Of a stretch of DNA of 47,440 bases, positions 1 through 47,440 are shown piece by piece. The stretch is from Paracoccaceae bacterium. Its GTDB lineage: Bacteria; Pseudomonadota; Alphaproteobacteria; Rhodobacterales; Rhodobacteraceae. The stretch lies in assembly GCA_024226455.1 (NCBI GenBank), contig JAAELR010000442.1, forward strand, positions 1-47,440, written 5' to 3'. The notes below the pieces were generated by a model. The model searched no databases. It was not told where the DNA came from and worked only from the letters and a program-made list of their open reading frames with translations. The position numbers were made by a program, and so were the translations under genes. Positions within the stretch are counted from its first letter, which is position 1. Every line of letters starts with the position of its first letter.

Positions 1-74
1 TGCGTCTTGCGCTGCCCTGGCAGACGCTCAAGAAGATCAGCCCGTATCTGTTGCGTAAACCTGTCCAAACGCAT
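1..74 (-). CDS. Probable transposase, N-terminal fragment (runs off the window)
   Basis: An ATG at 74 on the minus strand opens 24 codons that continue beyond the left edge. The peptide begins MRLDRFTQQIRADLLERL and is identical to the fragment at the right end. An ORF start set just inside a duplicated end sequence is the usual layout of an IS transposase. The IS family cannot be named from so few residues. The transposase reading is an inference from the repeat context; the ORF itself is visible. Confidence 0.55.
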   Translation of the reverse strand, partial: MRLDRFTQQIRADLLERLPGQRKT

Positions 75-141
75 CCAAAACACTCCCGATATTGGGGCCC
101 TAGGAATCAGATAGCTTACTATTTGTCAAAACTGACCCATG
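1..141. repeat. Left copy of a 141-bp terminal inverted repeat (IS 5' end)
   Basis: Bases 1-141 are the exact reverse complement of 47300-47440, checked base by base. Identity stops at base 142, and the flanks are unrelated. The repeat contains the start of an ORF reading out of the window, so it is read as the 5' end of an insertion sequence whose remainder lies outside. The outermost shared base may be chance, so the true IS tip is probably near the GGGTCAGTTTTGAC motif at about 126-138 on the minus strand. Confidence 0.85.
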
Positions 142-208
142 CCAAGGTGAATCAGGTCTAATTAAAGCCCGCGTCTGCAAATTCCGAAAGCCCAATTGAC
201 CGCGCCGT

Positions 209-1042
209 TTATCTGTTTGCCAACGGTGGCAGGCTGCGCAGGTAGAGGATGATGGCGGCGAGGTCGTCGCCGGTCAGCTGCGCCAGGTGGTCATAGGGCA
301 TCGGTGGCAAGAGCGGCGCGCCGCCGGGGCGTTTGCCTTGGGTGATCATCGCGGTCAGATCCTCGTCGCTGTACTTGCCGATACCGTCGGCGTGGCTGGT
401 GATATTGGTCGCCACGCTGACGCCCCACGGGCCGAAGAACTCGTACCCGCCGCGGCCGAGATCGGTGTCGAGCATCGGGCCTTGCGGTCCGAATGGCGTG
501 TGGCATTCCATGCAATAGGTCACCGGCCCGGCGAGATAGGCGCCGTATTCGACCGTTACGCCGGGGGTGGGGGCAGAGACGCTCTGAACCGGCGGGCCGT
601 AGGCGGGCGGCAGGGCGATCATGTAGTCCGACCGGCCTGGGTCGTGGTCTACCGGTGGCAGGGTGCGAAGGAACATCACGATCGAGGCGAGGTCGTCGTC
701 GGAGAGGCCGCGATACATGGCAAAAGGCATCGGCGGGCCGATCAGCGAGCCGTCGGGGCGCAGGCCTTCGCGGATGGCGCGGGCAAGCTCTGCATCGGAC
801 CAGCCGGCGATGCGTGCGCCCGGCGTGATGTTGGGCGCTATGGCGGTGAATTGTGCGTTCTGCTCGACCAGGCGGCCGACCAGTTCCATGCCTGCCACCG
901 GGCCTTCGGGGCCGAGCGGGGTGTGGCAGTTGCCACAGCCACCGGGGCCGCGGACAAGGTATTCGCCCCGCGCCGCGTCGGATGCTGCGGTGGCGGCGGT
1001 GCTCAGCAGGCCGAAAAACGCGAAACATAGTGCAAGACGCAT
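209..1042 (-). CDS. Periplasmic di-heme c-type cytochrome
   Basis: This 277-residue secreted protein has two class-I-like cytochrome c domains. A signal peptide occupies about residues 1-20 (hydrophobic run ending ...ATAASD). Heme motifs are CGNCH at 36-40 and CMECH at 177-181. Each domain ends with a 'LPPMP'- or 'GPPMP'-type segment that could supply the axial methionine, followed by a DDLA-I-LR-LPP helix. The ATG at 1042 was chosen because it begins the signal peptide and is preceded by GGAGAGG; upstream in-frame codons lack these. It resembles electron-transfer subunits of periplasmic dehydrogenases, but no dehydrogenase gene is adjacent and the partner is unknown. It may be the last gene of a unit interrupted by the IS at the left end, since the nearest upstream gene is a divergent small ORF. 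Confidence 0.85.
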   Translation of the reverse strand: MRLALCFAFFGLLSTAATAASDAARGEYLVRGPGGCGNCHTPLGPEGPVAGMELVGRLVEQNAQFTAIAPNITPGARIAGWSDAELARAIREGLRPDGSLIGPPMPFAMYRGLSDDDLASIVMFLRTLPPVDHDPGRSDYMIALPPAYGPPVQSVSAPTPGVTVEYGAYLAGPVTYCMECHTPFGPQGPMLDTDLGRGGYEFFGPWGVSVATNITSHADGIGKYSDEDLTAMITQGKRPGGAPLLPPMPYDHLAQLTGDDLAAIILYLRSLPPLANR

Positions 1043-1248
1043 CGTTCGATACCTCTCCGTGAATGGATTGGGGGTCTTCACGGCCCCCTTGAAGCAAAAG
1101 CCTAGGCGGGCAACGGCGAGGCTGTCAACGTGCGGCTCGGACGGGCCATGCGTGCGTTGCAATGCGGCAATTCCGGATTGGCAGTGGTTCCGGGCCGCGA
1201 CTGCCGCCATGTAACACGCAGATCCAACGGATATCGACAAACGGAGAC

Positions 1249-1407
1249 ATGGCCATGTTCGCCACCCTGAGAGAGTTTGCACGCAGCCTTACCAACACCC
1301 ATCGCGTCGAGTGGCGCTATTCCATGACCGACGCTGAACTTGCCACGCAGGGCTTTAACCGCGATGGTCTGGTGCGCAGCTATGTCACCGGGCTTGGGCA
1401 TCGCTGA
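1249..1407 (+). CDS. Small protein, DUF1127-like
   Basis: This 52-residue ORF begins MAMFATLREFARSL and ends GLVRSYVTGLGHR. The start at 1249 has a well-placed GGAG (in AACGGAGAC). The charged N-terminal helix and the C-terminal 'ELATQGFNRDGLVR' segment recall the short DUF1127 proteins common in alphaproteobacteria, where a conserved L-x-D-I-G/F-x-R-x-x-I block sits in this position. The match is to the general pattern only. It is transcribed divergently from the di-heme cytochrome, with about 200 bp between the two starts. Function is unknown. Confidence 0.6.
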   Translation: MAMFATLREFARSLTNTHRVEWRYSMTDAELATQGFNRDGLVRSYVTGLGHR

Positions 1408-1461
1408 TTTGCCCGATCACGCGGCGGTTCTTGTTCCGGCGCAGAAGTCGGACAGGCCGCG

Positions 1462-2318
1462 CTAGACCGGCTTTTTTCCAGCGAGCGGTAGCGTTCCTGG
1501 TGCTCCCGCGTCGATGCCAGCCGCAATAGGGCCAGATGGCCGCCCGATTGTGCATCCAGATCGGCCATGGCGGCGTATGTCGCGGCAGCGCTCGGCCAGG
1601 CGAGCGCTGCCGCGATGCGATTTGAGCACGAAACTGGCGGCGTCGCGCACGAAATAGTGGTTGATCTGTACCAAGCCGCGCAGGCCCGGATCGCGGGCGC
1701 GGAACCGTTTCAGGTCGAAGGTGCCCAGCGGCAGGTTTGAGCCGTTGCAGGTGCGGATCTGCTCTTCGGGCAGGTGTGGTCTTGGCGGGCGGTGGATGCT
1801 GCGGCGATCGAAGAGCGAGGGCCGGAACACGGTCTTGTATGGGGTCAGCCGTTCAATTATGCGCTCGCCGCACTCGGCCATGGTGAAACGGGCCGTTACC
1901 GTTTCGTCGGTAAACTCAGTCAGGACGCTATTGTCAAAGCGGCGCCAGTTCAGCAGCACCCGGTTGGTTTCGGGCAGCGCCGCGAAAAGATCGACGAGCC
2001 GGCCCCGGTACAACGAGCCGGCCCAGGCCCGGGTGGATCTGCAGGAACTCATCAAGATCAAGCGCCAGCGCGAAATCGGACTTCTGGTATTCGGGCTGGC
2101 GGGCGGCGCATTTATTGGCCTGGATCTGGTGTCGCACGGTTATGGCGGTAGCGCACGGCGTCGACCTCATCGAGGATCTGTAGGGTCTCTTGCGTCAGAT
2201 CGTCGGAATCGTTCTGGAATATGAGGATGTTATCGAATCCGATCCCGCAGTGGAGTGCGACCCACTCCAATAGGTGCGGGGCTTCGTTTTTGGAAGTTGC
2301 AACGAGTATCTAGGTCAT
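1462..2318 (-). pseudogene. Decayed GT2-like glycosyltransferase
   Basis: Pieces of the glycosyltransferase family found intact four times downstream can be read here in three frames of the minus strand. From an ATG at 2318 the second codon is followed by a TAG stop, then the frame gives an ILVATSKNEAPHLLEW block and NDSDDLTQETLQIL. A second frame (about 2130-2040) carries SDFALALDLDEFLQIH, equivalent to the catalytic DVDEF region. A third frame (about 2061-1570) carries NWRRFDNS, IHRP and LVQINHYFVRDAASFVLK. A possible fourth shift lies near 1570. One early stop plus at least two frameshifts make a functional product unlikely. It runs divergently from the giant glycosyltransferase gene. Confidence 0.8.
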
Positions 2319-2537
2319 GCCCGCCGGTGCTTTTGCTCCTTTATTTCACGATTCCGCGGCAGCTGGCGGAGGTAAATAGGGGTTTTCGAAAAAGTTGCCT
2401 TGTTTTTTTTGTGTTTGTGGGCGAAGATTCCCCAAAAAACAACGGGCAGCTTCACCAATTCGTGCGAACCTGACCCGACAAAAAGAGCGGTCAGGGCTGT
2501 CGAAAGAACAGCCAAGCAGGAATGAGAGAGTAGTTAC
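2319..2537. promoter_or_regulatory. AT-rich intergenic region upstream of the giant GT gene
   Basis: This stretch is markedly richer in A/T than its surroundings and contains an eight-T run near 2404-2411 and A-runs near 2430-2440. It separates the decayed glycosyltransferase from the 1742-residue gene and is the only plausible promoter region for the latter. No convincing -35/-10 pair was found. The ribosome-binding sequence before 2538 is a weak GAGAGAG about ten bases upstream. Confidence 0.4.
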
Positions 2538-5300
2538 ATGCAGCTCCCCATCGTCGCGTCGCTGTGGATCGGCGGTCCGCTGAGCTACTTAGAGCAGCTT
2601 TGCCTGAAGTCCTTTCTCGACCACGGGCACAGGGTGGTTCTCTATGCCTATGAAGAGGTGCCCAATGCGCCCGCGGGGGTCGAGTTTTTTGATGCGCGGC
2701 GGATATATCCCCTCGACACGATCCTGCGGCATAGCGATACCGGCTCTCCGGCGGTGCACTCCTATGCGTTCCGCTACCGGCTTTTGGAAGTGCAGAACGT
2801 TGTCTGGATCGACCTAGACATGCTGTGCCTGCGTCCCTGGGAGACTACCGATCAGTGGTTCTTTGGTTGGCAGGTAGAGGGGCGCCGGATGGGCGGCGCG
2901 GCGCTGAGGCTGCCGCGGTTTTCCAAGGCGCTGGTCAAGCTGAACCGGTTCTGCGGCAATGACTTTCCCGTTGCTCCCTGGCTGGACGAGGATCAGACGC
3001 ACCAGGTGCATGTGACCGAACGGGGGCTTGACCTCTGGGGTGGCGCGGCACTTGGGCATTTCCTGGGGGAAACCGGCGAGATATCGGCGGTGCGACCGCA
3101 GACGGAGTTCTATGGTGTGAGTTTCAAGAACCGGCGCGAACTGGTGCAGCCGGGGCAAATGGTCGAGGAACGGCTGGGAAGCGACGCGCTTGGCCTGCAT
3201 CTGTGGAGCCGTCGGCTGATCCGCTGGATCGATGGAACGCTGGATGGCCAGGCCCCGGCCGACAGCTATCTGGGGCGGGCACTGGCCCGGCACGACATCG
3301 ACCAGAGTGCGGCGCCGCTGCGTTTCGTGCCGCCGGGCATGGTGGCCCCGAAGACGGACGCGCCAAAGACCGTGCCACCGCGGGGCGCGCAGGAACGCCC
3401 GGCGTCGGCGGTCGCTGGTCGGATGGAACGGCGCCCGATCGACCCGGGCTTGCCGACGGTGGCGACACTGTGGATCGGCAAGCTGAGCTTTCTCGAACAA
3501 TTGTGTCTCAGCTCGTTCCGCGACTATGGCCATCGCACCGTTCTGTACAGTTACGGCCCGGTCGAGGGTGTGCCTGATGGGATCGAGCTGCGTGATGCCA
3601 ACACGGTGTTCCCGAACCAGGATTTCATCCGGCACAAGCGCACCGGGTCGCCCGCGATCCATGCCGACGCGTTCCGCTACCGGATGCTGCAGACCGAGGA
3701 TGTGATCTGGGCCGATGCGGACATGCTGTGCCTGCGCCCCTGGGATTTCGGCGGCAAGCGTGTGTTTGGCTGGGAGATTCAGGACGAGCAGACCTGCAAC
3801 GCGGTGCTGGGGCTGCCGAAGGGGTCGCAGACGCTCAAAAAGCTCAACGCGTTCTGCAAGGATGAATACCCCATCCCGCCCTGGGCCGAACCGAAGGAAA
3901 AAGACCGGCTGGAGGCTGCGAAAGCCGCCGGCAATCCGGTGCATGTGTCAGAGCTGAAATGGGGCGTCTGGGGACCGGCGGCGCTGACCTATTTCCTGCG
4001 CGAAACTGGCGAGATCTCCCATGCGCAGGTCGAACAGGCCTTCTTCCCCATTCCGTACGGGTCGCGGCGCGAGTTACTGAAGCCCGGCGACATGATCGAT
4101 AGGCGCCTGACCAACAAGGCCTACGGTGTGCATCTTTGGAACCGCCGGCTGCGGCGCAAGATACTGGCCGATGACGGGGGTGTGGTGGATCCCGCCAGCT
4201 TTGTCGGGCGGGCGCTGATCCGGCACGGGATCGATCCGGACAAGGCGCCGATCCCGGACGACCTGAAGGCGCATCAGCAGGCGTTGAAGGCAAAGGAGCA
4301 GGCCGGGCAGGCCGCGGCGGAAACCGCCCTGCCAAGCCGAGAGATCTCGCGTCAGGAGATCCGCAAGGCGATGCGCGCCATGCCAGTCGATAGCGCCGAA
4401 ACGATGGCGCGCCGACCGATCGACCCGACGCTGCCGACGGTGGCCGCTCTCTGGATCGGCGGCACGCTGAGCTTTCTCGAGCAAGTCTGCCTGCTGTCGT
4501 TCCGCGATTTCGGCCACCGAACGGTGCTGTACACCTACAAGGGTGTCGACTGCGTGCCCGACGGCATCGAAGTGCGCGACGCAAATGAGGTCTTTGCGCA
4601 GGAGAACTATGTCAAGCACAAGAACTCCGGCTCTCCGGCGCTGCATTCGGACGTGTTCCGCTACTGGATGCTGAAGGAGGAAGACGTCGTCTGGATCGAC
4701 GCGGATGTGTTGTGCATGAAGCCATGGCGGTTCGAGACGCCGTTCGTCTATGGCTGGGAAAAGCCGCCGCGGCTGATCTGCGGCGCCGTGCTGGGCCTGC
4801 CGAAGGACAGCAAGACGCTGCACGCGCTGCTGGAGTTCTGCAAGGACGAATACCCGATCCCGCCCTGGGCCGGAGACGAGGAAAAGGTGCGCCTGCAAGA
4901 GGCGCATGGCCGGGGCGAGCCGGTGCATGTGACAGAGTTGAAATGGGGCGTCTGGGGGCCCTCGGCGCTGACCTATTTCCTCAAAGAGACCGGCGAGGTC
5001 GAGCATACGCTGAAGCGCGAGGCGTTCTATCCGGTCTCGTTCAAGGACCGCCGTGACCTGTTGGAGCCGAATTTCGACCTGAGAGACCGGGTCGGGCGCG
5101 GCTGTTTCGGGGTGCATCTGTGGAACCGCCGCATCCGGCGCCGCATCGTCACGGACGAGGCCGGCCTGCCACATCCCGAGAGCCTGCTGGGCAAGGCGCT
5201 GCTGCGCCACCGGGTCGATCCGCGCCTGTCGCTGATCCCCGACACGCCACCGCCGGGCTTTCCCAAGCGCGAAGAGGTGCTGGCCAAGATGCCCGCCGCC
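2538..5300 (+). repeat. Three tandem ~290-codon coding repeats inside the giant GT gene
   Basis: Unit 1 spans about 2538-3400, unit 2 about 3430-4310 and unit 3 about 4405-5300. Units 2 and 3 share a lead-in coding for R-R-P-I-D-P-x-L-P-T-V-A and long matching blocks such as FCKDEYPIPPWA and LKWGVWGP-ALTYFL. Unit 1 matches the same landmarks less closely and lacks the FCKDEYP block in that exact form. A fourth, free-standing unit forms the N-terminus of the gene at 10838-12376. Confidence 0.85.
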
Positions 5301-7766
5301 GATGTGACCGCTGAAAGGGCGGAGTATGACCGCCGGTCGGAGATATACGATGCGATCGGCGACAAGACCAACGCCGCGGTAGCAGGGGCCGTTGAGCAGC
5401 CGGTTTGGCCGGGCGAGGACGACACACAGAAACCGCAGAAAGACGCCACGAAAATCCAACTTGCAGCGCAGCCGGTGCCCGGGGCCGATGCCAACGCTGC
5501 GCCCGACATGGATGCCGAAGGGTTGCAGGAAACGCCCGAGGGGTCGAACAACCCCAATGTCACCATCACCCCGCCCGCCGCGTTGCTGGATCTGCCGGTG
5601 ATGCCGCTGCAGCAATCGCCGGAATATCAGCAGGCGATAGACAATCTCGAAGGCCGAACCGGCGGTATCACGGGTTATCTGAAAGACCCCGAAACGCCTA
5701 TCGACAATGACAAAATCCTGATCGTCACCTCGATGAAGAACGAGGCACCGTTCATCCTGGAGTGGATTGCTTATCACAAGTCGATAGGGATCGATCATTT
5801 CCTCGTCTACACCAACGACTGCACCGACAACACCAACGAGATCCTCGACCGGTTGGGCGATCTGGGTTATGTCACCCGGGTGGTGAACCCTTGGGACAAG
5901 GCCAGCGGCAAGAAGCCCCAGCATGTGGCGTTGAAGGATACGCAGAACCAGCCTGCCTACAAGGCGGCCGACTGGGTGTTGACCATCGACGTGGACGAGT
6001 TTGTCAACATCCACGTGGGCGACGGCACATTCAGTGATCTGTTCCGTGCCAGCAACTATCCCAACGTCGTTTCTTTCACCTGGAAGTTTTTTGGAAACAA
6101 GGACATCCACGCCTATTTGGATCGCCCGATCACCGAGCAATTCGTTAATTGCGCGCCAGAGTTCATCCCCAAGCCAAGGCTGGGCTGGGGTTTCAAGTCG
6201 ATGTTCCACAAGAGCTCTCCGTACACACGGATCGGCGTGCACCGCCCGCTTGGGATCGACGATGACGACGCCGACCAGGTGCGCTGGGTCAACGGCTCTG
6301 GCCGGGCGATGCCGGACATGTTGCTGACCAACAATGGCTGGCGTTCGACCAAGCGGTCGCTGGGCTACCGGCTGGCGACGCTGAACCACTATATTCTGCG
6401 CTCTGCCGAAAGCTTTCTGGTCAAGCGGGAACGCGGGCGGATCAACCATACCGAGCATGATCAGGGCATCGATTACTGGACGCGGCGCAATTATGCGACC
6501 GAGACCGACACCCGCATCCATGCGCGGTTGCCGAGGATGCAGGCCGTGCTGGACGAATTGAAGGCCGACGCCGATCTGGCGCGGATGCACGATCAGGCGG
6601 TGGACTGGCACAAAACCCGGATCCGGGGCTTGCTGGACAACCCCGACTACAAGCAATTGTTCGACGAACTGACCCGGCCCGACCGCGCCGACGCGCTGGA
6701 ACTGGCCAAGGCAGCCGAGGCCGAGGCGCAGCAAGAGGAGCGGGAGGCGCAAGAGGCGATGTTGCACCGCGAGGACAAGCCAGCAGTGTCGCTGACCGCC
6801 GTCGCACCGCTGCAAAGCCTGCACATGGTCTCGCCGCCGGCATCCGCGGCTTCGGGCCCGTTGCACGAACGGTTCAACGACGCCCGGCAACTCGCACAGC
6901 GCTCCAAGGGCTTTTTGTGGGAGGGCCCGACCAACGCATTGATGTTCACCCCGCGCTCGCGCCGGCTGGTAGTGGCCTTCGACAACATCTCGATCGCGCG
7001 CGCCGAGGGCCAGCGCTGGCCCTGGGGCTTCAGGGTGCTGGGGCAGGAAATGGATTGTTCGGTTCTGGGCGTGATGTGCACCGAACGCAACTGGTACCGC
7101 GAGGAATTCGTGCATGACGGGTTCGAAGCGTTGCGCGACCAGGGTTTTTTCGAGCAGTTCGACGAGGTTCTGTTCTACGGCACCTCGATGGGCGGGTTCG
7201 GCGCGTTGGTCTATTCGCAATGCGCGCCCGGCAGCCACGTTCTGGCCATCGCGCCGCAGTCGACGCTGGATCGCCGAAAACTGCCGGAAGAGGACCGCTG
7301 GGGTTGGACCCGCAAGCTTGACTGGTCGGGACGGTTTGCCGATGCGGCCGGCGCGGTGGACAAGGCGGGCGAGATCATCATCGTCGCTGACCCCTATTTT
7401 AAACCCGATTTCGACCAGGTCGACCGGATCCGGGGCGAAAACGTCACCTGGCTGCACACGCCATTCATGGGCCACCAACTGCCCAACGCCTTCCTTGTGA
7501 TGAACATCCTCAAGGACATGCTCTATGCCGCCGCGGGTGGAACGCTGACGCCGAAGCTCTTCTACAAGCTCTTCCGCGCCCGTAACGACCTGCCGCGTTA
7601 TCAGCACGACCTGCTGATGGAGGCGGAAAAACGCGGCAAGATCCGCAGCGCGATCCAGATCTGTGAATACACGCTGAGGAAACGCAAGGCCCATAACATC
7701 AAGAAAACGATGGACAGGCTGAAGACCGAACTGGCGAAAATGCAACGGCACGAGGCGGCGGAGTAG
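2538..7766 (+). CDS. 1742-residue multi-module glycosyltransferase with C-terminal hydrolase-like domain
   Basis: Five modules are visible. Residues 1-~285, ~303-~590 and ~630-~920 are three tandem copies of a DXD sugar-transferase-like domain. Each opens with a 'LWIG..LSFLEQ.CL.SF.D.GH' block and carries an acidic motif (D92-L-D94, D393-A-D395, D721-A-D723) followed by a conserved 'LC.(R/K)PW'. Copies two and three are closest; the first has drifted. A low-complexity linker (~925-1055) leads to a GT2-like module at ~1058-1340 with MKNEAPFILEW, NDCTDN and D1151-V-D1153-E-F. A charged, Ala/Glu-rich stretch (~1365-1400) then joins an alpha/beta-hydrolase-like domain with G-T-S1550-M-G-G and a later 'GHQLP' histidine. 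No signal peptide or membrane segment is seen, so the site is probably cytoplasmic. The gene ends 5 bp before the next glycosyltransferase. Involvement in surface glycan assembly is inferred; donor and acceptor are unknown. Confidence 0.85.
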   Translation: MQLPIVASLWIGGPLSYLEQLCLKSFLDHGHRVVLYAYEEVPNAPAGVEFFDARRIYPLDTILRHSDTGSPAVHSYAFRYRLLEVQNVVWIDLDMLCLRPWETTDQWFFGWQVEGRRMGGAALRLPRFSKALVKLNRFCGNDFPVAPWLDEDQTHQVHVTERGLDLWGGAALGHFLGETGEISAVRPQTEFYGVSFKNRRELVQPGQMVEERLGSDALGLHLWSRRLIRWIDGTLDGQAPADSYLGRALARHDIDQSAAPLRFVPPGMVAPKTDAPKTVPPRGAQERPASAVAGRMERRPIDPGLPTVATLWIGKLSFLEQLCLSSFRDYGHRTVLYSYGPVEGVPDGIELRDANTVFPNQDFIRHKRTGSPAIHADAFRYRMLQTEDVIWADADMLCLRPWDFGGKRVFGWEIQDEQTCNAVLGLPKGSQTLKKLNAFCKDEYPIPPWAEPKEKDRLEAAKAAGNPVHVSELKWGVWGPAALTYFLRETGEISHAQVEQAFFPIPYGSRRELLKPGDMIDRRLTNKAYGVHLWNRRLRRKILADDGGVVDPASFVGRALIRHGIDPDKAPIPDDLKAHQQALKAKEQAGQAAAETALPSREISRQEIRKAMRAMPVDSAETMARRPIDPTLPTVAALWIGGTLSFLEQVCLLSFRDFGHRTVLYTYKGVDCVPDGIEVRDANEVFAQENYVKHKNSGSPALHSDVFRYWMLKEEDVVWIDADVLCMKPWRFETPFVYGWEKPPRLICGAVLGLPKDSKTLHALLEFCKDEYPIPPWAGDEEKVRLQEAHGRGEPVHVTELKWGVWGPSALTYFLKETGEVEHTLKREAFYPVSFKDRRDLLEPNFDLRDRVGRGCFGVHLWNRRIRRRIVTDEAGLPHPESLLGKALLRHRVDPRLSLIPDTPPPGFPKREEVLAKMPAADVTAERAEYDRRSEIYDAIGDKTNAAVAGAVEQPVWPGEDDTQKPQKDATKIQLAAQPVPGADANAAPDMDAEGLQETPEGSNNPNVTITPPAALLDLPVMPLQQSPEYQQAIDNLEGRTGGITGYLKDPETPIDNDKILIVTSMKNEAPFILEWIAYHKSIGIDHFLVYTNDCTDNTNEILDRLGDLGYVTRVVNPWDKASGKKPQHVALKDTQNQPAYKAADWVLTIDVDEFVNIHVGDGTFSDLFRASNYPNVVSFTWKFFGNKDIHAYLDRPITEQFVNCAPEFIPKPRLGWGFKSMFHKSSPYTRIGVHRPLGIDDDDADQVRWVNGSGRAMPDMLLTNNGWRSTKRSLGYRLATLNHYILRSAESFLVKRERGRINHTEHDQGIDYWTRRNYATETDTRIHARLPRMQAVLDELKADADLARMHDQAVDWHKTRIRGLLDNPDYKQLFDELTRPDRADALELAKAAEAEAQQEEREAQEAMLHREDKPAVSLTAVAPLQSLHMVSPPASAASGPLHERFNDARQLAQRSKGFLWEGPTNALMFTPRSRRLVVAFDNISIARAEGQRWPWGFRVLGQEMDCSVLGVMCTERNWYREEFVHDGFEALRDQGFFEQFDEVLFYGTSMGGFGALVYSQCAPGSHVLAIAPQSTLDRRKLPEEDRWGWTRKLDWSGRFADAAGAVDKAGEIIIVADPYFKPDFDQVDRIRGENVTWLHTPFMGHQLPNAFLVMNILKDMLYAAAGGTLTPKLFYKLFRARNDLPRYQHDLLMEAEKRGKIRSAIQICEYTLRKRKAHNIKKTMDRLKTELAKMQRHEAAE

Positions 7767-7771
7767 GGGCA

Positions 7772-8887
7772 ATGACGGAAAAACGGCTGATCGTAACCTG
7801 CATGAAGAACGAGGCGCCCTACATCCTGGAATGGGTCGCCTATCACCGCGCCATCGGGTTCACTGACTTTTTGGTCTTCACCAACGATTGCGACGACGGC
7901 ACGGTCGAGGTGCTGGACACGCTGCAGAAACACGGGGTTCTTACCCGGCGCGACAATCCGTATCTGGAGATGTCCGGAGATCATAATCCGCAGAAAGGTG
8001 CCTTGCGCTTTGCCGAGGATCTGGACCAGGTGCAGCAGGCCGACTGGGTGATGGTGACCGATGTCGACGAGTTCGTGAACATCCATGTGGGCGACGGCAC
8101 GCTGGACGCTTTGTTTGGCGCGGTGGGCGAGGTCGATGTGGTTTCTATGCAGTGGCGGTTATTTGGCAATGCAGATGTGGATGGCTTCAGGGACAGTTTC
8201 GTTACCGAGCAATTCAGCATGTGTGCGCCCGAGTTCTGCCCCAACCCGATCCAGGCCTGGGCGGTGAAGTCGCTGTTTTCCATGCAAGGAGGCCACAAGG
8301 TGGGCAAATTCACCCGACTCGGCGTGCACCGCCCGGCGAACCCGGGCGAGGATGCCGGTGACATCACCTGGGTCGATGGCTGCGGACGTCCGGTGCTGGA
8401 CAAGTTCATCGACAGCGGTTGGCGATTCGGCACCCATTCGGCGGGTTACGGGCTGGTGACCCTGAACCACTATGCCTGCCGCTCTGCCGAAAGCTTTGCG
8501 GTCAAGCGCGACCGGGGCCGGGTCAACCATGTCGACCGCGAACAGGGACTGGCCTATTGGCTGCGGATGAATTTCAACATGGAGCGTGATGACAGCATCC
8601 GCCGGATGATCCCGGCTGCACGGGTGGAATACGACCGGCTGCTGGGCCTGCGCGGCATGAAGACCCGGCAGACCGAGGCCCTGCGCGCCCATCGCGGCAA
8701 GATCCGCGACCTGCTGGCGCGTCCGGACATGCAAGCATTTCATGCAGAGATCACCTCACCCCGGATGCGGCTGATGTCGCGGCATCTCAATCTGCTGAAC
8801 CGGGAGATCATGACCGAGGGTCCGGCGTTGATTCCCGACAGGATCCTTGACCGGATCGCGCAAATACCCGACTTGCTGGCGGGGTAG
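7772..8887 (+). CDS. GT2-like family glycosyltransferase, single module
   Basis: This 371-residue protein is one free-standing copy of the GT2-like module found inside the giant neighbour. Landmarks in order are CMKNEAPYILEWVAYH near residue 10, NDCDDGT near 40, D-V-DEFVNIHVGDG near 95-105, WRLFGN, EQF-CAPEF, GVHRP, and LVTLNHYACRSAESFAVKRDRGR. The DVD motif is the expected metal/nucleotide-sugar site of GT-A folds. The start at 7772 follows the upstream stop by five bases and has GGGGC just before it, so the two genes are likely co-transcribed. The sugar specificity cannot be told from the sequence. A C-terminal helical tail of about 90 residues matches the tail region of the fused copy. Confidence 0.85.
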   Translation: MTEKRLIVTCMKNEAPYILEWVAYHRAIGFTDFLVFTNDCDDGTVEVLDTLQKHGVLTRRDNPYLEMSGDHNPQKGALRFAEDLDQVQQADWVMVTDVDEFVNIHVGDGTLDALFGAVGEVDVVSMQWRLFGNADVDGFRDSFVTEQFSMCAPEFCPNPIQAWAVKSLFSMQGGHKVGKFTRLGVHRPANPGEDAGDITWVDGCGRPVLDKFIDSGWRFGTHSAGYGLVTLNHYACRSAESFAVKRDRGRVNHVDREQGLAYWLRMNFNMERDDSIRRMIPAARVEYDRLLGLRGMKTRQTEALRAHRGKIRDLLARPDMQAFHAEITSPRMRLMSRHLNLLNREIMTEGPALIPDRILDRIAQIPDLLAG

Positions 8888-8891
8888 GGCG

Positions 8892-9836
8892 ATGGTCGAC
8901 GAGGTCTGGCTGCATATCGGCGCGCCGAAAACCGGCACGTCCAACCTGCAAAAACGCTTTGCCGCCGACCGCAAGGTGCTGGCGGAGCAGGGGCTGGCCT
9001 ATCTGACGCCGCCGGGCAAGAACTGTTGCAACGACTTGGCGTTTGCGGTGAAACGCAACCGCTCTGATTTGCGCGACATGGCCGGGGCGCTGAACCGCGA
9101 GATCGAGATCCGGCCCGAGCCACGCGCGGTGATCTCCAGCGAAATGCTCTATGGCGTGCCGCCCGACATTCTGTTGAACCTGATGCCGGCGCTGGCCGCG
9201 CGGCCGTTGAATGTACTGGCCTACCTGCGACGCCAGGACCGGTTCATCGAGGCCATGTTCCTGCAGAAATCGAAAAATGGGCGATTCTTCGGCTCGATTG
9301 CCAGCTACATCAAGCGGTTTCAGGGCAGTGGATCGGACTTTCAGGCCATGCTGGCGCCTTGGGAACAGGCCGGTGGCGACGTCACACTGGTGCCACGGGT
9401 GCTGGAACCTGGGCAGCTGACCGGCGGCGATGTGGTAAGCGACGCCTTTTCGTTGATCGGATTGCCAGCGCCGCAGGTGGATGGAGAGGCACGGGTAAAC
9501 GTGTCACCGGGGCTGCACCGGGTGCAGATCTTGCAGGTGGCCGCGCGGCTTGGCGTGGTTAACCCGCGCCGCCTACAGAGGGAACTGTCGGCGAAGTACC
9601 CGCAAAAACCGGCAGAGCGCGCGCCGATCCTCAGCCAGGCCGAGCGGCGCGAATTCGTGGCGCGCTACGCGGCGGGAAACGAGGCGTTGCGGGCGCGCTA
9701 CTTTCCGCATGCCGACACGCTTTTCGACATGTCAGGCCTGGAGGGTGAAACGCCGCCCCAGGGCATCGCGCCCTTCACGGACGCGCAGTTGATGGAAGTG
9801 CAGCGCCTGATGGAGGTGATCGAGGAACTTCGCTGA
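8892..9836 (+). CDS. Sulfotransferase-like protein
   Basis: This 314-residue protein begins with VDEVWLHIGAPKTGTSNLQK, the classical 5'-phosphosulfate-binding loop of PAPS-dependent sulfotransferases: strand, then P-K-T-G-T-S. The lysine of the loop is present. A second landmark, 'LAYLRRQDRFIEAMFLQ', fits the 3'-phosphate-binding Arg/Ser segment (R-x-Q-D in this bacterial group). It follows the GT2 gene by 4 bp and is probably in the same transcript. The start at 8892 was chosen because upstream in-frame codons overlap the previous gene and precede the loop with unrelated sequence. Transfer of sulfate to a glycan made by the adjacent transferases is an inference from context. Confidence 0.8.
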   Translation: MVDEVWLHIGAPKTGTSNLQKRFAADRKVLAEQGLAYLTPPGKNCCNDLAFAVKRNRSDLRDMAGALNREIEIRPEPRAVISSEMLYGVPPDILLNLMPALAARPLNVLAYLRRQDRFIEAMFLQKSKNGRFFGSIASYIKRFQGSGSDFQAMLAPWEQAGGDVTLVPRVLEPGQLTGGDVVSDAFSLIGLPAPQVDGEARVNVSPGLHRVQILQVAARLGVVNPRRLQRELSAKYPQKPAERAPILSQAERREFVARYAAGNEALRARYFPHADTLFDMSGLEGETPPQGIAPFTDAQLMEVQRLMEVIEELR

Positions 9837-9839
9837 TCC

Positions 9840-10814
9840 TCAGGACTTTTCTGGCGTCTCGGGTTCGGCCAGCCAGTCCGGCAGGGCGCCCTTTTTCGCC
9901 AACACGGTCGTTGCCGCATTGAGGTTCCTTCGAAAAACAGGACCGTTCTGGCGGCTCCTGAGCACGTAGTCGCAAAGCAGCGCCACGCGCAGTGGATTGC
10001 CGCGGCGTCCGGTCGCCTGCAACAGTGACCGAAGGTACGGCCCATGTGTGCGGCGCTTGCGCAGCAGGTCAAAGAAGACGTGCGCGCTGAGGTGGTCCAC
10101 GCTGGCCAATTCGATGACCTGGTGCAGCAGGTCCATCTCACGCAAACCCCGCTCGACCGCTCCGCCGAAATGGCGGCAGGCCAGCCGCGTCACGTTGGGG
10201 CCGCGAAACAGGCTGGCATGGATGTGATCCAGCGGCTGATACGGGTCGAAGAGGACAAATGCCTCGCCGGCACCCTCTAGCATGTCGGGGGCATAGCCAT
10301 AGCGGTCGTCGAAGGAGAATCGCCGGGCCGCAGGAAAGCGGTGATCCCACCCTGCCCGGCTGGTGTCCAGCGTCGCCTGCGGCGAGATTGCCACAACCGT
10401 CGCGCCCGGCGCGGCGACCGAAAAGGCACAGGCAGAATAGGCGCCGGTGCCGGCGCCATAGAACAGAACCTGTTCGAAATCCTCAAAGAACATATCATCG
10501 ACCAGCCGGTCCATGAATTCATAGACGCACGGATTGCGAAACCAAGTTTCCTTGCGCGCAGTCATCTGCAGAAGCGAGCAGTTCTTGTCCTCGACGAAAT
10601 CCAGCCCCAAGGGCATGCCATCGGGTGAGGCGGCGATTGTGTGCCCGGCCAGTTCGAATGTTACCAGCAGCTTGGGGCCGCGTGCGATGAACGTGGCGAT
10701 GTGGTTTGCGTCTAGTTCGGTCTGGAACCCGCCTTCGCCCAGGTCGTCGCCTAGTGCCGCCAGCATCTCGCCCGGCGTTGCTACCTTGTCCAGTTTCGCC
10801 ACTTTCTTGACCAT
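9840..10814 (-). CDS. Alpha/beta-hydrolase-like protein without the nucleophile serine
   Basis: This 324-residue protein is homologous along its middle and C-terminus to the last domain of the 1742-residue protein. Shared blocks include F-x-x-VLFYG, ATVVAISPQATLD, a (L/D)FDPYxP segment and a C-terminal helical region ending with LCDYVLRSR versus ICEYTLRKR. At the nucleophile elbow the giant protein has G-T-S-M-G-G, whereas this one has G-A-G-T-G-A, so the serine is a glycine. It may bind a ligand without hydrolysis or act as a structural partner. Its stop lies 3 bp from the convergent sulfotransferase stop. The ATG at 10814 has an AAAGGG upstream, and the gene lies 23 bp downstream of the GT-methyltransferase gene on the same strand. 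Reported annotations of relatives as PAPS reductase are not supported by any motif I see. Confidence 0.75.
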   Translation of the reverse strand: MVKKVAKLDKVATPGEMLAALGDDLGEGGFQTELDANHIATFIARGPKLLVTFELAGHTIAASPDGMPLGLDFVEDKNCSLLQMTARKETWFRNPCVYEFMDRLVDDMFFEDFEQVLFYGAGTGAYSACAFSVAAPGATVVAISPQATLDTSRAGWDHRFPAARRFSFDDRYGYAPDMLEGAGEAFVLFDPYQPLDHIHASLFRGPNVTRLACRHFGGAVERGLREMDLLHQVIELASVDHLSAHVFFDLLRKRRTHGPYLRSLLQATGRRGNPLRVALLCDYVLRSRQNGPVFRRNLNAATTVLAKKGALPDWLAEPETPEKS

Positions 10815-10837
10815 CCGCTACCCTTTTCACCCATGCT

Positions 10838-12376
10838 TCAGCGCTTGTGAAGCACGAGTATCTGATCGCGCCGTTTCTTCTGGAAGTTCGCCTGAAAGAT
10901 GAAGCAACCAGAAATGTCGGCTCGTACGTTGTTCAATTCCGCCTTTGCCCCCTCGTCGGGAAGGTCGAAGACACCGGTCTCCAGATAGCCGTGGAAAATC
11001 GCCGATGTTTTGACCGAACCTTGTTTTTCCAGCGACGCGGGCTGGGTGCGCAGATCCTCGACGATATAGAGCCCCCCCGAGGCGAGGCGCGGGAAGATAG
11101 CGCGCAGGGCGTTCTGCTGGTGGTGGCTGACATGGGTGGCGTCGTCGATCACGATATCGGGATTCTTGTCCAGCGCAGCGGCGATCTCATCGGGGTTTTC
11201 CAAGGTGACTTGTTGGTATTTCACACGTTTGTCGCGAACGGGCAGGGGCGCGGGGGCGGGGCGGTCCAACGCGGTGATTTCAGCCTTTGGAAAGTACTCC
11301 AGCCACATCTGCAGCGTCTGTTTCGCCAGATCGGTCCAATTCTCTGGCGCGTCCACGGCCGCGCCGCCGTCGAGGCCGATCAGCGCGATCTTCAGCTTGC
11401 GCTGGCGCAGCGGCAGGAAAAGCATCTGGTAGAGTTCGGTGAACCGGTGCCGGCTTGAGCCTCGGTCAGAGCCGCGCGCGTCTGCCAGATCGGTGAGGTT
11501 CACAAGGCCGCGGCCCCGCCTTTGTTCGGGCGTCAGCGCCACCGGTTTCGGTGACGGTTTGGGCAGCGGCGCGTCCGAAGGCACGACGCTGTGTTTGCGC
11601 AACAATCGCCCGATCAGCGAGTCCGGATGCGGCTCGCCGTCCCCCTGCGCGATGCGCGCGCGCATCCGGCGCCCGTAGAAATGGATCGACAGGGTTTCCG
11701 GCGTGATGAAGCGCTCTGCATTGGCGCCGGGGCGCACCATCGACCCGCGCTCTTTGAATCCGATGGGATAGAGCGCCGCGCGTGGCAGTGCGTGGCGGAT
11801 CTCTCCGGTCTTGTGCAGGAAATGGGTCAGGGCCCTAGGCCCCCAGGCACCCCATTGCTGGTCTCCGACGCCGATCGGATTACCGCTGTCTCTTGCGGCG
11901 CGCAACTGGTCCTGTTCGGCGGTGGGCAGCCATTCGGGGATGGCGAACTCGTCGGCGGTGAAGGCGATCAGTTCGCGCAGAGTTTCGCTATCGCGGGGCA
12001 GGCCAAGTACGCCATTATTGACGTGATGGGGGGATTCCCACCCGTGGAAATGGCCGTTCGCGGTTTTGAAGGGGCGCACGCAATAGGCATCGGTGTCTGC
12101 CCAGATCATATGGTCGTGCTGCGCCAGCAAGTGATAGCGGAACCTGTCTGCCTGCGGCGCCGGGCTGCCGGTGCGGCTGTGCCGGATAAATCCGTCGGTC
12201 GGCAGCACTCTGTTTGCATCGGCTATCTCGACCCCGTCGGGCACATGCTTGACTGGGCCATAGGTATAAAGCTTGACGTGATGGCCTGCGTCGAGAAAGG
12301 AGATGAGACAAAGCTGTTCGAGGAAACTCAAAGTCCCGCCGATCCAGAGCGCACCGATCTGATAGTCTTGTGGCAT
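10838..12376 (-). CDS. DXD glycosyltransferase fused to a class I SAM methyltransferase-like domain
   Basis: The 512-residue product has two halves. Residues ~5-290 are a fourth copy of the DXD sugar-transferase unit: IGALWIGGTLSFLEQLCL, GSPAPQADRFRYHLL, and WADTDAYCVRPF, where the acidic motif is D-T-D. Residues ~315-512 resemble the macrocin-type/CmcI-like O-methyltransferase fold. The key landmarks are LQMWLEYFPKAEITALD, then IVIDDATHVSHHQQNAL (metal-binding D-D...H) and GGLYIVED. The glycine-rich SAM loop (IALIGLDGGAAVD) is atypical. A bifunctional enzyme that adds and then methylates a sugar would fit, but this is inferred. The gene is divergent from the next GT2 gene across about 100 bp and probably co-transcribed with the hydrolase-like gene downstream. 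Confidence 0.8.
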   Translation of the reverse strand: MPQDYQIGALWIGGTLSFLEQLCLISFLDAGHHVKLYTYGPVKHVPDGVEIADANRVLPTDGFIRHSRTGSPAPQADRFRYHLLAQHDHMIWADTDAYCVRPFKTANGHFHGWESPHHVNNGVLGLPRDSETLRELIAFTADEFAIPEWLPTAEQDQLRAARDSGNPIGVGDQQWGAWGPRALTHFLHKTGEIRHALPRAALYPIGFKERGSMVRPGANAERFITPETLSIHFYGRRMRARIAQGDGEPHPDSLIGRLLRKHSVVPSDAPLPKPSPKPVALTPEQRRGRGLVNLTDLADARGSDRGSSRHRFTELYQMLFLPLRQRKLKIALIGLDGGAAVDAPENWTDLAKQTLQMWLEYFPKAEITALDRPAPAPLPVRDKRVKYQQVTLENPDEIAAALDKNPDIVIDDATHVSHHQQNALRAIFPRLASGGLYIVEDLRTQPASLEKQGSVKTSAIFHGYLETGVFDLPDEGAKAELNNVRADISGCFIFQANFQKKRRDQILVLHKR

Positions 12377-12477
12377 TCAACAATACCTCGTTTCCCCCCG
12401 CTATCTGTGCAACAACGGAAACAATCGAGCAAGGGTTTGCAGATGCGAGGAACAAACGCAATGACGCTTTGGGGTGA

Positions 12478-13530
12478 ATGGCTTCCGCGTCGGTGGCGTG
12501 GGTGAGGGTTCTGCTGGTCTCTGCGCTGCGCGACGAGGCGCTGCATCTGGCCGAGTGGGTGGCCCACCACCGAGCTGCAGGGGTTACGGACTTTCTTTTG
12601 TTCTCCAACGATTGCAGCGACGGCACCGACGCAATGCTGAAGGCCCTGGCGCCGATGGGCGTGGTGCATCTGCGCAACCTGCCACCACAGGGCAAATCGC
12701 TGCAGTGGAACGCGCTGAGAGAGGCCTGGCACCATCCGTTGCGCAAGTCCGCCGACTGGGTGCTTTGCATCGACAGCGACGAGTTCGTCAATCTGCGCGC
12801 GCCGCTCGGCTCGCTGGCCGATCTGGTCGCGGCTTGCGGCGATGCGGACGCGATAGCGCTGCCCTGGCGGCTTTTTGGTCATGCCGGGCAGGCCCGGCAG
12901 AGCACCCAACTGACGACAGAGGTCTTTACCCGCGCCGCGCCAGCGGGCTGCGACTATCCGGTGGGCGGGCGGCAGTTCAAGACCCTGTTTCGCGCTCACG
13001 GGCCGTTCCGTCAGATCGGTGTGCATCGGCCGAAGCTGAAGAAGGATGCGCAGGCGGTCTGGACCGACGGCTCTGGTGCGCGGATGCCGGTGGGATTTGC
13101 CCAGGCGGAACAACGGATCAACCTATACGGCTTGGCAGAGGCCAGCGCTTTGGTGCAGCTCAACCACTATTCGGTGCGCTCTGCCGAAAGCTTCATGCTG
13201 AAGCGCGCCCGCGGGCTGCCGAACCGACGCTCCAAGGAGATTGGGCTGACCTATTGGGTCGAGCGGAATTTCAACACAGTGGAAGACACCAGCATAGCGC
13301 GCATGTTGCCTGATACCAGGATACTCCTGGACCAGATCATGGCGCTGCCGGGTATGGCCGGGCTGCAGAACGAAGCGGGTGTGCACCACCGTACACAGTT
13401 TGCGGAATTGATGCGGCAGACCGACGAGATCAAGCTCTACGGGCGTCTATTGCTGATGGCCACGGCGACGCCGCTGGCGCCTGATACCGTTGCCGGGCTG
13501 GTGCGCCTATATCAGGTCAGCCATGGTTGA
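12478..13530 (+). CDS. GT2-like family glycosyltransferase
   Basis: This 350-residue protein is a divergent copy of the GT2-like module. It carries LVSALRDEALHLAEWVAHH, NDCSDGTDAML, C-I-DSDEFVNLRAPLG (a DSD rather than the DVD of its relatives), LPWRLFGH, GVHRPKLK, and LVQLNHYSVRSAESFMLKRARG. The ATG at 12478 is the first in frame and is preceded by GGGGTGA at short spacing. An internal GTG nearer the first conserved strand (around 12496) is an alternative start. Its last codons overlap the start of the next gene by 8 bp, so translation is probably coupled. Confidence 0.8.
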   Translation: MASASVAWVRVLLVSALRDEALHLAEWVAHHRAAGVTDFLLFSNDCSDGTDAMLKALAPMGVVHLRNLPPQGKSLQWNALREAWHHPLRKSADWVLCIDSDEFVNLRAPLGSLADLVAACGDADAIALPWRLFGHAGQARQSTQLTTEVFTRAAPAGCDYPVGGRQFKTLFRAHGPFRQIGVHRPKLKKDAQAVWTDGSGARMPVGFAQAEQRINLYGLAEASALVQLNHYSVRSAESFMLKRARGLPNRRSKEIGLTYWVERNFNTVEDTSIARMLPDTRILLDQIMALPGMAGLQNEAGVHHRTQFAELMRQTDEIKLYGRLLLMATATPLAPDTVAGLVRLYQVSHG

Positions 13531-15790
13531 CCGGGCGGTGTTTCACAGGCGAGAACTGCGGGCGGTCAAGGTGGCTGGCCTGCTTGTGCTCGACACCCTG
13601 CGCTGGCCGACACCTTTTGGCAGCGCGTTGCGGCTCTATCTGGGCCGCGGTGGCGACCCGGGGTTGCTGGTGCAGCCCAAGGGTGAGGCGGTCACGCTGG
13701 ACGAGCCGGAGATGGTTAGTGGCAACGTCATCGTTACCGGCACCGCGCCCGAGGGTGATGAGGCGTTGACGCTGAAGCTGGCCGCCGGCGGGTTCAGCCT
13801 GCCGGTTTCGGTGCCCGATCCGGGGCTGTTCGACGATCTGAACGTTTTCGTGGCGCAGCGGCATCGCGAGACCGCCGATCAGGTGGCCGGCTGGCTGGGC
13901 TATCATGTGGCACATCATGGGCTGGAGGCTTTGCTGCTGTTCGATCGGGCGCCGCCGGGGCAGGGACGCGAGCAGTTCGCGCAGGCGCTTCAGGCGGCGA
14001 TTGCCGGGATGGAGGGGCTGAAACGCGCGGTTCTGGTCACCGCGCCGCTGCCGCTCGGCTGCGCCGACATGCCCGCGCTGGGCGACCCGGCCATGGCGCC
14101 ACGCGCCAAGGACCGCACCTTTGCCGCTGATCCCTGGCGCGCCGCGCTGAACCAGCCCGTGCTCTATGATATCCTGAAATGGCGCTTTCTCAGCCGGGCA
14201 GGGGCGGTGATTGCGCTCGATCCCTGCGATATCCTGCGTCTGCCCGTTGATGGCATCGGTGTTTTCGAGGCCTGCCGCCAGTCGCATACCGGTGTAATGT
14301 GGGTTGTGGGAGAACTGATCTATCCCTGGCGCGTCCGCAAGGGGCAGGTGCCGCTGCTGGCAGACCATATCTGCCGCGCCCACCCCGCCGCCGATGCACC
14401 GCGGAGCTGGGCCGTGGCCCCAAGGCGGTTGGCGGCGAGGGCGGTCTGGCTGCCGCAGGAAGTTACCGGGACGCAGGTGGTGGCCGAACAAGTGGTTGAG
14501 TATGACCGTGCGCAGTCGGTGCTTTTTGCCGAGGCCGAGGTGGCGGCGCTGGTCAACAAGGACCTGCTTGAGCGGGACGAGGCGCTGCTCGAGCGCGCTC
14601 GCGACGCCCTTGGCCACCGCCCGGTGCTGCCGCCAGAGCGCAAGGCAGCACTCGTTCCGGCCAACTTCGCGCCGCTGTCGGATCGAGTTGTGATCGTCAC
14701 CTGCATGAAAAACGAGGGGCCGTTCATTCTGGAATGGCTGGCCTGGCACCGGATGACCGGGGTCGATGATTTCCTGATTTACACCAACGATTGCGATGAC
14801 GGCACCGACCGGCTGCTCGACCTGCTACAGGACCGCGGCCTGGTGCAGCGCCGCGACAACCCTTTTCGCGACACCAGCGGCAGGCCGCAGCAATCGGCGC
14901 TGAAGGCGGCCCAATTGGAACCGGTGCTTGAACAGGCCGGCTGGATCGTCGCGATGGATGTGGATGAGTTCATCAACGTCCATACCGGCGGCGGGCGGCT
15001 GCCGGATCTCTTTGCGGCCATGGGTGAGGCCAACATGATCTCGATGACATGGCGTCTGTTCGGCAATTCCGACATCGAGGTTTTCGAGGACCGCCCGGTC
15101 ACCGAGCAATTCACCCGTTGCGCACCGCATCTGATCCGCCGGCCGCATCAGGCCTGGGGTCTCAAAACGCTGTTCCGCAATCTTGGCTACTGGGACAGCC
15201 TGGGTGTGCACCGTCCGCGCGGGCCCAGGGGAGACGGTATCAAATGGGTCAACGGTTCGGGCCAACCGATGCCGGAACGCATGCTGCGCACCGGCTGGCG
15301 CAGCGCGATGGACAGCTACGGCTACGACCTGGTGACCCTGAACCACTACTCGGTGCGCAGCGTGGAAAGCTTTCTGGTCAAACGCGACCGGGGTCGGGTC
15401 AACCACTTGGCCCGCGATCAGGGCGAGGCGTACTGGTTTCGGATGAACAACAACGACGAGCAGGATCTCTCGATCCAACGCCATTCTGCGGCATTGGAGG
15501 CAGAGATCGCGGCGCTGAAATCCGACCCCGACATCGCGGCGCTGCATGAAATCACGGTGGCCGCGCACCAGGCGAAGATTGCCGCGCTTTTGCACGATCC
15601 GAGCTTTTCGGCACTTCATGCGCGACTTTGCAGCGACCGATTGCGCCGGCTTTCCCGGCTGCACCGGCATTTCGGGATGAATGTCTTTCTGCGCGGCCCC
15701 GGTGTGGTGCCCGAACGGGTATTCGAGCCCGACCTGCCGGCGAATTTCTTTTTCAACACCGCTCGACCCAAGGGAAAGGCGGCAGAATAG
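13523..15790 (+). CDS. Two-domain GT2-like glycosyltransferase
   Basis: The 755-residue product has a complete GT2-like module in its second half (~391-700). It has CMKNEGPFILEWLAWH, YTNDCDDGTDRLL, A-M-DVDEFINVHTGGGRL, WRLFGNSDIEVFEDRPVTEQF, GVHRPRG, and LNHYSVRSVESFLVKRDRGR. The first half (~1-385) has its own fold with landmarks LNVFVAQRHRETADQVAGWLGYH, FDRAPPGQ, IALDPCDIL, IYPWRVRKG and LADHICRAH. This resembles a highly diverged GT-A domain in which an acidic pair remains in a D-P-C-D context. The start at 13523 overlaps the previous gene by eight bases; an earlier in-frame ATG at 13490 would lengthen the overlap and lacks support. Specificity is unknown. Confidence 0.8.
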   Translation: MVDRAVFHRRELRAVKVAGLLVLDTLRWPTPFGSALRLYLGRGGDPGLLVQPKGEAVTLDEPEMVSGNVIVTGTAPEGDEALTLKLAAGGFSLPVSVPDPGLFDDLNVFVAQRHRETADQVAGWLGYHVAHHGLEALLLFDRAPPGQGREQFAQALQAAIAGMEGLKRAVLVTAPLPLGCADMPALGDPAMAPRAKDRTFAADPWRAALNQPVLYDILKWRFLSRAGAVIALDPCDILRLPVDGIGVFEACRQSHTGVMWVVGELIYPWRVRKGQVPLLADHICRAHPAADAPRSWAVAPRRLAARAVWLPQEVTGTQVVAEQVVEYDRAQSVLFAEAEVAALVNKDLLERDEALLERARDALGHRPVLPPERKAALVPANFAPLSDRVVIVTCMKNEGPFILEWLAWHRMTGVDDFLIYTNDCDDGTDRLLDLLQDRGLVQRRDNPFRDTSGRPQQSALKAAQLEPVLEQAGWIVAMDVDEFINVHTGGGRLPDLFAAMGEANMISMTWRLFGNSDIEVFEDRPVTEQFTRCAPHLIRRPHQAWGLKTLFRNLGYWDSLGVHRPRGPRGDGIKWVNGSGQPMPERMLRTGWRSAMDSYGYDLVTLNHYSVRSVESFLVKRDRGRVNHLARDQGEAYWFRMNNNDEQDLSIQRHSAALEAEIAALKSDPDIAALHEITVAAHQAKIAALLHDPSFSALHARLCSDRLRRLSRLHRHFGMNVFLRGPGVVPERVFEPDLPANFFFNTARPKGKAAE

Positions 15791-15905
15791 CATCCGACGG
15801 TTGCGCGCGGACCGATAGGGTATTAGTTGAATCCACAGGACCTTTCGGCAACAACCCGAAATGACCTGATGGTGAGGTGCAGCGAAGAGGCGTAACAGAC
15901 AGCGC

Positions 15906-16802
15906 ATGAAATTCGGCAGTCCCGCAATCACTTTCGTCTATCATCTCGGCGCGCATTGCACCGACGAGAACACGCTGATCCGTTCGCTGATGAAGAATGG
16001 CAACGATCTGAACAAAAACAAGATCATCGTGCCCCGGCCGCGTCGTTATCGCAGACTGCTTGGGGACGTCATGAACAAGTACCGCGGCGACCCGATGCCC
16101 GAGGACGAACAGAAGAGACTGTTCGAGATGATCCTGATGGGCTACCCGGCCGAGCGGGTGATCGTCGGCGATGAAAACTATCTGTGCTGGCCGCAGAAGA
16201 TCTTCGATGCCGGCCAGTTCTACAGCACGGTCCCGTTCCGCAGCACCTGGGTGCGGTATCTGTTTCCGGAAAACCCTTGCGAGTTTTTTCTCGCCATCCG
16301 CAACCCGGCGACGTTCGTGCCTGCGGTCTTCGCGGCCAGCAAGGCAGATGACTTCGAAAGTTTCATGTCCGGGGCCGACCCGCTCCAGCTGCGCTGGGCC
16401 CGGGTGATCCAGGATCTGCAAGACAACAATCCCGGCTGCGCGATTACCGTCTGGTGCAACGAGGATACGCCTCTGGTCTGGCCGACCATCCTGCGTGAGC
16501 TTTCGGATGCCGATGATGACCTGCCTCTGGACGGCGAGCTTGACGTGCTTCGCGGGATCATGACCGAGGACGGGTTCGAGCGGATGCAAACCTATCTGGC
16601 GACACATGCCCCGCCCAGCGAGATCCAGCGCCGCCGGGTGTTCGCCGCGTTCCTGGACAAGTTCGCCATTGAGGAGGCGCTGGAAGAGGATATCGATCTA
16701 CCGGGGTGGACCCCGGAACTGGTCGACCGGATCACCGCGAACTACGAAGACGACGTCTATCAGATAGAGCGAATGTCAGGGGTGAACTTCATCGCCACCT
16801 GA
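15906..16802 (+). CDS. Sulfotransferase-related protein with altered PAPS loop
   Basis: This 298-residue protein opens with AITFVYHLGAHCTDENTLIR, which aligns in position and shape with the H-(I/L)-G-A-x-K-T-x-T loop of the sulfotransferase at 8892. The critical lysine is a cysteine and the following residues are T-D-E. Later segments (YLFPENPCEFFLAIRNPATFVPAVF) match the 3'-phosphate-binding region with R-N-P. The C-terminal part is acidic and mostly helical. Loss of the loop lysine suggests it does not use PAPS in the usual way. It sits 115 bp after the two-domain glycosyltransferase on the same strand and closes the glycan island. There is no strong ribosome site before the ATG. Confidence 0.65.
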   Translation: MKFGSPAITFVYHLGAHCTDENTLIRSLMKNGNDLNKNKIIVPRPRRYRRLLGDVMNKYRGDPMPEDEQKRLFEMILMGYPAERVIVGDENYLCWPQKIFDAGQFYSTVPFRSTWVRYLFPENPCEFFLAIRNPATFVPAVFAASKADDFESFMSGADPLQLRWARVIQDLQDNNPGCAITVWCNEDTPLVWPTILRELSDADDDLPLDGELDVLRGIMTEDGFERMQTYLATHAPPSEIQRRRVFAAFLDKFAIEEALEEDIDLPGWTPELVDRITANYEDDVYQIERMSGVNFIAT

Positions 16803-16807
16803 GCGGT

Positions 16808-17008
16808 TCAGCGTGTCCGGACCAGGTCGTATTCACCGATGCTGCGTATTGCGCAAAAAACCCTGGCGGGAACCGCCAGCAGGCCGGGGCCCGCGGTATT
16901 GGACCGGTCGCCACTGCTGAATTCGGTCGGCGTGGAATAGATGCGTCCGAATTCCTCTTCGGTGGTTTGATCCATCGGAAAGGAACGGGTCTTGGCCATA
17001 TAAGGCAT
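16808..17008 (-). CDS. Small conserved-looking hypothetical protein
   Basis: The minus-strand frame has no stop for over 100 codons, and its last 66 residues look protein-like: MAKTRSFPMDQTTEEEFG near the start and a C-terminal IRSIGEYDLVRTR. The ATG at 17008 has a GGCGGAAAG just upstream, at short spacing. In-frame ATGs at 17035 and further upstream are possible. It converges with the sulfotransferase-like gene, ending 5 bp from its stop. No function is recognised. A chance ORF in high-G+C DNA remains possible. Confidence 0.4.
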   Translation of the reverse strand: MPYMAKTRSFPMDQTTEEEFGRIYSTPTEFSSGDRSNTAGPGLLAVPARVFCAIRSIGEYDLVRTR

Positions 17009-17244
17009 CTTTCCGCCGGGCACTGCATCGCCCATTGCTAGTTGCATCACTCGCCGGGAAAACCGGGACATTGCCATTCTGGCCATCACCTTGCCCTCAC
17101 ACTGTTTACGCAACAGCATCAATCGCGGGCAACAATGGTGATCGGTTGGCCAAACCGGGGCATCAAACGTGCCATTTGGGGGTGAAATCCGGGCAACTGC
17201 CCGGGCTTCGCCCTCAAACCTTCACATTTAGGTTGGCGGTGGCG

Positions 17245-18465
17245 TCAGAAAAACGCCTGCAGCCCGGTCTGAGCCCGGCCCAGGATCAGGGCGTGCACGT
17301 CATGTGCGCCTTCATAGGTGTTTACCGTTTCCAGATTCACCATGTGGCGCATTACCTGGAACTCTTCCGAGATACCGTTGCCGCCATGCATATCCCGCGC
17401 CATCCGGGCGATATCCAGCGCCTTGCCGCAGTTGTTGCGCTTGACGATAGAGATCATCTCGGGTGCGGCGCGGGCCTCGTCCATCAACCGGCCGACCCGC
17501 AGCGAGGCCTGCAGTGCCAGCGAGATCTCGGTTTGCATGTCGGCGAGTTTTTTCTGGAAAAGCTGGGTCTGTGCCAGCGGGCGGCGGAACTGCTTGCGGT
17601 CGAGCCCGTATTGACGTGCCGCGTGCCAGCAGAATTCGGCAGCCCCCAAAACTCCCCACGAGATGCCATAGCGGGCCCGGTTCAGGCAGCCGAATGGCCC
17701 TTTCAGCCCCTCGACGCCGGGCAGCAGCGCATCCTCGCCGACCTCGACATCCTGCATCACGATCTCGCCGGTAACGCTGGCGCGCAGGCTCAGTTTGCCG
17801 CCGATCCTCGGTGCGCTCAGCCCGGCGGCGCCTTTTTCCAGCACGAAGCCGCGGATCTTGCCGTCATGCGCCTCGGATTTGGCCCAGACCACAAACACAT
17901 CGGCAATCGGCGCGTTGGAAATCCACATCTTGGTTCCGCTCAGCACATAGCCGCCCTGAACCTTTTTGGCGACGGTCTTCATGCCACCCGGGTCGCTGCC
18001 GGCGTCCGGCTCTGTCAGGCCAAAACAGCCGATCCACTCGCCAGTGGCCAATTTCGGAAGGTATTTCTGCCGCTGCTCCTCTGACCCGTAAGCATAGATC
18101 GGGTAGATCACCAGCGAGCTTTGCACCGACATCATCGAGCGATAGCCTGAATCGACCCGTTCCACCTCGCGCGCGATCAGACCGTAGGTCACGTACCCCG
18201 CGCCCAGCCCGCCATATTCCTCGGGCAGAGTGGCACCCAGCAGCCCGGCCTCGCCCATCTCGGGGAAAAGCTCAGGCGCCACCACCTCGTCGCGATAGGC
18301 GTCGATCACCCGCGGTTGCAACCGGTCCTGCGCATAGGAGCGGGCGGCGTCGCGCAGCAGACGTTCGTCCTCGCTCAGCTGGTCTTCCAGGCGGAACGGA
18401 TCCTGCCAGTCAAAGCTCGACAGGTCAGGGGCGTCCTTGGCGGAAATCGGGGCGGCGACATTCAT
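17245..18465 (-). CDS. gcdH: Glutaryl-CoA dehydrogenase
   Basis: This 406-residue FAD enzyme of the acyl-CoA dehydrogenase family should oxidise and decarboxylate glutaryl-CoA to crotonyl-CoA in lysine, tryptophan or glutarate breakdown, passing electrons to ETF. Diagnostic blocks are [13 protein letters not shown] with the substrate-binding arginine, [31 protein letters not shown], and the C-terminal [20 protein letters not shown] with the catalytic glutamate in T-Y-E-G. Length is normal for the family. The start is fixed by an AAAGGAGAA site eight bases upstream. No CoA-transferase gene or LysR regulator, frequent partners of gcdH, lies next to it. The AbrB-type permease gene lies about 60 bp upstream on the same strand and may share its transcript. 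Confidence 0.92.
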
Positions 18466-18527
18466 GGGGCATTCTCCTTTGGCCTTGCTTTACGGCACCC
18501 CGCGGGCAAGCGCAAACGCGGGTTGCT

Positions 18528-19556
18528 CTAACGTCCCAGCCAGCGCGCAAAGACTGGTGCCAGCAGGATGACGACCAGAATGCGCAGCAGGTGATGAGCC
18601 ACCACCAACGCCACATCGGCCCCCGCCACCAGCGCAACAATAACCATTTCCGCCTGCCCGCCGGGCAGGAATGCCAGGATGACCTCGATCTCGCCGGCGC
18701 TGGAAAGCTGTTGCACCAGCCAGATGAAAACCAGGCTGATGACCGTCAGGACAACGCAGAACAACAGCCCCGCCCCCACGTCGCGCCGCAGCTCGCGGCC
18801 GGTGATGCCGGTATATTTGGCCCCGACATCGAGGCCGATGAAGAACTGCGCCAGCCAGATAAACTCGGCCGGTGGGCGGTGGGTCAGGATGCCAGACAGC
18901 GATAGCGCCGCGGCCGCGATCATCGGCCCCAGGATCGAGGCTCCGAACATGCCCAGCCGCCTGGCCACCTGCCAGCCGCCAAGTGCCGCCGCCAGCATAA
19001 GCGCGATCTGACCGGGCGGCAGCGTCGCGGCCGGCGCTCCGGGCGGGGCGGTCAGGTCGAGCCCGTACAGCAACGTCAGCACAAAGGGCGCCACGATCAC
19101 GATCACCAGCACCCGCGTGGCGTGGATCAGCGACATGGCGCGCACGTTGCCGCCTGCCTCCTCGCCGAAAATCAGCATGTCCTGCAGCCCGCCGGGCATC
19201 GCCGCGTAAAAGGCGGTGGCGTGGTCATGGCGGTAGATCCGGCGAAACAGCGGATAGCCCGCGAGGCCGATGACCAGCACGAATCCCGGGATCAGCACCA
19301 GCGACGGCCCATAGAGCGGCAGTTCGGCGACCATCGCCGGGGTGATCGCAGAGCCGATGGCGATCCCCAGAAAGCTGCGCATGAAGGTGCCGAACAGGCC
19401 CATGCCCTGCAGCGATGCCCGGCCAAGCGCGAAGACCAGGCAACCCAGCATTGGACCCAGAAGCAGCGGCAGCGGCAACCCCAGCGCAAGGAATGCCCCG
19501 GCGCCAAGCGCGGCGGCGACCAGGGAGCGAATCCGGGCGGCGGAGAGCAGGGTCAT
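18528..19556 (-). CDS. AbrB-family membrane permease
   Basis: This 342-residue integral membrane protein is built of two related halves with about ten hydrophobic segments. It begins MTLLSAARIRSLVAAALGAG and contains a LPLPLLLGPMLG block in the first helices and an AMPGGLQDMLIFGEE loop in the middle, mirrored by AFLPGGQAEMVIVAL in the second half. That duplicated 'P-G-G' loop is typical of the AbrB (ammonia-monooxygenase-associated) family, whose substrate is not firmly known. The start at 19556 was chosen because the longer reading frame adds a basic, non-membrane stretch unlike the family. It is divergent from the xdhC-like gene and upstream of gcdH on the same strand. Confidence 0.82.
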   Translation of the reverse strand: MTLLSAARIRSLVAAALGAGAFLALGLPLPLLLGPMLGCLVFALGRASLQGMGLFGTFMRSFLGIAIGSAITPAMVAELPLYGPSLVLIPGFVLVIGLAGYPLFRRIYRHDHATAFYAAMPGGLQDMLIFGEEAGGNVRAMSLIHATRVLVIVIVAPFVLTLLYGLDLTAPPGAPAATLPPGQIALMLAAALGGWQVARRLGMFGASILGPMIAAAALSLSGILTHRPPAEFIWLAQFFIGLDVGAKYTGITGRELRRDVGAGLLFCVVLTVISLVFIWLVQQLSSAGEIEVILAFLPGGQAEMVIVALVAGADVALVVAHHLLRILVVILLAPVFARWLGR

Positions 19557-19704
19557 GAGCGGTCTAAACCAGTATGCACCAGGCGTTGCAAGCCACCGGG
19601 GTCCGGGGCATCGGACGCGCGCTTGTGTGGTTCTCACCGGCCGCGACCTGGCATATGTTATGCGCGAACCGCCCCGCGACGGGCGTCTTCTGGACGGAAC
19701 GGGA

Positions 19705-20700
19705 ATGGCCACCATGACTCAGGGTTTCGACGATATCCCCGAAATTGTGCTCGACTGGCACAGGGCGGGCAGGGGCGCTGCCCTGGCGACGGTGGTGCAG
19801 ACCTGGGGCTCGGCGCCGCGGCCTGTGGGCAGCCAGCTTGCGATTTCGGGCGACGGGCAGCTTGCCGGCAGCGTCTCTGGCGGCTGCGTCGAGGGCGCGG
19901 TGGTGGCCGAGGCGATGGACGCGCTGCAGGACGGCAAGGCGCGTGTGCTGGAGTTCGGCATCACCGATGATGAGGCTTTCGTGGTCGGTCTGGCCTGCGG
20001 AGGCACCATCCGGGTGATGGTAGAGCCGGTGGGCGCCCAACTGCCAGAGCCTCTGCTGGCAGAGCTTTGCGCAGCCCGGGCGGCGCGGCGGGCGGTGGCC
20101 TATGCCGTCGACACCGAAGCCTGGAGCCGGCGGTTGGCCGATACCGGCGACGCCGATCTTAGCGATGCCATCACAGACCGGTTCCGCATGGACAAGTCGG
20201 GGTTCGAAGGGGCCACGTTCCTGGCGATCAATAATCCGCCGCTGCGCATGGCGGTGGTCGGCGCGGTGCATATCGCCCAGCCGCTGATGGTGATGGCGCG
20301 GCTGGCGGGATACGACGCGGTGTTGATCGACCCGCGTGAGGCCTTCGGGTCCGAGGCGCGGTTTCCCGGCGAGGCGATCAGCCATGACTGGCCCGACGAG
20401 GCGCTTGCGCAAATGGGGCTCGACGGGCGCACCGCGGTGGTGACGCTGACCCATGACCCCAAGCTTGATGACCCGGCGATCATGGCTGCACTGCGGGCGG
20501 ATGTGTTCTATCTGGGCTGTCTCGGCTCGACCCGGACCCATGGCAAGCGGGTGGCACGGTTGCAGGAGGCGGGATTTGCCGAGGCCGATATTGCCCGCAT
20601 CCATGCGCCGGTGGGGCTCGATATCGGCTCCAGGTCGCCCGCCGAGATCGCCATTTCGGTGATGGCTCAGATCACCCACACCCTGCGGCGCGGCGCATGA
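19705..20700 (+). CDS. XdhC/CoxI-family molybdenum hydroxylase maturation protein
   Basis: The 331-residue product has an N-terminal XdhC domain (ATVVQTWGSAPRPVGSQLAI, then GSVSGGCVEGAVVAEAM) and a C-terminal Rossmann-like domain (MAVVGAVHIAQPLMVMARLAGYDAVLIDPREAF and YLGCLGSTRTHGKRV). XdhC proteins bind molybdenum cofactor and help its sulfuration before insertion into xanthine-dehydrogenase-type enzymes. A second ATG at 19714 is equally plausible. The stop overlaps the start of the next gene in an ATGA arrangement, so the two are translationally coupled. No molybdenum hydroxylase gene is in the window, so the client enzyme must be encoded elsewhere. Confidence 0.85.
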   Translation: MATMTQGFDDIPEIVLDWHRAGRGAALATVVQTWGSAPRPVGSQLAISGDGQLAGSVSGGCVEGAVVAEAMDALQDGKARVLEFGITDDEAFVVGLACGGTIRVMVEPVGAQLPEPLLAELCAARAARRAVAYAVDTEAWSRRLADTGDADLSDAITDRFRMDKSGFEGATFLAINNPPLRMAVVGAVHIAQPLMVMARLAGYDAVLIDPREAFGSEARFPGEAISHDWPDEALAQMGLDGRTAVVTLTHDPKLDDPAIMAALRADVFYLGCLGSTRTHGKRVARLQEAGFAEADIARIHAPVGLDIGSRSPAEIAISVMAQITHTLRRGA

Positions 20701-21689
20701 AGTTCGGCCCGGTTGCGCTGGCAGAGGCCCACGGCGCGGTGCTGGCGCATTCGCTGCAGCTTGGTGGGCATAGGCTGCGCAAGGGGCGGGTACTGGAGGA
20801 GGGCGATGTCACGGCGATGGCGGCGGCAGGGATGGTTGAGGTTACCGTCGCCCGGCTGGGGCCGGGGGACCTGGCCGAGAACGAGGCCGCCGCACGGATC
20901 GCCGCCGCGATGGCGCCGGACCCGGGCGCGGCCGGCCTGCGGCTGACCGGGGCCAGCACCGGGCGGGTGAACGTCTATGCCGGAACCCCGGGCGTGCTGG
21001 TGCTGGATGTGGCCGCGATCGAGGCCGCGAACCGGATCGATCCGATGATCACCATCGCCACGCTGCCGCCCTTCGCCCGGACCCGGGCGCGGGGACTTGT
21101 TGCGACGGTGAAGATCATCGCCTACGGGGTCGCCGGTGCTGCGGTGGAACGGGCGGCAACCTTGGTGCGGGATGCGATCCTGGTGCGGCCTGTGGAGATC
21201 TCTGACGCGGTGCTGATCCAGACCGATACAGGTACCGGAACAGGCAAAGGAGAGATTGCGGTGCGGGGTCGGCTGGAGACGCTGGGGATCGCGCTGACAG
21301 AAGTGGTGAACGTGCCGCACCGGACCGGGCCGCTGGCCCGGGCGGTGGCGGTGGCAGAGGCCGGGCTGGTGCTGATCCTGACCGCCTCTGCCACGTCGGA
21401 CCCGGCCGATGTGGCTCCGGCGGCGGTGCGCGCGGCGGGCGGCGAAGTAACCCGGTTCGGGATGCCGGTCGATCCGGGCAATCTGTTGTTTCTGGGCCGG
21501 CAGGGCGGGCGCCCGGTGATCGGGCTGCCCGGCTGTGCCCGCTCTCCGGCGCTGAACGGCGCCGACTGGGTGCTGGAGCGGGTCGCCTGCGGGCTGCAGG
21601 TGAGCGACGAGGATATCGCGGGCATGGGAGTCGGCGGGCTGCTGAAAGAGAGCCCGGCGCGACCGTGTCCGCGCGAGCAGAACGGCTGA
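20697..21689 (+). CDS. Molybdopterin-binding (MoeA/MogA-like) protein
   Basis: This 330-residue protein has a MoeA-like N-terminus (A-E-A-H-G-A-V-L-A-H-S, then LRKGRVLEEGDV) and a C-terminal MoCF-type fold with VLILTASATSDPADVAP and a VDPGNLLFLGRQGGRPVIGLPGCARSP block. That last block is the substrate-binding P-G-N-L/G-L-P-G region of molybdenum-cofactor enzymes. The full MoeA domain set is not present, so it is not a standard MoeA. Its overlap with the xdhC-like gene suggests it modifies or handles the cofactor for a molybdenum hydroxylase, for example in a cytidylyl-transfer branch. That role is inferred; the domain assignment is firmer. Confidence 0.75.
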   Translation: MKFGPVALAEAHGAVLAHSLQLGGHRLRKGRVLEEGDVTAMAAAGMVEVTVARLGPGDLAENEAAARIAAAMAPDPGAAGLRLTGASTGRVNVYAGTPGVLVLDVAAIEAANRIDPMITIATLPPFARTRARGLVATVKIIAYGVAGAAVERAATLVRDAILVRPVEISDAVLIQTDTGTGTGKGEIAVRGRLETLGIALTEVVNVPHRTGPLARAVAVAEAGLVLILTASATSDPADVAPAAVRAAGGEVTRFGMPVDPGNLLFLGRQGGRPVIGLPGCARSPALNGADWVLERVACGLQVSDEDIAGMGVGGLLKESPARPCPREQNG

Positions 21690-21782
21690 CGCGAGAGATG
21701 TCCCCATGGGGATATGGGGTCAACTGTCGGAATTGGTTGATGATAGCGCTAACGAAGCAGTGGGGGCTACGAGGCGCTTGGC

Positions 21783-21800
21783 AGGCCCTTCGGGCCTTTC
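21783..21800 (+). terminator. Candidate weak intrinsic terminator
   Basis: A 6-bp stem AGGCCC/GGGCCT with a TTC loop is followed by only TTC. It lies 94 bp after the molybdopterin-binding gene, in the convergent gap before hpaR. A second hairpin, CCGACC/GGTCGG, lies at 21824-21839. The short T-run makes termination uncertain. Confidence 0.3.
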
Positions 21801-21840
21801 TAGCTATGGCCGGTCCTGCGGCCCCGACCGGGCGGTCGGT

Positions 21841-21874
21841 CAGCGAGGAGGGCCCGCAAGGGCCCGATGAGCGC
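21841..21874. repeat. 34-bp dispersed intergenic repeat, copy 1
   Basis: This segment (core GAGGAGGGCCCGCAAGG) recurs in inverted orientation at 27254-27287 with one mismatch. It contains a GGGCCC-type dyad, GGGCCC GCAA GGGCCC, and sits in the convergent gap at the 3' end of hpaR. The placement between convergent genes and the internal symmetry resemble REP-type extragenic elements. Confidence 0.7.
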
Positions 21875-21876
21875 CC

Positions 21877-22329
21877 CTATTTCGCGGCGCTCAGGTCGTT
21901 GAGCATATCCAGCAGCGCCTCGATCCTCTCCTTGCCGAACTCGGCCTCAAGCTCTGCGAAGATGCGGGTGCTCTGGGGTATGTTGCGCTCTATCAACTCA
22001 CGGCCCGTGCCGGTGATCTCGATCACAAAGCGGCGCCGGTCGGTGGGGTGCGGGCTGCGGGTGCAATAGGCTCTTTTCTCAAGCCCCTGAATGATGCGGG
22101 TCAGGCTGGGCATCAAAAGGCAGGCCTGGCGGGCGATCTCTGTCGCATCCGCCGGGCCCTGTTCGGCCAGCACCCGCAACACCCGCCATTGCTGCTCGGT
22201 GACGCCGGCATCAGCCAGCATCGCCCTGATCGGCCCCATCACCCGGTCGCGCGCGCGCAACAGCGCGATGGGCAGCGAGCGGGAGGTGGCGCGCATGCGG
22301 TTCTTGCTGTCTGCGGCATCGGCTGTCAT
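21877..22329 (-). CDS. hpaR: MarR-family regulator, HpaR-type
   Basis: The 150-residue product matches HpaR, the MarR-type repressor of homoprotocatechuate (3,4-dihydroxyphenylacetate) breakdown. The landmarks are RSLPIALLRARDRVMGPIR, TEQQWRVLRVLAEQG, and the winged-helix recognition segment LMPSLTRIIQGLEKRAYCTRSPHPTDRRRF. The family responds to aromatic intermediates. It is divergent from a 5-carboxymethyl-2-hydroxymuconate isomerase gene, which supports the assignment. The rest of an hpa cluster is not in the window. The ATG at 22329 gives the longer form; an ATG at 22296 is an alternative. Confidence 0.85.
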   Translation of the reverse strand: MTADAADSKNRMRATSRSLPIALLRARDRVMGPIRAMLADAGVTEQQWRVLRVLAEQGPADATEIARQACLLMPSLTRIIQGLEKRAYCTRSPHPTDRRRFVIEITGTGRELIERNIPQSTRIFAELEAEFGKERIEALLDMLNDLSAAK

Positions 22330-22383
22330 GGCGCCGTTATTGCCGATGCCGCGTTAGGGAACAAGCACCCCGGGCCGCAAGGC

Positions 22384-22422
22384 GCGAGGTTGACGCGGGC
22401 AAGGCCGGTTGCTTAACCTCGC
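22384..22422. promoter_or_regulatory. Inverted repeat between hpaR and hpaF, possible operator
   Basis: Perfect 8-bp arms GCGAGGTT (22384-22391) and AACCTCGC (22415-22422) are separated by 23 bp. The right arm ends a few bases before the GGAGGAG of hpaF. HpaR binding is a natural hypothesis because MarR proteins use dyads, but the wide spacing is unusual and a hairpin is also possible. Confidence 0.4.
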
Positions 22423-22436
22423 GGATTGGAGGAGCG

Positions 22437-22835
22437 ATGCCGCATCTGACGATTGACTATTCGGCCAACCTGGAGACCGCCGCCGATATTGCCGGCTTGT
22501 GCGACCATCTGCGCCGCACCGCGGCGAGGCTGGAGATCTTTCCCGAGACTGGCGTGCGGGTGCGTGCCTTTCGGGCCGATCATGTCTCTATCGCCGATGG
22601 CGATCCGGAACATGGCTATATCGACATCTCGGTACGCCTGCGCGAGGGCCGCCCGCAGGCGGCGAAACAGGCCGCCGCGGCGGCGCTGTTCGAGGCGGCG
22701 CGGGACTATCTGGCCGACATGCTGGCCACCCGCCCGGTGATGCTGTCGCTGGAGATGCGCGATGTCGACGCCAAGCTGGCGCCGAAGATGAACACGGTGC
22801 GCGACTGGATCGCCAGGAAGGCCGTCAGGGACTGA
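22437..22835 (+). CDS. hpaF: 5-carboxymethyl-2-hydroxymuconate delta-isomerase
   Basis: The 132-residue product belongs to the tautomerase fold family. It should isomerise 5-carboxymethyl-2-hydroxymuconate in the homoprotocatechuate meta-cleavage pathway. After Met removal proline would be the N-terminal catalytic residue (M-P-H-L-T-I-D-Y-S-A-N). Other matching blocks are ETGVRVRAFRADHV, HGYIDISVRLREGRP, and a C-terminal L-S-L-E-M-R-D-V segment. Length is typical. A strong GGAGGAG ribosome site fixes the start. The gene is alone apart from divergent hpaR. Other pathway genes (dioxygenase, dehydrogenase, decarboxylase) are not nearby. Confidence 0.85.
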   Translation: MPHLTIDYSANLETAADIAGLCDHLRRTAARLEIFPETGVRVRAFRADHVSIADGDPEHGYIDISVRLREGRPQAAKQAAAAALFEAARDYLADMLATRPVMLSLEMRDVDAKLAPKMNTVRDWIARKAVRD

Positions 22836-23061
22836 CCCAAGGGCGTGTGCCGGGCTCGCAGAGGTCCGGCGCTGAGTATTCGTGCCCGGATGAATGCAAA
22901 AGCCCGGGGTGCGGCAGGTGCCGCCGGGCGCCGCAAGACGCTGCCCCGGGCAGCAAGAACCGGTTCCGCCGCCGTAACGCAGCCCGTGCTTGACCTGGAA
23001 CAAGGCATCTGAGGTCGGAAATGCTATGGTTGCCCGTGGTGTTATGCGGGAGAGCGGGGAG

Positions 23062-23505
23062 ATGACGGGGCAAACCATTGCATTCTGGGCGATCCAGGGG
23101 CCGGGCTGGTTGCTGGTGGCCTATCTGGTGGTGGCGCAGTGCCTGTCTGCGGTCAGCTACGGCTTGGGTGTGCGCCTGGGCATGCAAGAGCCCGCCGGAC
23201 AGATCACCGAGGTGGGCGTGGGTTTTTTTTGGGCCTTTGCCTTCGCCGATCTGGTTTTCTATACGCCGATTCTGGCGCTGGGGCTGGTCGGGCACTGGCT
23301 GGGCAGCGGCTGGGGGGTGCCGGTGCTGGCCGCGGCACTTGGTACCACCGTTTACTGGCCCATTGTCTGCCTTGCCGGCGTGGCCCGCACCCGCGGCGCA
23401 CCGGGCTGGTCGCTGCCGAAAGAGCGCGACTATTGGATCGTGCTGCCGGGAATCGCGCTTTGGGGCGCCTGGGGGCTCTTTCACCTTGTCGTTTCGGTTG
23501 CTTAA
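23062..23505 (+). CDS. Small integral membrane protein of unknown function
   Basis: About 147 residues with four hydrophobic segments (~10-32, ~48-70, ~77-100, ~120-143) separated by short loops, one containing LGMQEPAGQITEVG and another ARTRGAPGWSLPKERDYW. No family is recognised. ATGs at 23026 and 23044 are also in frame. The start at 23062 was chosen for its GGGAG at a workable distance and because it begins just ahead of the first membrane segment. It precedes the Kef pair by 50 bp on the same strand and could be co-transcribed with it. Confidence 0.6.
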   Translation: MTGQTIAFWAIQGPGWLLVAYLVVAQCLSAVSYGLGVRLGMQEPAGQITEVGVGFFWAFAFADLVFYTPILALGLVGHWLGSGWGVPVLAAALGTTVYWPIVCLAGVARTRGAPGWSLPKERDYWIVLPGIALWGAWGLFHLVVSVA

Positions 23506-23555
23506 CCGACAAAACTGCCTAACTCTGGTGCCCGGCGAACAGGGAACGGACAGAT

Positions 23556-24158
23556 ATGGCGCGGGTGATCCTCTATTATGCCCATCCGGGGCAGAAATTC
23601 TCGCAAGTTAATGCCGAAATGTATGCGGTCTCCGGGCTGGTCGAGGGGCTGACCCGGGTCGATCTTTACGCGGAGTACCCGCGGTTCGAGGTCAACCCCG
23701 ACCGTGAGCAAAAGCGGCTGCTGGAGCATGACATCATCGTTTTCCAGTACCCGCTGTTTTGGTATTCGACCCCGTCGCTGATCAAGGAGTGGCAGGATAT
23801 CGTGCTGGAGCACGGCTTTGCCTATGGCACCGGCGGCACAAGGCTGGAGGGCAAGCGCCTGATGCTGGCGGTAACCGCGGCGGGACCGCAAGAGGCGTTT
23901 TCACCGCAAGGTTACCAGCACCATCACCTGCGGACCTTTCTGCGACCGCTGCAGCAGATGGCGTCGCTGTGCGGCATGCGGTTTCTGCCTCCATACGTGC
24001 TTTATGGCGCGCTGAGAGAGGCGCGGACCGGCCATGCGGGCGCGCATGTTCAGGGCTACCGGCGGCTGCTGGAGGGGCTGCGCGACGGGCGGCTGGGCGA
24101 GGCGGAGGCGGAAGAGTACGAGGTGCTGACCGCCGGCGCGCCGGGCGAGGAGGTTTGA
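23556..24158 (+). CDS. Kef-associated NAD(P)H:quinone oxidoreductase-like flavoprotein
   Basis: The 200-residue flavodoxin-like protein resembles KefF/KefG, the cytoplasmic ancillary subunits that activate Kef potassium efflux systems. Landmarks are ILYYAHPGQKFSQVNAEM, the IVFQYPLFWYSTPSLIKEWQD block of the quinone-reductase family, and VTAAGPQEAFSPQGYQHHHLRTFLRPLQQ. The stop overlaps within two bases of the antiporter start (TGAGATG), indicating translational coupling and stoichiometric production. Whether it is KefF or KefG cannot be told with certainty, so no symbol is given. Confidence 0.85.
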   Translation: MARVILYYAHPGQKFSQVNAEMYAVSGLVEGLTRVDLYAEYPRFEVNPDREQKRLLEHDIIVFQYPLFWYSTPSLIKEWQDIVLEHGFAYGTGGTRLEGKRLMLAVTAAGPQEAFSPQGYQHHHLRTFLRPLQQMASLCGMRFLPPYVLYGALREARTGHAGAHVQGYRRLLEGLRDGRLGEAEAEEYEVLTAGAPGEEV

Positions 24159-24159
24159 G

Positions 24160-26154
24160 ATGGATTTCCTGACGCTTGCCTTCATCTTCCTCATTGCCGG
24201 TGTCGTGGCGGTGCCGCTGGCCTCGAAACTGGGGCTGGGTTCGGTGCTGGGCTATCTGATCGCGGGGATCGTGATCGGGCCGGTGCTGGTGGCGTTCAAT
24301 GTCGATGTGATCGCGCTGCAGCATTTCGCGGAATTCGGCGTCGTGATGATGCTGTTCCTGGTCGGGCTGGAGCTGGAGCCGCGCATGCTGTGGCAGATGC
24401 GCGGGCGGCTGCTGGGCCTGGGCGGGCTGCAGGTCGGTGGCACGGCGCTGGCGGTGATGGGTGTGGCGATGGCGCTGGGGCAGCCCTGGACCGTGGCGCT
24501 GGCGATCGGGCTGGTATTTGCGCTAAGCTCGACGGCTATCGTGTTGCAGACGCTGAATGAAAAGGGATTGATGAAATCCGATGGAGGGCAGGCCAGTTTT
24601 TCTGTGCTGCTGTTTCAAGACATAGCCGTGATCCCGATGCTGGCGCTTATTCCGTTGCTGGCAATGCCCGAGCTGATGGACATGGCGCCGGTCGATACCC
24701 ATGCCGTAGACAGCCACACGGCCGCCCCCGCGCATCATGGCGGCGGTCATGGGGAGGAAACGGGGAATGAGACGGGGGACGGCGCGCAGGATGACGGGCA
24801 TGGGGATACCGGCCCGGCCTGGATAGAGACGATACCGGGTTGGCAGCGCGCCCTGATCACCATCGCCGCGATTGCCGGTGTGGTGGTCGGCGGCTCGCTG
24901 CTGACCCGGCCGGTTTTTCGCTTCATCGCGCTGGCACGGCTGCGCGAGATGTTCACCGCCACGGCGCTGATGATGGTGATCGGGATTGCCCTGCTGATGA
25001 CGCTGGTGGGGCTGTCGCCGGCGTTGGGGACGTTTCTTGCCGGCGTGGTGCTGGCCAATAGCGAGTACCGACACGAGTTGGAAAGCGACATCGACCCGTT
25101 CAAGGGGTTGTTGTTGGGGTTGTTCTTCATGACCGTCGGCGCCGGTATCGATTTTGGCCTGCTATTGGAGAGTATCGGCAGCATCCTTGGCCTCACCGTC
25201 GGCCTTATTGCGCTGAAAACGCTGGTTCTTTTGGTGCTGGCCCATGTTTTTGGGGTGAATGGATCCGACAGGTGGCTGTTTGCGTTGGGCCTGGCGCAGG
25301 CGGGCGAGTTCGGTTTCGTGCTGCTCGGTTTCACGGTCGCCAACCAGGTGATCCCGGCATCCGTCGCCGATCAGCTGCTGCTGGTGGTGGCGCTGTCCAT
25401 GCTGCTGACGCCGGCGCTGTTCATCGCCTATGAGCGGTTCATCGTGCCGCGCCTGGCCGCCGCGCCGGCCGAACCCGACCAGATCGACGATGCGGCCCCG
25501 GTGATCATCGCCGGGCACGGGCGCTGGGGCGGCATCGTCAACCGGATGCTGGTCGGTGCGGGGTACCGGACCGTCGTGCTGGACCACAGCTCGGCGCAGC
25601 TGGAGGCGCTGCGGGCCTTCGGGATCAAGGTATTCTTCGGCGACGCCTCGCGCCCGGACCTGCTGCACGCGGCGGGGATCGAAGAGGCGCAGATGCTGGT
25701 GGTGGCGATCGACGACAAGGACCAGGCGACCGAGATCGTGCGCCATGTGGCGCAGACCCAGCCGCATTTGCACATCATAGCCCGCGCGGTGGACCGCGAT
25801 CATGTCTACGAGCTTTATGCCGCGGGCTGCCGCGACATCATCCGCGAGACCTTTGACAGTGGCGTGCGCGCCGGGCGTTCCGCCTTCGAGGCGCTGGGGC
25901 GGCATCCTTTCGAGGCCGAACGTATGGCGCGGGGCTTCGTCGAGCATGACCGCTATGTGCTGCGCGAACTTGCCTCGCTTTTCCGCACCGACATTCCGGC
26001 CCATGAGAACGAACCCTACGTGGCGCGTGCCAGGGAGATCAGCGAAGAGATGGATGCGGCGATGACCGGGGCGTCGAACGCCTATACCAACCGGATCGAC
26101 CGCGGCTGGTTCCCGCCGGGCGAGGGTGAGGTGAAAGGCGACGAGGGCGCATAG
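24160..26154 (+). CDS. Kef-type K+/H+ antiporter (CPA2) with RCK domain and His-rich loop
   Basis: This 664-residue inner-membrane protein has about a dozen transmembrane segments in residues 1-425. They include the CPA2 signature VVMMLFLVGLELEPR and the ion-binding FQDIAVIPML at ~152-160. A TrkA-N/RCK nucleotide-binding domain starts at ~444 (VIIAGHGRWGGIV Rossmann loop, then VVLDHSSAQLEALRAFG). Such systems export K+ on electrophile stress and are held closed by glutathione. Residues ~178-220 form an unusual insertion rich in His, Gly, Asp and Glu (seven His in about 35 residues) between two membrane segments. The upstream flavoprotein gene is coupled to it. The symbol is withheld because KefB and KefC cannot be separated here. 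Confidence 0.88.
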   Translation: MDFLTLAFIFLIAGVVAVPLASKLGLGSVLGYLIAGIVIGPVLVAFNVDVIALQHFAEFGVVMMLFLVGLELEPRMLWQMRGRLLGLGGLQVGGTALAVMGVAMALGQPWTVALAIGLVFALSSTAIVLQTLNEKGLMKSDGGQASFSVLLFQDIAVIPMLALIPLLAMPELMDMAPVDTHAVDSHTAAPAHHGGGHGEETGNETGDGAQDDGHGDTGPAWIETIPGWQRALITIAAIAGVVVGGSLLTRPVFRFIALARLREMFTATALMMVIGIALLMTLVGLSPALGTFLAGVVLANSEYRHELESDIDPFKGLLLGLFFMTVGAGIDFGLLLESIGSILGLTVGLIALKTLVLLVLAHVFGVNGSDRWLFALGLAQAGEFGFVLLGFTVANQVIPASVADQLLLVVALSMLLTPALFIAYERFIVPRLAAAPAEPDQIDDAAPVIIAGHGRWGGIVNRMLVGAGYRTVVLDHSSAQLEALRAFGIKVFFGDASRPDLLHAAGIEEAQMLVVAIDDKDQATEIVRHVAQTQPHLHIIARAVDRDHVYELYAAGCRDIIRETFDSGVRAGRSAFEALGRHPFEAERMARGFVEHDRYVLRELASLFRTDIPAHENEPYVARAREISEEMDAAMTGASNAYTNRIDRGWFPPGEGEVKGDEGA

Positions 26155-26199
26155 ACCCGGGCAGAAAGGCGCGCTAAAGGGAGCGCCAAAGGAAGCCCC

Positions 26200-27249
26200 A
26201 TGCCAGTTGCGTTCGACAGCCTAGCCGATTTCTATGCCGCGCCGTTCGACGATGTGATCGATGTGCGCTCGCCGTCGGAATTCGCCGAGGATCATATTCC
26301 GGGCGCCATGTCGCTGCCGGTTCTGTCGGACGCGGAACGGGCGCGAGTGGGCACGATCTATGTGCAGGAGGCGCCGTTTCGGGCCCGCAAGATCGGTGCC
26401 GCGCTGGTGGCGCGCAGCGCGGCGGCGCATATCGAGGGGCCGCTGGCGATGCGCGATGGTTCTTGGCAGCCGCTGGTCTATTGCTGGCGCGGTGGCCAGC
26501 GGTCGGGGTCGTTCGCCTCGATCCTCAGCCAGATCGGCTGGCGGGCAGATCTGGTCGAGGGCGGTTACCGCAGCTATCGGCGGCTGGTGGTACGGATGCT
26601 GCACGAGACCGCGCTGCCGCACCGGTTGGTGCTGCTGGACGGCAACACCGGGACGGCGAAGACCGAATTGCTGGCTCTTGTGGCGCAGCGCGGGGTGCAG
26701 GTGCTGGATCTTGAGGGGCTGGCGGCGCATCGCGGCTCGCTGTTTGGCGCGGTGGCGCGGCCGCAGCCGGCCCAAAAGGGGTTCGAGAGCGCGCTGGCGC
26801 AGGCTTTGACCGGGCTCGATCCGGCCCGCCCGGTGCTGGTCGAGGCGGAATCGAGCAAGGTTGGCGATCTGCTGGTGCCGCCGTCGCTGTGGGCTGCGAT
26901 GCGGGGGGCGCCACGGCTGGAGGTGACGGCACCGCTGGGGGCTCGGGCGCGCTATTTGACGCGTGCCTATGCCGACCTGACGGCGGATGCGGCGGCGCTG
27001 CAGGTGACGCTGGCATTGTTGCTGCCGTTTCAGGGCCAGGCCCGGGTCGAGACCTGGCAGGCGATGGCGGCGGCGGGGGAATTCGAGACCCTGGCGGGCG
27101 AACTGATGCAGCACCATTACGATGCCCGCTATGAGAAATCGCGGGGGCCGCGGGCCGGCACGGTCCGGGCGCAGGTGGCAATGCGTGACCTGGCAGAGGC
27201 CGATCTGGCGCGGGCGGCGGACCGGATCGAGGGTTTTCTGGAACGGTGA
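26200..27249 (+). CDS. mnmH: tRNA 2-selenouridine synthase
   Basis: This 349-residue enzyme (MnmH/SelU/YbbB) replaces sulfur with selenium in 2-thiouridine at the tRNA wobble base, using selenophosphate. The N-terminal rhodanese domain has DVRSPSEFAEDHIPGA and the active cysteine C95 in Y-C-W-R-G-G-Q-R-S-G-S. The C-terminal P-loop domain has DGNTGTAKTELL at ~147-158 and LDLEGLAAHRGSLFG. Length is normal. It converges on the selD fusion that supplies selenophosphate, giving a self-contained selenouridine module. No selA, selB or selC is visible in the window. Confidence 0.92.
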   Translation: MPVAFDSLADFYAAPFDDVIDVRSPSEFAEDHIPGAMSLPVLSDAERARVGTIYVQEAPFRARKIGAALVARSAAAHIEGPLAMRDGSWQPLVYCWRGGQRSGSFASILSQIGWRADLVEGGYRSYRRLVVRMLHETALPHRLVLLDGNTGTAKTELLALVAQRGVQVLDLEGLAAHRGSLFGAVARPQPAQKGFESALAQALTGLDPARPVLVEAESSKVGDLLVPPSLWAAMRGAPRLEVTAPLGARARYLTRAYADLTADAAALQVTLALLLPFQGQARVETWQAMAAAGEFETLAGELMQHHYDARYEKSRGPRAGTVRAQVAMRDLAEADLARAADRIEGFLER

Positions 27250-27253
27250 CGGT

Positions 27254-27287
27254 GCGCTCATCGGGCCCTCGCGGGCCCTCCTCGCTG
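27254..27287. repeat. 34-bp dispersed intergenic repeat, copy 2
   Basis: This is the reverse complement of 21841-21874 with one mismatch (GCGAGGGCCC where the other copy has GCAAGGGCCC). It lies in the 90-bp convergent gap between mnmH and selD. Immediately after it, GCGATGAGCGTTGGG occurs twice within about 40 bp (27296-27338), adding a short direct repeat. Confidence 0.7.
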
Positions 27288-27338
27288 GGCGGCGAGCGAT
27301 GAGCGTTGGGGCGGAGCCCCGCGCGATGAGCGTTGGGT

Positions 27339-29513
27339 TCAGCGCACCCGGATGAAGGGTGGACCTTCCTCGATGCAGCCAATCTCTGCCGCGTCGATGC
27401 CCGCATCGCCAAGCGCGGCAAGGCTGCGATCTGCCTCTTGCGGCGCCACCGCGGCGAGCAGGCCGCCGGCGGTCTGCGGGTCAAAGAGCAGATCGGCGCG
27501 GGGGCTGTCGGGCAGTTGCATGGCTGCGGCGATGCGGCGATTTTCAGGGTAGAGCGTCGAGCGGATGCCGCGCGCGGCCAGCTCTTCGGCGCCCGCCATC
27601 ACAGGGATGCTTGCCAGATCGAGCCGGGCCCCGACGCCCGAGGCGCGGCAGATGTTCAGGCAATGCCCGGCGAGACCGAAGCCGGTGACGTCTGTCATGG
27701 CGTGGGCGCGGCCCAGGATCCGCGCCGCGGCACCCTGTGGTCGGGCCATGATCTCCAGAGCCTGCATCACCTGGTCGCCGCGCGCCTGGCGTGTCATTTC
27801 ACCGGCCAGGATGGTGCCCGAGCCGATCGGTTTGGTCAGGATCAGCCGGTCGCCGGGCTGCGCGCCAGCCAGCGTGACGGGCGCCCCGTCGAGCAGGCCG
27901 CTGACGCTGAAGCCCAGCGTCAGTTCGGCGCCGGACGAGCTGTGGCCGCCGGCGATGTCGGCGCCTTCGGCGACGAAGACCCCAGCGGCGGCGGCCATGA
28001 TCTCGGCCAGCCAGGCGCGCTGCATCGGTTCTGCCATGCGCGGCAGGATCACGGTGGCAAGTGCTGCCTGCGGCGTCGCACCCATCGCCCAGATATCGCC
28101 CATTGCATGCACCGCGGCGATGCGTGCCATCACAAAAGGATCTTCGGTGAAGGCGCGCAGGTGGTCGGTGGTGAGAACCTGGCGCGTGCCGCCGGTCAGC
28201 AAGATGGCGGCATCGTCGCCGGGGGCACTGACGATGTCGGCTCTGGTCGGCTCTGGCAGCGCGGCCAGCGCCTGCGTCAGCGCGTCGCCGCCGATCTTCG
28301 AGCCGCAGCCGCCGCATTGCGGCTTGTCACCCAGGGTCTCGGCAACGCCAAACGCGGTCTCACGCGGCAGCACGGGGCTGGGCATGCGCGGCAACTCGGC
28401 GAATTTGGCCATGAATCTCAGGTCGATCCGGTTCTTGAGGCGCCATAGCCAGCGGCCCAGCAGGCGGCCGCCGTATTTCTCGACAACGGCGGATTTGCCG
28501 CCCAGCGAGATCAGTTTCAGATAGTCGCGCTGCGGCCGGTAGCGGCGTCGGCTGGTGCCGGTGAGATCGGCGCGCAGGTTGCGACCGAGCACCGGTGCCT
28601 GGCGCACCGCATAGACCCCGGCCTTGGCGCGCGGCGAGGGCAGGGCGGCGCAGTCGCCGACGGCGAAGATCGACGGGTCAGAGCTTTGCAGTTCAGCATC
28701 GACCCTGATGAAACCATCTTGCAAGGCCAGCCCTGTGTTCTGGAGCCAGCCTTGCGGTCGGGCGCCGGCGATGCCGACGGTCAGATCGGCGGCAATCTCG
28801 GTGCCGCTCTGCAGGGTGACGCTGCCGGCACCGACCGCGATGGGCGCGGCGTGCTCGGCCAGGCGGACCCCCTGGTGGTCCATGTTGCGCAACAGCGTCT
28901 GGCGGGTGCTGGCGCCGAGGCCGGGCAGGGCGGCGGCCTGGTCTATCAGGGTGACTTGGGGGGCGTGGCCATCGGCGCGCAGGGCGTGCGCCATCGCCAG
29001 GCTCAGTTCCACCCCGCCGATGCCGGCGCCGATCACCGCGACCCGCGGCGCGGCGCGGTCGGCGGCGACATCGGCGCGAAAGCGTTGCCAGCGGTCGGCA
29101 TAGGGACCCAGCGGTTTGACGGCGATAGCGTGTTCGGCAAAGCCGGGCAGGCCCGACGGGTGCGAGGCGATGCCGATATTGATTGAGGCAATGTCATAGG
29201 GCACTGGCGGGCGGCCTGCCACGAGGACCAGCCGGGCGGCTGGGTCGAGCCCCGATACCGCCGCGTCGATCAGGCGGGCCCCGGCGAAGCGGGCCAGTTG
29301 CACCAGGTCGATCATCAGGTCATCGCGGGAATAGTGCCCGGCGATATGGCCCGGAAGCATGCCTGAGTAGGGCGCCGTGGGGCCGGGGCTGATCAGCGTC
29401 AGGCGCACGCCGGGCAGCGGCGCCATGCCCCAACTGCGCAACACCAGTGCGTGGGCATGGCCGCCGCCGATCAGAACGAGCTCTTTGGTCAGGGGGAGAG
29501 GGCCGGGCATCAT
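27339..29513 (-). CDS. selD: Selenide, water dikinase with N-terminal NADH dehydrogenase-like domain
   Basis: The 724-residue fusion has a pyridine-nucleotide-disulfide oxidoreductase-type domain at ~1-365. It shows VLIGGGHAHALVLRSWG near the start, VAVIGAGIGGVELSLAMAH mid-domain, and the FAVGDCAAL FAD motif. A complete SelD follows (~385-724). The SelD active site reads G-G-C403-G-S-K, with cysteine (TGC) rather than selenocysteine, then DDAAILLTGGTRQVLTTDHL and MGDIWAMGATPQAAL. SelD makes selenophosphate from selenide and ATP; the flavin domain may deliver selenide or reductant. The fusion is known in several bacterial groups. The ATG at 29513 is followed at once by another at 29510. No clear ribosome site is seen. 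It faces mnmH. Confidence 0.9.
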   Translation of the reverse strand: MMPGPLPLTKELVLIGGGHAHALVLRSWGMAPLPGVRLTLISPGPTAPYSGMLPGHIAGHYSRDDLMIDLVQLARFAGARLIDAAVSGLDPAARLVLVAGRPPVPYDIASINIGIASHPSGLPGFAEHAIAVKPLGPYADRWQRFRADVAADRAAPRVAVIGAGIGGVELSLAMAHALRADGHAPQVTLIDQAAALPGLGASTRQTLLRNMDHQGVRLAEHAAPIAVGAGSVTLQSGTEIAADLTVGIAGARPQGWLQNTGLALQDGFIRVDAELQSSDPSIFAVGDCAALPSPRAKAGVYAVRQAPVLGRNLRADLTGTSRRRYRPQRDYLKLISLGGKSAVVEKYGGRLLGRWLWRLKNRIDLRFMAKFAELPRMPSPVLPRETAFGVAETLGDKPQCGGCGSKIGGDALTQALAALPEPTRADIVSAPGDDAAILLTGGTRQVLTTDHLRAFTEDPFVMARIAAVHAMGDIWAMGATPQAALATVILPRMAEPMQRAWLAEIMAAAAGVFVAEGADIAGGHSSSGAELTLGFSVSGLLDGAPVTLAGAQPGDRLILTKPIGSGTILAGEMTRQARGDQVMQALEIMARPQGAAARILGRAHAMTDVTGFGLAGHCLNICRASGVGARLDLASIPVMAGAEELAARGIRSTLYPENRRIAAAMQLPDSPRADLLFDPQTAGGLLAAVAPQEADRSLAALGDAGIDAAEIGCIEEGPPFIRVR

Positions 29514-30068
29514 GGGCGGTGCTCTAGCGGCTCTGTCAGGGGAATGCGAGGGCCGTATCGGTCGCAGGGGGGGCGGCGGAACGGCGCTCGCCGCTGGCGC
29601 GACGTCGCCCCGCCCACCGTCCCCAGACCACCCCCCAAACGTGTGAAAGCCTGTTTCCTGTCGGGTGCCTATGGTGCCAGCCATTGCCCGGCCCTGCCGC
29701 CGCTGCGGCAATAGCGCGCGGCGGGGTCAGTCACCGGGGAGATGCGCGATGCCCATTTCGGACAGGGTGAGGGTCAGGACGGCGGATTTCCCGGGATCCG
29801 GGGCGCGGGAATGGGTGTCGGAGGCGGAGATTGCGGTGCCGGGGGCCGGCACCGCGCAGGACGACCATGGCGCCTGTGGTCCGCCGTCCCGACCGGTCGT
29901 GGCCAGCACCGCGCGGGTTCTCGGTCAGACCTGCAGCGCATCCGCCCCCCGCCGCCGCCACCGGGCCCAGCATAGCCTGATCAGCGTCTCATGCCACAGT
30001 GCCACATTCGCACCCGTCCGACGTCGGGCGCCGGGCATCGGCACCTGAGGTGTGACGCAATTGCCGGC
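29514..30068. other. Intergenic stretch of about 550 bp, no gene assigned
   Basis: It lies upstream of selD and downstream of the di-heme peroxidase, both on the minus strand. The longest frames (60-130 codons) have biased, arginine/proline-rich translations and no ribosome sites. No tRNA, repeat or clear terminator was found. It probably holds the selD promoter. Confidence 0.5.
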
Positions 30069-31424
30069 TCAGTCAACCGGCAGGCCGCTTGGCACCGTGT
30101 CGGGGCGGCCGAGGGGGCGGTTTGTTGCGGTCTTGCCGGTCAGTGAGTGCAGGAATTCCACGATATCACCGACTTGCGCGTAACTCATCAGCGGCAGATC
30201 GACATCGATCCGGGCAAGGATGCGCTGGGTCTCGGAGGCATCGCCGAGAATCAAGCCGTCGATCGGGGCAAGCCAATCGGCCTTTGTCAGCACAGCCTGG
30301 TCCAGGGTCCATTGCAGGGTGCTTGCCTTTGGGTCCAGATGGTGGCGCACCATCGCTTCGAGCGTCGGCATGGCGCCATTGTGACCATAGGGCGCGGTCA
30401 GCGCGATGTTGCGCAGGAACGGCACGCGGAAGCTGTAGGCATCGTCCAGATCGTCGGTTTCGGCCAGCCGGCCCACGTCACGTGCCATCGGGTCGGAGGG
30501 CCGGGTGCGGCCCGGGCCGAAAACCGGCAGCCCTATTGCGCGGAAGCTCTGATCGGACAGCATCGGGCCTGCGTGGCATTCCGAACAGCCGCCCTCGCCG
30601 AAAAATAGCTCCATGCCGCGTTTCTCGGCGTCGCTCATCGCGGTGTCGTCACCGGCGAGATAGGCGTCGAACGGGCTGTCATGGTTGCGGAAATCGGTGC
30701 CGATGAAGGCGGCTATGGCGTTGACGACCTCGACAATGGTGATGTCGTCGCGGCTTTGCACATGGTCGAAGGCGGCGATGAACATCGGCTCGTAAGCCTC
30801 GACCCCGCGCACCTGTTCGGCGACCAGCGGCCAGACCTCGTGCGCGCCCCTGGCGGCGGCGACGCCGACCGGGTTCTCATCTGCCTGGCCCGCCATCTCG
30901 TCGCCCGAGGTCATCGGGAACAGCGCCTGCGCCGCAAGGATGCTGTTGAGCCCCTCGGGCAGGCGGGAGCCCGCAGGGGTGAGAAAGCCGCTGGGATAGC
31001 CATCGGCGGTGGCGACGCGACCGTCATGGAACAGGAACTTGACATCGCGGTGCCCGAGGTTCCACAGCGCCGGCGCGTTGCGCGGCACGCGCTGTTTGAT
31101 CCGGTCGCTGCCGCTGCCGGCGGTGCGCAGGGTGCCCAGGCCAGCGCCCCCCTCGCCGACGCTGAGCGACAGGCCGTCGGCGCTGCCCAGAGCGTGGTGA
31201 TGGCAGGTCGCACATGCGATGTTGCGATTGCCCGACAGGACCTTGTCGTAAAACAGCAACTGCCCGAGTTCGGCCTGAGCCTGGTCGAAGGCGATGAAAT
31301 CGTCATCGGTCAGCGGGTCGGGCAGGTCGAGCGCCGCGGCGGGCATTGTGGTCAGCCCGAGGAATAGACAGGCGAGCACGGGAGGCATGCCGGGACGAAT
31401 GCGATTGCGGATCTGATCGAACAT
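30069..31424 (-). CDS. Di-heme cytochrome c peroxidase family protein (MauG-like)
   Basis: The 451-residue secreted protein has an N-terminal signal segment (PPVLACLFLGLTTMPAAA) and two heme motifs, CATCH at 71-75 and CSECH at 280-284, in the arrangement of bacterial di-heme peroxidases. Further family blocks are RNAPALWNL, LFHDGRVA, DSPFDAYLAGD and FRVPFLRNIALTAPYGHNGAM, the last supplying a likely distal-side region. Members either reduce peroxide or, like MauG, oxidise partner proteins. The ATG at 31424 was chosen over an upstream TTG because GCGAGG stands about 13 bases ahead. There is no mau or other partner gene beside it, so the substrate is unknown. It is divergent from the tandem dehydrogenases. 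Confidence 0.85.
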   Translation of the reverse strand: MFDQIRNRIRPGMPPVLACLFLGLTTMPAAALDLPDPLTDDDFIAFDQAQAELGQLLFYDKVLSGNRNIACATCHHHALGSADGLSLSVGEGGAGLGTLRTAGSGSDRIKQRVPRNAPALWNLGHRDVKFLFHDGRVATADGYPSGFLTPAGSRLPEGLNSILAAQALFPMTSGDEMAGQADENPVGVAAARGAHEVWPLVAEQVRGVEAYEPMFIAAFDHVQSRDDITIVEVVNAIAAFIGTDFRNHDSPFDAYLAGDDTAMSDAEKRGMELFFGEGGCSECHAGPMLSDQSFRAIGLPVFGPGRTRPSDPMARDVGRLAETDDLDDAYSFRVPFLRNIALTAPYGHNGAMPTLEAMVRHHLDPKASTLQWTLDQAVLTKADWLAPIDGLILGDASETQRILARIDVDLPLMSYAQVGDIVEFLHSLTGKTATNRPLGRPDTVPSGLPVD

Positions 31425-31980
31425 TATTTGAAAACCTCGCAGCAAAAAGATGGACTCTGGTGCTACCCTTGGCCGGAATCACGACGAATTCAACCTTAAT
31501 ATGGTTAACAGATTGGTTCCGTCGCTTGCTACCAGGGGTGGATTGCGAGGGTTCTGCTCGCGCTTTGCGGGTATTGCGCCAAGTCTGGACCGGTTGCGGC
31601 CGGGCGATGGTATTCCTGATGATTTGCGCTGAAATGGACCGCAATGGCGCGAGCTGACCCGGATTGTTGTGGTGTTTCCCGACCGGCCGGTCCGGACATG
31701 CGCGGTGATGCGTTTCAGATCACCGGTTTCGGGGCGCGATTGTCGCTGCAAGCAAGCCCCGTGTCGCGCCTGACGCGGACCGGGGCACGGGGGGCGTATT
31801 GGAATGGGTACCATAGCGAAAGGTGAACCCCGTGCCCGCCATCCAGCCACCCTGTGAGGCCGCAAAACATCCCGAAGCGGGCTGTTGCCGCCCGGCGCCC
31901 GCCTGTAGCCTTGCGCATGACAGGGGTGGTGCCGGTGCGGGCGGGTCCGGCGCGGGCCAGGATGAACGTGGGGCAAGGCA
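31425..31980. promoter_or_regulatory. Divergent intergenic region of about 550 bp
   Basis: It separates the di-heme peroxidase (-) from the tandem FAD/GcvT genes (+), so it should contain both promoters. The part near the peroxidase (31445-31520) is A/T-rich and includes a near-palindrome AACCTTAATATGGTT at 31492-31506. The remaining 400 bp are high-G+C with no convincing ORF. I looked for glycine, SAM and cobalamin riboswitch cores and recognised none. Confidence 0.4.
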
Positions 31981-34392
31981 ATGAAGACACATGCAAGGGT
32001 CGTTGTCATCGGCGGCGGGGTCGTGGGCTGTTCGGTGCTATACCATCTGACGCGGATGGGCTGGTCGGATATCGTTCTGCTGGAACGGTCAGAATTGACC
32101 AGCGGCTCTACCTGGCACGCGGCGGGCGGCTTTCACACGCTGAACTCCGACACCAACATGGCCGCACTTCAGGGATACACCATCCGGCTATATCGCGAGT
32201 TGGAAGAGATCACCGGCATGTCTTGCGGGCTGCACCATGTGGGAGGCGTGACCATCGCCGACAACCGCGACCGCATGGACATGCTGATCGCCGAGCGGGC
32301 CAAGCACCGCTACATGGGGCTCGAGACGGAAATCCTGTCGCCCGAGGAAATCGCGCAAGTTGCACCGGTGACCAATGTCGAGGGCATTCTGGGCGGGCTC
32401 TATGACCCGCTCGACGGGCATCTCGATCCCTCGGGCACGACCCATGCCTATGCCAGGGCGGCACGTATGGCCGGCGCCGGGATAGAGACCCACTGCATGG
32501 TGCAACAGACCAACCCGCGCGCCGACGGCACCTGGGAGGTGGTGACCGACAAGGGCACCATCGTGGCCGAGCACGTGGTCAACGCCGCCGGGCTGTGGGC
32601 GCGCGAGGTGGCGGCGATGGCGGGGCTGTATCTGCCGCTGCATCCCATGGAGCACCAGTATCTGGTGACCGACGATCTGCCCGAGATCTATGAGCGCGAG
32701 GCCGAGCACCCGCATGTGATGGACCCCGCCGGAGAGAGCTATCTGCGGCAAGAGGGCCGGGGGATGTGCATCGGGTTTTATGAGCAGACCTGCCGCCCCT
32801 GGGCGGTGGGTGGCACGCCCTGGAGCTTCGGGCACGAGCTATTGCCCGACGATCTCGACAAGATCACCGACTCGGTGGCCTTCGCCTATCGGCGCTTTCC
32901 GGTGCTGGAACAGGCCGGGGTGAAATCGGTGATCCACGGGCCGTTCACATTCGCGCCCGATGGCAACCCGCTGGTCGGCCCGGTGCCGGGGATGCGCGGC
33001 TATTGGTCGGCCTGCGCCGTGATGGCAGGGTTCAGCCAGGGCGGCGGGGTCGGCAAATCGCTGGCCGAATGGATGGTAGAGGGCGAGCCCGAGACGGATG
33101 TCTTTGCCATGGACGTGGCGCGGTTCGGCAACTGGACGGGGCCGGACTGGACCCGCCTGAAGGTGACCGAGAATTATCAGCGCCGGTTCTCTATCTCTTA
33201 TCCGAATGAGGAACTGCCCGTGGGGCGACCGCTGGAAACCACACCCGCCTATGGCTTGTGGGATGCCCAACGCGCCGTGTTCGGCGCTGCCTACGGCATG
33301 GAGCATGTCAACTATTTCGCGCCCCAAGGCGAGGCGTGTTTCGAGGTTCCGTCCTTTCGCCGCTCGAACGCCTTTGCGGCGGTGGGCGCCGAAGCCTGCG
33401 CCGTGCGCCTGGCGGTGGGAATCAACGAGATCCACAATTTCGGCAAATACCTGGTCACCGGCCCGCGGGCGGTGGACTGGCTGAACAGGATCATGGCGAA
33501 CCGGGTGCCAGAGCCGGGCCGGATGACCCTGACGGCCATGCTGAGCCCGAAAGGCAAGATCATCGGGGATTTCACCATGATGCGGCTGGATGTTGACAAA
33601 GTGCAACTGACGGCAAGCTTTTCCGCACAGGCATTTCACATGCGCTGGTTCTTGGCACATCAGGAAGGCGGCGTAACTATCAAAAATAGATCAAAAAAAC
33701 TACTTGGGTTTCAGATCGCAGGGCCACAAGCGCGCGCCGTGCTAAGCGCCGCAACAGGGTCGAATTGTTCGAATAGTGTAATCCCATTTCTCTCGGTACG
33801 GCAAATGGCAGTGCGCCACATTCCCGTCACCGTGGCGCGGGTCAGCTATACCGGCGACCTGGGCTACGAGGTTTATTGCCACCGCGAACATCAGGTTGCC
33901 TTGTACAGGATGCTGTCCGAGGCCGGCACCGAACACGGGCTGCGGCCCTTCGGCATGCGGGCGATGATGTCGTTGCGGCTGGAGAAATCCTTTGGCTCAT
34001 GGATGGCTGAATACCGCCCCGATTATACGCCGGCCGAGACCGGGCTTGACCGTTTCGTGTCGTTCGGCAAAAGCGACTTCATCGGTCGCGACGCCGCCAT
34101 GGCGGCGCGCGAAGCCCCGCCTGCGCGGCGCCTGACGAGTTTTCTGGTCGATGCCGACGACGCCGACGTCGTCGCCTACGAGCCGATTTTCGACGGCGCG
34201 GATGTCGTCGGATTCTGCACCTCGGGCGGCTATGCGCATTTCAGCGGAAAATCCGTAGCCATCGGTTTTTTGCCCCGCGAACGCATCGCCGACGGGGCAG
34301 CGTTCGATATCGAAATCCTTGGGCAGCGCCGCAGGGCGATTGTTCACCAAACACCCCTGTTTGACGCGGACGCGTCACGAATGAGAGGCTAA
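31981..34392 (+). CDS. FAD-dependent dehydrogenase with GcvT domain (dimethylglycine/sarcosine dehydrogenase type), copy 1
   Basis: The 803-residue protein joins an N-terminal DAO-type FAD domain (VVVIGGGVVGCSVLYHL; covalent-flavin signature S-T-W-H46-A-A-G) to a C-terminal aminomethyltransferase (GcvT) domain from ~430. The GcvT part has FRRSNAF-AVGAEACAVR, FGKYLVTGPRAVDWLNRIM, and VSYTGDLGYEVY. Family members oxidatively N-demethylate dimethylglycine, sarcosine or related methylamines and pass the methylene group to tetrahydrofolate. The exact substrate cannot be read off. The gene lies 4 bp before its paralogue. A stretch at about 33655-33800 is strikingly A/T-rich (AAAAATAGATCAAAAAAAC, codons such as CTA, AGA and TCA) in an otherwise G/C-ending gene, although the frame stays open and aligned with the paralogue. 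Confidence 0.85.
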   Translation: MKTHARVVVIGGGVVGCSVLYHLTRMGWSDIVLLERSELTSGSTWHAAGGFHTLNSDTNMAALQGYTIRLYRELEEITGMSCGLHHVGGVTIADNRDRMDMLIAERAKHRYMGLETEILSPEEIAQVAPVTNVEGILGGLYDPLDGHLDPSGTTHAYARAARMAGAGIETHCMVQQTNPRADGTWEVVTDKGTIVAEHVVNAAGLWAREVAAMAGLYLPLHPMEHQYLVTDDLPEIYEREAEHPHVMDPAGESYLRQEGRGMCIGFYEQTCRPWAVGGTPWSFGHELLPDDLDKITDSVAFAYRRFPVLEQAGVKSVIHGPFTFAPDGNPLVGPVPGMRGYWSACAVMAGFSQGGGVGKSLAEWMVEGEPETDVFAMDVARFGNWTGPDWTRLKVTENYQRRFSISYPNEELPVGRPLETTPAYGLWDAQRAVFGAAYGMEHVNYFAPQGEACFEVPSFRRSNAFAAVGAEACAVRLAVGINEIHNFGKYLVTGPRAVDWLNRIMANRVPEPGRMTLTAMLSPKGKIIGDFTMMRLDVDKVQLTASFSAQAFHMRWFLAHQEGGVTIKNRSKKLLGFQIAGPQARAVLSAATGSNCSNSVIPFLSVRQMAVRHIPVTVARVSYTGDLGYEVYCHREHQVALYRMLSEAGTEHGLRPFGMRAMMSLRLEKSFGSWMAEYRPDYTPAETGLDRFVSFGKSDFIGRDAAMAAREAPPARRLTSFLVDADDADVVAYEPIFDGADVVGFCTSGGYAHFSGKSVAIGFLPRERIADGAAFDIEILGQRRRAIVHQTPLFDADASRMRG

Positions 34393-34396
34393 GAAC

Positions 34397-36817
34397 ATGA
34401 AAACGCAAGCCAAAGCTGTCGTCATCGGGGGCGGCGTCGTCGGCGTTTCGGTGCTGTATCATCTGGCCAAGCTCGGCTGGAAAGACGTCATGCTGCTGGA
34501 ACGGTCCGAATTGACCAGCGGCTCTACCTGGCATGCCGCGGGCGGCATGCACACCATCAACGGTGACCCGAACGTCGCCAAGCTGCAGCAGTATACCATC
34601 GATCTGTACAAAGAGATCGAGGAACTGAGCGGCCAGGCCACCGGCGTGCACCTGACCGGGGGCGTCATGCTGGCGGCGACCCAGGCGCGGATGGACTGGC
34701 TTAAGGGGCTGGTCGCAACGGGCCGCTATCTGGGCATCGAGGCAGAGGTGATTAGCCCCGAAGAGGCGCATGACATCATGCCACTGATGGATCCGTCGCA
34801 ATTCGTCGGCGCGGTGAAAACCCATGTCGATGGCCATCTCGACCCGTCCGGTGTCACACACGCCTATGCCAAGGCCGCGCGCAATCTGGGCGCCACGGTC
34901 GAGACCCATTGCAAGGTCGAGGCCATCGAAAGACACCCCGAGGGCTGGCTGTTGCGCACCGGCAAGGGCGACGTGATCTGCGAGCATGTGGTGAATGCCG
35001 GCGGGCTTTGGGCCCGCGAAGTGGGGCGCATGGTTGGGCTGGAACTGCCGGTACTGGCCATGGAGCACATGTATCTTCTGACCGAAGACATGGCCGAGGT
35101 CGCCGACTACAACGCCCGGACCGGGCAAGAGATCATTCACGCGGTGGATTTCGACGGAGAGCTTTACCTGCGGCAAGAGCGCGGCGGCATGCTGATGGGA
35201 ACCTATGAAAAGGCCGGAGTGGCCTGGTCGGAACGCCAGACCCCGTGGGAGTTCGGGCATGAGCTGCTGGCCCCCGACATCGACCGCATCGCGCCCAGTC
35301 TGGAGGTCGGGTTCGAGCATTTCCCGGCCTTCCAGAACGCAGGCATCAAGCAGATCATCAATGGCCCTTTCACATTCGCTCCGGACGGTAACCCTTTGGT
35401 GGGCCCCATAAAAGGTTTGCCGGGGTTCTGGTGCGCCTGCGGTGTGATGGCCGGGTTCAGCCAGGGTGGCGGCGTTGGGCTGACGCTGGCCAACTGGATG
35501 ATCGATGGCGATCCCGGCGCCGATATCTTCGCCATGGATGTGGCCCGTTTCGGCGATTTTGCCACCCTCGGCTACACCAACGCCAAGGTGCGCGAAAACT
35601 ACTCGCGCCGCTTCTCGATCCGCTACCCCAACGAGGAACTGCCCGCCGCGCGGCCGCTGAAGACCACGCCGATCTATGACCGGCTGGCCGCCGAGGGCGC
35701 GCAGTTCGGTGCGTCGTACGGGTTGGAAGTGCCGCTGTGGTTCGCGCCCGAGGGCGTTGGGGATGAGTTCTCGTGGCGCCGCTCCACCGATTTCGAGCAC
35801 GTCGCGGGCGAGGTGAGGGCCGTCCGGGAAGGTGTTGGTATCATAGAGATTTCCGGCTTTGCCAAATACACTGTCACTGGCGAAGGCGCCGAGAAATGGC
35901 TGGACTGCATGCTGGCCTGCCGCATTCCGGCAGAGGGCCGCATGGTGCTGGCGCCGATGCTCAAGCAAGATGGGCGGCTGATCGGTGATTTCACCCTGGC
36001 ACGGCTTGGACCAAAGGAGTTTTTTATCGCGGGGTCCGGTGTTGCCGAGGACTTCCACATGCGCTGGTTCGACCGGCATCTGCCTGAGACGGGTGTGAAG
36101 ATCACCGCGCATGGTGCTGGAATGGTGGGGCTTTCCATTGCCGGGCCCAATGCCAGAGCGGTTCTGGAACAGCTGACCGATACGGATGTCTCGGCCGAGG
36201 CGTTCCGGTTCATGGATATCAGGCGGATGGATCTGGGCATGGCGCAGGCGCTTGTGGGGCGGGTCAGTTTCACCGGTGATCTGGGCTATGAGATCTGGCT
36301 GGCGCCGGAATACCAACGCCATGTCTATGCGGGGCTGATGCAGGCGGGGGCAGAGCATGGCATCGGCAATTTCGGCCTCAGGGCGCTGAACGCGCTGCGG
36401 TTGGAAAAGAACTTCGGCGGCTGGGCACGGGAGTACCGCCCCATCTACACCGCCGACGAGGCCGGGCTGGGCCGCTTCGTGGCTTTGGGCAAAGAAGCCA
36501 ATTTCATCGGCAAGTCGGCGGCGCTGGCGCATCGGCAGGATGGCGGCACGCTGCGGCTTTGCGCCTTTACGGTCGATGCAAGCGACGCGGATGTGATCGG
36601 AGACGAACCGATCTGGCACGATGGCGCCGTTGTGGGCTGGGTCACCTCTGGCGGATACGCCCATAACGCGGGCAAATCGGTGGCGCTGGGATATGTGCCC
36701 AAAGAGTTGGCGGACAAGGACGAGGGTTGGCAGATCGAACTGCTCGGCGACAGGCTGACCGCGCATCTGCAGCGCCAGCCGCTGTTCGACGCCAACGGAT
36801 CAAGAATGCGTGCCTGA
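34397..36817 (+). CDS. FAD-dependent dehydrogenase with GcvT domain, copy 2
   Basis: The 806-residue paralogue of the preceding gene has the same architecture. VVIGGGVVGVSVLYHLAKLG and S-T-W-H46-A-A-G lie at the N-terminus, and a GcvT domain from ~430 includes ISGFAKYTVTGEGAEKWLD, HMRWFDRHLPE and VSFTGDLGYEIW. The A/T-rich patch seen in copy 1 is absent here. Tight 4-bp spacing implies one transcript and probably related substrates, for example successive demethylations of a methylated amine, but this order is a guess. No folate or formaldehyde gene, and no betaine methyltransferase, is adjacent. Confidence 0.85.
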   Translation: MKTQAKAVVIGGGVVGVSVLYHLAKLGWKDVMLLERSELTSGSTWHAAGGMHTINGDPNVAKLQQYTIDLYKEIEELSGQATGVHLTGGVMLAATQARMDWLKGLVATGRYLGIEAEVISPEEAHDIMPLMDPSQFVGAVKTHVDGHLDPSGVTHAYAKAARNLGATVETHCKVEAIERHPEGWLLRTGKGDVICEHVVNAGGLWAREVGRMVGLELPVLAMEHMYLLTEDMAEVADYNARTGQEIIHAVDFDGELYLRQERGGMLMGTYEKAGVAWSERQTPWEFGHELLAPDIDRIAPSLEVGFEHFPAFQNAGIKQIINGPFTFAPDGNPLVGPIKGLPGFWCACGVMAGFSQGGGVGLTLANWMIDGDPGADIFAMDVARFGDFATLGYTNAKVRENYSRRFSIRYPNEELPAARPLKTTPIYDRLAAEGAQFGASYGLEVPLWFAPEGVGDEFSWRRSTDFEHVAGEVRAVREGVGIIEISGFAKYTVTGEGAEKWLDCMLACRIPAEGRMVLAPMLKQDGRLIGDFTLARLGPKEFFIAGSGVAEDFHMRWFDRHLPETGVKITAHGAGMVGLSIAGPNARAVLEQLTDTDVSAEAFRFMDIRRMDLGMAQALVGRVSFTGDLGYEIWLAPEYQRHVYAGLMQAGAEHGIGNFGLRALNALRLEKNFGGWAREYRPIYTADEAGLGRFVALGKEANFIGKSAALAHRQDGGTLRLCAFTVDASDADVIGDEPIWHDGAVVGWVTSGGYAHNAGKSVALGYVPKELADKDEGWQIELLGDRLTAHLQRQPLFDANGSRMRA

Positions 36818-36842
36818 ACCGGGCTAACCCCCGGTCGATCGG

Positions 36843-36870
36843 TCTGTCGTGCGTTGTAATGCGCGACAGA
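36843..36870. terminator. Hairpin between convergent genes, possible bidirectional terminator
   Basis: TCTGTCG (36843-36849) pairs with CGACAGA (36864-36870), with three further inner pairs including one G-T. It lies in the 80-bp gap between the convergent second FAD/GcvT gene and soxT. There is no T-run on either side, so efficient intrinsic termination is doubtful. Confidence 0.35.
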
Positions 36871-36899
36871 CAAGCGCGAAGCGCGGCGAAAGCCCTGCC

Positions 36900-37949
36900 T
36901 CAGACTGGTGCGAACCCTTCGATCAGCTGCCGCAACCCGATTGCGGCCCCGGCGACGATGGCCAGGAAGGTGACGGGCGCCGAGTAGCTTAGCACCGAGA
37001 AAGCCGACATGCCCTGGCCCACGGTGCAGCCAAGTGCCACCACCGCCCCGGCGCCCATCAGCGCGGCGCCGAATATCTGGCGGCGTAGTTCACGCGGGTC
37101 CTCGCAGGCCTCCCAGCGGAAGTGCCCCTTGATCAGCGATCCGACAAAGGCGCCGGTCCAGACCCCGGCGACAGATCCGATGCCGAAGCTCAGCGAACTG
37201 CCCGACGAGGTCATGACGTATAGCAGCGTTTCGCCGATCGGGCTGGAAAAGGTGTGCGACACCACCGGCACCGCGTCAAAGCTTTGGTCGGCGACCCAGG
37301 CGGTACCGGCCCAGCCGATGACGATGGCGATGCCCACGGCAGCGGCCCAGAACATCGCCGAAGGACTGGCGCGCAGGTGCTGCGAGGCCAATGACAGTGC
37401 CAGAACGCCAAACCCGGCGCCGAGGCCGATGGGCACCGGCGAGATGCCAAGCAGGCGGCCGGCAAGATGCGCAAGGCCCGCCGGCGCCTCTGCCTCGGTG
37501 ACCGGAAACAGCCAGACCCGGATGGGCGCCAGCGGCCCCGATAGGGTGACATAGGCCGCGACGCCCATGACCATCACCAGCACAAAGGCCCGCAGATCGC
37601 CGCCGCCGAGGCGGGCCAGGATGCCGTAGCCGCAATTGCCCGACAGAGCCATGCCGTAGCCGAACGCCATCCCGCCGAGGATGCTGGCCAGCGGGTTCCA
37701 GGCTTGGCTGAGATAGAACACCTTCTCGGCGGGCAGATATCCCAGGCCAATCAGGCCGAAGCTTCCCAGCATCGCCACGCCGATGGCGATGCCCCACATC
37801 CGCATCCGCTGGTCGCTGCCCTGATAGAGCAAATCCTCGACGGCTCCGAGAGTGCAAAACTGCCCCAGCCGGGCCGCGAGCCCCAGCAGAACACCGCCTG
37901 CGAGGCCGACCAGCGCAACCAGGGTTCCATCAGCGATACCGTCGATCAT
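36900..37949 (-). CDS. soxT: YeeE/YedE-family thiosulfate/sulfur-compound transporter (SoxT-like)
   Basis: This 349-residue membrane protein has about nine to ten hydrophobic segments. It carries the cysteine-containing signatures of the YeeE/YedE (TsuA) family: R-L-G-Q-F-C32-T-L-G-A, S-G-N-C106-G-Y-G and L-G-C308-T-V-G-Q-G-M-S. In characterised relatives such cysteines relay thiosulfate through the membrane. It is the last gene of a minus-strand soxS-soxR-soxT unit, 24 bp behind soxR, the arrangement known from other alphaproteobacterial sox loci. Uptake or export of a sulfur species that induces SoxR, or supply of thiosulfate for assimilation, are both plausible. Confidence 0.82.
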   Translation of the reverse strand: MIDGIADGTLVALVGLAGGVLLGLAARLGQFCTLGAVEDLLYQGSDQRMRMWGIAIGVAMLGSFGLIGLGYLPAEKVFYLSQAWNPLASILGGMAFGYGMALSGNCGYGILARLGGGDLRAFVLVMVMGVAAYVTLSGPLAPIRVWLFPVTEAEAPAGLAHLAGRLLGISPVPIGLGAGFGVLALSLASQHLRASPSAMFWAAAVGIAIVIGWAGTAWVADQSFDAVPVVSHTFSSPIGETLLYVMTSSGSSLSFGIGSVAGVWTGAFVGSLIKGHFRWEACEDPRELRRQIFGAALMGAGAVVALGCTVGQGMSAFSVLSYSAPVTFLAIVAGAAIGLRQLIEGFAPV

Positions 37950-37973
37950 GCCCCCCTTTCCGGCGGACCGAGC

Positions 37974-38315
37974 CTATTTTTCCGGAAGGGTACAGAACAA
38001 CTCGTAGATCGCTTCGAGAATTCGCTTGGGTCGATCGTCCGTCAGGCTGTAGTAGATGGTCTTTCCCTCGCGCCGAGGCGTCACCAACCCTTCCAGCCGC
38101 AGCCGGGCCAACTGCTGCGACACCGCCGCCTGGCGCGCGCTCAGCAGTTCCTCCAGCTCTGTCACCGATTTCTCACCGGTGACGAGATGGCACAGGATCA
38201 TCAGCCGCCCCTCGTGGCTGATGGCCTTTAGGAAATTCGACGCCCGGCAGGCGTTGTCGACCATAAGGTCCATTTCCGCGTCCGTGATTTCTTCACTGAT
38301 CACCGGCAGTGCCAT
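37974..38315 (-). CDS. soxR: ArsR-family sulfur-responsive repressor SoxR
   Basis: The 113-residue winged-helix protein has the ArsR pattern: ISHEGRLMILCHLVTGEKSVTELEELL, then the recognition helix RQAAVSQQLARLRLEGLV and the wing RREGKTIYYSL. Cysteines are at 23, 42 and 108. C42 (helix 2) and C108 (last helix) match the positions of the two cysteines that form a tetrasulfide link in the persulfide-sensing SqrR/BigR group, so DNA release by reactive sulfur is likely. It lacks the metal-binding CVCDL box of ArsR/SmtB. It lies between soxS and soxT on the minus strand. Targets are probably the soxS-soxV and soxW-soxX gaps, as described for a related SoxR. Confidence 0.88.
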   Translation of the reverse strand: MALPVISEEITDAEMDLMVDNACRASNFLKAISHEGRLMILCHLVTGEKSVTELEELLSARQAAVSQQLARLRLEGLVTPRREGKTIYYSLTDDRPKRILEAIYELFCTLPEK

Positions 38316-38369
38316 ATCCCAAGTCTCCGTATGCCCGTTATTTGAACTGTGCCGCGCTGTGGACAGCCA

Positions 38370-38756
38370 TCACGACGCCTCTGGCATTTCGAAATCGGTA
38401 TTGGCTTTGAGCATCATGCCCAGAAGGCCCCAGAAGAAGTCTTCGCCCGGATAGCCCTCGATCCGCCCCACCTCGTGGCCGTCGCTGAACAGCACGAAAG
38501 TCGGCGTATATACCGGTTTGCGGGCAAATTCCAGATCTTCCGGCAGCGGTTGGCGGATGTCGATGCGGCGCAGCGGGGCGGCGGCCCCCTCGGGGGTCTT
38601 GGGGTAAATCTCCGAGATGTCGCGGTTCCAGCGGGCGCACCAGAGACAGCCATGTTCCTCTACCATGACCAGTTCCTCGCCCGCGTTTGCAGGGCTGGCA
38701 AGAACCACCAGAAATGTGACGGCAGCGGTCAGAAACGGAGCAAAAAGTCTTGACAT
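38370..38756 (-). CDS. soxS: Periplasmic thioredoxin-like protein SoxS
   Basis: The 128-residue protein has a signal peptide (FLTAAVTFLVVLASPANA) and a thioredoxin-type C37-L-W-C40 motif in EEHGCLWCARWN, followed by RKPVYTPTFVLFSDG with the cis-proline (T-P-T-F). Family members reactivate SoxYZ by reducing its cysteine adducts, fed through SoxV. The longer frame from 38816 was rejected because its extra 20 codons overlap the promoter and lack signal-peptide character. The 5' leader is short, with no clear ribosome site. It is divergent from soxV and heads the soxS-soxR-soxT unit. Confidence 0.85.
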   Translation of the reverse strand: MSRLFAPFLTAAVTFLVVLASPANAGEELVMVEEHGCLWCARWNRDISEIYPKTPEGAAAPLRRIDIRQPLPEDLEFARKPVYTPTFVLFSDGHEVGRIEGYPGEDFFWGLLGMMLKANTDFEMPEAS

Positions 38757-38830
38757 CGGCAACCCAGTTGACGCGGGGATTGTATAATACATAATCTGAA
38801 TGTGTGAATTGATCAAGGAAAAGCCCGCCG
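38757..38830. promoter_or_regulatory. soxS-soxV divergent promoter and probable SoxR operator
   Basis: For soxV, TTGACG (38774-38779) is spaced 16 bp from CATAAT. On the other strand TTGATC is spaced about 17 bp from TATGTA-type sequence, so the two promoters overlap. An imperfect dyad, GATTGTATAATACATAATC, covers the shared A/T-rich core. A bound repressor would block both directions. A plausible AAGGAAAAG ribosome site precedes soxV. Confidence 0.6.
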
Positions 38831-39562
38831 ATGATGTTTGACATTACCTATGCCGGGGCCTTTCTGGCCGGGCTGGCGGCCTTCCTGACCCCATGCATCC
38901 TGCCGATGGTGCCGTTCTATCTGTGCTACATGGCTGGCATCTCTATGACAGAGTTGCGCGGCGATGGCGACATCGCGCCGGGAGCGCAGCGCAGGCTGGT
39001 GGTCTCTGCCATCATGTTCGCGCTGGGTGTCACCACGATCTTCGTGCTGCTGGGCATGGGGGCGACCGCGCTGGGCCAGACTTTCATCCAGTGGAAGGAC
39101 ACGCTGAAATACCTGGCCGCCGCGGTGATATTTCTGTTCGGCCTGCATTTTCTGGGTGTTATCCGAATCGGGTTTATCTATCGCGAGGCGCGTCTGGAGA
39201 GTAAATCCGACCCGAGCACGCTGCTGGGCGCTTATGTCATGGGGCTGGCTTTCGGGTTTGGCTGGACGGCGTGCGTCGGGCCGGTTCTGGCCTCGATCCT
39301 GATGATCGCCAGTGGTATGGGAGAGATTAGCCGTGGCGCGATGCTGCTGGCAGTATTTGGCATCGGCATGACCGCGCCTTTCGTGCTGGCGGCCTTATTC
39401 GCGCGGCCCTTCCTTGCCTGGATGCAGCGCAATCGCGGTCTGATGGGCCATGTCGAGAAGGCTCTGGGGGCGATGCTGATCGTCTTTGCCATCCTGATCG
39501 CCACCGACACGATCAACTACATCGCCAGCTGGATGGTGAATTTCTGGCCAGAGATCGGCTGA
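38831..39562 (+). CDS. soxV: CcdA-type membrane thiol transporter SoxV
   Basis: The 243-residue inner-membrane protein has six hydrophobic segments and the two redox-cysteine sites of the CcdA/DsbD-beta family: FLTPCILPMVPFYLCYMAG in the first helix and GFGWTACVGPVLASIL in the fourth. It carries electrons from cytoplasmic thioredoxin to periplasmic SoxW and SoxS. The start has two ATGs in a row. It is the first gene of the plus-strand sox unit, directly after the divergent promoter, and is 20 bp from soxW. Confidence 0.92.
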   Translation: MMFDITYAGAFLAGLAAFLTPCILPMVPFYLCYMAGISMTELRGDGDIAPGAQRRLVVSAIMFALGVTTIFVLLGMGATALGQTFIQWKDTLKYLAAAVIFLFGLHFLGVIRIGFIYREARLESKSDPSTLLGAYVMGLAFGFGWTACVGPVLASILMIASGMGEISRGAMLLAVFGIGMTAPFVLAALFARPFLAWMQRNRGLMGHVEKALGAMLIVFAILIATDTINYIASWMVNFWPEIG

Positions 39563-39582
39563 CGGATTTTGGAGGATCTGAC

Positions 39583-40158
39583 ATGAAACGAATAGCCGTG
39601 ACGCTTGCGGCGCTAATGTTCTCGCTGCCGGTGACGGCGTCTGAGATCGGCGATGACGGGCTGCACAAGCAACCCTGGATGCGCGACACGTTCAAGGATC
39701 TGGGCGAGGATCTGGCCGAGGCCAACGACGAGGGCAAGCGCCTGCTGGTGATCATCGAGCAACGCGGCTGCATCTATTGCGCCAAGATGCACGAAGAGGT
39801 GTTCAGCCGCGACAGCGTCTCTGCCTATATCCAAGAGAATTACTTTGTGGTGCAGTTGAACCTGCATGGCTCGACAGAGGTCACCGATCTTGACGGCGAT
39901 GTTCTGGAAGAGCGCGCCATGGCGCGAAAATGGGGGCTGCTGTTCACCCCGACGATGATGTTCTTGCCGCAAGAGCCCAAGCCCGTGGCGGCGCCCGAGG
40001 CGGCGGTGGCGATGATGCCGGGGGCGTTCGGTCCGGGCACCACGCTCGACATGCTGACCTGGGTCGTCGAAGAGCGATATCTGAATCAGGACGGCGAGGA
40101 TTTTCAGCGTTATCACGCAAGGCGGATCACCGAACGCAACAATGGCAGCACCGACTGA
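39583..40158 (+). CDS. soxW: Periplasmic thioredoxin SoxW
   Basis: The 191-residue secreted protein has a signal peptide (AVTLAALMFSLPVTA) and a thioredoxin-like fold with R-G-C63-I-Y-C66-A-K-M-H and the cis-Pro loop LLFTPTMMFLP. It is expected to accept electrons from SoxV in the periplasm. The gene is followed by a 175-bp gap with its own promoter-like sequences, so soxVW and the structural soxX-F genes may be expressed at different levels. Confidence 0.9.
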   Translation: MKRIAVTLAALMFSLPVTASEIGDDGLHKQPWMRDTFKDLGEDLAEANDEGKRLLVIIEQRGCIYCAKMHEEVFSRDSVSAYIQENYFVVQLNLHGSTEVTDLDGDVLEERAMARKWGLLFTPTMMFLPQEPKPVAAPEAAVAMMPGAFGPGTTLDMLTWVVEERYLNQDGEDFQRYHARRITERNNGSTD

Positions 40159-40333
40159 GTCTCGGCAGCGCCAGAAAGAAGGATTTGAGACGCGCAATAA
40201 ATGCGCTGTTATCAAAGTCACTTGCGCGGCGGGAGCGGTGGGAAGTATTGTGTAATTCAGCTCTATGAATTCATTGTTGCGTATTCGCCGCATGTCTTGT
40301 TAGAATATTTCAAACAGGGATCAGGGAGGACCC
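40159..40333 (+). promoter_or_regulatory. soxW-soxX intergenic promoter/operator region
   Basis: An A/T-rich segment contains AATTCA GCTCTA TGAATT (40255-40272), a 6-bp inverted repeat with a 6-bp spacer. A TTGCGT-18 bp-TAGAAT pair is a candidate promoter for soxX onward. A GGGAGGA ribosome site precedes soxX. Binding of SoxR here is inferred from the described soxW-X operator of a related species. Confidence 0.5.
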
Positions 40334-40810
40334 ATGAAAAAAATCGCAATGACAGTCGCGGCCCTTGTGGCCAGCGCAGGTCTGGCGAGCGCCGGTGCGG
40401 TTGCACCTGGCGATGTCGCTTTTGCCGAGGACGGGTCGGTTGCGCAGTCGCTGAGTGGCGCTGCGGGTGATGTCGAGAACGGTCGCAAGATCATGAACAA
40501 GGGTGCCGGCAACTGCATCGCCTGCCACCAGGTCACGGCTTTATCGCACCTGCTGTTCCACGGAGAGATCGGACCGACGCTGGACGGCGCCGCCGACCGC
40601 TGGACCCAGGCAGAACTGCGCGGGATCGTGGCGAATGCCAAAAACGTATTCGAGGGCTCCATGATGCCGTCGTTCTACAAGACGACGGGCTTCATCCGGC
40701 TGGGCAAGGCCTATACCGGCAAGGCCCACGAGGGCGAGGTCATGCCGCTGTTGACGGCGCAGGAGATCGAGGACGTCGTGTCCTTCCTGATGACGCTCAA
40801 GGAAGAATAA
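40334..40810 (+). CDS. soxX: SoxX, mono-heme cytochrome c subunit of SoxXA
   Basis: The 158-residue protein has a signal peptide (residues 1-20), heme motif C61-I-A-C64-H65, and an F-E-G-S-M-M-P-S-F-Y block holding the likely axial methionine. With SoxA it forms the periplasmic SoxXA complex that oxidatively couples thiosulfate to the SoxY cysteine, and SoxX passes the electrons on. The insertion between heme and methionine and the length fit the alphaproteobacterial type. It is first in the X-Y-Z-A run. Confidence 0.93.
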   Translation: MKKIAMTVAALVASAGLASAGAVAPGDVAFAEDGSVAQSLSGAAGDVENGRKIMNKGAGNCIACHQVTALSHLLFHGEIGPTLDGAADRWTQAELRGIVANAKNVFEGSMMPSFYKTTGFIRLGKAYTGKAHEGEVMPLLTAQEIEDVVSFLMTLKEE

Positions 40811-40856
40811 CTCGGGATCCGAGGGACGAATTCTCTAAACCAAGGAGACGAAGAAT

Positions 40857-41273
40857 ATGCAACTGACACGACGCGATACATTGGCGATGGGGCTGGGCGC
40901 GACCGCGCTTGCCCTGCTGCCGATCCGCGCCACGGCGGCAACCGACGACCTGATCGCGGCCTTCACCGGCGGCGCCGAGGTTGGCGAGGGTGGTATTACC
41001 CTGACCGCCCCCGAGATCGCCGAGAACGGCAACACCGTTCCGGTCGGTTTCGACGCCCCCGGTGCGGCGGCGGTCATGATGCTGGCGCCCGGCAACCCGA
41101 ACCCGGCTGTCGGCACGTTCAATTTCGGCCCGCTGGCCGGTTCGCAATCGGCCTCGACCCGGATCCGTCTGGCCGGAACCCAGGACGTGATGGCAATCGC
41201 AAGGATGGCTGACGGCAGCTTTACGCAGACATCGGCGACCGTGAAAGTGACAATCGGCGGCTGCGGCGGCTAA
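40857..41273 (+). CDS. soxY: SoxY, sulfur-carrier subunit
   Basis: The 138-residue protein has a twin-arginine signal (LTRRDTLAMGLGATALALLP) and ends in the defining G-G-C-G-G swinging arm, whose cysteine carries the sulfur substrate during the Sox cycle. The Tat signal implies export folded, together with SoxZ, which has no signal of its own. A clear AAGGAGA site fixes the start. Confidence 0.96.
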   Translation: MQLTRRDTLAMGLGATALALLPIRATAATDDLIAAFTGGAEVGEGGITLTAPEIAENGNTVPVGFDAPGAAAVMMLAPGNPNPAVGTFNFGPLAGSQSASTRIRLAGTQDVMAIARMADGSFTQTSATVKVTIGGCGG

Positions 41274-41294
41274 GGAATTCAGGAGAAATACCAC

Positions 41295-41624
41295 ATGGCA
41301 TCTGGTGTCAAACCACGCGTAAAAGTCCCGAAAAAGGCGACTGCCGGGGACGTGATCAAGATCAAGTCCCTGATCAGCCACAAGATGGAATCGGGCCAGC
41401 GCAAGGGTAAGGACGGCAATCTGATCCCTCGCTCGATCATCAATCGTTTCACCTGCGAGTTCGGCGGTGAGATGGTCATCGACGTAGCGATGGATCCGGC
41501 GATTTCGACCAACCCATACTTTCAGTTCGACGCGAAAGTGCCCGGGTCCGGAGAGTTCGTGTTCACCTGGTATGACGATGACGGTGACGTTTACACGGCG
41601 TCCAAGTCGATCGACGCCGGCTAG
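41295..41624 (+). CDS. soxZ: SoxZ, partner of SoxY
   Basis: The 109-residue protein has an immunoglobulin-like sandwich with typical blocks KPRVKVPKKATAGDVIKIKSL, SHKMESGQRKGKDG, and IPRSIINRFTCEFGGE. It has no signal peptide, as expected, because it is co-exported with SoxY. It is followed by soxA 31 bp later. Confidence 0.95.
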   Translation: MASGVKPRVKVPKKATAGDVIKIKSLISHKMESGQRKGKDGNLIPRSIINRFTCEFGGEMVIDVAMDPAISTNPYFQFDAKVPGSGEFVFTWYDDDGDVYTASKSIDAG

Positions 41625-41655
41625 GCGGTCGAGACCGTCAACAGGGAGGGAATAA

Positions 41656-42507
41656 ATGAAGAATACCAGCAAATTGGTATCGGCACTGGCGCTGGCGGCG
41701 ATGACTTCGACGCCGGCTCTGGCGGGACCGGACGAGGACCAGCTTTGGGTCAATGACGAGATTCAGATGGTCACAGAGGTCGCCGCACCCGCGCATATGG
41801 AAAACATAGATACGCTCTATTCCGGCTGGCGCTATCGCAGCAACGAAACCCAGGCGATCCAGATGGATGATTTCGAAAATCCCGGTTTCGTCGGGGTCGA
41901 GAATGCCATGGTGTCGTGGGCCAAGGTCGAGGGCGATGCCGGCGAAAGCTGTCAAAGCTGTCACGGCGATGTCGAGAGCCTGAAAGGCGTGCGCGCGGTC
42001 TATCCGCGGTGGAACGAGGCTGCCGGCGAGGTTCGGACGCTTGAGATGCAGGTCAATGACTGCCGGGTGACCCGGATGTCGGCCGAAGAGTGGGGCTATA
42101 CCAGCGGGCCCATGGCCAACATGCTGGCGCTGATCTCTTCGGTATCACGCGGCATGCCGGTGAACGTTGCCATTGACGGCCCGGCGCAGGCAACCTGGGA
42201 GCACGGCAAAGAGCTGTACTACATGCGGACCGGCCAGCTGGAGTTGAGTTGTGCCAACTGCCACGAGGACAGTGTCGGCCTGATGGTCCGCGCCGACCAT
42301 CTGAGCCAGGGCCAGATCAACGGCTTCCCGACTTACCGTCTGAAGAACACCAAGCTGAACACGGTGCATGCCCGGTTCAAGGGTTGCGTGCGCGACACCC
42401 GCGCCCAGACCTACAAGCCCGGCTCGGCAGAGTTCATCGCGCTGGAGCTTTACGTCGCCTCGCGCGGCAACGGGCTGAGCGTCGAGGGCCCCTCGGTCCG
42501 GAACTAG
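41656..42507 (+). CDS. soxA: SoxA, di-heme cytochrome c of SoxXA
   Basis: The 283-residue protein has a signal peptide (1-23), two heme motifs, C99-Q-S-C102-H103 and C199-A-N-C202-H203, and the active-site cysteine C244 in F-K-G-C-V-R-D-T-R-A-Q, which is the persulfide ligand of the catalytic heme. The first heme site is retained, so it is the di-heme class seen in Paracoccus and Rhodovulum. A further cysteine, C136, lies in N-D-C-R-V. A strong hairpin follows the stop. Confidence 0.94.
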   Translation: MKNTSKLVSALALAAMTSTPALAGPDEDQLWVNDEIQMVTEVAAPAHMENIDTLYSGWRYRSNETQAIQMDDFENPGFVGVENAMVSWAKVEGDAGESCQSCHGDVESLKGVRAVYPRWNEAAGEVRTLEMQVNDCRVTRMSAEEWGYTSGPMANMLALISSVSRGMPVNVAIDGPAQATWEHGKELYYMRTGQLELSCANCHEDSVGLMVRADHLSQGQINGFPTYRLKNTKLNTVHARFKGCVRDTRAQTYKPGSAEFIALELYVASRGNGLSVEGPSVRN

Positions 42508-42514
42508 CGAACCG

Positions 42515-42549
42515 AAACCCGCGCCGTGACTGCGGCGCGGGTTTTCTTA
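42515..42549 (+). terminator. Intrinsic terminator-like hairpin between soxA and soxB
   Basis: A perfect 12-bp stem AAACCCGCGCCG/CGGCGCGGGTTT with a 6-base loop is followed by TCTTAG, giving a run of five T in seven bases. It sits 7 bp after soxA inside what should be one operon. It could lower expression of soxB and later genes relative to soxXYZA, or stabilise the upstream message. Confidence 0.7.
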
Positions 42550-42604
42550 GTCTGAAGACATTCAAAATCACGCATGCTAGATGCGTCAAAAGGTAGGAGC
42601 GCAC

Positions 42605-44302
42605 ATGATCTCTCGCCGCGATTTTCTGCAGACCAGCATGGCGGCTTCGGCCATCCTTGGCGCGTCCTCCTTTGGAAACTGGTCAAGGCTGGCCGCTCAG
42701 CAGGCGCTGACCCAGGATCAGCTGCTGCAATTCGACACGTTCGGCAATGTCAGCCTGATCCACATCACCGACATTCATGCGCAGATGAAGCCGATCTATT
42801 TCCGCGAGCCAGAGATAAACCTGGGCGTCGGCGGCGCGCGCGGGCAGGTGCCGCATGTCACCGGGGCCGATTTCCGCAGGATGTATGGTATCGAGGACGG
42901 GTCGCCCTCGGCCTACGCGCTGTCGTACAACGACTTTTCCGCACTGGCCAAAGGCTTTGGCAGGGTCGGGGGCCTGGATCGGGTATCCACCGTGGTCAAT
43001 GCGATCCGGGCCGACCGGCCGGATGCGTTGTTGCTGGACGGCGGCGATACCTGGCACGGATCCTACACCTGCTTTCACAGCCAGGGCCAGGACATGGTCA
43101 ACGTGATGAACGCGATGAAGCCCGATGCGATGACCTTTCACTGGGAGTTCACGCTGGGCAGCGACCGGGTGCGCGAGATAGTCGAGGAACTGCCCTTCGC
43201 GGCGCTTGGGCAGAATATCTTCGACAATGAATGGGACGAGCCCAGCGAGGATTTCGCCGACTATGAATTCTACGAGCGCGGCGGAGCGAAGATCGCCGTG
43301 ATTGGCCAGGCGTTCCCTTATATGCCCATCGCCAACCCGGGCTGGATGTTCCCGGAATACTCGTTCGGTATCCGCGACCAGCGCATGCAGGAAATGGTCG
43401 ACGAGGTGCGCGCGGCGGGTGCCGATCTGGTGGTATGCCTCAGCCATAACGGTTTTGACGTCGACAAGAAGATGGCCGGAAAGGTCAGCGGCATCGACGT
43501 GATCCTGTCGGGCCACACCCACGATGCGCTGCCCGAACCGGTGCTGGTGGGCGAAACCATCATCATCGCCAGCGGCAGCAACGGCAAGTTTGTCTCTCGC
43601 GTCGATCTGGATGTGCGCGATGGGCGCATGATGGGGTTCCGCCACAAGCTGATCCCGGTCTTTGCCGACGTGATCGACCCCGATCCGGCGGTGACGGCAG
43701 TGATCGACGCAGAGCGCGCGCCCCACAAGGACAAGCTGGAAGAGGTGATCGGCACCACCGACACGCTGCTGTACCGGCGCGGCAATTTCAACGGCTCGTG
43801 GGACGATCTGATCTGCGACGCGCTGATTTCCGAACGCGACGCCGATATTGCGCTAAGCCCCGGCGTGCGCTGGGGGCCGAGCATTCTGCCCGGGGACCCG
43901 ATCACCCGCGAGGATATCTGGAACGTCACCTCGATGACCTATGGCCAGGCGTACCGCACGGAAATGACAGGGGAATTCCTGCATGTCGTGCTAGAGGACG
44001 TGGCCGACAACCTGTTCAATCCCGATCCCTATTACCAGCAGGGCGGCGACATGGTGCGCACCGGGGGGCTGGGCTATCGGATCGACATCACCAAACCGCA
44101 GGGCAGCCGGATCAGCGATCTGACGCTGTTGAAGACGGGCGAAGCGATCGACCCGGCCAGGACCTATGCGGTGGCGGGCTGGGCCAGTGTCAACCCGGAC
44201 ACCGAGGGCCCGCAAATCTGGGACGTGGTCGAGGCGCATATCCGCAAACAAGGTACAGTTGTGGTCGAGCCCAACACCTCTGTTATCGTGGAAGGTGTGT
44301 AA
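42605..44302 (+). CDS. soxB: SoxB, dimanganese thiosulfohydrolase
   Basis: This 565-residue periplasmic enzyme hydrolyses sulfate from SoxY-bound S-thiocysteine sulfate. A Tat signal is evident (MISRRDFLQTSMAASAILG). The 5'-nucleotidase-type metallophosphatase domain has ITDIHAQMKP, LLDGGDTWHGS, CLSHNGFDVD and ILSGHTHDALPEP. The second half holds the substrate domain with NVTSMTYGQAYRTEMTG. The start at 42605 follows AGGAG and directly begins the Tat signal; an ATG eight codons upstream is less likely. Length is standard. The next gene would normally be soxC, but soxE follows 61 bp later. Confidence 0.94.
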   Translation: MISRRDFLQTSMAASAILGASSFGNWSRLAAQQALTQDQLLQFDTFGNVSLIHITDIHAQMKPIYFREPEINLGVGGARGQVPHVTGADFRRMYGIEDGSPSAYALSYNDFSALAKGFGRVGGLDRVSTVVNAIRADRPDALLLDGGDTWHGSYTCFHSQGQDMVNVMNAMKPDAMTFHWEFTLGSDRVREIVEELPFAALGQNIFDNEWDEPSEDFADYEFYERGGAKIAVIGQAFPYMPIANPGWMFPEYSFGIRDQRMQEMVDEVRAAGADLVVCLSHNGFDVDKKMAGKVSGIDVILSGHTHDALPEPVLVGETIIIASGSNGKFVSRVDLDVRDGRMMGFRHKLIPVFADVIDPDPAVTAVIDAERAPHKDKLEEVIGTTDTLLYRRGNFNGSWDDLICDALISERDADIALSPGVRWGPSILPGDPITREDIWNVTSMTYGQAYRTEMTGEFLHVVLEDVADNLFNPDPYYQQGGDMVRTGGLGYRIDITKPQGSRISDLTLLKTGEAIDPARTYAVAGWASVNPDTEGPQIWDVVEAHIRKQGTVVVEPNTSVIVEGV

Positions 44303-44326
44303 CCGCGCCGCATGTCAACACATTGA

Positions 44327-44348
44327 CAAATTCGCTAGTGTGAATTTG
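44327..44348. promoter_or_regulatory. Inverted repeat in the soxB-soxE junction
   Basis: CAAATTC (44327-44333) and GAATTTG (44342-44348) form a perfect 7-bp dyad with an 8-bp spacer. A TTGACA overlaps its left edge (44323-44328) and the right arm runs into the GGGAGGA site of soxE. It shares the ATTC/GAAT theme of the soxW-soxX dyad. No good -10 follows, so it may be an operator, a hairpin, or a scar of soxCD loss. Confidence 0.4.
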
Positions 44349-44363
44349 GGAGGAACTATTCGA

Positions 44364-45071
44364 ATGCTGAGAATGCTGAGGCACTCGTTTGTCGCACTGA
44401 CCCTGATCGCCGGTCCGGTCATGGCCGCCGACGAGATCGGCGATGCCGAACGCGGCGCCGAGCTTTATAAGGAATGCAAGAGCTGCCACCAGGTTGGCGC
44501 TGGCGCCAAGAACCGGGTCGGCCCGCAGCTGAACGGCATCTTCGGCCGGCAGGCGGCTAGCATGGAAAAGTTCCGTTATTCCAAGAGCCTGAAACGCGCC
44601 GGCAATGACGGGCTGATCTGGGATCTGGAAAAGCTCTCTGCCTATATTGAAAACCCCAAGGCCTTCGCTTCGGATACAAGGATGAACTACAAGGGCATGA
44701 AACGGGTCGGCGACCGCAATGACCTGCTGGCCTTTTTGCGGGTCTATTCGGACAATCCGCAGGACATCCCCGAAGCACAGCCCACCGCGCGTGCGCTTAG
44801 CCACGACATCGATCCCACGATCCTGACAATCGTGGGGGACCCTGAATATGGTGAATACCTGTCCAGCGAATGCCTGACCTGCCACCGCGCCGACGGCACC
44901 ACAGAGGGCATCCCCTCTATCACGCTGTGGCCGGAAGAGGATTTTGTTGTCGCCATGCATGCCTACAAGCGCAAGTTACGCCCGCATCCGGTGATGCAGA
45001 TGCTGGCCGGGCGGCTGAACAACGAGGAGATAGCGGCACTGGCTGCATATTTCTCCCTGCTCGAGGAGTAG
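44364..45071 (+). CDS. soxE: SoxE-like di-heme cytochrome c
   Basis: The 235-residue secreted protein has a class-I cytochrome c2-like domain with C38-K-S-C41-H42 and T-R-M-N-Y-K-G-M-K methionine loop, then a second domain with C170-L-T-C173-H174. The tail of the second domain resembles the FccA-type subunit (AYKRKLRPHPVMQMLAGRLNNEEIAALAAYF). SoxE of Paracoccus is such a di-heme protein encoded with the flavoprotein SoxF, and the pair forms a flavocytochrome-like sulfide or SoxYZ-reactivating system. The ATG at 44364 has GGGAGGA nine bases upstream; 44373 is an alternative start. It occupies the position right after soxB where soxC would be expected. Confidence 0.75.
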   Translation: MLRMLRHSFVALTLIAGPVMAADEIGDAERGAELYKECKSCHQVGAGAKNRVGPQLNGIFGRQAASMEKFRYSKSLKRAGNDGLIWDLEKLSAYIENPKAFASDTRMNYKGMKRVGDRNDLLAFLRVYSDNPQDIPEAQPTARALSHDIDPTILTIVGDPEYGEYLSSECLTCHRADGTTEGIPSITLWPEEDFVVAMHAYKRKLRPHPVMQMLAGRLNNEEIAALAAYFSLLEE

Positions 45072-45114
45072 CTTTTTTGCCGATGATGCCCGCTTTGCGG
45101 AGGTGGCATCGACC

Positions 45115-45140
45115 AGCGCCCGGATCATTGGGCGCTTTTG
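45115..45140 (+). terminator. Terminator-like hairpin between soxE and soxF
   Basis: AGCGCCC (45115-45121) pairs with GGGCGCT (45130-45136), and the strand continues TTTG, giving a four-T run including the last paired base. It lies in the 133-bp gap before soxF and could attenuate soxF. Confidence 0.45.
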
Positions 45141-45204
45141 ACCGGCGCCGGGCCACGGGCGTCAAACACTCCGGTCGGTTGGGCCGGTAACGGGAGGACT
45201 ATAG

Positions 45205-46470
45205 ATGAAACTCAACAGACGTTTGTTCCTTGGTACTGCGGCGGCGGCGACGGCCTCGCTTTCGGCCCCGATGGTGATGGGAGGCAGCCATTCCAGGCCG
45301 CGTGTCGTCGTCATCGGCGGGGGCGCCGGCGGTGCCACCGCTGCGCGCTATATCAACAAGGACAGCAAGGGCGAGATCGACGTCACACTGATCGAGCCGA
45401 CCCGGCGCTATTACACCTGCTTCTTCTCGAACCTCTATCTGGGCGGTTTCCGCGAAATGGAGAGCCTGGGCCACGGCTATGGCAGCATGGCCAGTCAGGG
45501 CGTGAACGTGGTGCACGACTGGGCCGTGGGCATCGACCGCGACGCCAAGACCGTGGCGCTGGCCGGTGGTGGCAGCGTTCCTTATGACAAGCTGATCCTG
45601 TCGCCCGGTATCGATTTCATGGACGGCGCGGTGCCCGGCTGGTCGCTGGCCAGCCAGAACGCCATGCCGCATGCCTACAAGGCCGGGTCGCAGACCGAAC
45701 TGCTGAAGGCGCAGATCGCCGCAATGCCGCAGGGCGGCACCTTTGCATTGGTTGCCCCGCCGAACCCGTTCCGCTGCCCGCCGGGCCCCTATGAGCGGAT
45801 CTCGATGGTGGCGCATAACCTCAAGGCCAACAACCCAACCGCCAAGATTCTGGTGCTGGATCCCAAGCCGAAGTTTTCCAAGCAGGCGTTGTTCGAGGAA
45901 GGCTGGGCAAACCACTATGACGGCATGATCGAGCGTATCGGCCCGGACTTTGGCGGCGACGCGGTCGAGGTGCGCCCCGACGCGATGGAAGTTGTGGTCG
46001 ATGGCGAAGTGGAAAAGGTCGATGTCTGCAACGTCATCCCGGCGATGAAGGCAGGCCGTGTCTGCGACATGGCTGAGGTCACCGATGGCCGCTGGGCGCC
46101 GGTGAACGCCGCCGACATGTCCTCGAAGATGGACGACAGCATCCACATCCTCGGCGACGCCTCGGCCCAGGGCGACATGCCCAAGTCGGGCTTCTCTGCC
46201 AACAGCCAGGCCAAGGTCTGCGCCATGGCCGTTCGCGGTGCGCTGACCGATTCCAAGGTGTTCCCGGCCAAGTTCTCGAACACCTGCTGGTCGCTGATCG
46301 ACACCGATGACGGCATCAAGGTCGGCGCCACCTATGAGGCCACCGACGAGAAGATCGCCAAGGTCGACGGTTTCATCTCGAAGACCGGCGAGGACGCCGA
46401 TCTGCGCCGTGCCACCTATGAGGAATCGGTGGGCTGGTATTCCGGCATCACCGCCGACATGATGGGCTGA
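45205..46470 (+). CDS. soxF: SoxF, flavoprotein of flavocytochrome c sulfide dehydrogenase type
   Basis: The 421-residue protein has a twin-arginine-like signal (KLNRRLFLGTAAAATASLSAP) and a Rossmann FAD domain (VVVIGGGAGGATAARYI). All three functional cysteines of FccB are found. C72 in Y-Y-T-C-F-F-S-N is the covalent-FAD position. C191 in F-R-C-P-P-G-P-Y-E-R and C361 in S-N-T-C-W-S form the redox pair. It should oxidise sulfide or a sulfane species and pass electrons to SoxE. A strong terminator follows, marking the end of the sox message. Confidence 0.92.
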   Translation: MKLNRRLFLGTAAAATASLSAPMVMGGSHSRPRVVVIGGGAGGATAARYINKDSKGEIDVTLIEPTRRYYTCFFSNLYLGGFREMESLGHGYGSMASQGVNVVHDWAVGIDRDAKTVALAGGGSVPYDKLILSPGIDFMDGAVPGWSLASQNAMPHAYKAGSQTELLKAQIAAMPQGGTFALVAPPNPFRCPPGPYERISMVAHNLKANNPTAKILVLDPKPKFSKQALFEEGWANHYDGMIERIGPDFGGDAVEVRPDAMEVVVDGEVEKVDVCNVIPAMKAGRVCDMAEVTDGRWAPVNAADMSSKMDDSIHILGDASAQGDMPKSGFSANSQAKVCAMAVRGALTDSKVFPAKFSNTCWSLIDTDDGIKVGATYEATDEKIAKVDGFISKTGEDADLRRATYEESVGWYSGITADMMG

Positions 46471-46497
46471 CAACGGTCCGCCGGACCCCGCACCCAC

Positions 46498-46532
46498 GGT
46501 CGCCCCGGTCAGGACCGGGGCGGCCTTTTTTT
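46498..46532 (+). terminator. Strong intrinsic terminator after soxF
   Basis: A 13-bp stem, GGTCGCCCCGGTC/GACCGGGGCGGCC, with a two-base AG between arms (in practice a slightly shorter stem and larger loop) is followed by TTTTTTT. This is the clearest terminator in the window. Confidence 0.9.
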
Positions 46533-46609
46533 GTTCCGATTGACCGTGGTCAAGGCCGGTGGCAGAAAAGCCGCGCAGGCTGGTGCCGATCACTGAGAGG
46601 AGACTTGCC

Positions 46610-47038
46610 ATGCCCAGATATCTGACCGCCGCCCTGATCGCCCTGGCCCTGCCGGCGCAGGCTGCCGATGTGGTGACCTATGCCACCGAAGATGCGTTCG
46701 ACGACGCCAGCTTTGCCGTTGAAAGCGCGATTGTCGGGCGTGGACTGGTCATCGACTATGTCAGCCACGTAGGTGAAATGCTGGCCCGTACCAAAGAGGA
46801 TGTGGGTGGCACCGTTGACATCTTCGATGCCGCCGATATCTATTTGTTTTGCTCGGCCGCTGTGTCACGGCAGGTGATGGAAGCCGATCCGATGAATATC
46901 ATCCACTGCCCCTACCGCATCTTCGTGGCCGACAAGGGTGGCGAGGTGACGGTTGGCTATGGTGCCATGCCCGAAGGAGCCATGCAGGCGGTGCAGGAGT
47001 TGCTGGAAAGCATCGCACGCGAGGCCGTGGACCAGTAG
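46610..47038 (+). CDS. Exported DUF302-family protein
   Basis: The 142-residue product has a signal peptide (LTAALIALALPAQAA). A DUF302-type body follows, with F-D-D-A-S-F-A-V-E-S-A-I near the start, YLFCSAAVSRQVMEADP in the middle and a short C-terminal helix. A strong GAGAGGAGA site precedes the ATG. DUF302 proteins often accompany sulfur-oxidation genes but have no settled function. The terminator upstream means it has its own promoter, or relies on read-through from soxF. Confidence 0.75.
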   Translation: MPRYLTAALIALALPAQAADVVTYATEDAFDDASFAVESAIVGRGLVIDYVSHVGEMLARTKEDVGGTVDIFDAADIYLFCSAAVSRQVMEADPMNIIHCPYRIFVADKGGEVTVGYGAMPEGAMQAVQELLESIAREAVDQ

Positions 47039-47299
47039 ACCGGTTGCGTTGAAGAAAATGGGGCGCGCGAAGCGCGCCGCTGTATTCTCCCCAAACCCGC
47101 CTTCGGCGGAACTGGGGCTCGCCGCCCGCTGTCGGCGTGTCGCGATTGTTCCGTTGGTGCTCTTTGTTGCCAACGGCGTCTGTGGATGGCTCCTGCATTG
47201 CAAGAGCTTTTTGTGATTTTGCGTCAGCCTGTCAGTACAGTCGTCTGTTCCCGCTGCCCGGTAGTTGATTGCGTAGCAATCAAAGAGGGGCCTGCTTGC
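47039..47299. other. Noncoding 3' region with two hairpins
   Basis: GGCGCGC GAA GCGCGCC (47062-47078) and CCGCC TTC GGCGG (about 47097-47109) are perfect hairpins without T-runs; the first may terminate the DUF302 message. The rest, up to the IS end at 47300, shows no credible gene. Confidence 0.4.
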
Positions 47300-47440
47300 C
47301 ATGGGTCAGTTTTGACAAATAGTAAGCTATCTGATTCCTAGGGCCCCAATATCGGGAGTGTTTTGGATGCGTTTGGACAGGTTTACGCAACAGATACGGG
47401 CTGATCTTCTTGAGCGTCTGCCAGGGCAGCGCAAGACGCA
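47300..47440. repeat. Right copy of the 141-bp terminal inverted repeat (IS 5' end)
   Basis: It is identical, as reverse complement, to bases 1-141. A TTGACA motif lies at 47312-47317, upstream of the transposase start, and may be its -35 element. Flanking bases share no target-site duplication with the left end, so the two copies need not have inserted as one event. Confidence 0.85.
47367..47440 (+). CDS. Probable transposase, N-terminal fragment (runs off the window)
   Basis: ATG at 47367 opens 24 codons and a partial codon, identical to the left-end fragment. The basic, helix-prone N-terminus fits a DNA-binding transposase start, but the family cannot be determined from this length. Confidence 0.55.
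   Translation, partial: MRLDRFTQQIRADLLERLPGQRKT

What the first reader, a model, noticed from the sequence alone, without database searches (positions are those of the whole stretch)
2538..7766. A single 1742-residue protein holding three DXD glycosyltransferase modules, one GT2-like module and a hydrolase-like module
All four transferase modules keep an acidic D-x-D pair (D92/D94, D393/D395, D721/D723, D1151/D1153), and the final domain keeps a G-x-S-x-G-type elbow at S1550. Three same-type transferases in series on one chain, with no membrane segment, suggest successive additions to one acceptor, much like an assembly line. I do not know of a characterised protein with this module order; that is a memory-based statement.
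Basis: partly seen in the sequence, partly recalled or inferred. Interest (0 to 1): 0.75.

Follow-up and report, generated by a model that had tools for sequence, protein, structure and literature searches.

The report
Giant enzyme with stacked sugar transferases
A marine bacterium carries one very long protein that strings together several sugar-adding enzymes and a probable sugar-decorating enzyme; related bacteria have the same protein with one, two or three copies of the first unit, and in the three-copy form the first copy seems to have lost a key residue.

Summary
The ORF is real: 1,742 codons, with the named motifs at the named residues. It holds three GT32-like modules (M1-M3), one GT92-like module (better than 'GT2-like') and an alpha/beta-hydrolase-fold module with a candidate S1550-D1618-H1646 triad. 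It is not an assembly artefact. Other relatives have one or two GT32 modules. This is therefore the long form of a family with a variable number of modules.

The assembly-line reading is only partly supported. M2 and M3 are 82-83% identical between the two three-module proteins. M1 is 56-57% identical, and in both it has Tyr where the other 61 of 63 modules have Asp, although D-x-D is kept. M1 is probably altered or non-catalytic, yet still under purifying selection.

The last module most resembles glycan O-acetyltransferases (Asp2/Gap2, CsaC), tied with esterases. All 22 copies fused to a GT32 keep Ser and His; 41 of 86 copies lost both, none of them fused. Donors, acceptor and activities are untested.

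The parts
2538..7766 (+). Gene for the 1,742-residue modular protein (GT32-GT32-GT32-GT92-hydrolase)
   Evidence: Open frame and translation; architecture; same architecture in G395
2538..3338 (+). M1, GT32-like module, D-x-D at residues 92/94; Tyr76 where the other 61 of 63 modules have Asp; fast-evolving
   Evidence: Own HMM; residue counts; dN/dS about 0.20 against 0.075-0.090 for M2, M3, GT92 and the first part of the hydrolase
3447..4280 (+). M2, GT32-like module, D-x-D at 393/395
   Evidence: Own HMM; PF04572 best stretch lies here; 82% identical to G395 M2
4428..5261 (+). M3, GT32-like module, D-x-D at 721/723, of a separate clade from M1 and M2
   Evidence: Own HMM; tree; GT-A fold of the model, YeGT Z 13.7, glycogenin Z 12.4
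5688..6701 (+). GT92-like module (PF13704/PF01697), D-x-D at 1151/1153
   Evidence: Pfam; GalS1 Z 16.9, rmsd 3.2, 227 aligned
6825..7742 (+). Alpha/beta-hydrolase-fold module with candidate S1550-D1618-H1646 triad; probable glycan O-acyltransferase or esterase
   Evidence: Model pLDDT 75.1; Gap2 Z 13.2, CsaC Z 12.8, esterases tied; triad positions
7772..8887 (+). Free-standing GT92-like transferase, first neighbour downstream (gap of 5 bases)
   Evidence: PF13704 9.2e-22
8847..9836 (+). Protein of unknown family with an N-terminal P-loop-like G-x-P-K-x-G-T-S; sulfotransferase-like by recall only
   Evidence: No Pfam hit, no useful PDB hit; motif seen in three genomes
9840..10814 (-). Free-standing paralogue of the hydrolase module without the Ser and the His: predicted pseudoenzyme
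   Evidence: Alignments; also without Ser and His in L012, L013, L043, L105, L123 and L159, L160
10838..12376 (-). GT32-like module with a C-terminal half that weakly resembles a methyltransferase
   Evidence: Own HMMs; PF13578 E 0.0071, below cut-off
12478..13530 (+). Free-standing GT92-like transferase
   Evidence: PF13704 2.1e-18
13490..15790 (+). N-terminal domain of unknown family plus GT92-like module; predicted start may be too far upstream
   Evidence: PF13704 1.5e-18; N-terminal part without a significant Pfam hit
15906..16802 (+). Conserved protein of unknown family at the end of the island
   Evidence: No Pfam hit; orthologues in L012, L043, L105, L123, L159, L160

Best explanation
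It is a cytoplasmic, multi-catalytic glycan-building enzyme of a Rhodobacteraceae glycosylation island. Two active GT32-like modules (M2, M3) and one GT92-like module each add a sugar from a nucleotide-sugar donor to one growing oligosaccharide, and the C-terminal alpha/beta-hydrolase-fold module puts an acyl (probably acetyl) group on one of those sugars through a Ser-His-Asp relay, as Asp2/Gap2 and CsaC do. M1 no longer works as an ordinary transferase and serves in acceptor binding, docking or positioning. The array grew and shrank during evolution, so related bacteria make chains with one, two or three GT32 modules. Shown by computation: module identity, the folds of M3, the GT92 module and the hydrolase, conserved residues, varying module number, retention of the chain in a second genome, faster change of M1. 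Inferred: every catalytic step, the acyl group, a single shared acceptor, the role of M1, cytoplasmic location.
For: Open frame and motifs. Pfam for GT92 and GT32-like parts. GT-A fold of M3 (YeGT Z 13.7, glycogenin Z 12.4) and of the GT92 module (GalS1 Z 16.9). Hydrolase module: best solved matches Gap2 (6oyc_B, Z 13.2, rmsd 3.7, 199 aligned) and meningococcal capsule O-acetyltransferase (6yuo_A, Z 12.8, rmsd 4.5, 191 aligned). Same 32-32-32-GT92-H order in G395 at about 70% identity. One or two GT32 modules in the corresponding genes of L012, L013, L043, L044, L045, L159, L160, L161. M2 and M3 orthologous by position between the two three-module proteins at 82-83%, dN/dS 0.075 and 0.087. M1: Asp to Tyr in both three-module proteins, D in the other 61 of 63 modules; dN/dS about 0.20, still well under 1. 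Ser and His kept in 22 of 22 hydrolase modules fused to a GT32, lost in 41 of 86 copies, none fused (GT32 match only partial in two of the 22, L121 and L122).
Against: No activity is known for any member. Gap2 and CsaC are tied within 1 Z with plain esterases, and the solved-structure sequence search gave nothing useful for the hydrolase. D-x-D, the Arg of the Asp-motif and most near-invariant residues are kept in M1, so it might still work with a changed donor. dS is near saturation (1.3-2.0), so the dN/dS values are rough. The candidate acid D1618 is kept also in copies without Ser and His, so it may be structural. Linkers are modelled at low confidence (pTM 0.42, model residues 320-435 under pLDDT 50), so cooperation of the modules is not shown. 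No exporter or polymerase was found among the 10 other window ORFs scanned, so the acceptor is unknown.
Confidence: 0.45

Rival explanations
1. True assembly line: all three GT32 modules and the GT92 module are active and add four sugars in order to one acceptor, so that module number sets oligosaccharide length.
For: D-x-D kept in 63 of 63 GT32 modules, M1 included; module number varies 1-3 in corresponding genes; the WbdA precedent, two or three modules, one for each linkage type (PMC11231755, passages seen); M1 still under purifying selection, dN/dS about 0.20.
Against: M1 has lost the Asp kept in the other 61 modules and a near-invariant Trp, and changes faster than M2 and M3.
Confidence: 0.2
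2. The last module is a deacylase or esterase that trims an acyl group from the glycan or an intermediate, instead of adding one.
For: Many plain esterases lie within 1 Z of the acetyltransferases; by Foldseek E-value the esterases FphH and Est30 rank first, CsaC 13th.
Against: The highest VIA-align rows include the two glycan O-acetyltransferases; the module is fused to sugar-building modules.
Confidence: 0.25
3. Beads on a string: the modules act independently on different acceptors and are fused only for co-expression and stoichiometry.
For: Long low-confidence linkers; the same modules occur free-standing or in other fusions (32-H, 32-92-92, 32-M, 92-H) in relatives.
Against: The order 32(n)-92-H is kept in the corresponding genes of several genera, which is not needed for mere co-expression.
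Confidence: 0.25
4. A secreted or injected glycosyltransferase that acts on host proteins of an animal host.
For: The GT32 profile weakly matches the GT domain of SetA (E 9.4e-5) and the M3 model matches host-modifying GT domains among many others; one named relative was found in a sponge (PMC4559732, whole text).
Against: The gene lies in an island of further sugar-transferase genes; GT32-like modules occur in 172 of 394 family genomes, whose lifestyles are not given; glycogenin-type and blood-group transferases match about as well. No secretion-signal search beyond hydrophobicity was run.
Confidence: 0.04

Closest known systems
WbdA-type multi-module mannosyltransferase polymerases (K. pneumoniae O3/O5 = E. 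coli O9/O8)
   Same: Two or three related GT modules in one chain, one for each linkage type (PMC11231755, passages).
   Different: WbdA modules are GDP-mannose GT4 enzymes of GT-B fold (family and fold recalled); here GT-A modules with D-x-D, a different GT92-like module and a hydrolase-fold module, and no ABC exporter among the window ORFs scanned.
WbbB / WbbM multi-domain O-antigen polymerases of Klebsiella
   Same: Several GT modules in one chain; WbbM appears among the M3 fold matches (6u4b, Z 11.8).
   Different: Other module families and order; no hydrolase-fold module in those chains (recalled); linked to ABC-transporter export (PMC11231755, passages).
Asp2/Gap2 of the accessory Sec glycoprotein systems
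   Same: Alpha/beta-hydrolase fold and a Ser-Asp-His triad; top fold match of the last module (Z 13.2). Asp2 acetylates GlcNAc on GspB (PMC5578698, passages).
   Different: Asp2/Gap2 is a separate export partner in Gram-positive bacteria; here the module sits on the transferase chain; no useful PDB sequence match.
CsaC, capsule O-acetyltransferase of meningococcal serogroup A
   Same: Alpha/beta-hydrolase-fold carbohydrate O-acetyltransferase (Z 12.8).
   Different: Stand-alone enzyme (recalled); 9% identity in the structural alignment.
GT92 family (plant GalS1) / PF13704
   Same: Same fold, D-x-D, Pfam scores above cut-off.
   Different: GalS1 is a membrane-bound plant galactan synthase (recalled); here a module inside a fusion without membrane segment.

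Membership tests
GT32-like / GT-A transferase (modules M1-M3) | D-x-D in the right place | tested here: met
   63 of 63 aligned modules, including M1-M3
GT32-like / GT-A transferase (modules M1-M3) | GT-A fold | tested here: met
   M3 model: YeGT Z 13.7, glycogenin Z 12.4. M1 and M2 not modelled; they are 44-57% identical to M3
GT32-like / GT-A transferase (modules M1-M3) | Pfam cut-off for PF04572 or PF04488 | tested here: inconclusive
   PF04572 passes on the whole chain (35.6 against 22.3); PF04488 22.5 against 23; no single module passes, and M1 matches neither family
GT32-like / GT-A transferase, module M1 | Asp of the (A/S)-D-x-F-R-Y motif before D-x-D | tested here: not met
   Tyr in M1 of window and G395; Asp in the other 61 of 63 modules
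GT92 / PF13704 (fourth GT module) | Pfam cut-off, D-x-D and GT-A fold | tested here: met
   PF13704 79.7 bits (cut-off 27.5), PF01697 56.7 (cut-off 23); D1151/D1153; GalS1 Z 16.9
Alpha/beta-hydrolase fold | Fold, nucleophile elbow, Ser-His-acid | tested here: met
   distances between triad atoms could not be measured
Glycan O-acetyltransferase (Asp2/CsaC kind) | Acetyl transfer to a glycan | not testable with these tools
   Needs enzymology
Glycan O-acetyltransferase (Asp2/CsaC kind) | Closer to these than to esterases | tested here: inconclusive
   Z 13.2 and 12.8 against 12.9 and 12.8 for the nearest esterases; Foldseek E-value ranks esterases first
WbdA-type polymerase system | Several GT modules on one chain | tested here: met
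WbdA-type polymerase system | ABC exporter genes (wzm/wzt) beside the polymerase | tested here: inconclusive
   None among 10 other window ORFs scanned with Pfam; other window ORFs and the rest of the genome were not scanned

The most novel reading that the evidence does not exclude
A glycan-building protein whose number of GT32 modules is an evolvable dial (one, two or three in corresponding genes of close relatives), coupled on the same chain to a glycan O-acyltransferase, in which the third copy freed the first to become a non-catalytic acceptor-binding or length-setting module. Beside it stands a conserved catalytically dead copy of the acyltransferase.
Probability: 0.3. Interest if true: 0.62.

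Novelty: new variant of a known kind. Interest (0 to 1): 0.45.

Why it matters
Few multi-module bacterial glycosyltransferases are understood. Here relatives differ by one module at a time, which gives a natural series for asking how module number sets glycan structure. The fusion also ties a probable O-acylation step to sugar addition on one chain, and about half of the sampled hydrolase-fold copies in this bacterial family look catalytically dead, a ready test set for pseudoenzyme roles. If M1 is non-catalytic, it would show how a duplicated transferase turns into a helper domain. One relative lives in a sponge, so the glycan might matter in a symbiosis, but that is speculation.

Tried and rejected
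Assembly artefact: rejected, because G395 has the same three-module chain at about 70% identity with position-by-position orthology.

Recent tandem duplication: rejected; the modules are 44-57% identical and M3 sits in its own clade.

A rule 'active hydrolase only beside GT32': held in the first set (26 of 27 active copies fused or adjacent to a GT32, but 7 of 16 dead copies were also adjacent to one) and failed in 40 further loci, where 12 of 16 active copies were not near a GT32 by my 300-base criterion. Only the narrower statement is kept: copies fused to GT32 keep Ser and His.

Exporter or acceptor gene: not found in 10 further window ORFs nor by eye among the ORFs of 20 kb next to the island in two relatives (no database run on those). 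NCBIfam gave nothing for the seven island proteins. The PDB search with the neighbour at 8847-9836 gave only a chance hit. Papers: searches listed nothing on this protein or island (only part of each list is shown); subscription journals and preprints are not held.

Wider census: the 40 further hydrolase loci are high-scoring rows not fetched before, not a random draw. One search scored at most 6 candidates in each genome and printed only part of its matches, so 'tandem GT32 only in G000, G132, G214' holds for the printed rows. Tree one search used 39 of 63 modules: stand-alone and 32-H modules were left out, and two long or doubtful rows were dropped; one search used 56.

Full report
OBSERVATION. 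D-x-D triplets start at 14 places, so the motif alone is weak, but the modules are independently supported. Pfam gives PF13704 and PF01697 (GT92) at about 1067-1202 and PF04572 over the GT32-like part of the whole chain; PF04488 just misses its cut-off, and single GT32 modules miss theirs. The three GT32-like modules are 44-57% identical to each other and 41-48% to a free-standing GT32-like gene at 10838-12376.

STRUCTURE. A model of residues 620-1742 has confident M3 and GT92 parts, but disordered linkers and pTM 0.42, so the arrangement of modules is unknown. VIA-align places M3 with GT-A enzymes (YeGT Z 13.7, rmsd 3.2, 184 aligned; glycogenin Z 12.4) and the fourth module with the plant enzyme GalS1 (Z 16.9, rmsd 3.2, 227 aligned). 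A model of the last module alone (pLDDT 75.1, pTM 0.75) matches alpha/beta hydrolases. The highest Z are Gap2 of the Gap123 glycosylation-associated complex (13.2), a lipase (12.9), the meningococcal capsule O-acetyltransferase (12.8) and the esterase Est30 (12.8), all tied; Foldseek E-values favour esterases. M1 and M2 were not modelled separately.

RELATIVES. The genome-contig scan found two named relatives, 'Candidatus Rhodobacter lobularis' (L012) and MAG Rhodobacter MASabin.1 (L013); the first was described from the sponge Oscarella lobularis (PMC4559732, whole text read). Architectures: GT32-GT92-H in L012, L043, L044, L159, L160 and L161; GT32-GT32-GT92-H in L013 and L045; GT32-GT32-GT32-GT92-H in the window and in G395 (L105), a genome of the same genus as G327. 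In G395 the gene is split inside the hydrolase part by an insert that carries an ORF recurring elsewhere in the same genome; I take it to be a transposase from memory. Module number thus differs inside one genus (one in G327, three in G395). In the genus of G151, 4 of 5 genomes have a GT32-GT92-H chain and one (G779) has GT32-GT92 without the hydrolase in the same frame. Other fusions in the family include 32-92, 32-92-92, 32-H, 32-M and 92-H.

DISTRIBUTION. The GT32 profile matches 172 of 394 genomes of the family and 7 of 385 of a class-wide sample, of which 3 are of the same family and 4 outside it with weaker matches (E 6.8e-30 to 9.6e-4). The hydrolase profile matches 316 of 394. Among the printed rows, only G000, G132 and G214 have more than one GT32 match in one frame.

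M1 IS DIFFERENT. In the trees M2 and M3 of the window pair with M2 and M3 of G395 on short branches (82-83% identity), and M1 pairs with M1 on long ones (57%); M3 belongs to a clade with modules of G214, G211 and G779. Between window and G395, dN/dS is about 0.20 for M1 against 0.075, 0.087, 0.090 and 0.089 for M2, M3, the GT92 module and the first part of the hydrolase; dS is near saturation, so these are rough. M1 of both has Tyr in place of the Asp found in the other 61 of 63 modules, and Leu for a Trp found in 59 of 63; the Arg of the same motif and D-x-D are kept. From established knowledge of GT-A enzymes of related type, that Asp contacts the donor (recalled, not tested). M1 is therefore probably impaired or altered, but selection still maintains it.

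HYDROLASE COPIES. Over 86 modules, 43 keep Ser and His, 41 have lost both and 2 are mixed. All 22 copies fused to a GT32 keep both (in L121 and L122 the GT32 match is only partial); none of the 41 is fused. The window's own free-standing copy (9840-10814) lacks both. A stricter rule, that active copies always lie beside a GT32, failed in the second set.

CONTEXT. The gene heads an island of further transferases: GT92-like 7772-8887, a P-loop-like protein, the dead hydrolase copy, GT32 with a possible methyltransferase half, two more GT92-like genes and a conserved unknown. The order is largely shared by L012, L013 and L105. The same acyl-CoA dehydrogenase seems to lie beyond the island in window, L125 and L126 (by eye). 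No polysaccharide exporter appeared among 10 other window ORFs scanned.

KNOWN SYSTEMS. Bacterial polymerases with several GT modules on one chain are known: WbdA has two or three modules, one for each linkage type, and WbbB and WbbM have several (PMC11231755, passages). Asp2 O-acetylates GlcNAc on an SRR glycoprotein through a predicted Ser-Asp-His triad (PMC5578698, passages). The present chain works like the first in having several GT modules, and perhaps like the second in its last module, but it belongs to neither by the tests I could run. I rate it a new variant of a known kind.

VERDICT. The simple assembly line is weakened by M1; a modular acyl-glycan builder with an altered first module is the best-supported reading (0.45). 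Interest 0.45.

Noticed in passing
window 1465-2360 (-): Degraded GT92-like gene with stops and frame breaks just upstream; an unbroken homologue stands at the same place in L013 (3813-4775 -) and a GT92-like gene also lies there in L105 (18869-19891 +).
   Followed up: partly
window 9840-10814 (-) and 41 of 86 sampled hydrolase copies: Many free-standing hydrolase-fold copies in this bacterial family have replaced both catalytic Ser and His, often next to a GT92-like gene; a large family of predicted pseudoenzymes.
   Followed up: partly
L105 (G395) 4710-7483 and L126: The GT32-methyltransferase gene of the same island in G395 is also split, and the insert of the large gene recurs nearby: signs of insertion-element spread in this genome.
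   Followed up: no
L118 (G015) 6034-8568: Three separate GT32-like genes head to tail, a possible unfused counterpart of the array, though distant in the tree.
   Followed up: no
window 26200-29711: Rhodanese-domain gene next to a fusion of a pyridine nucleotide-disulphide oxidoreductase with an AIRS/SelD-like half; looks like a selenium module (Pfam, selenium role recalled).
   Followed up: no
window 31981-36817: Two adjacent long ORFs (803 and 806 residues) that look like tandem dimethylglycine or sarcosine dehydrogenase paralogues (family recalled).
   Followed up: no
window 36900-46600: Genes that look like a sulfur-oxidation (sox) cluster with a sulphur-transport protein (Sulf_transp, the rest recalled from the ORF translations).
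   Followed up: no
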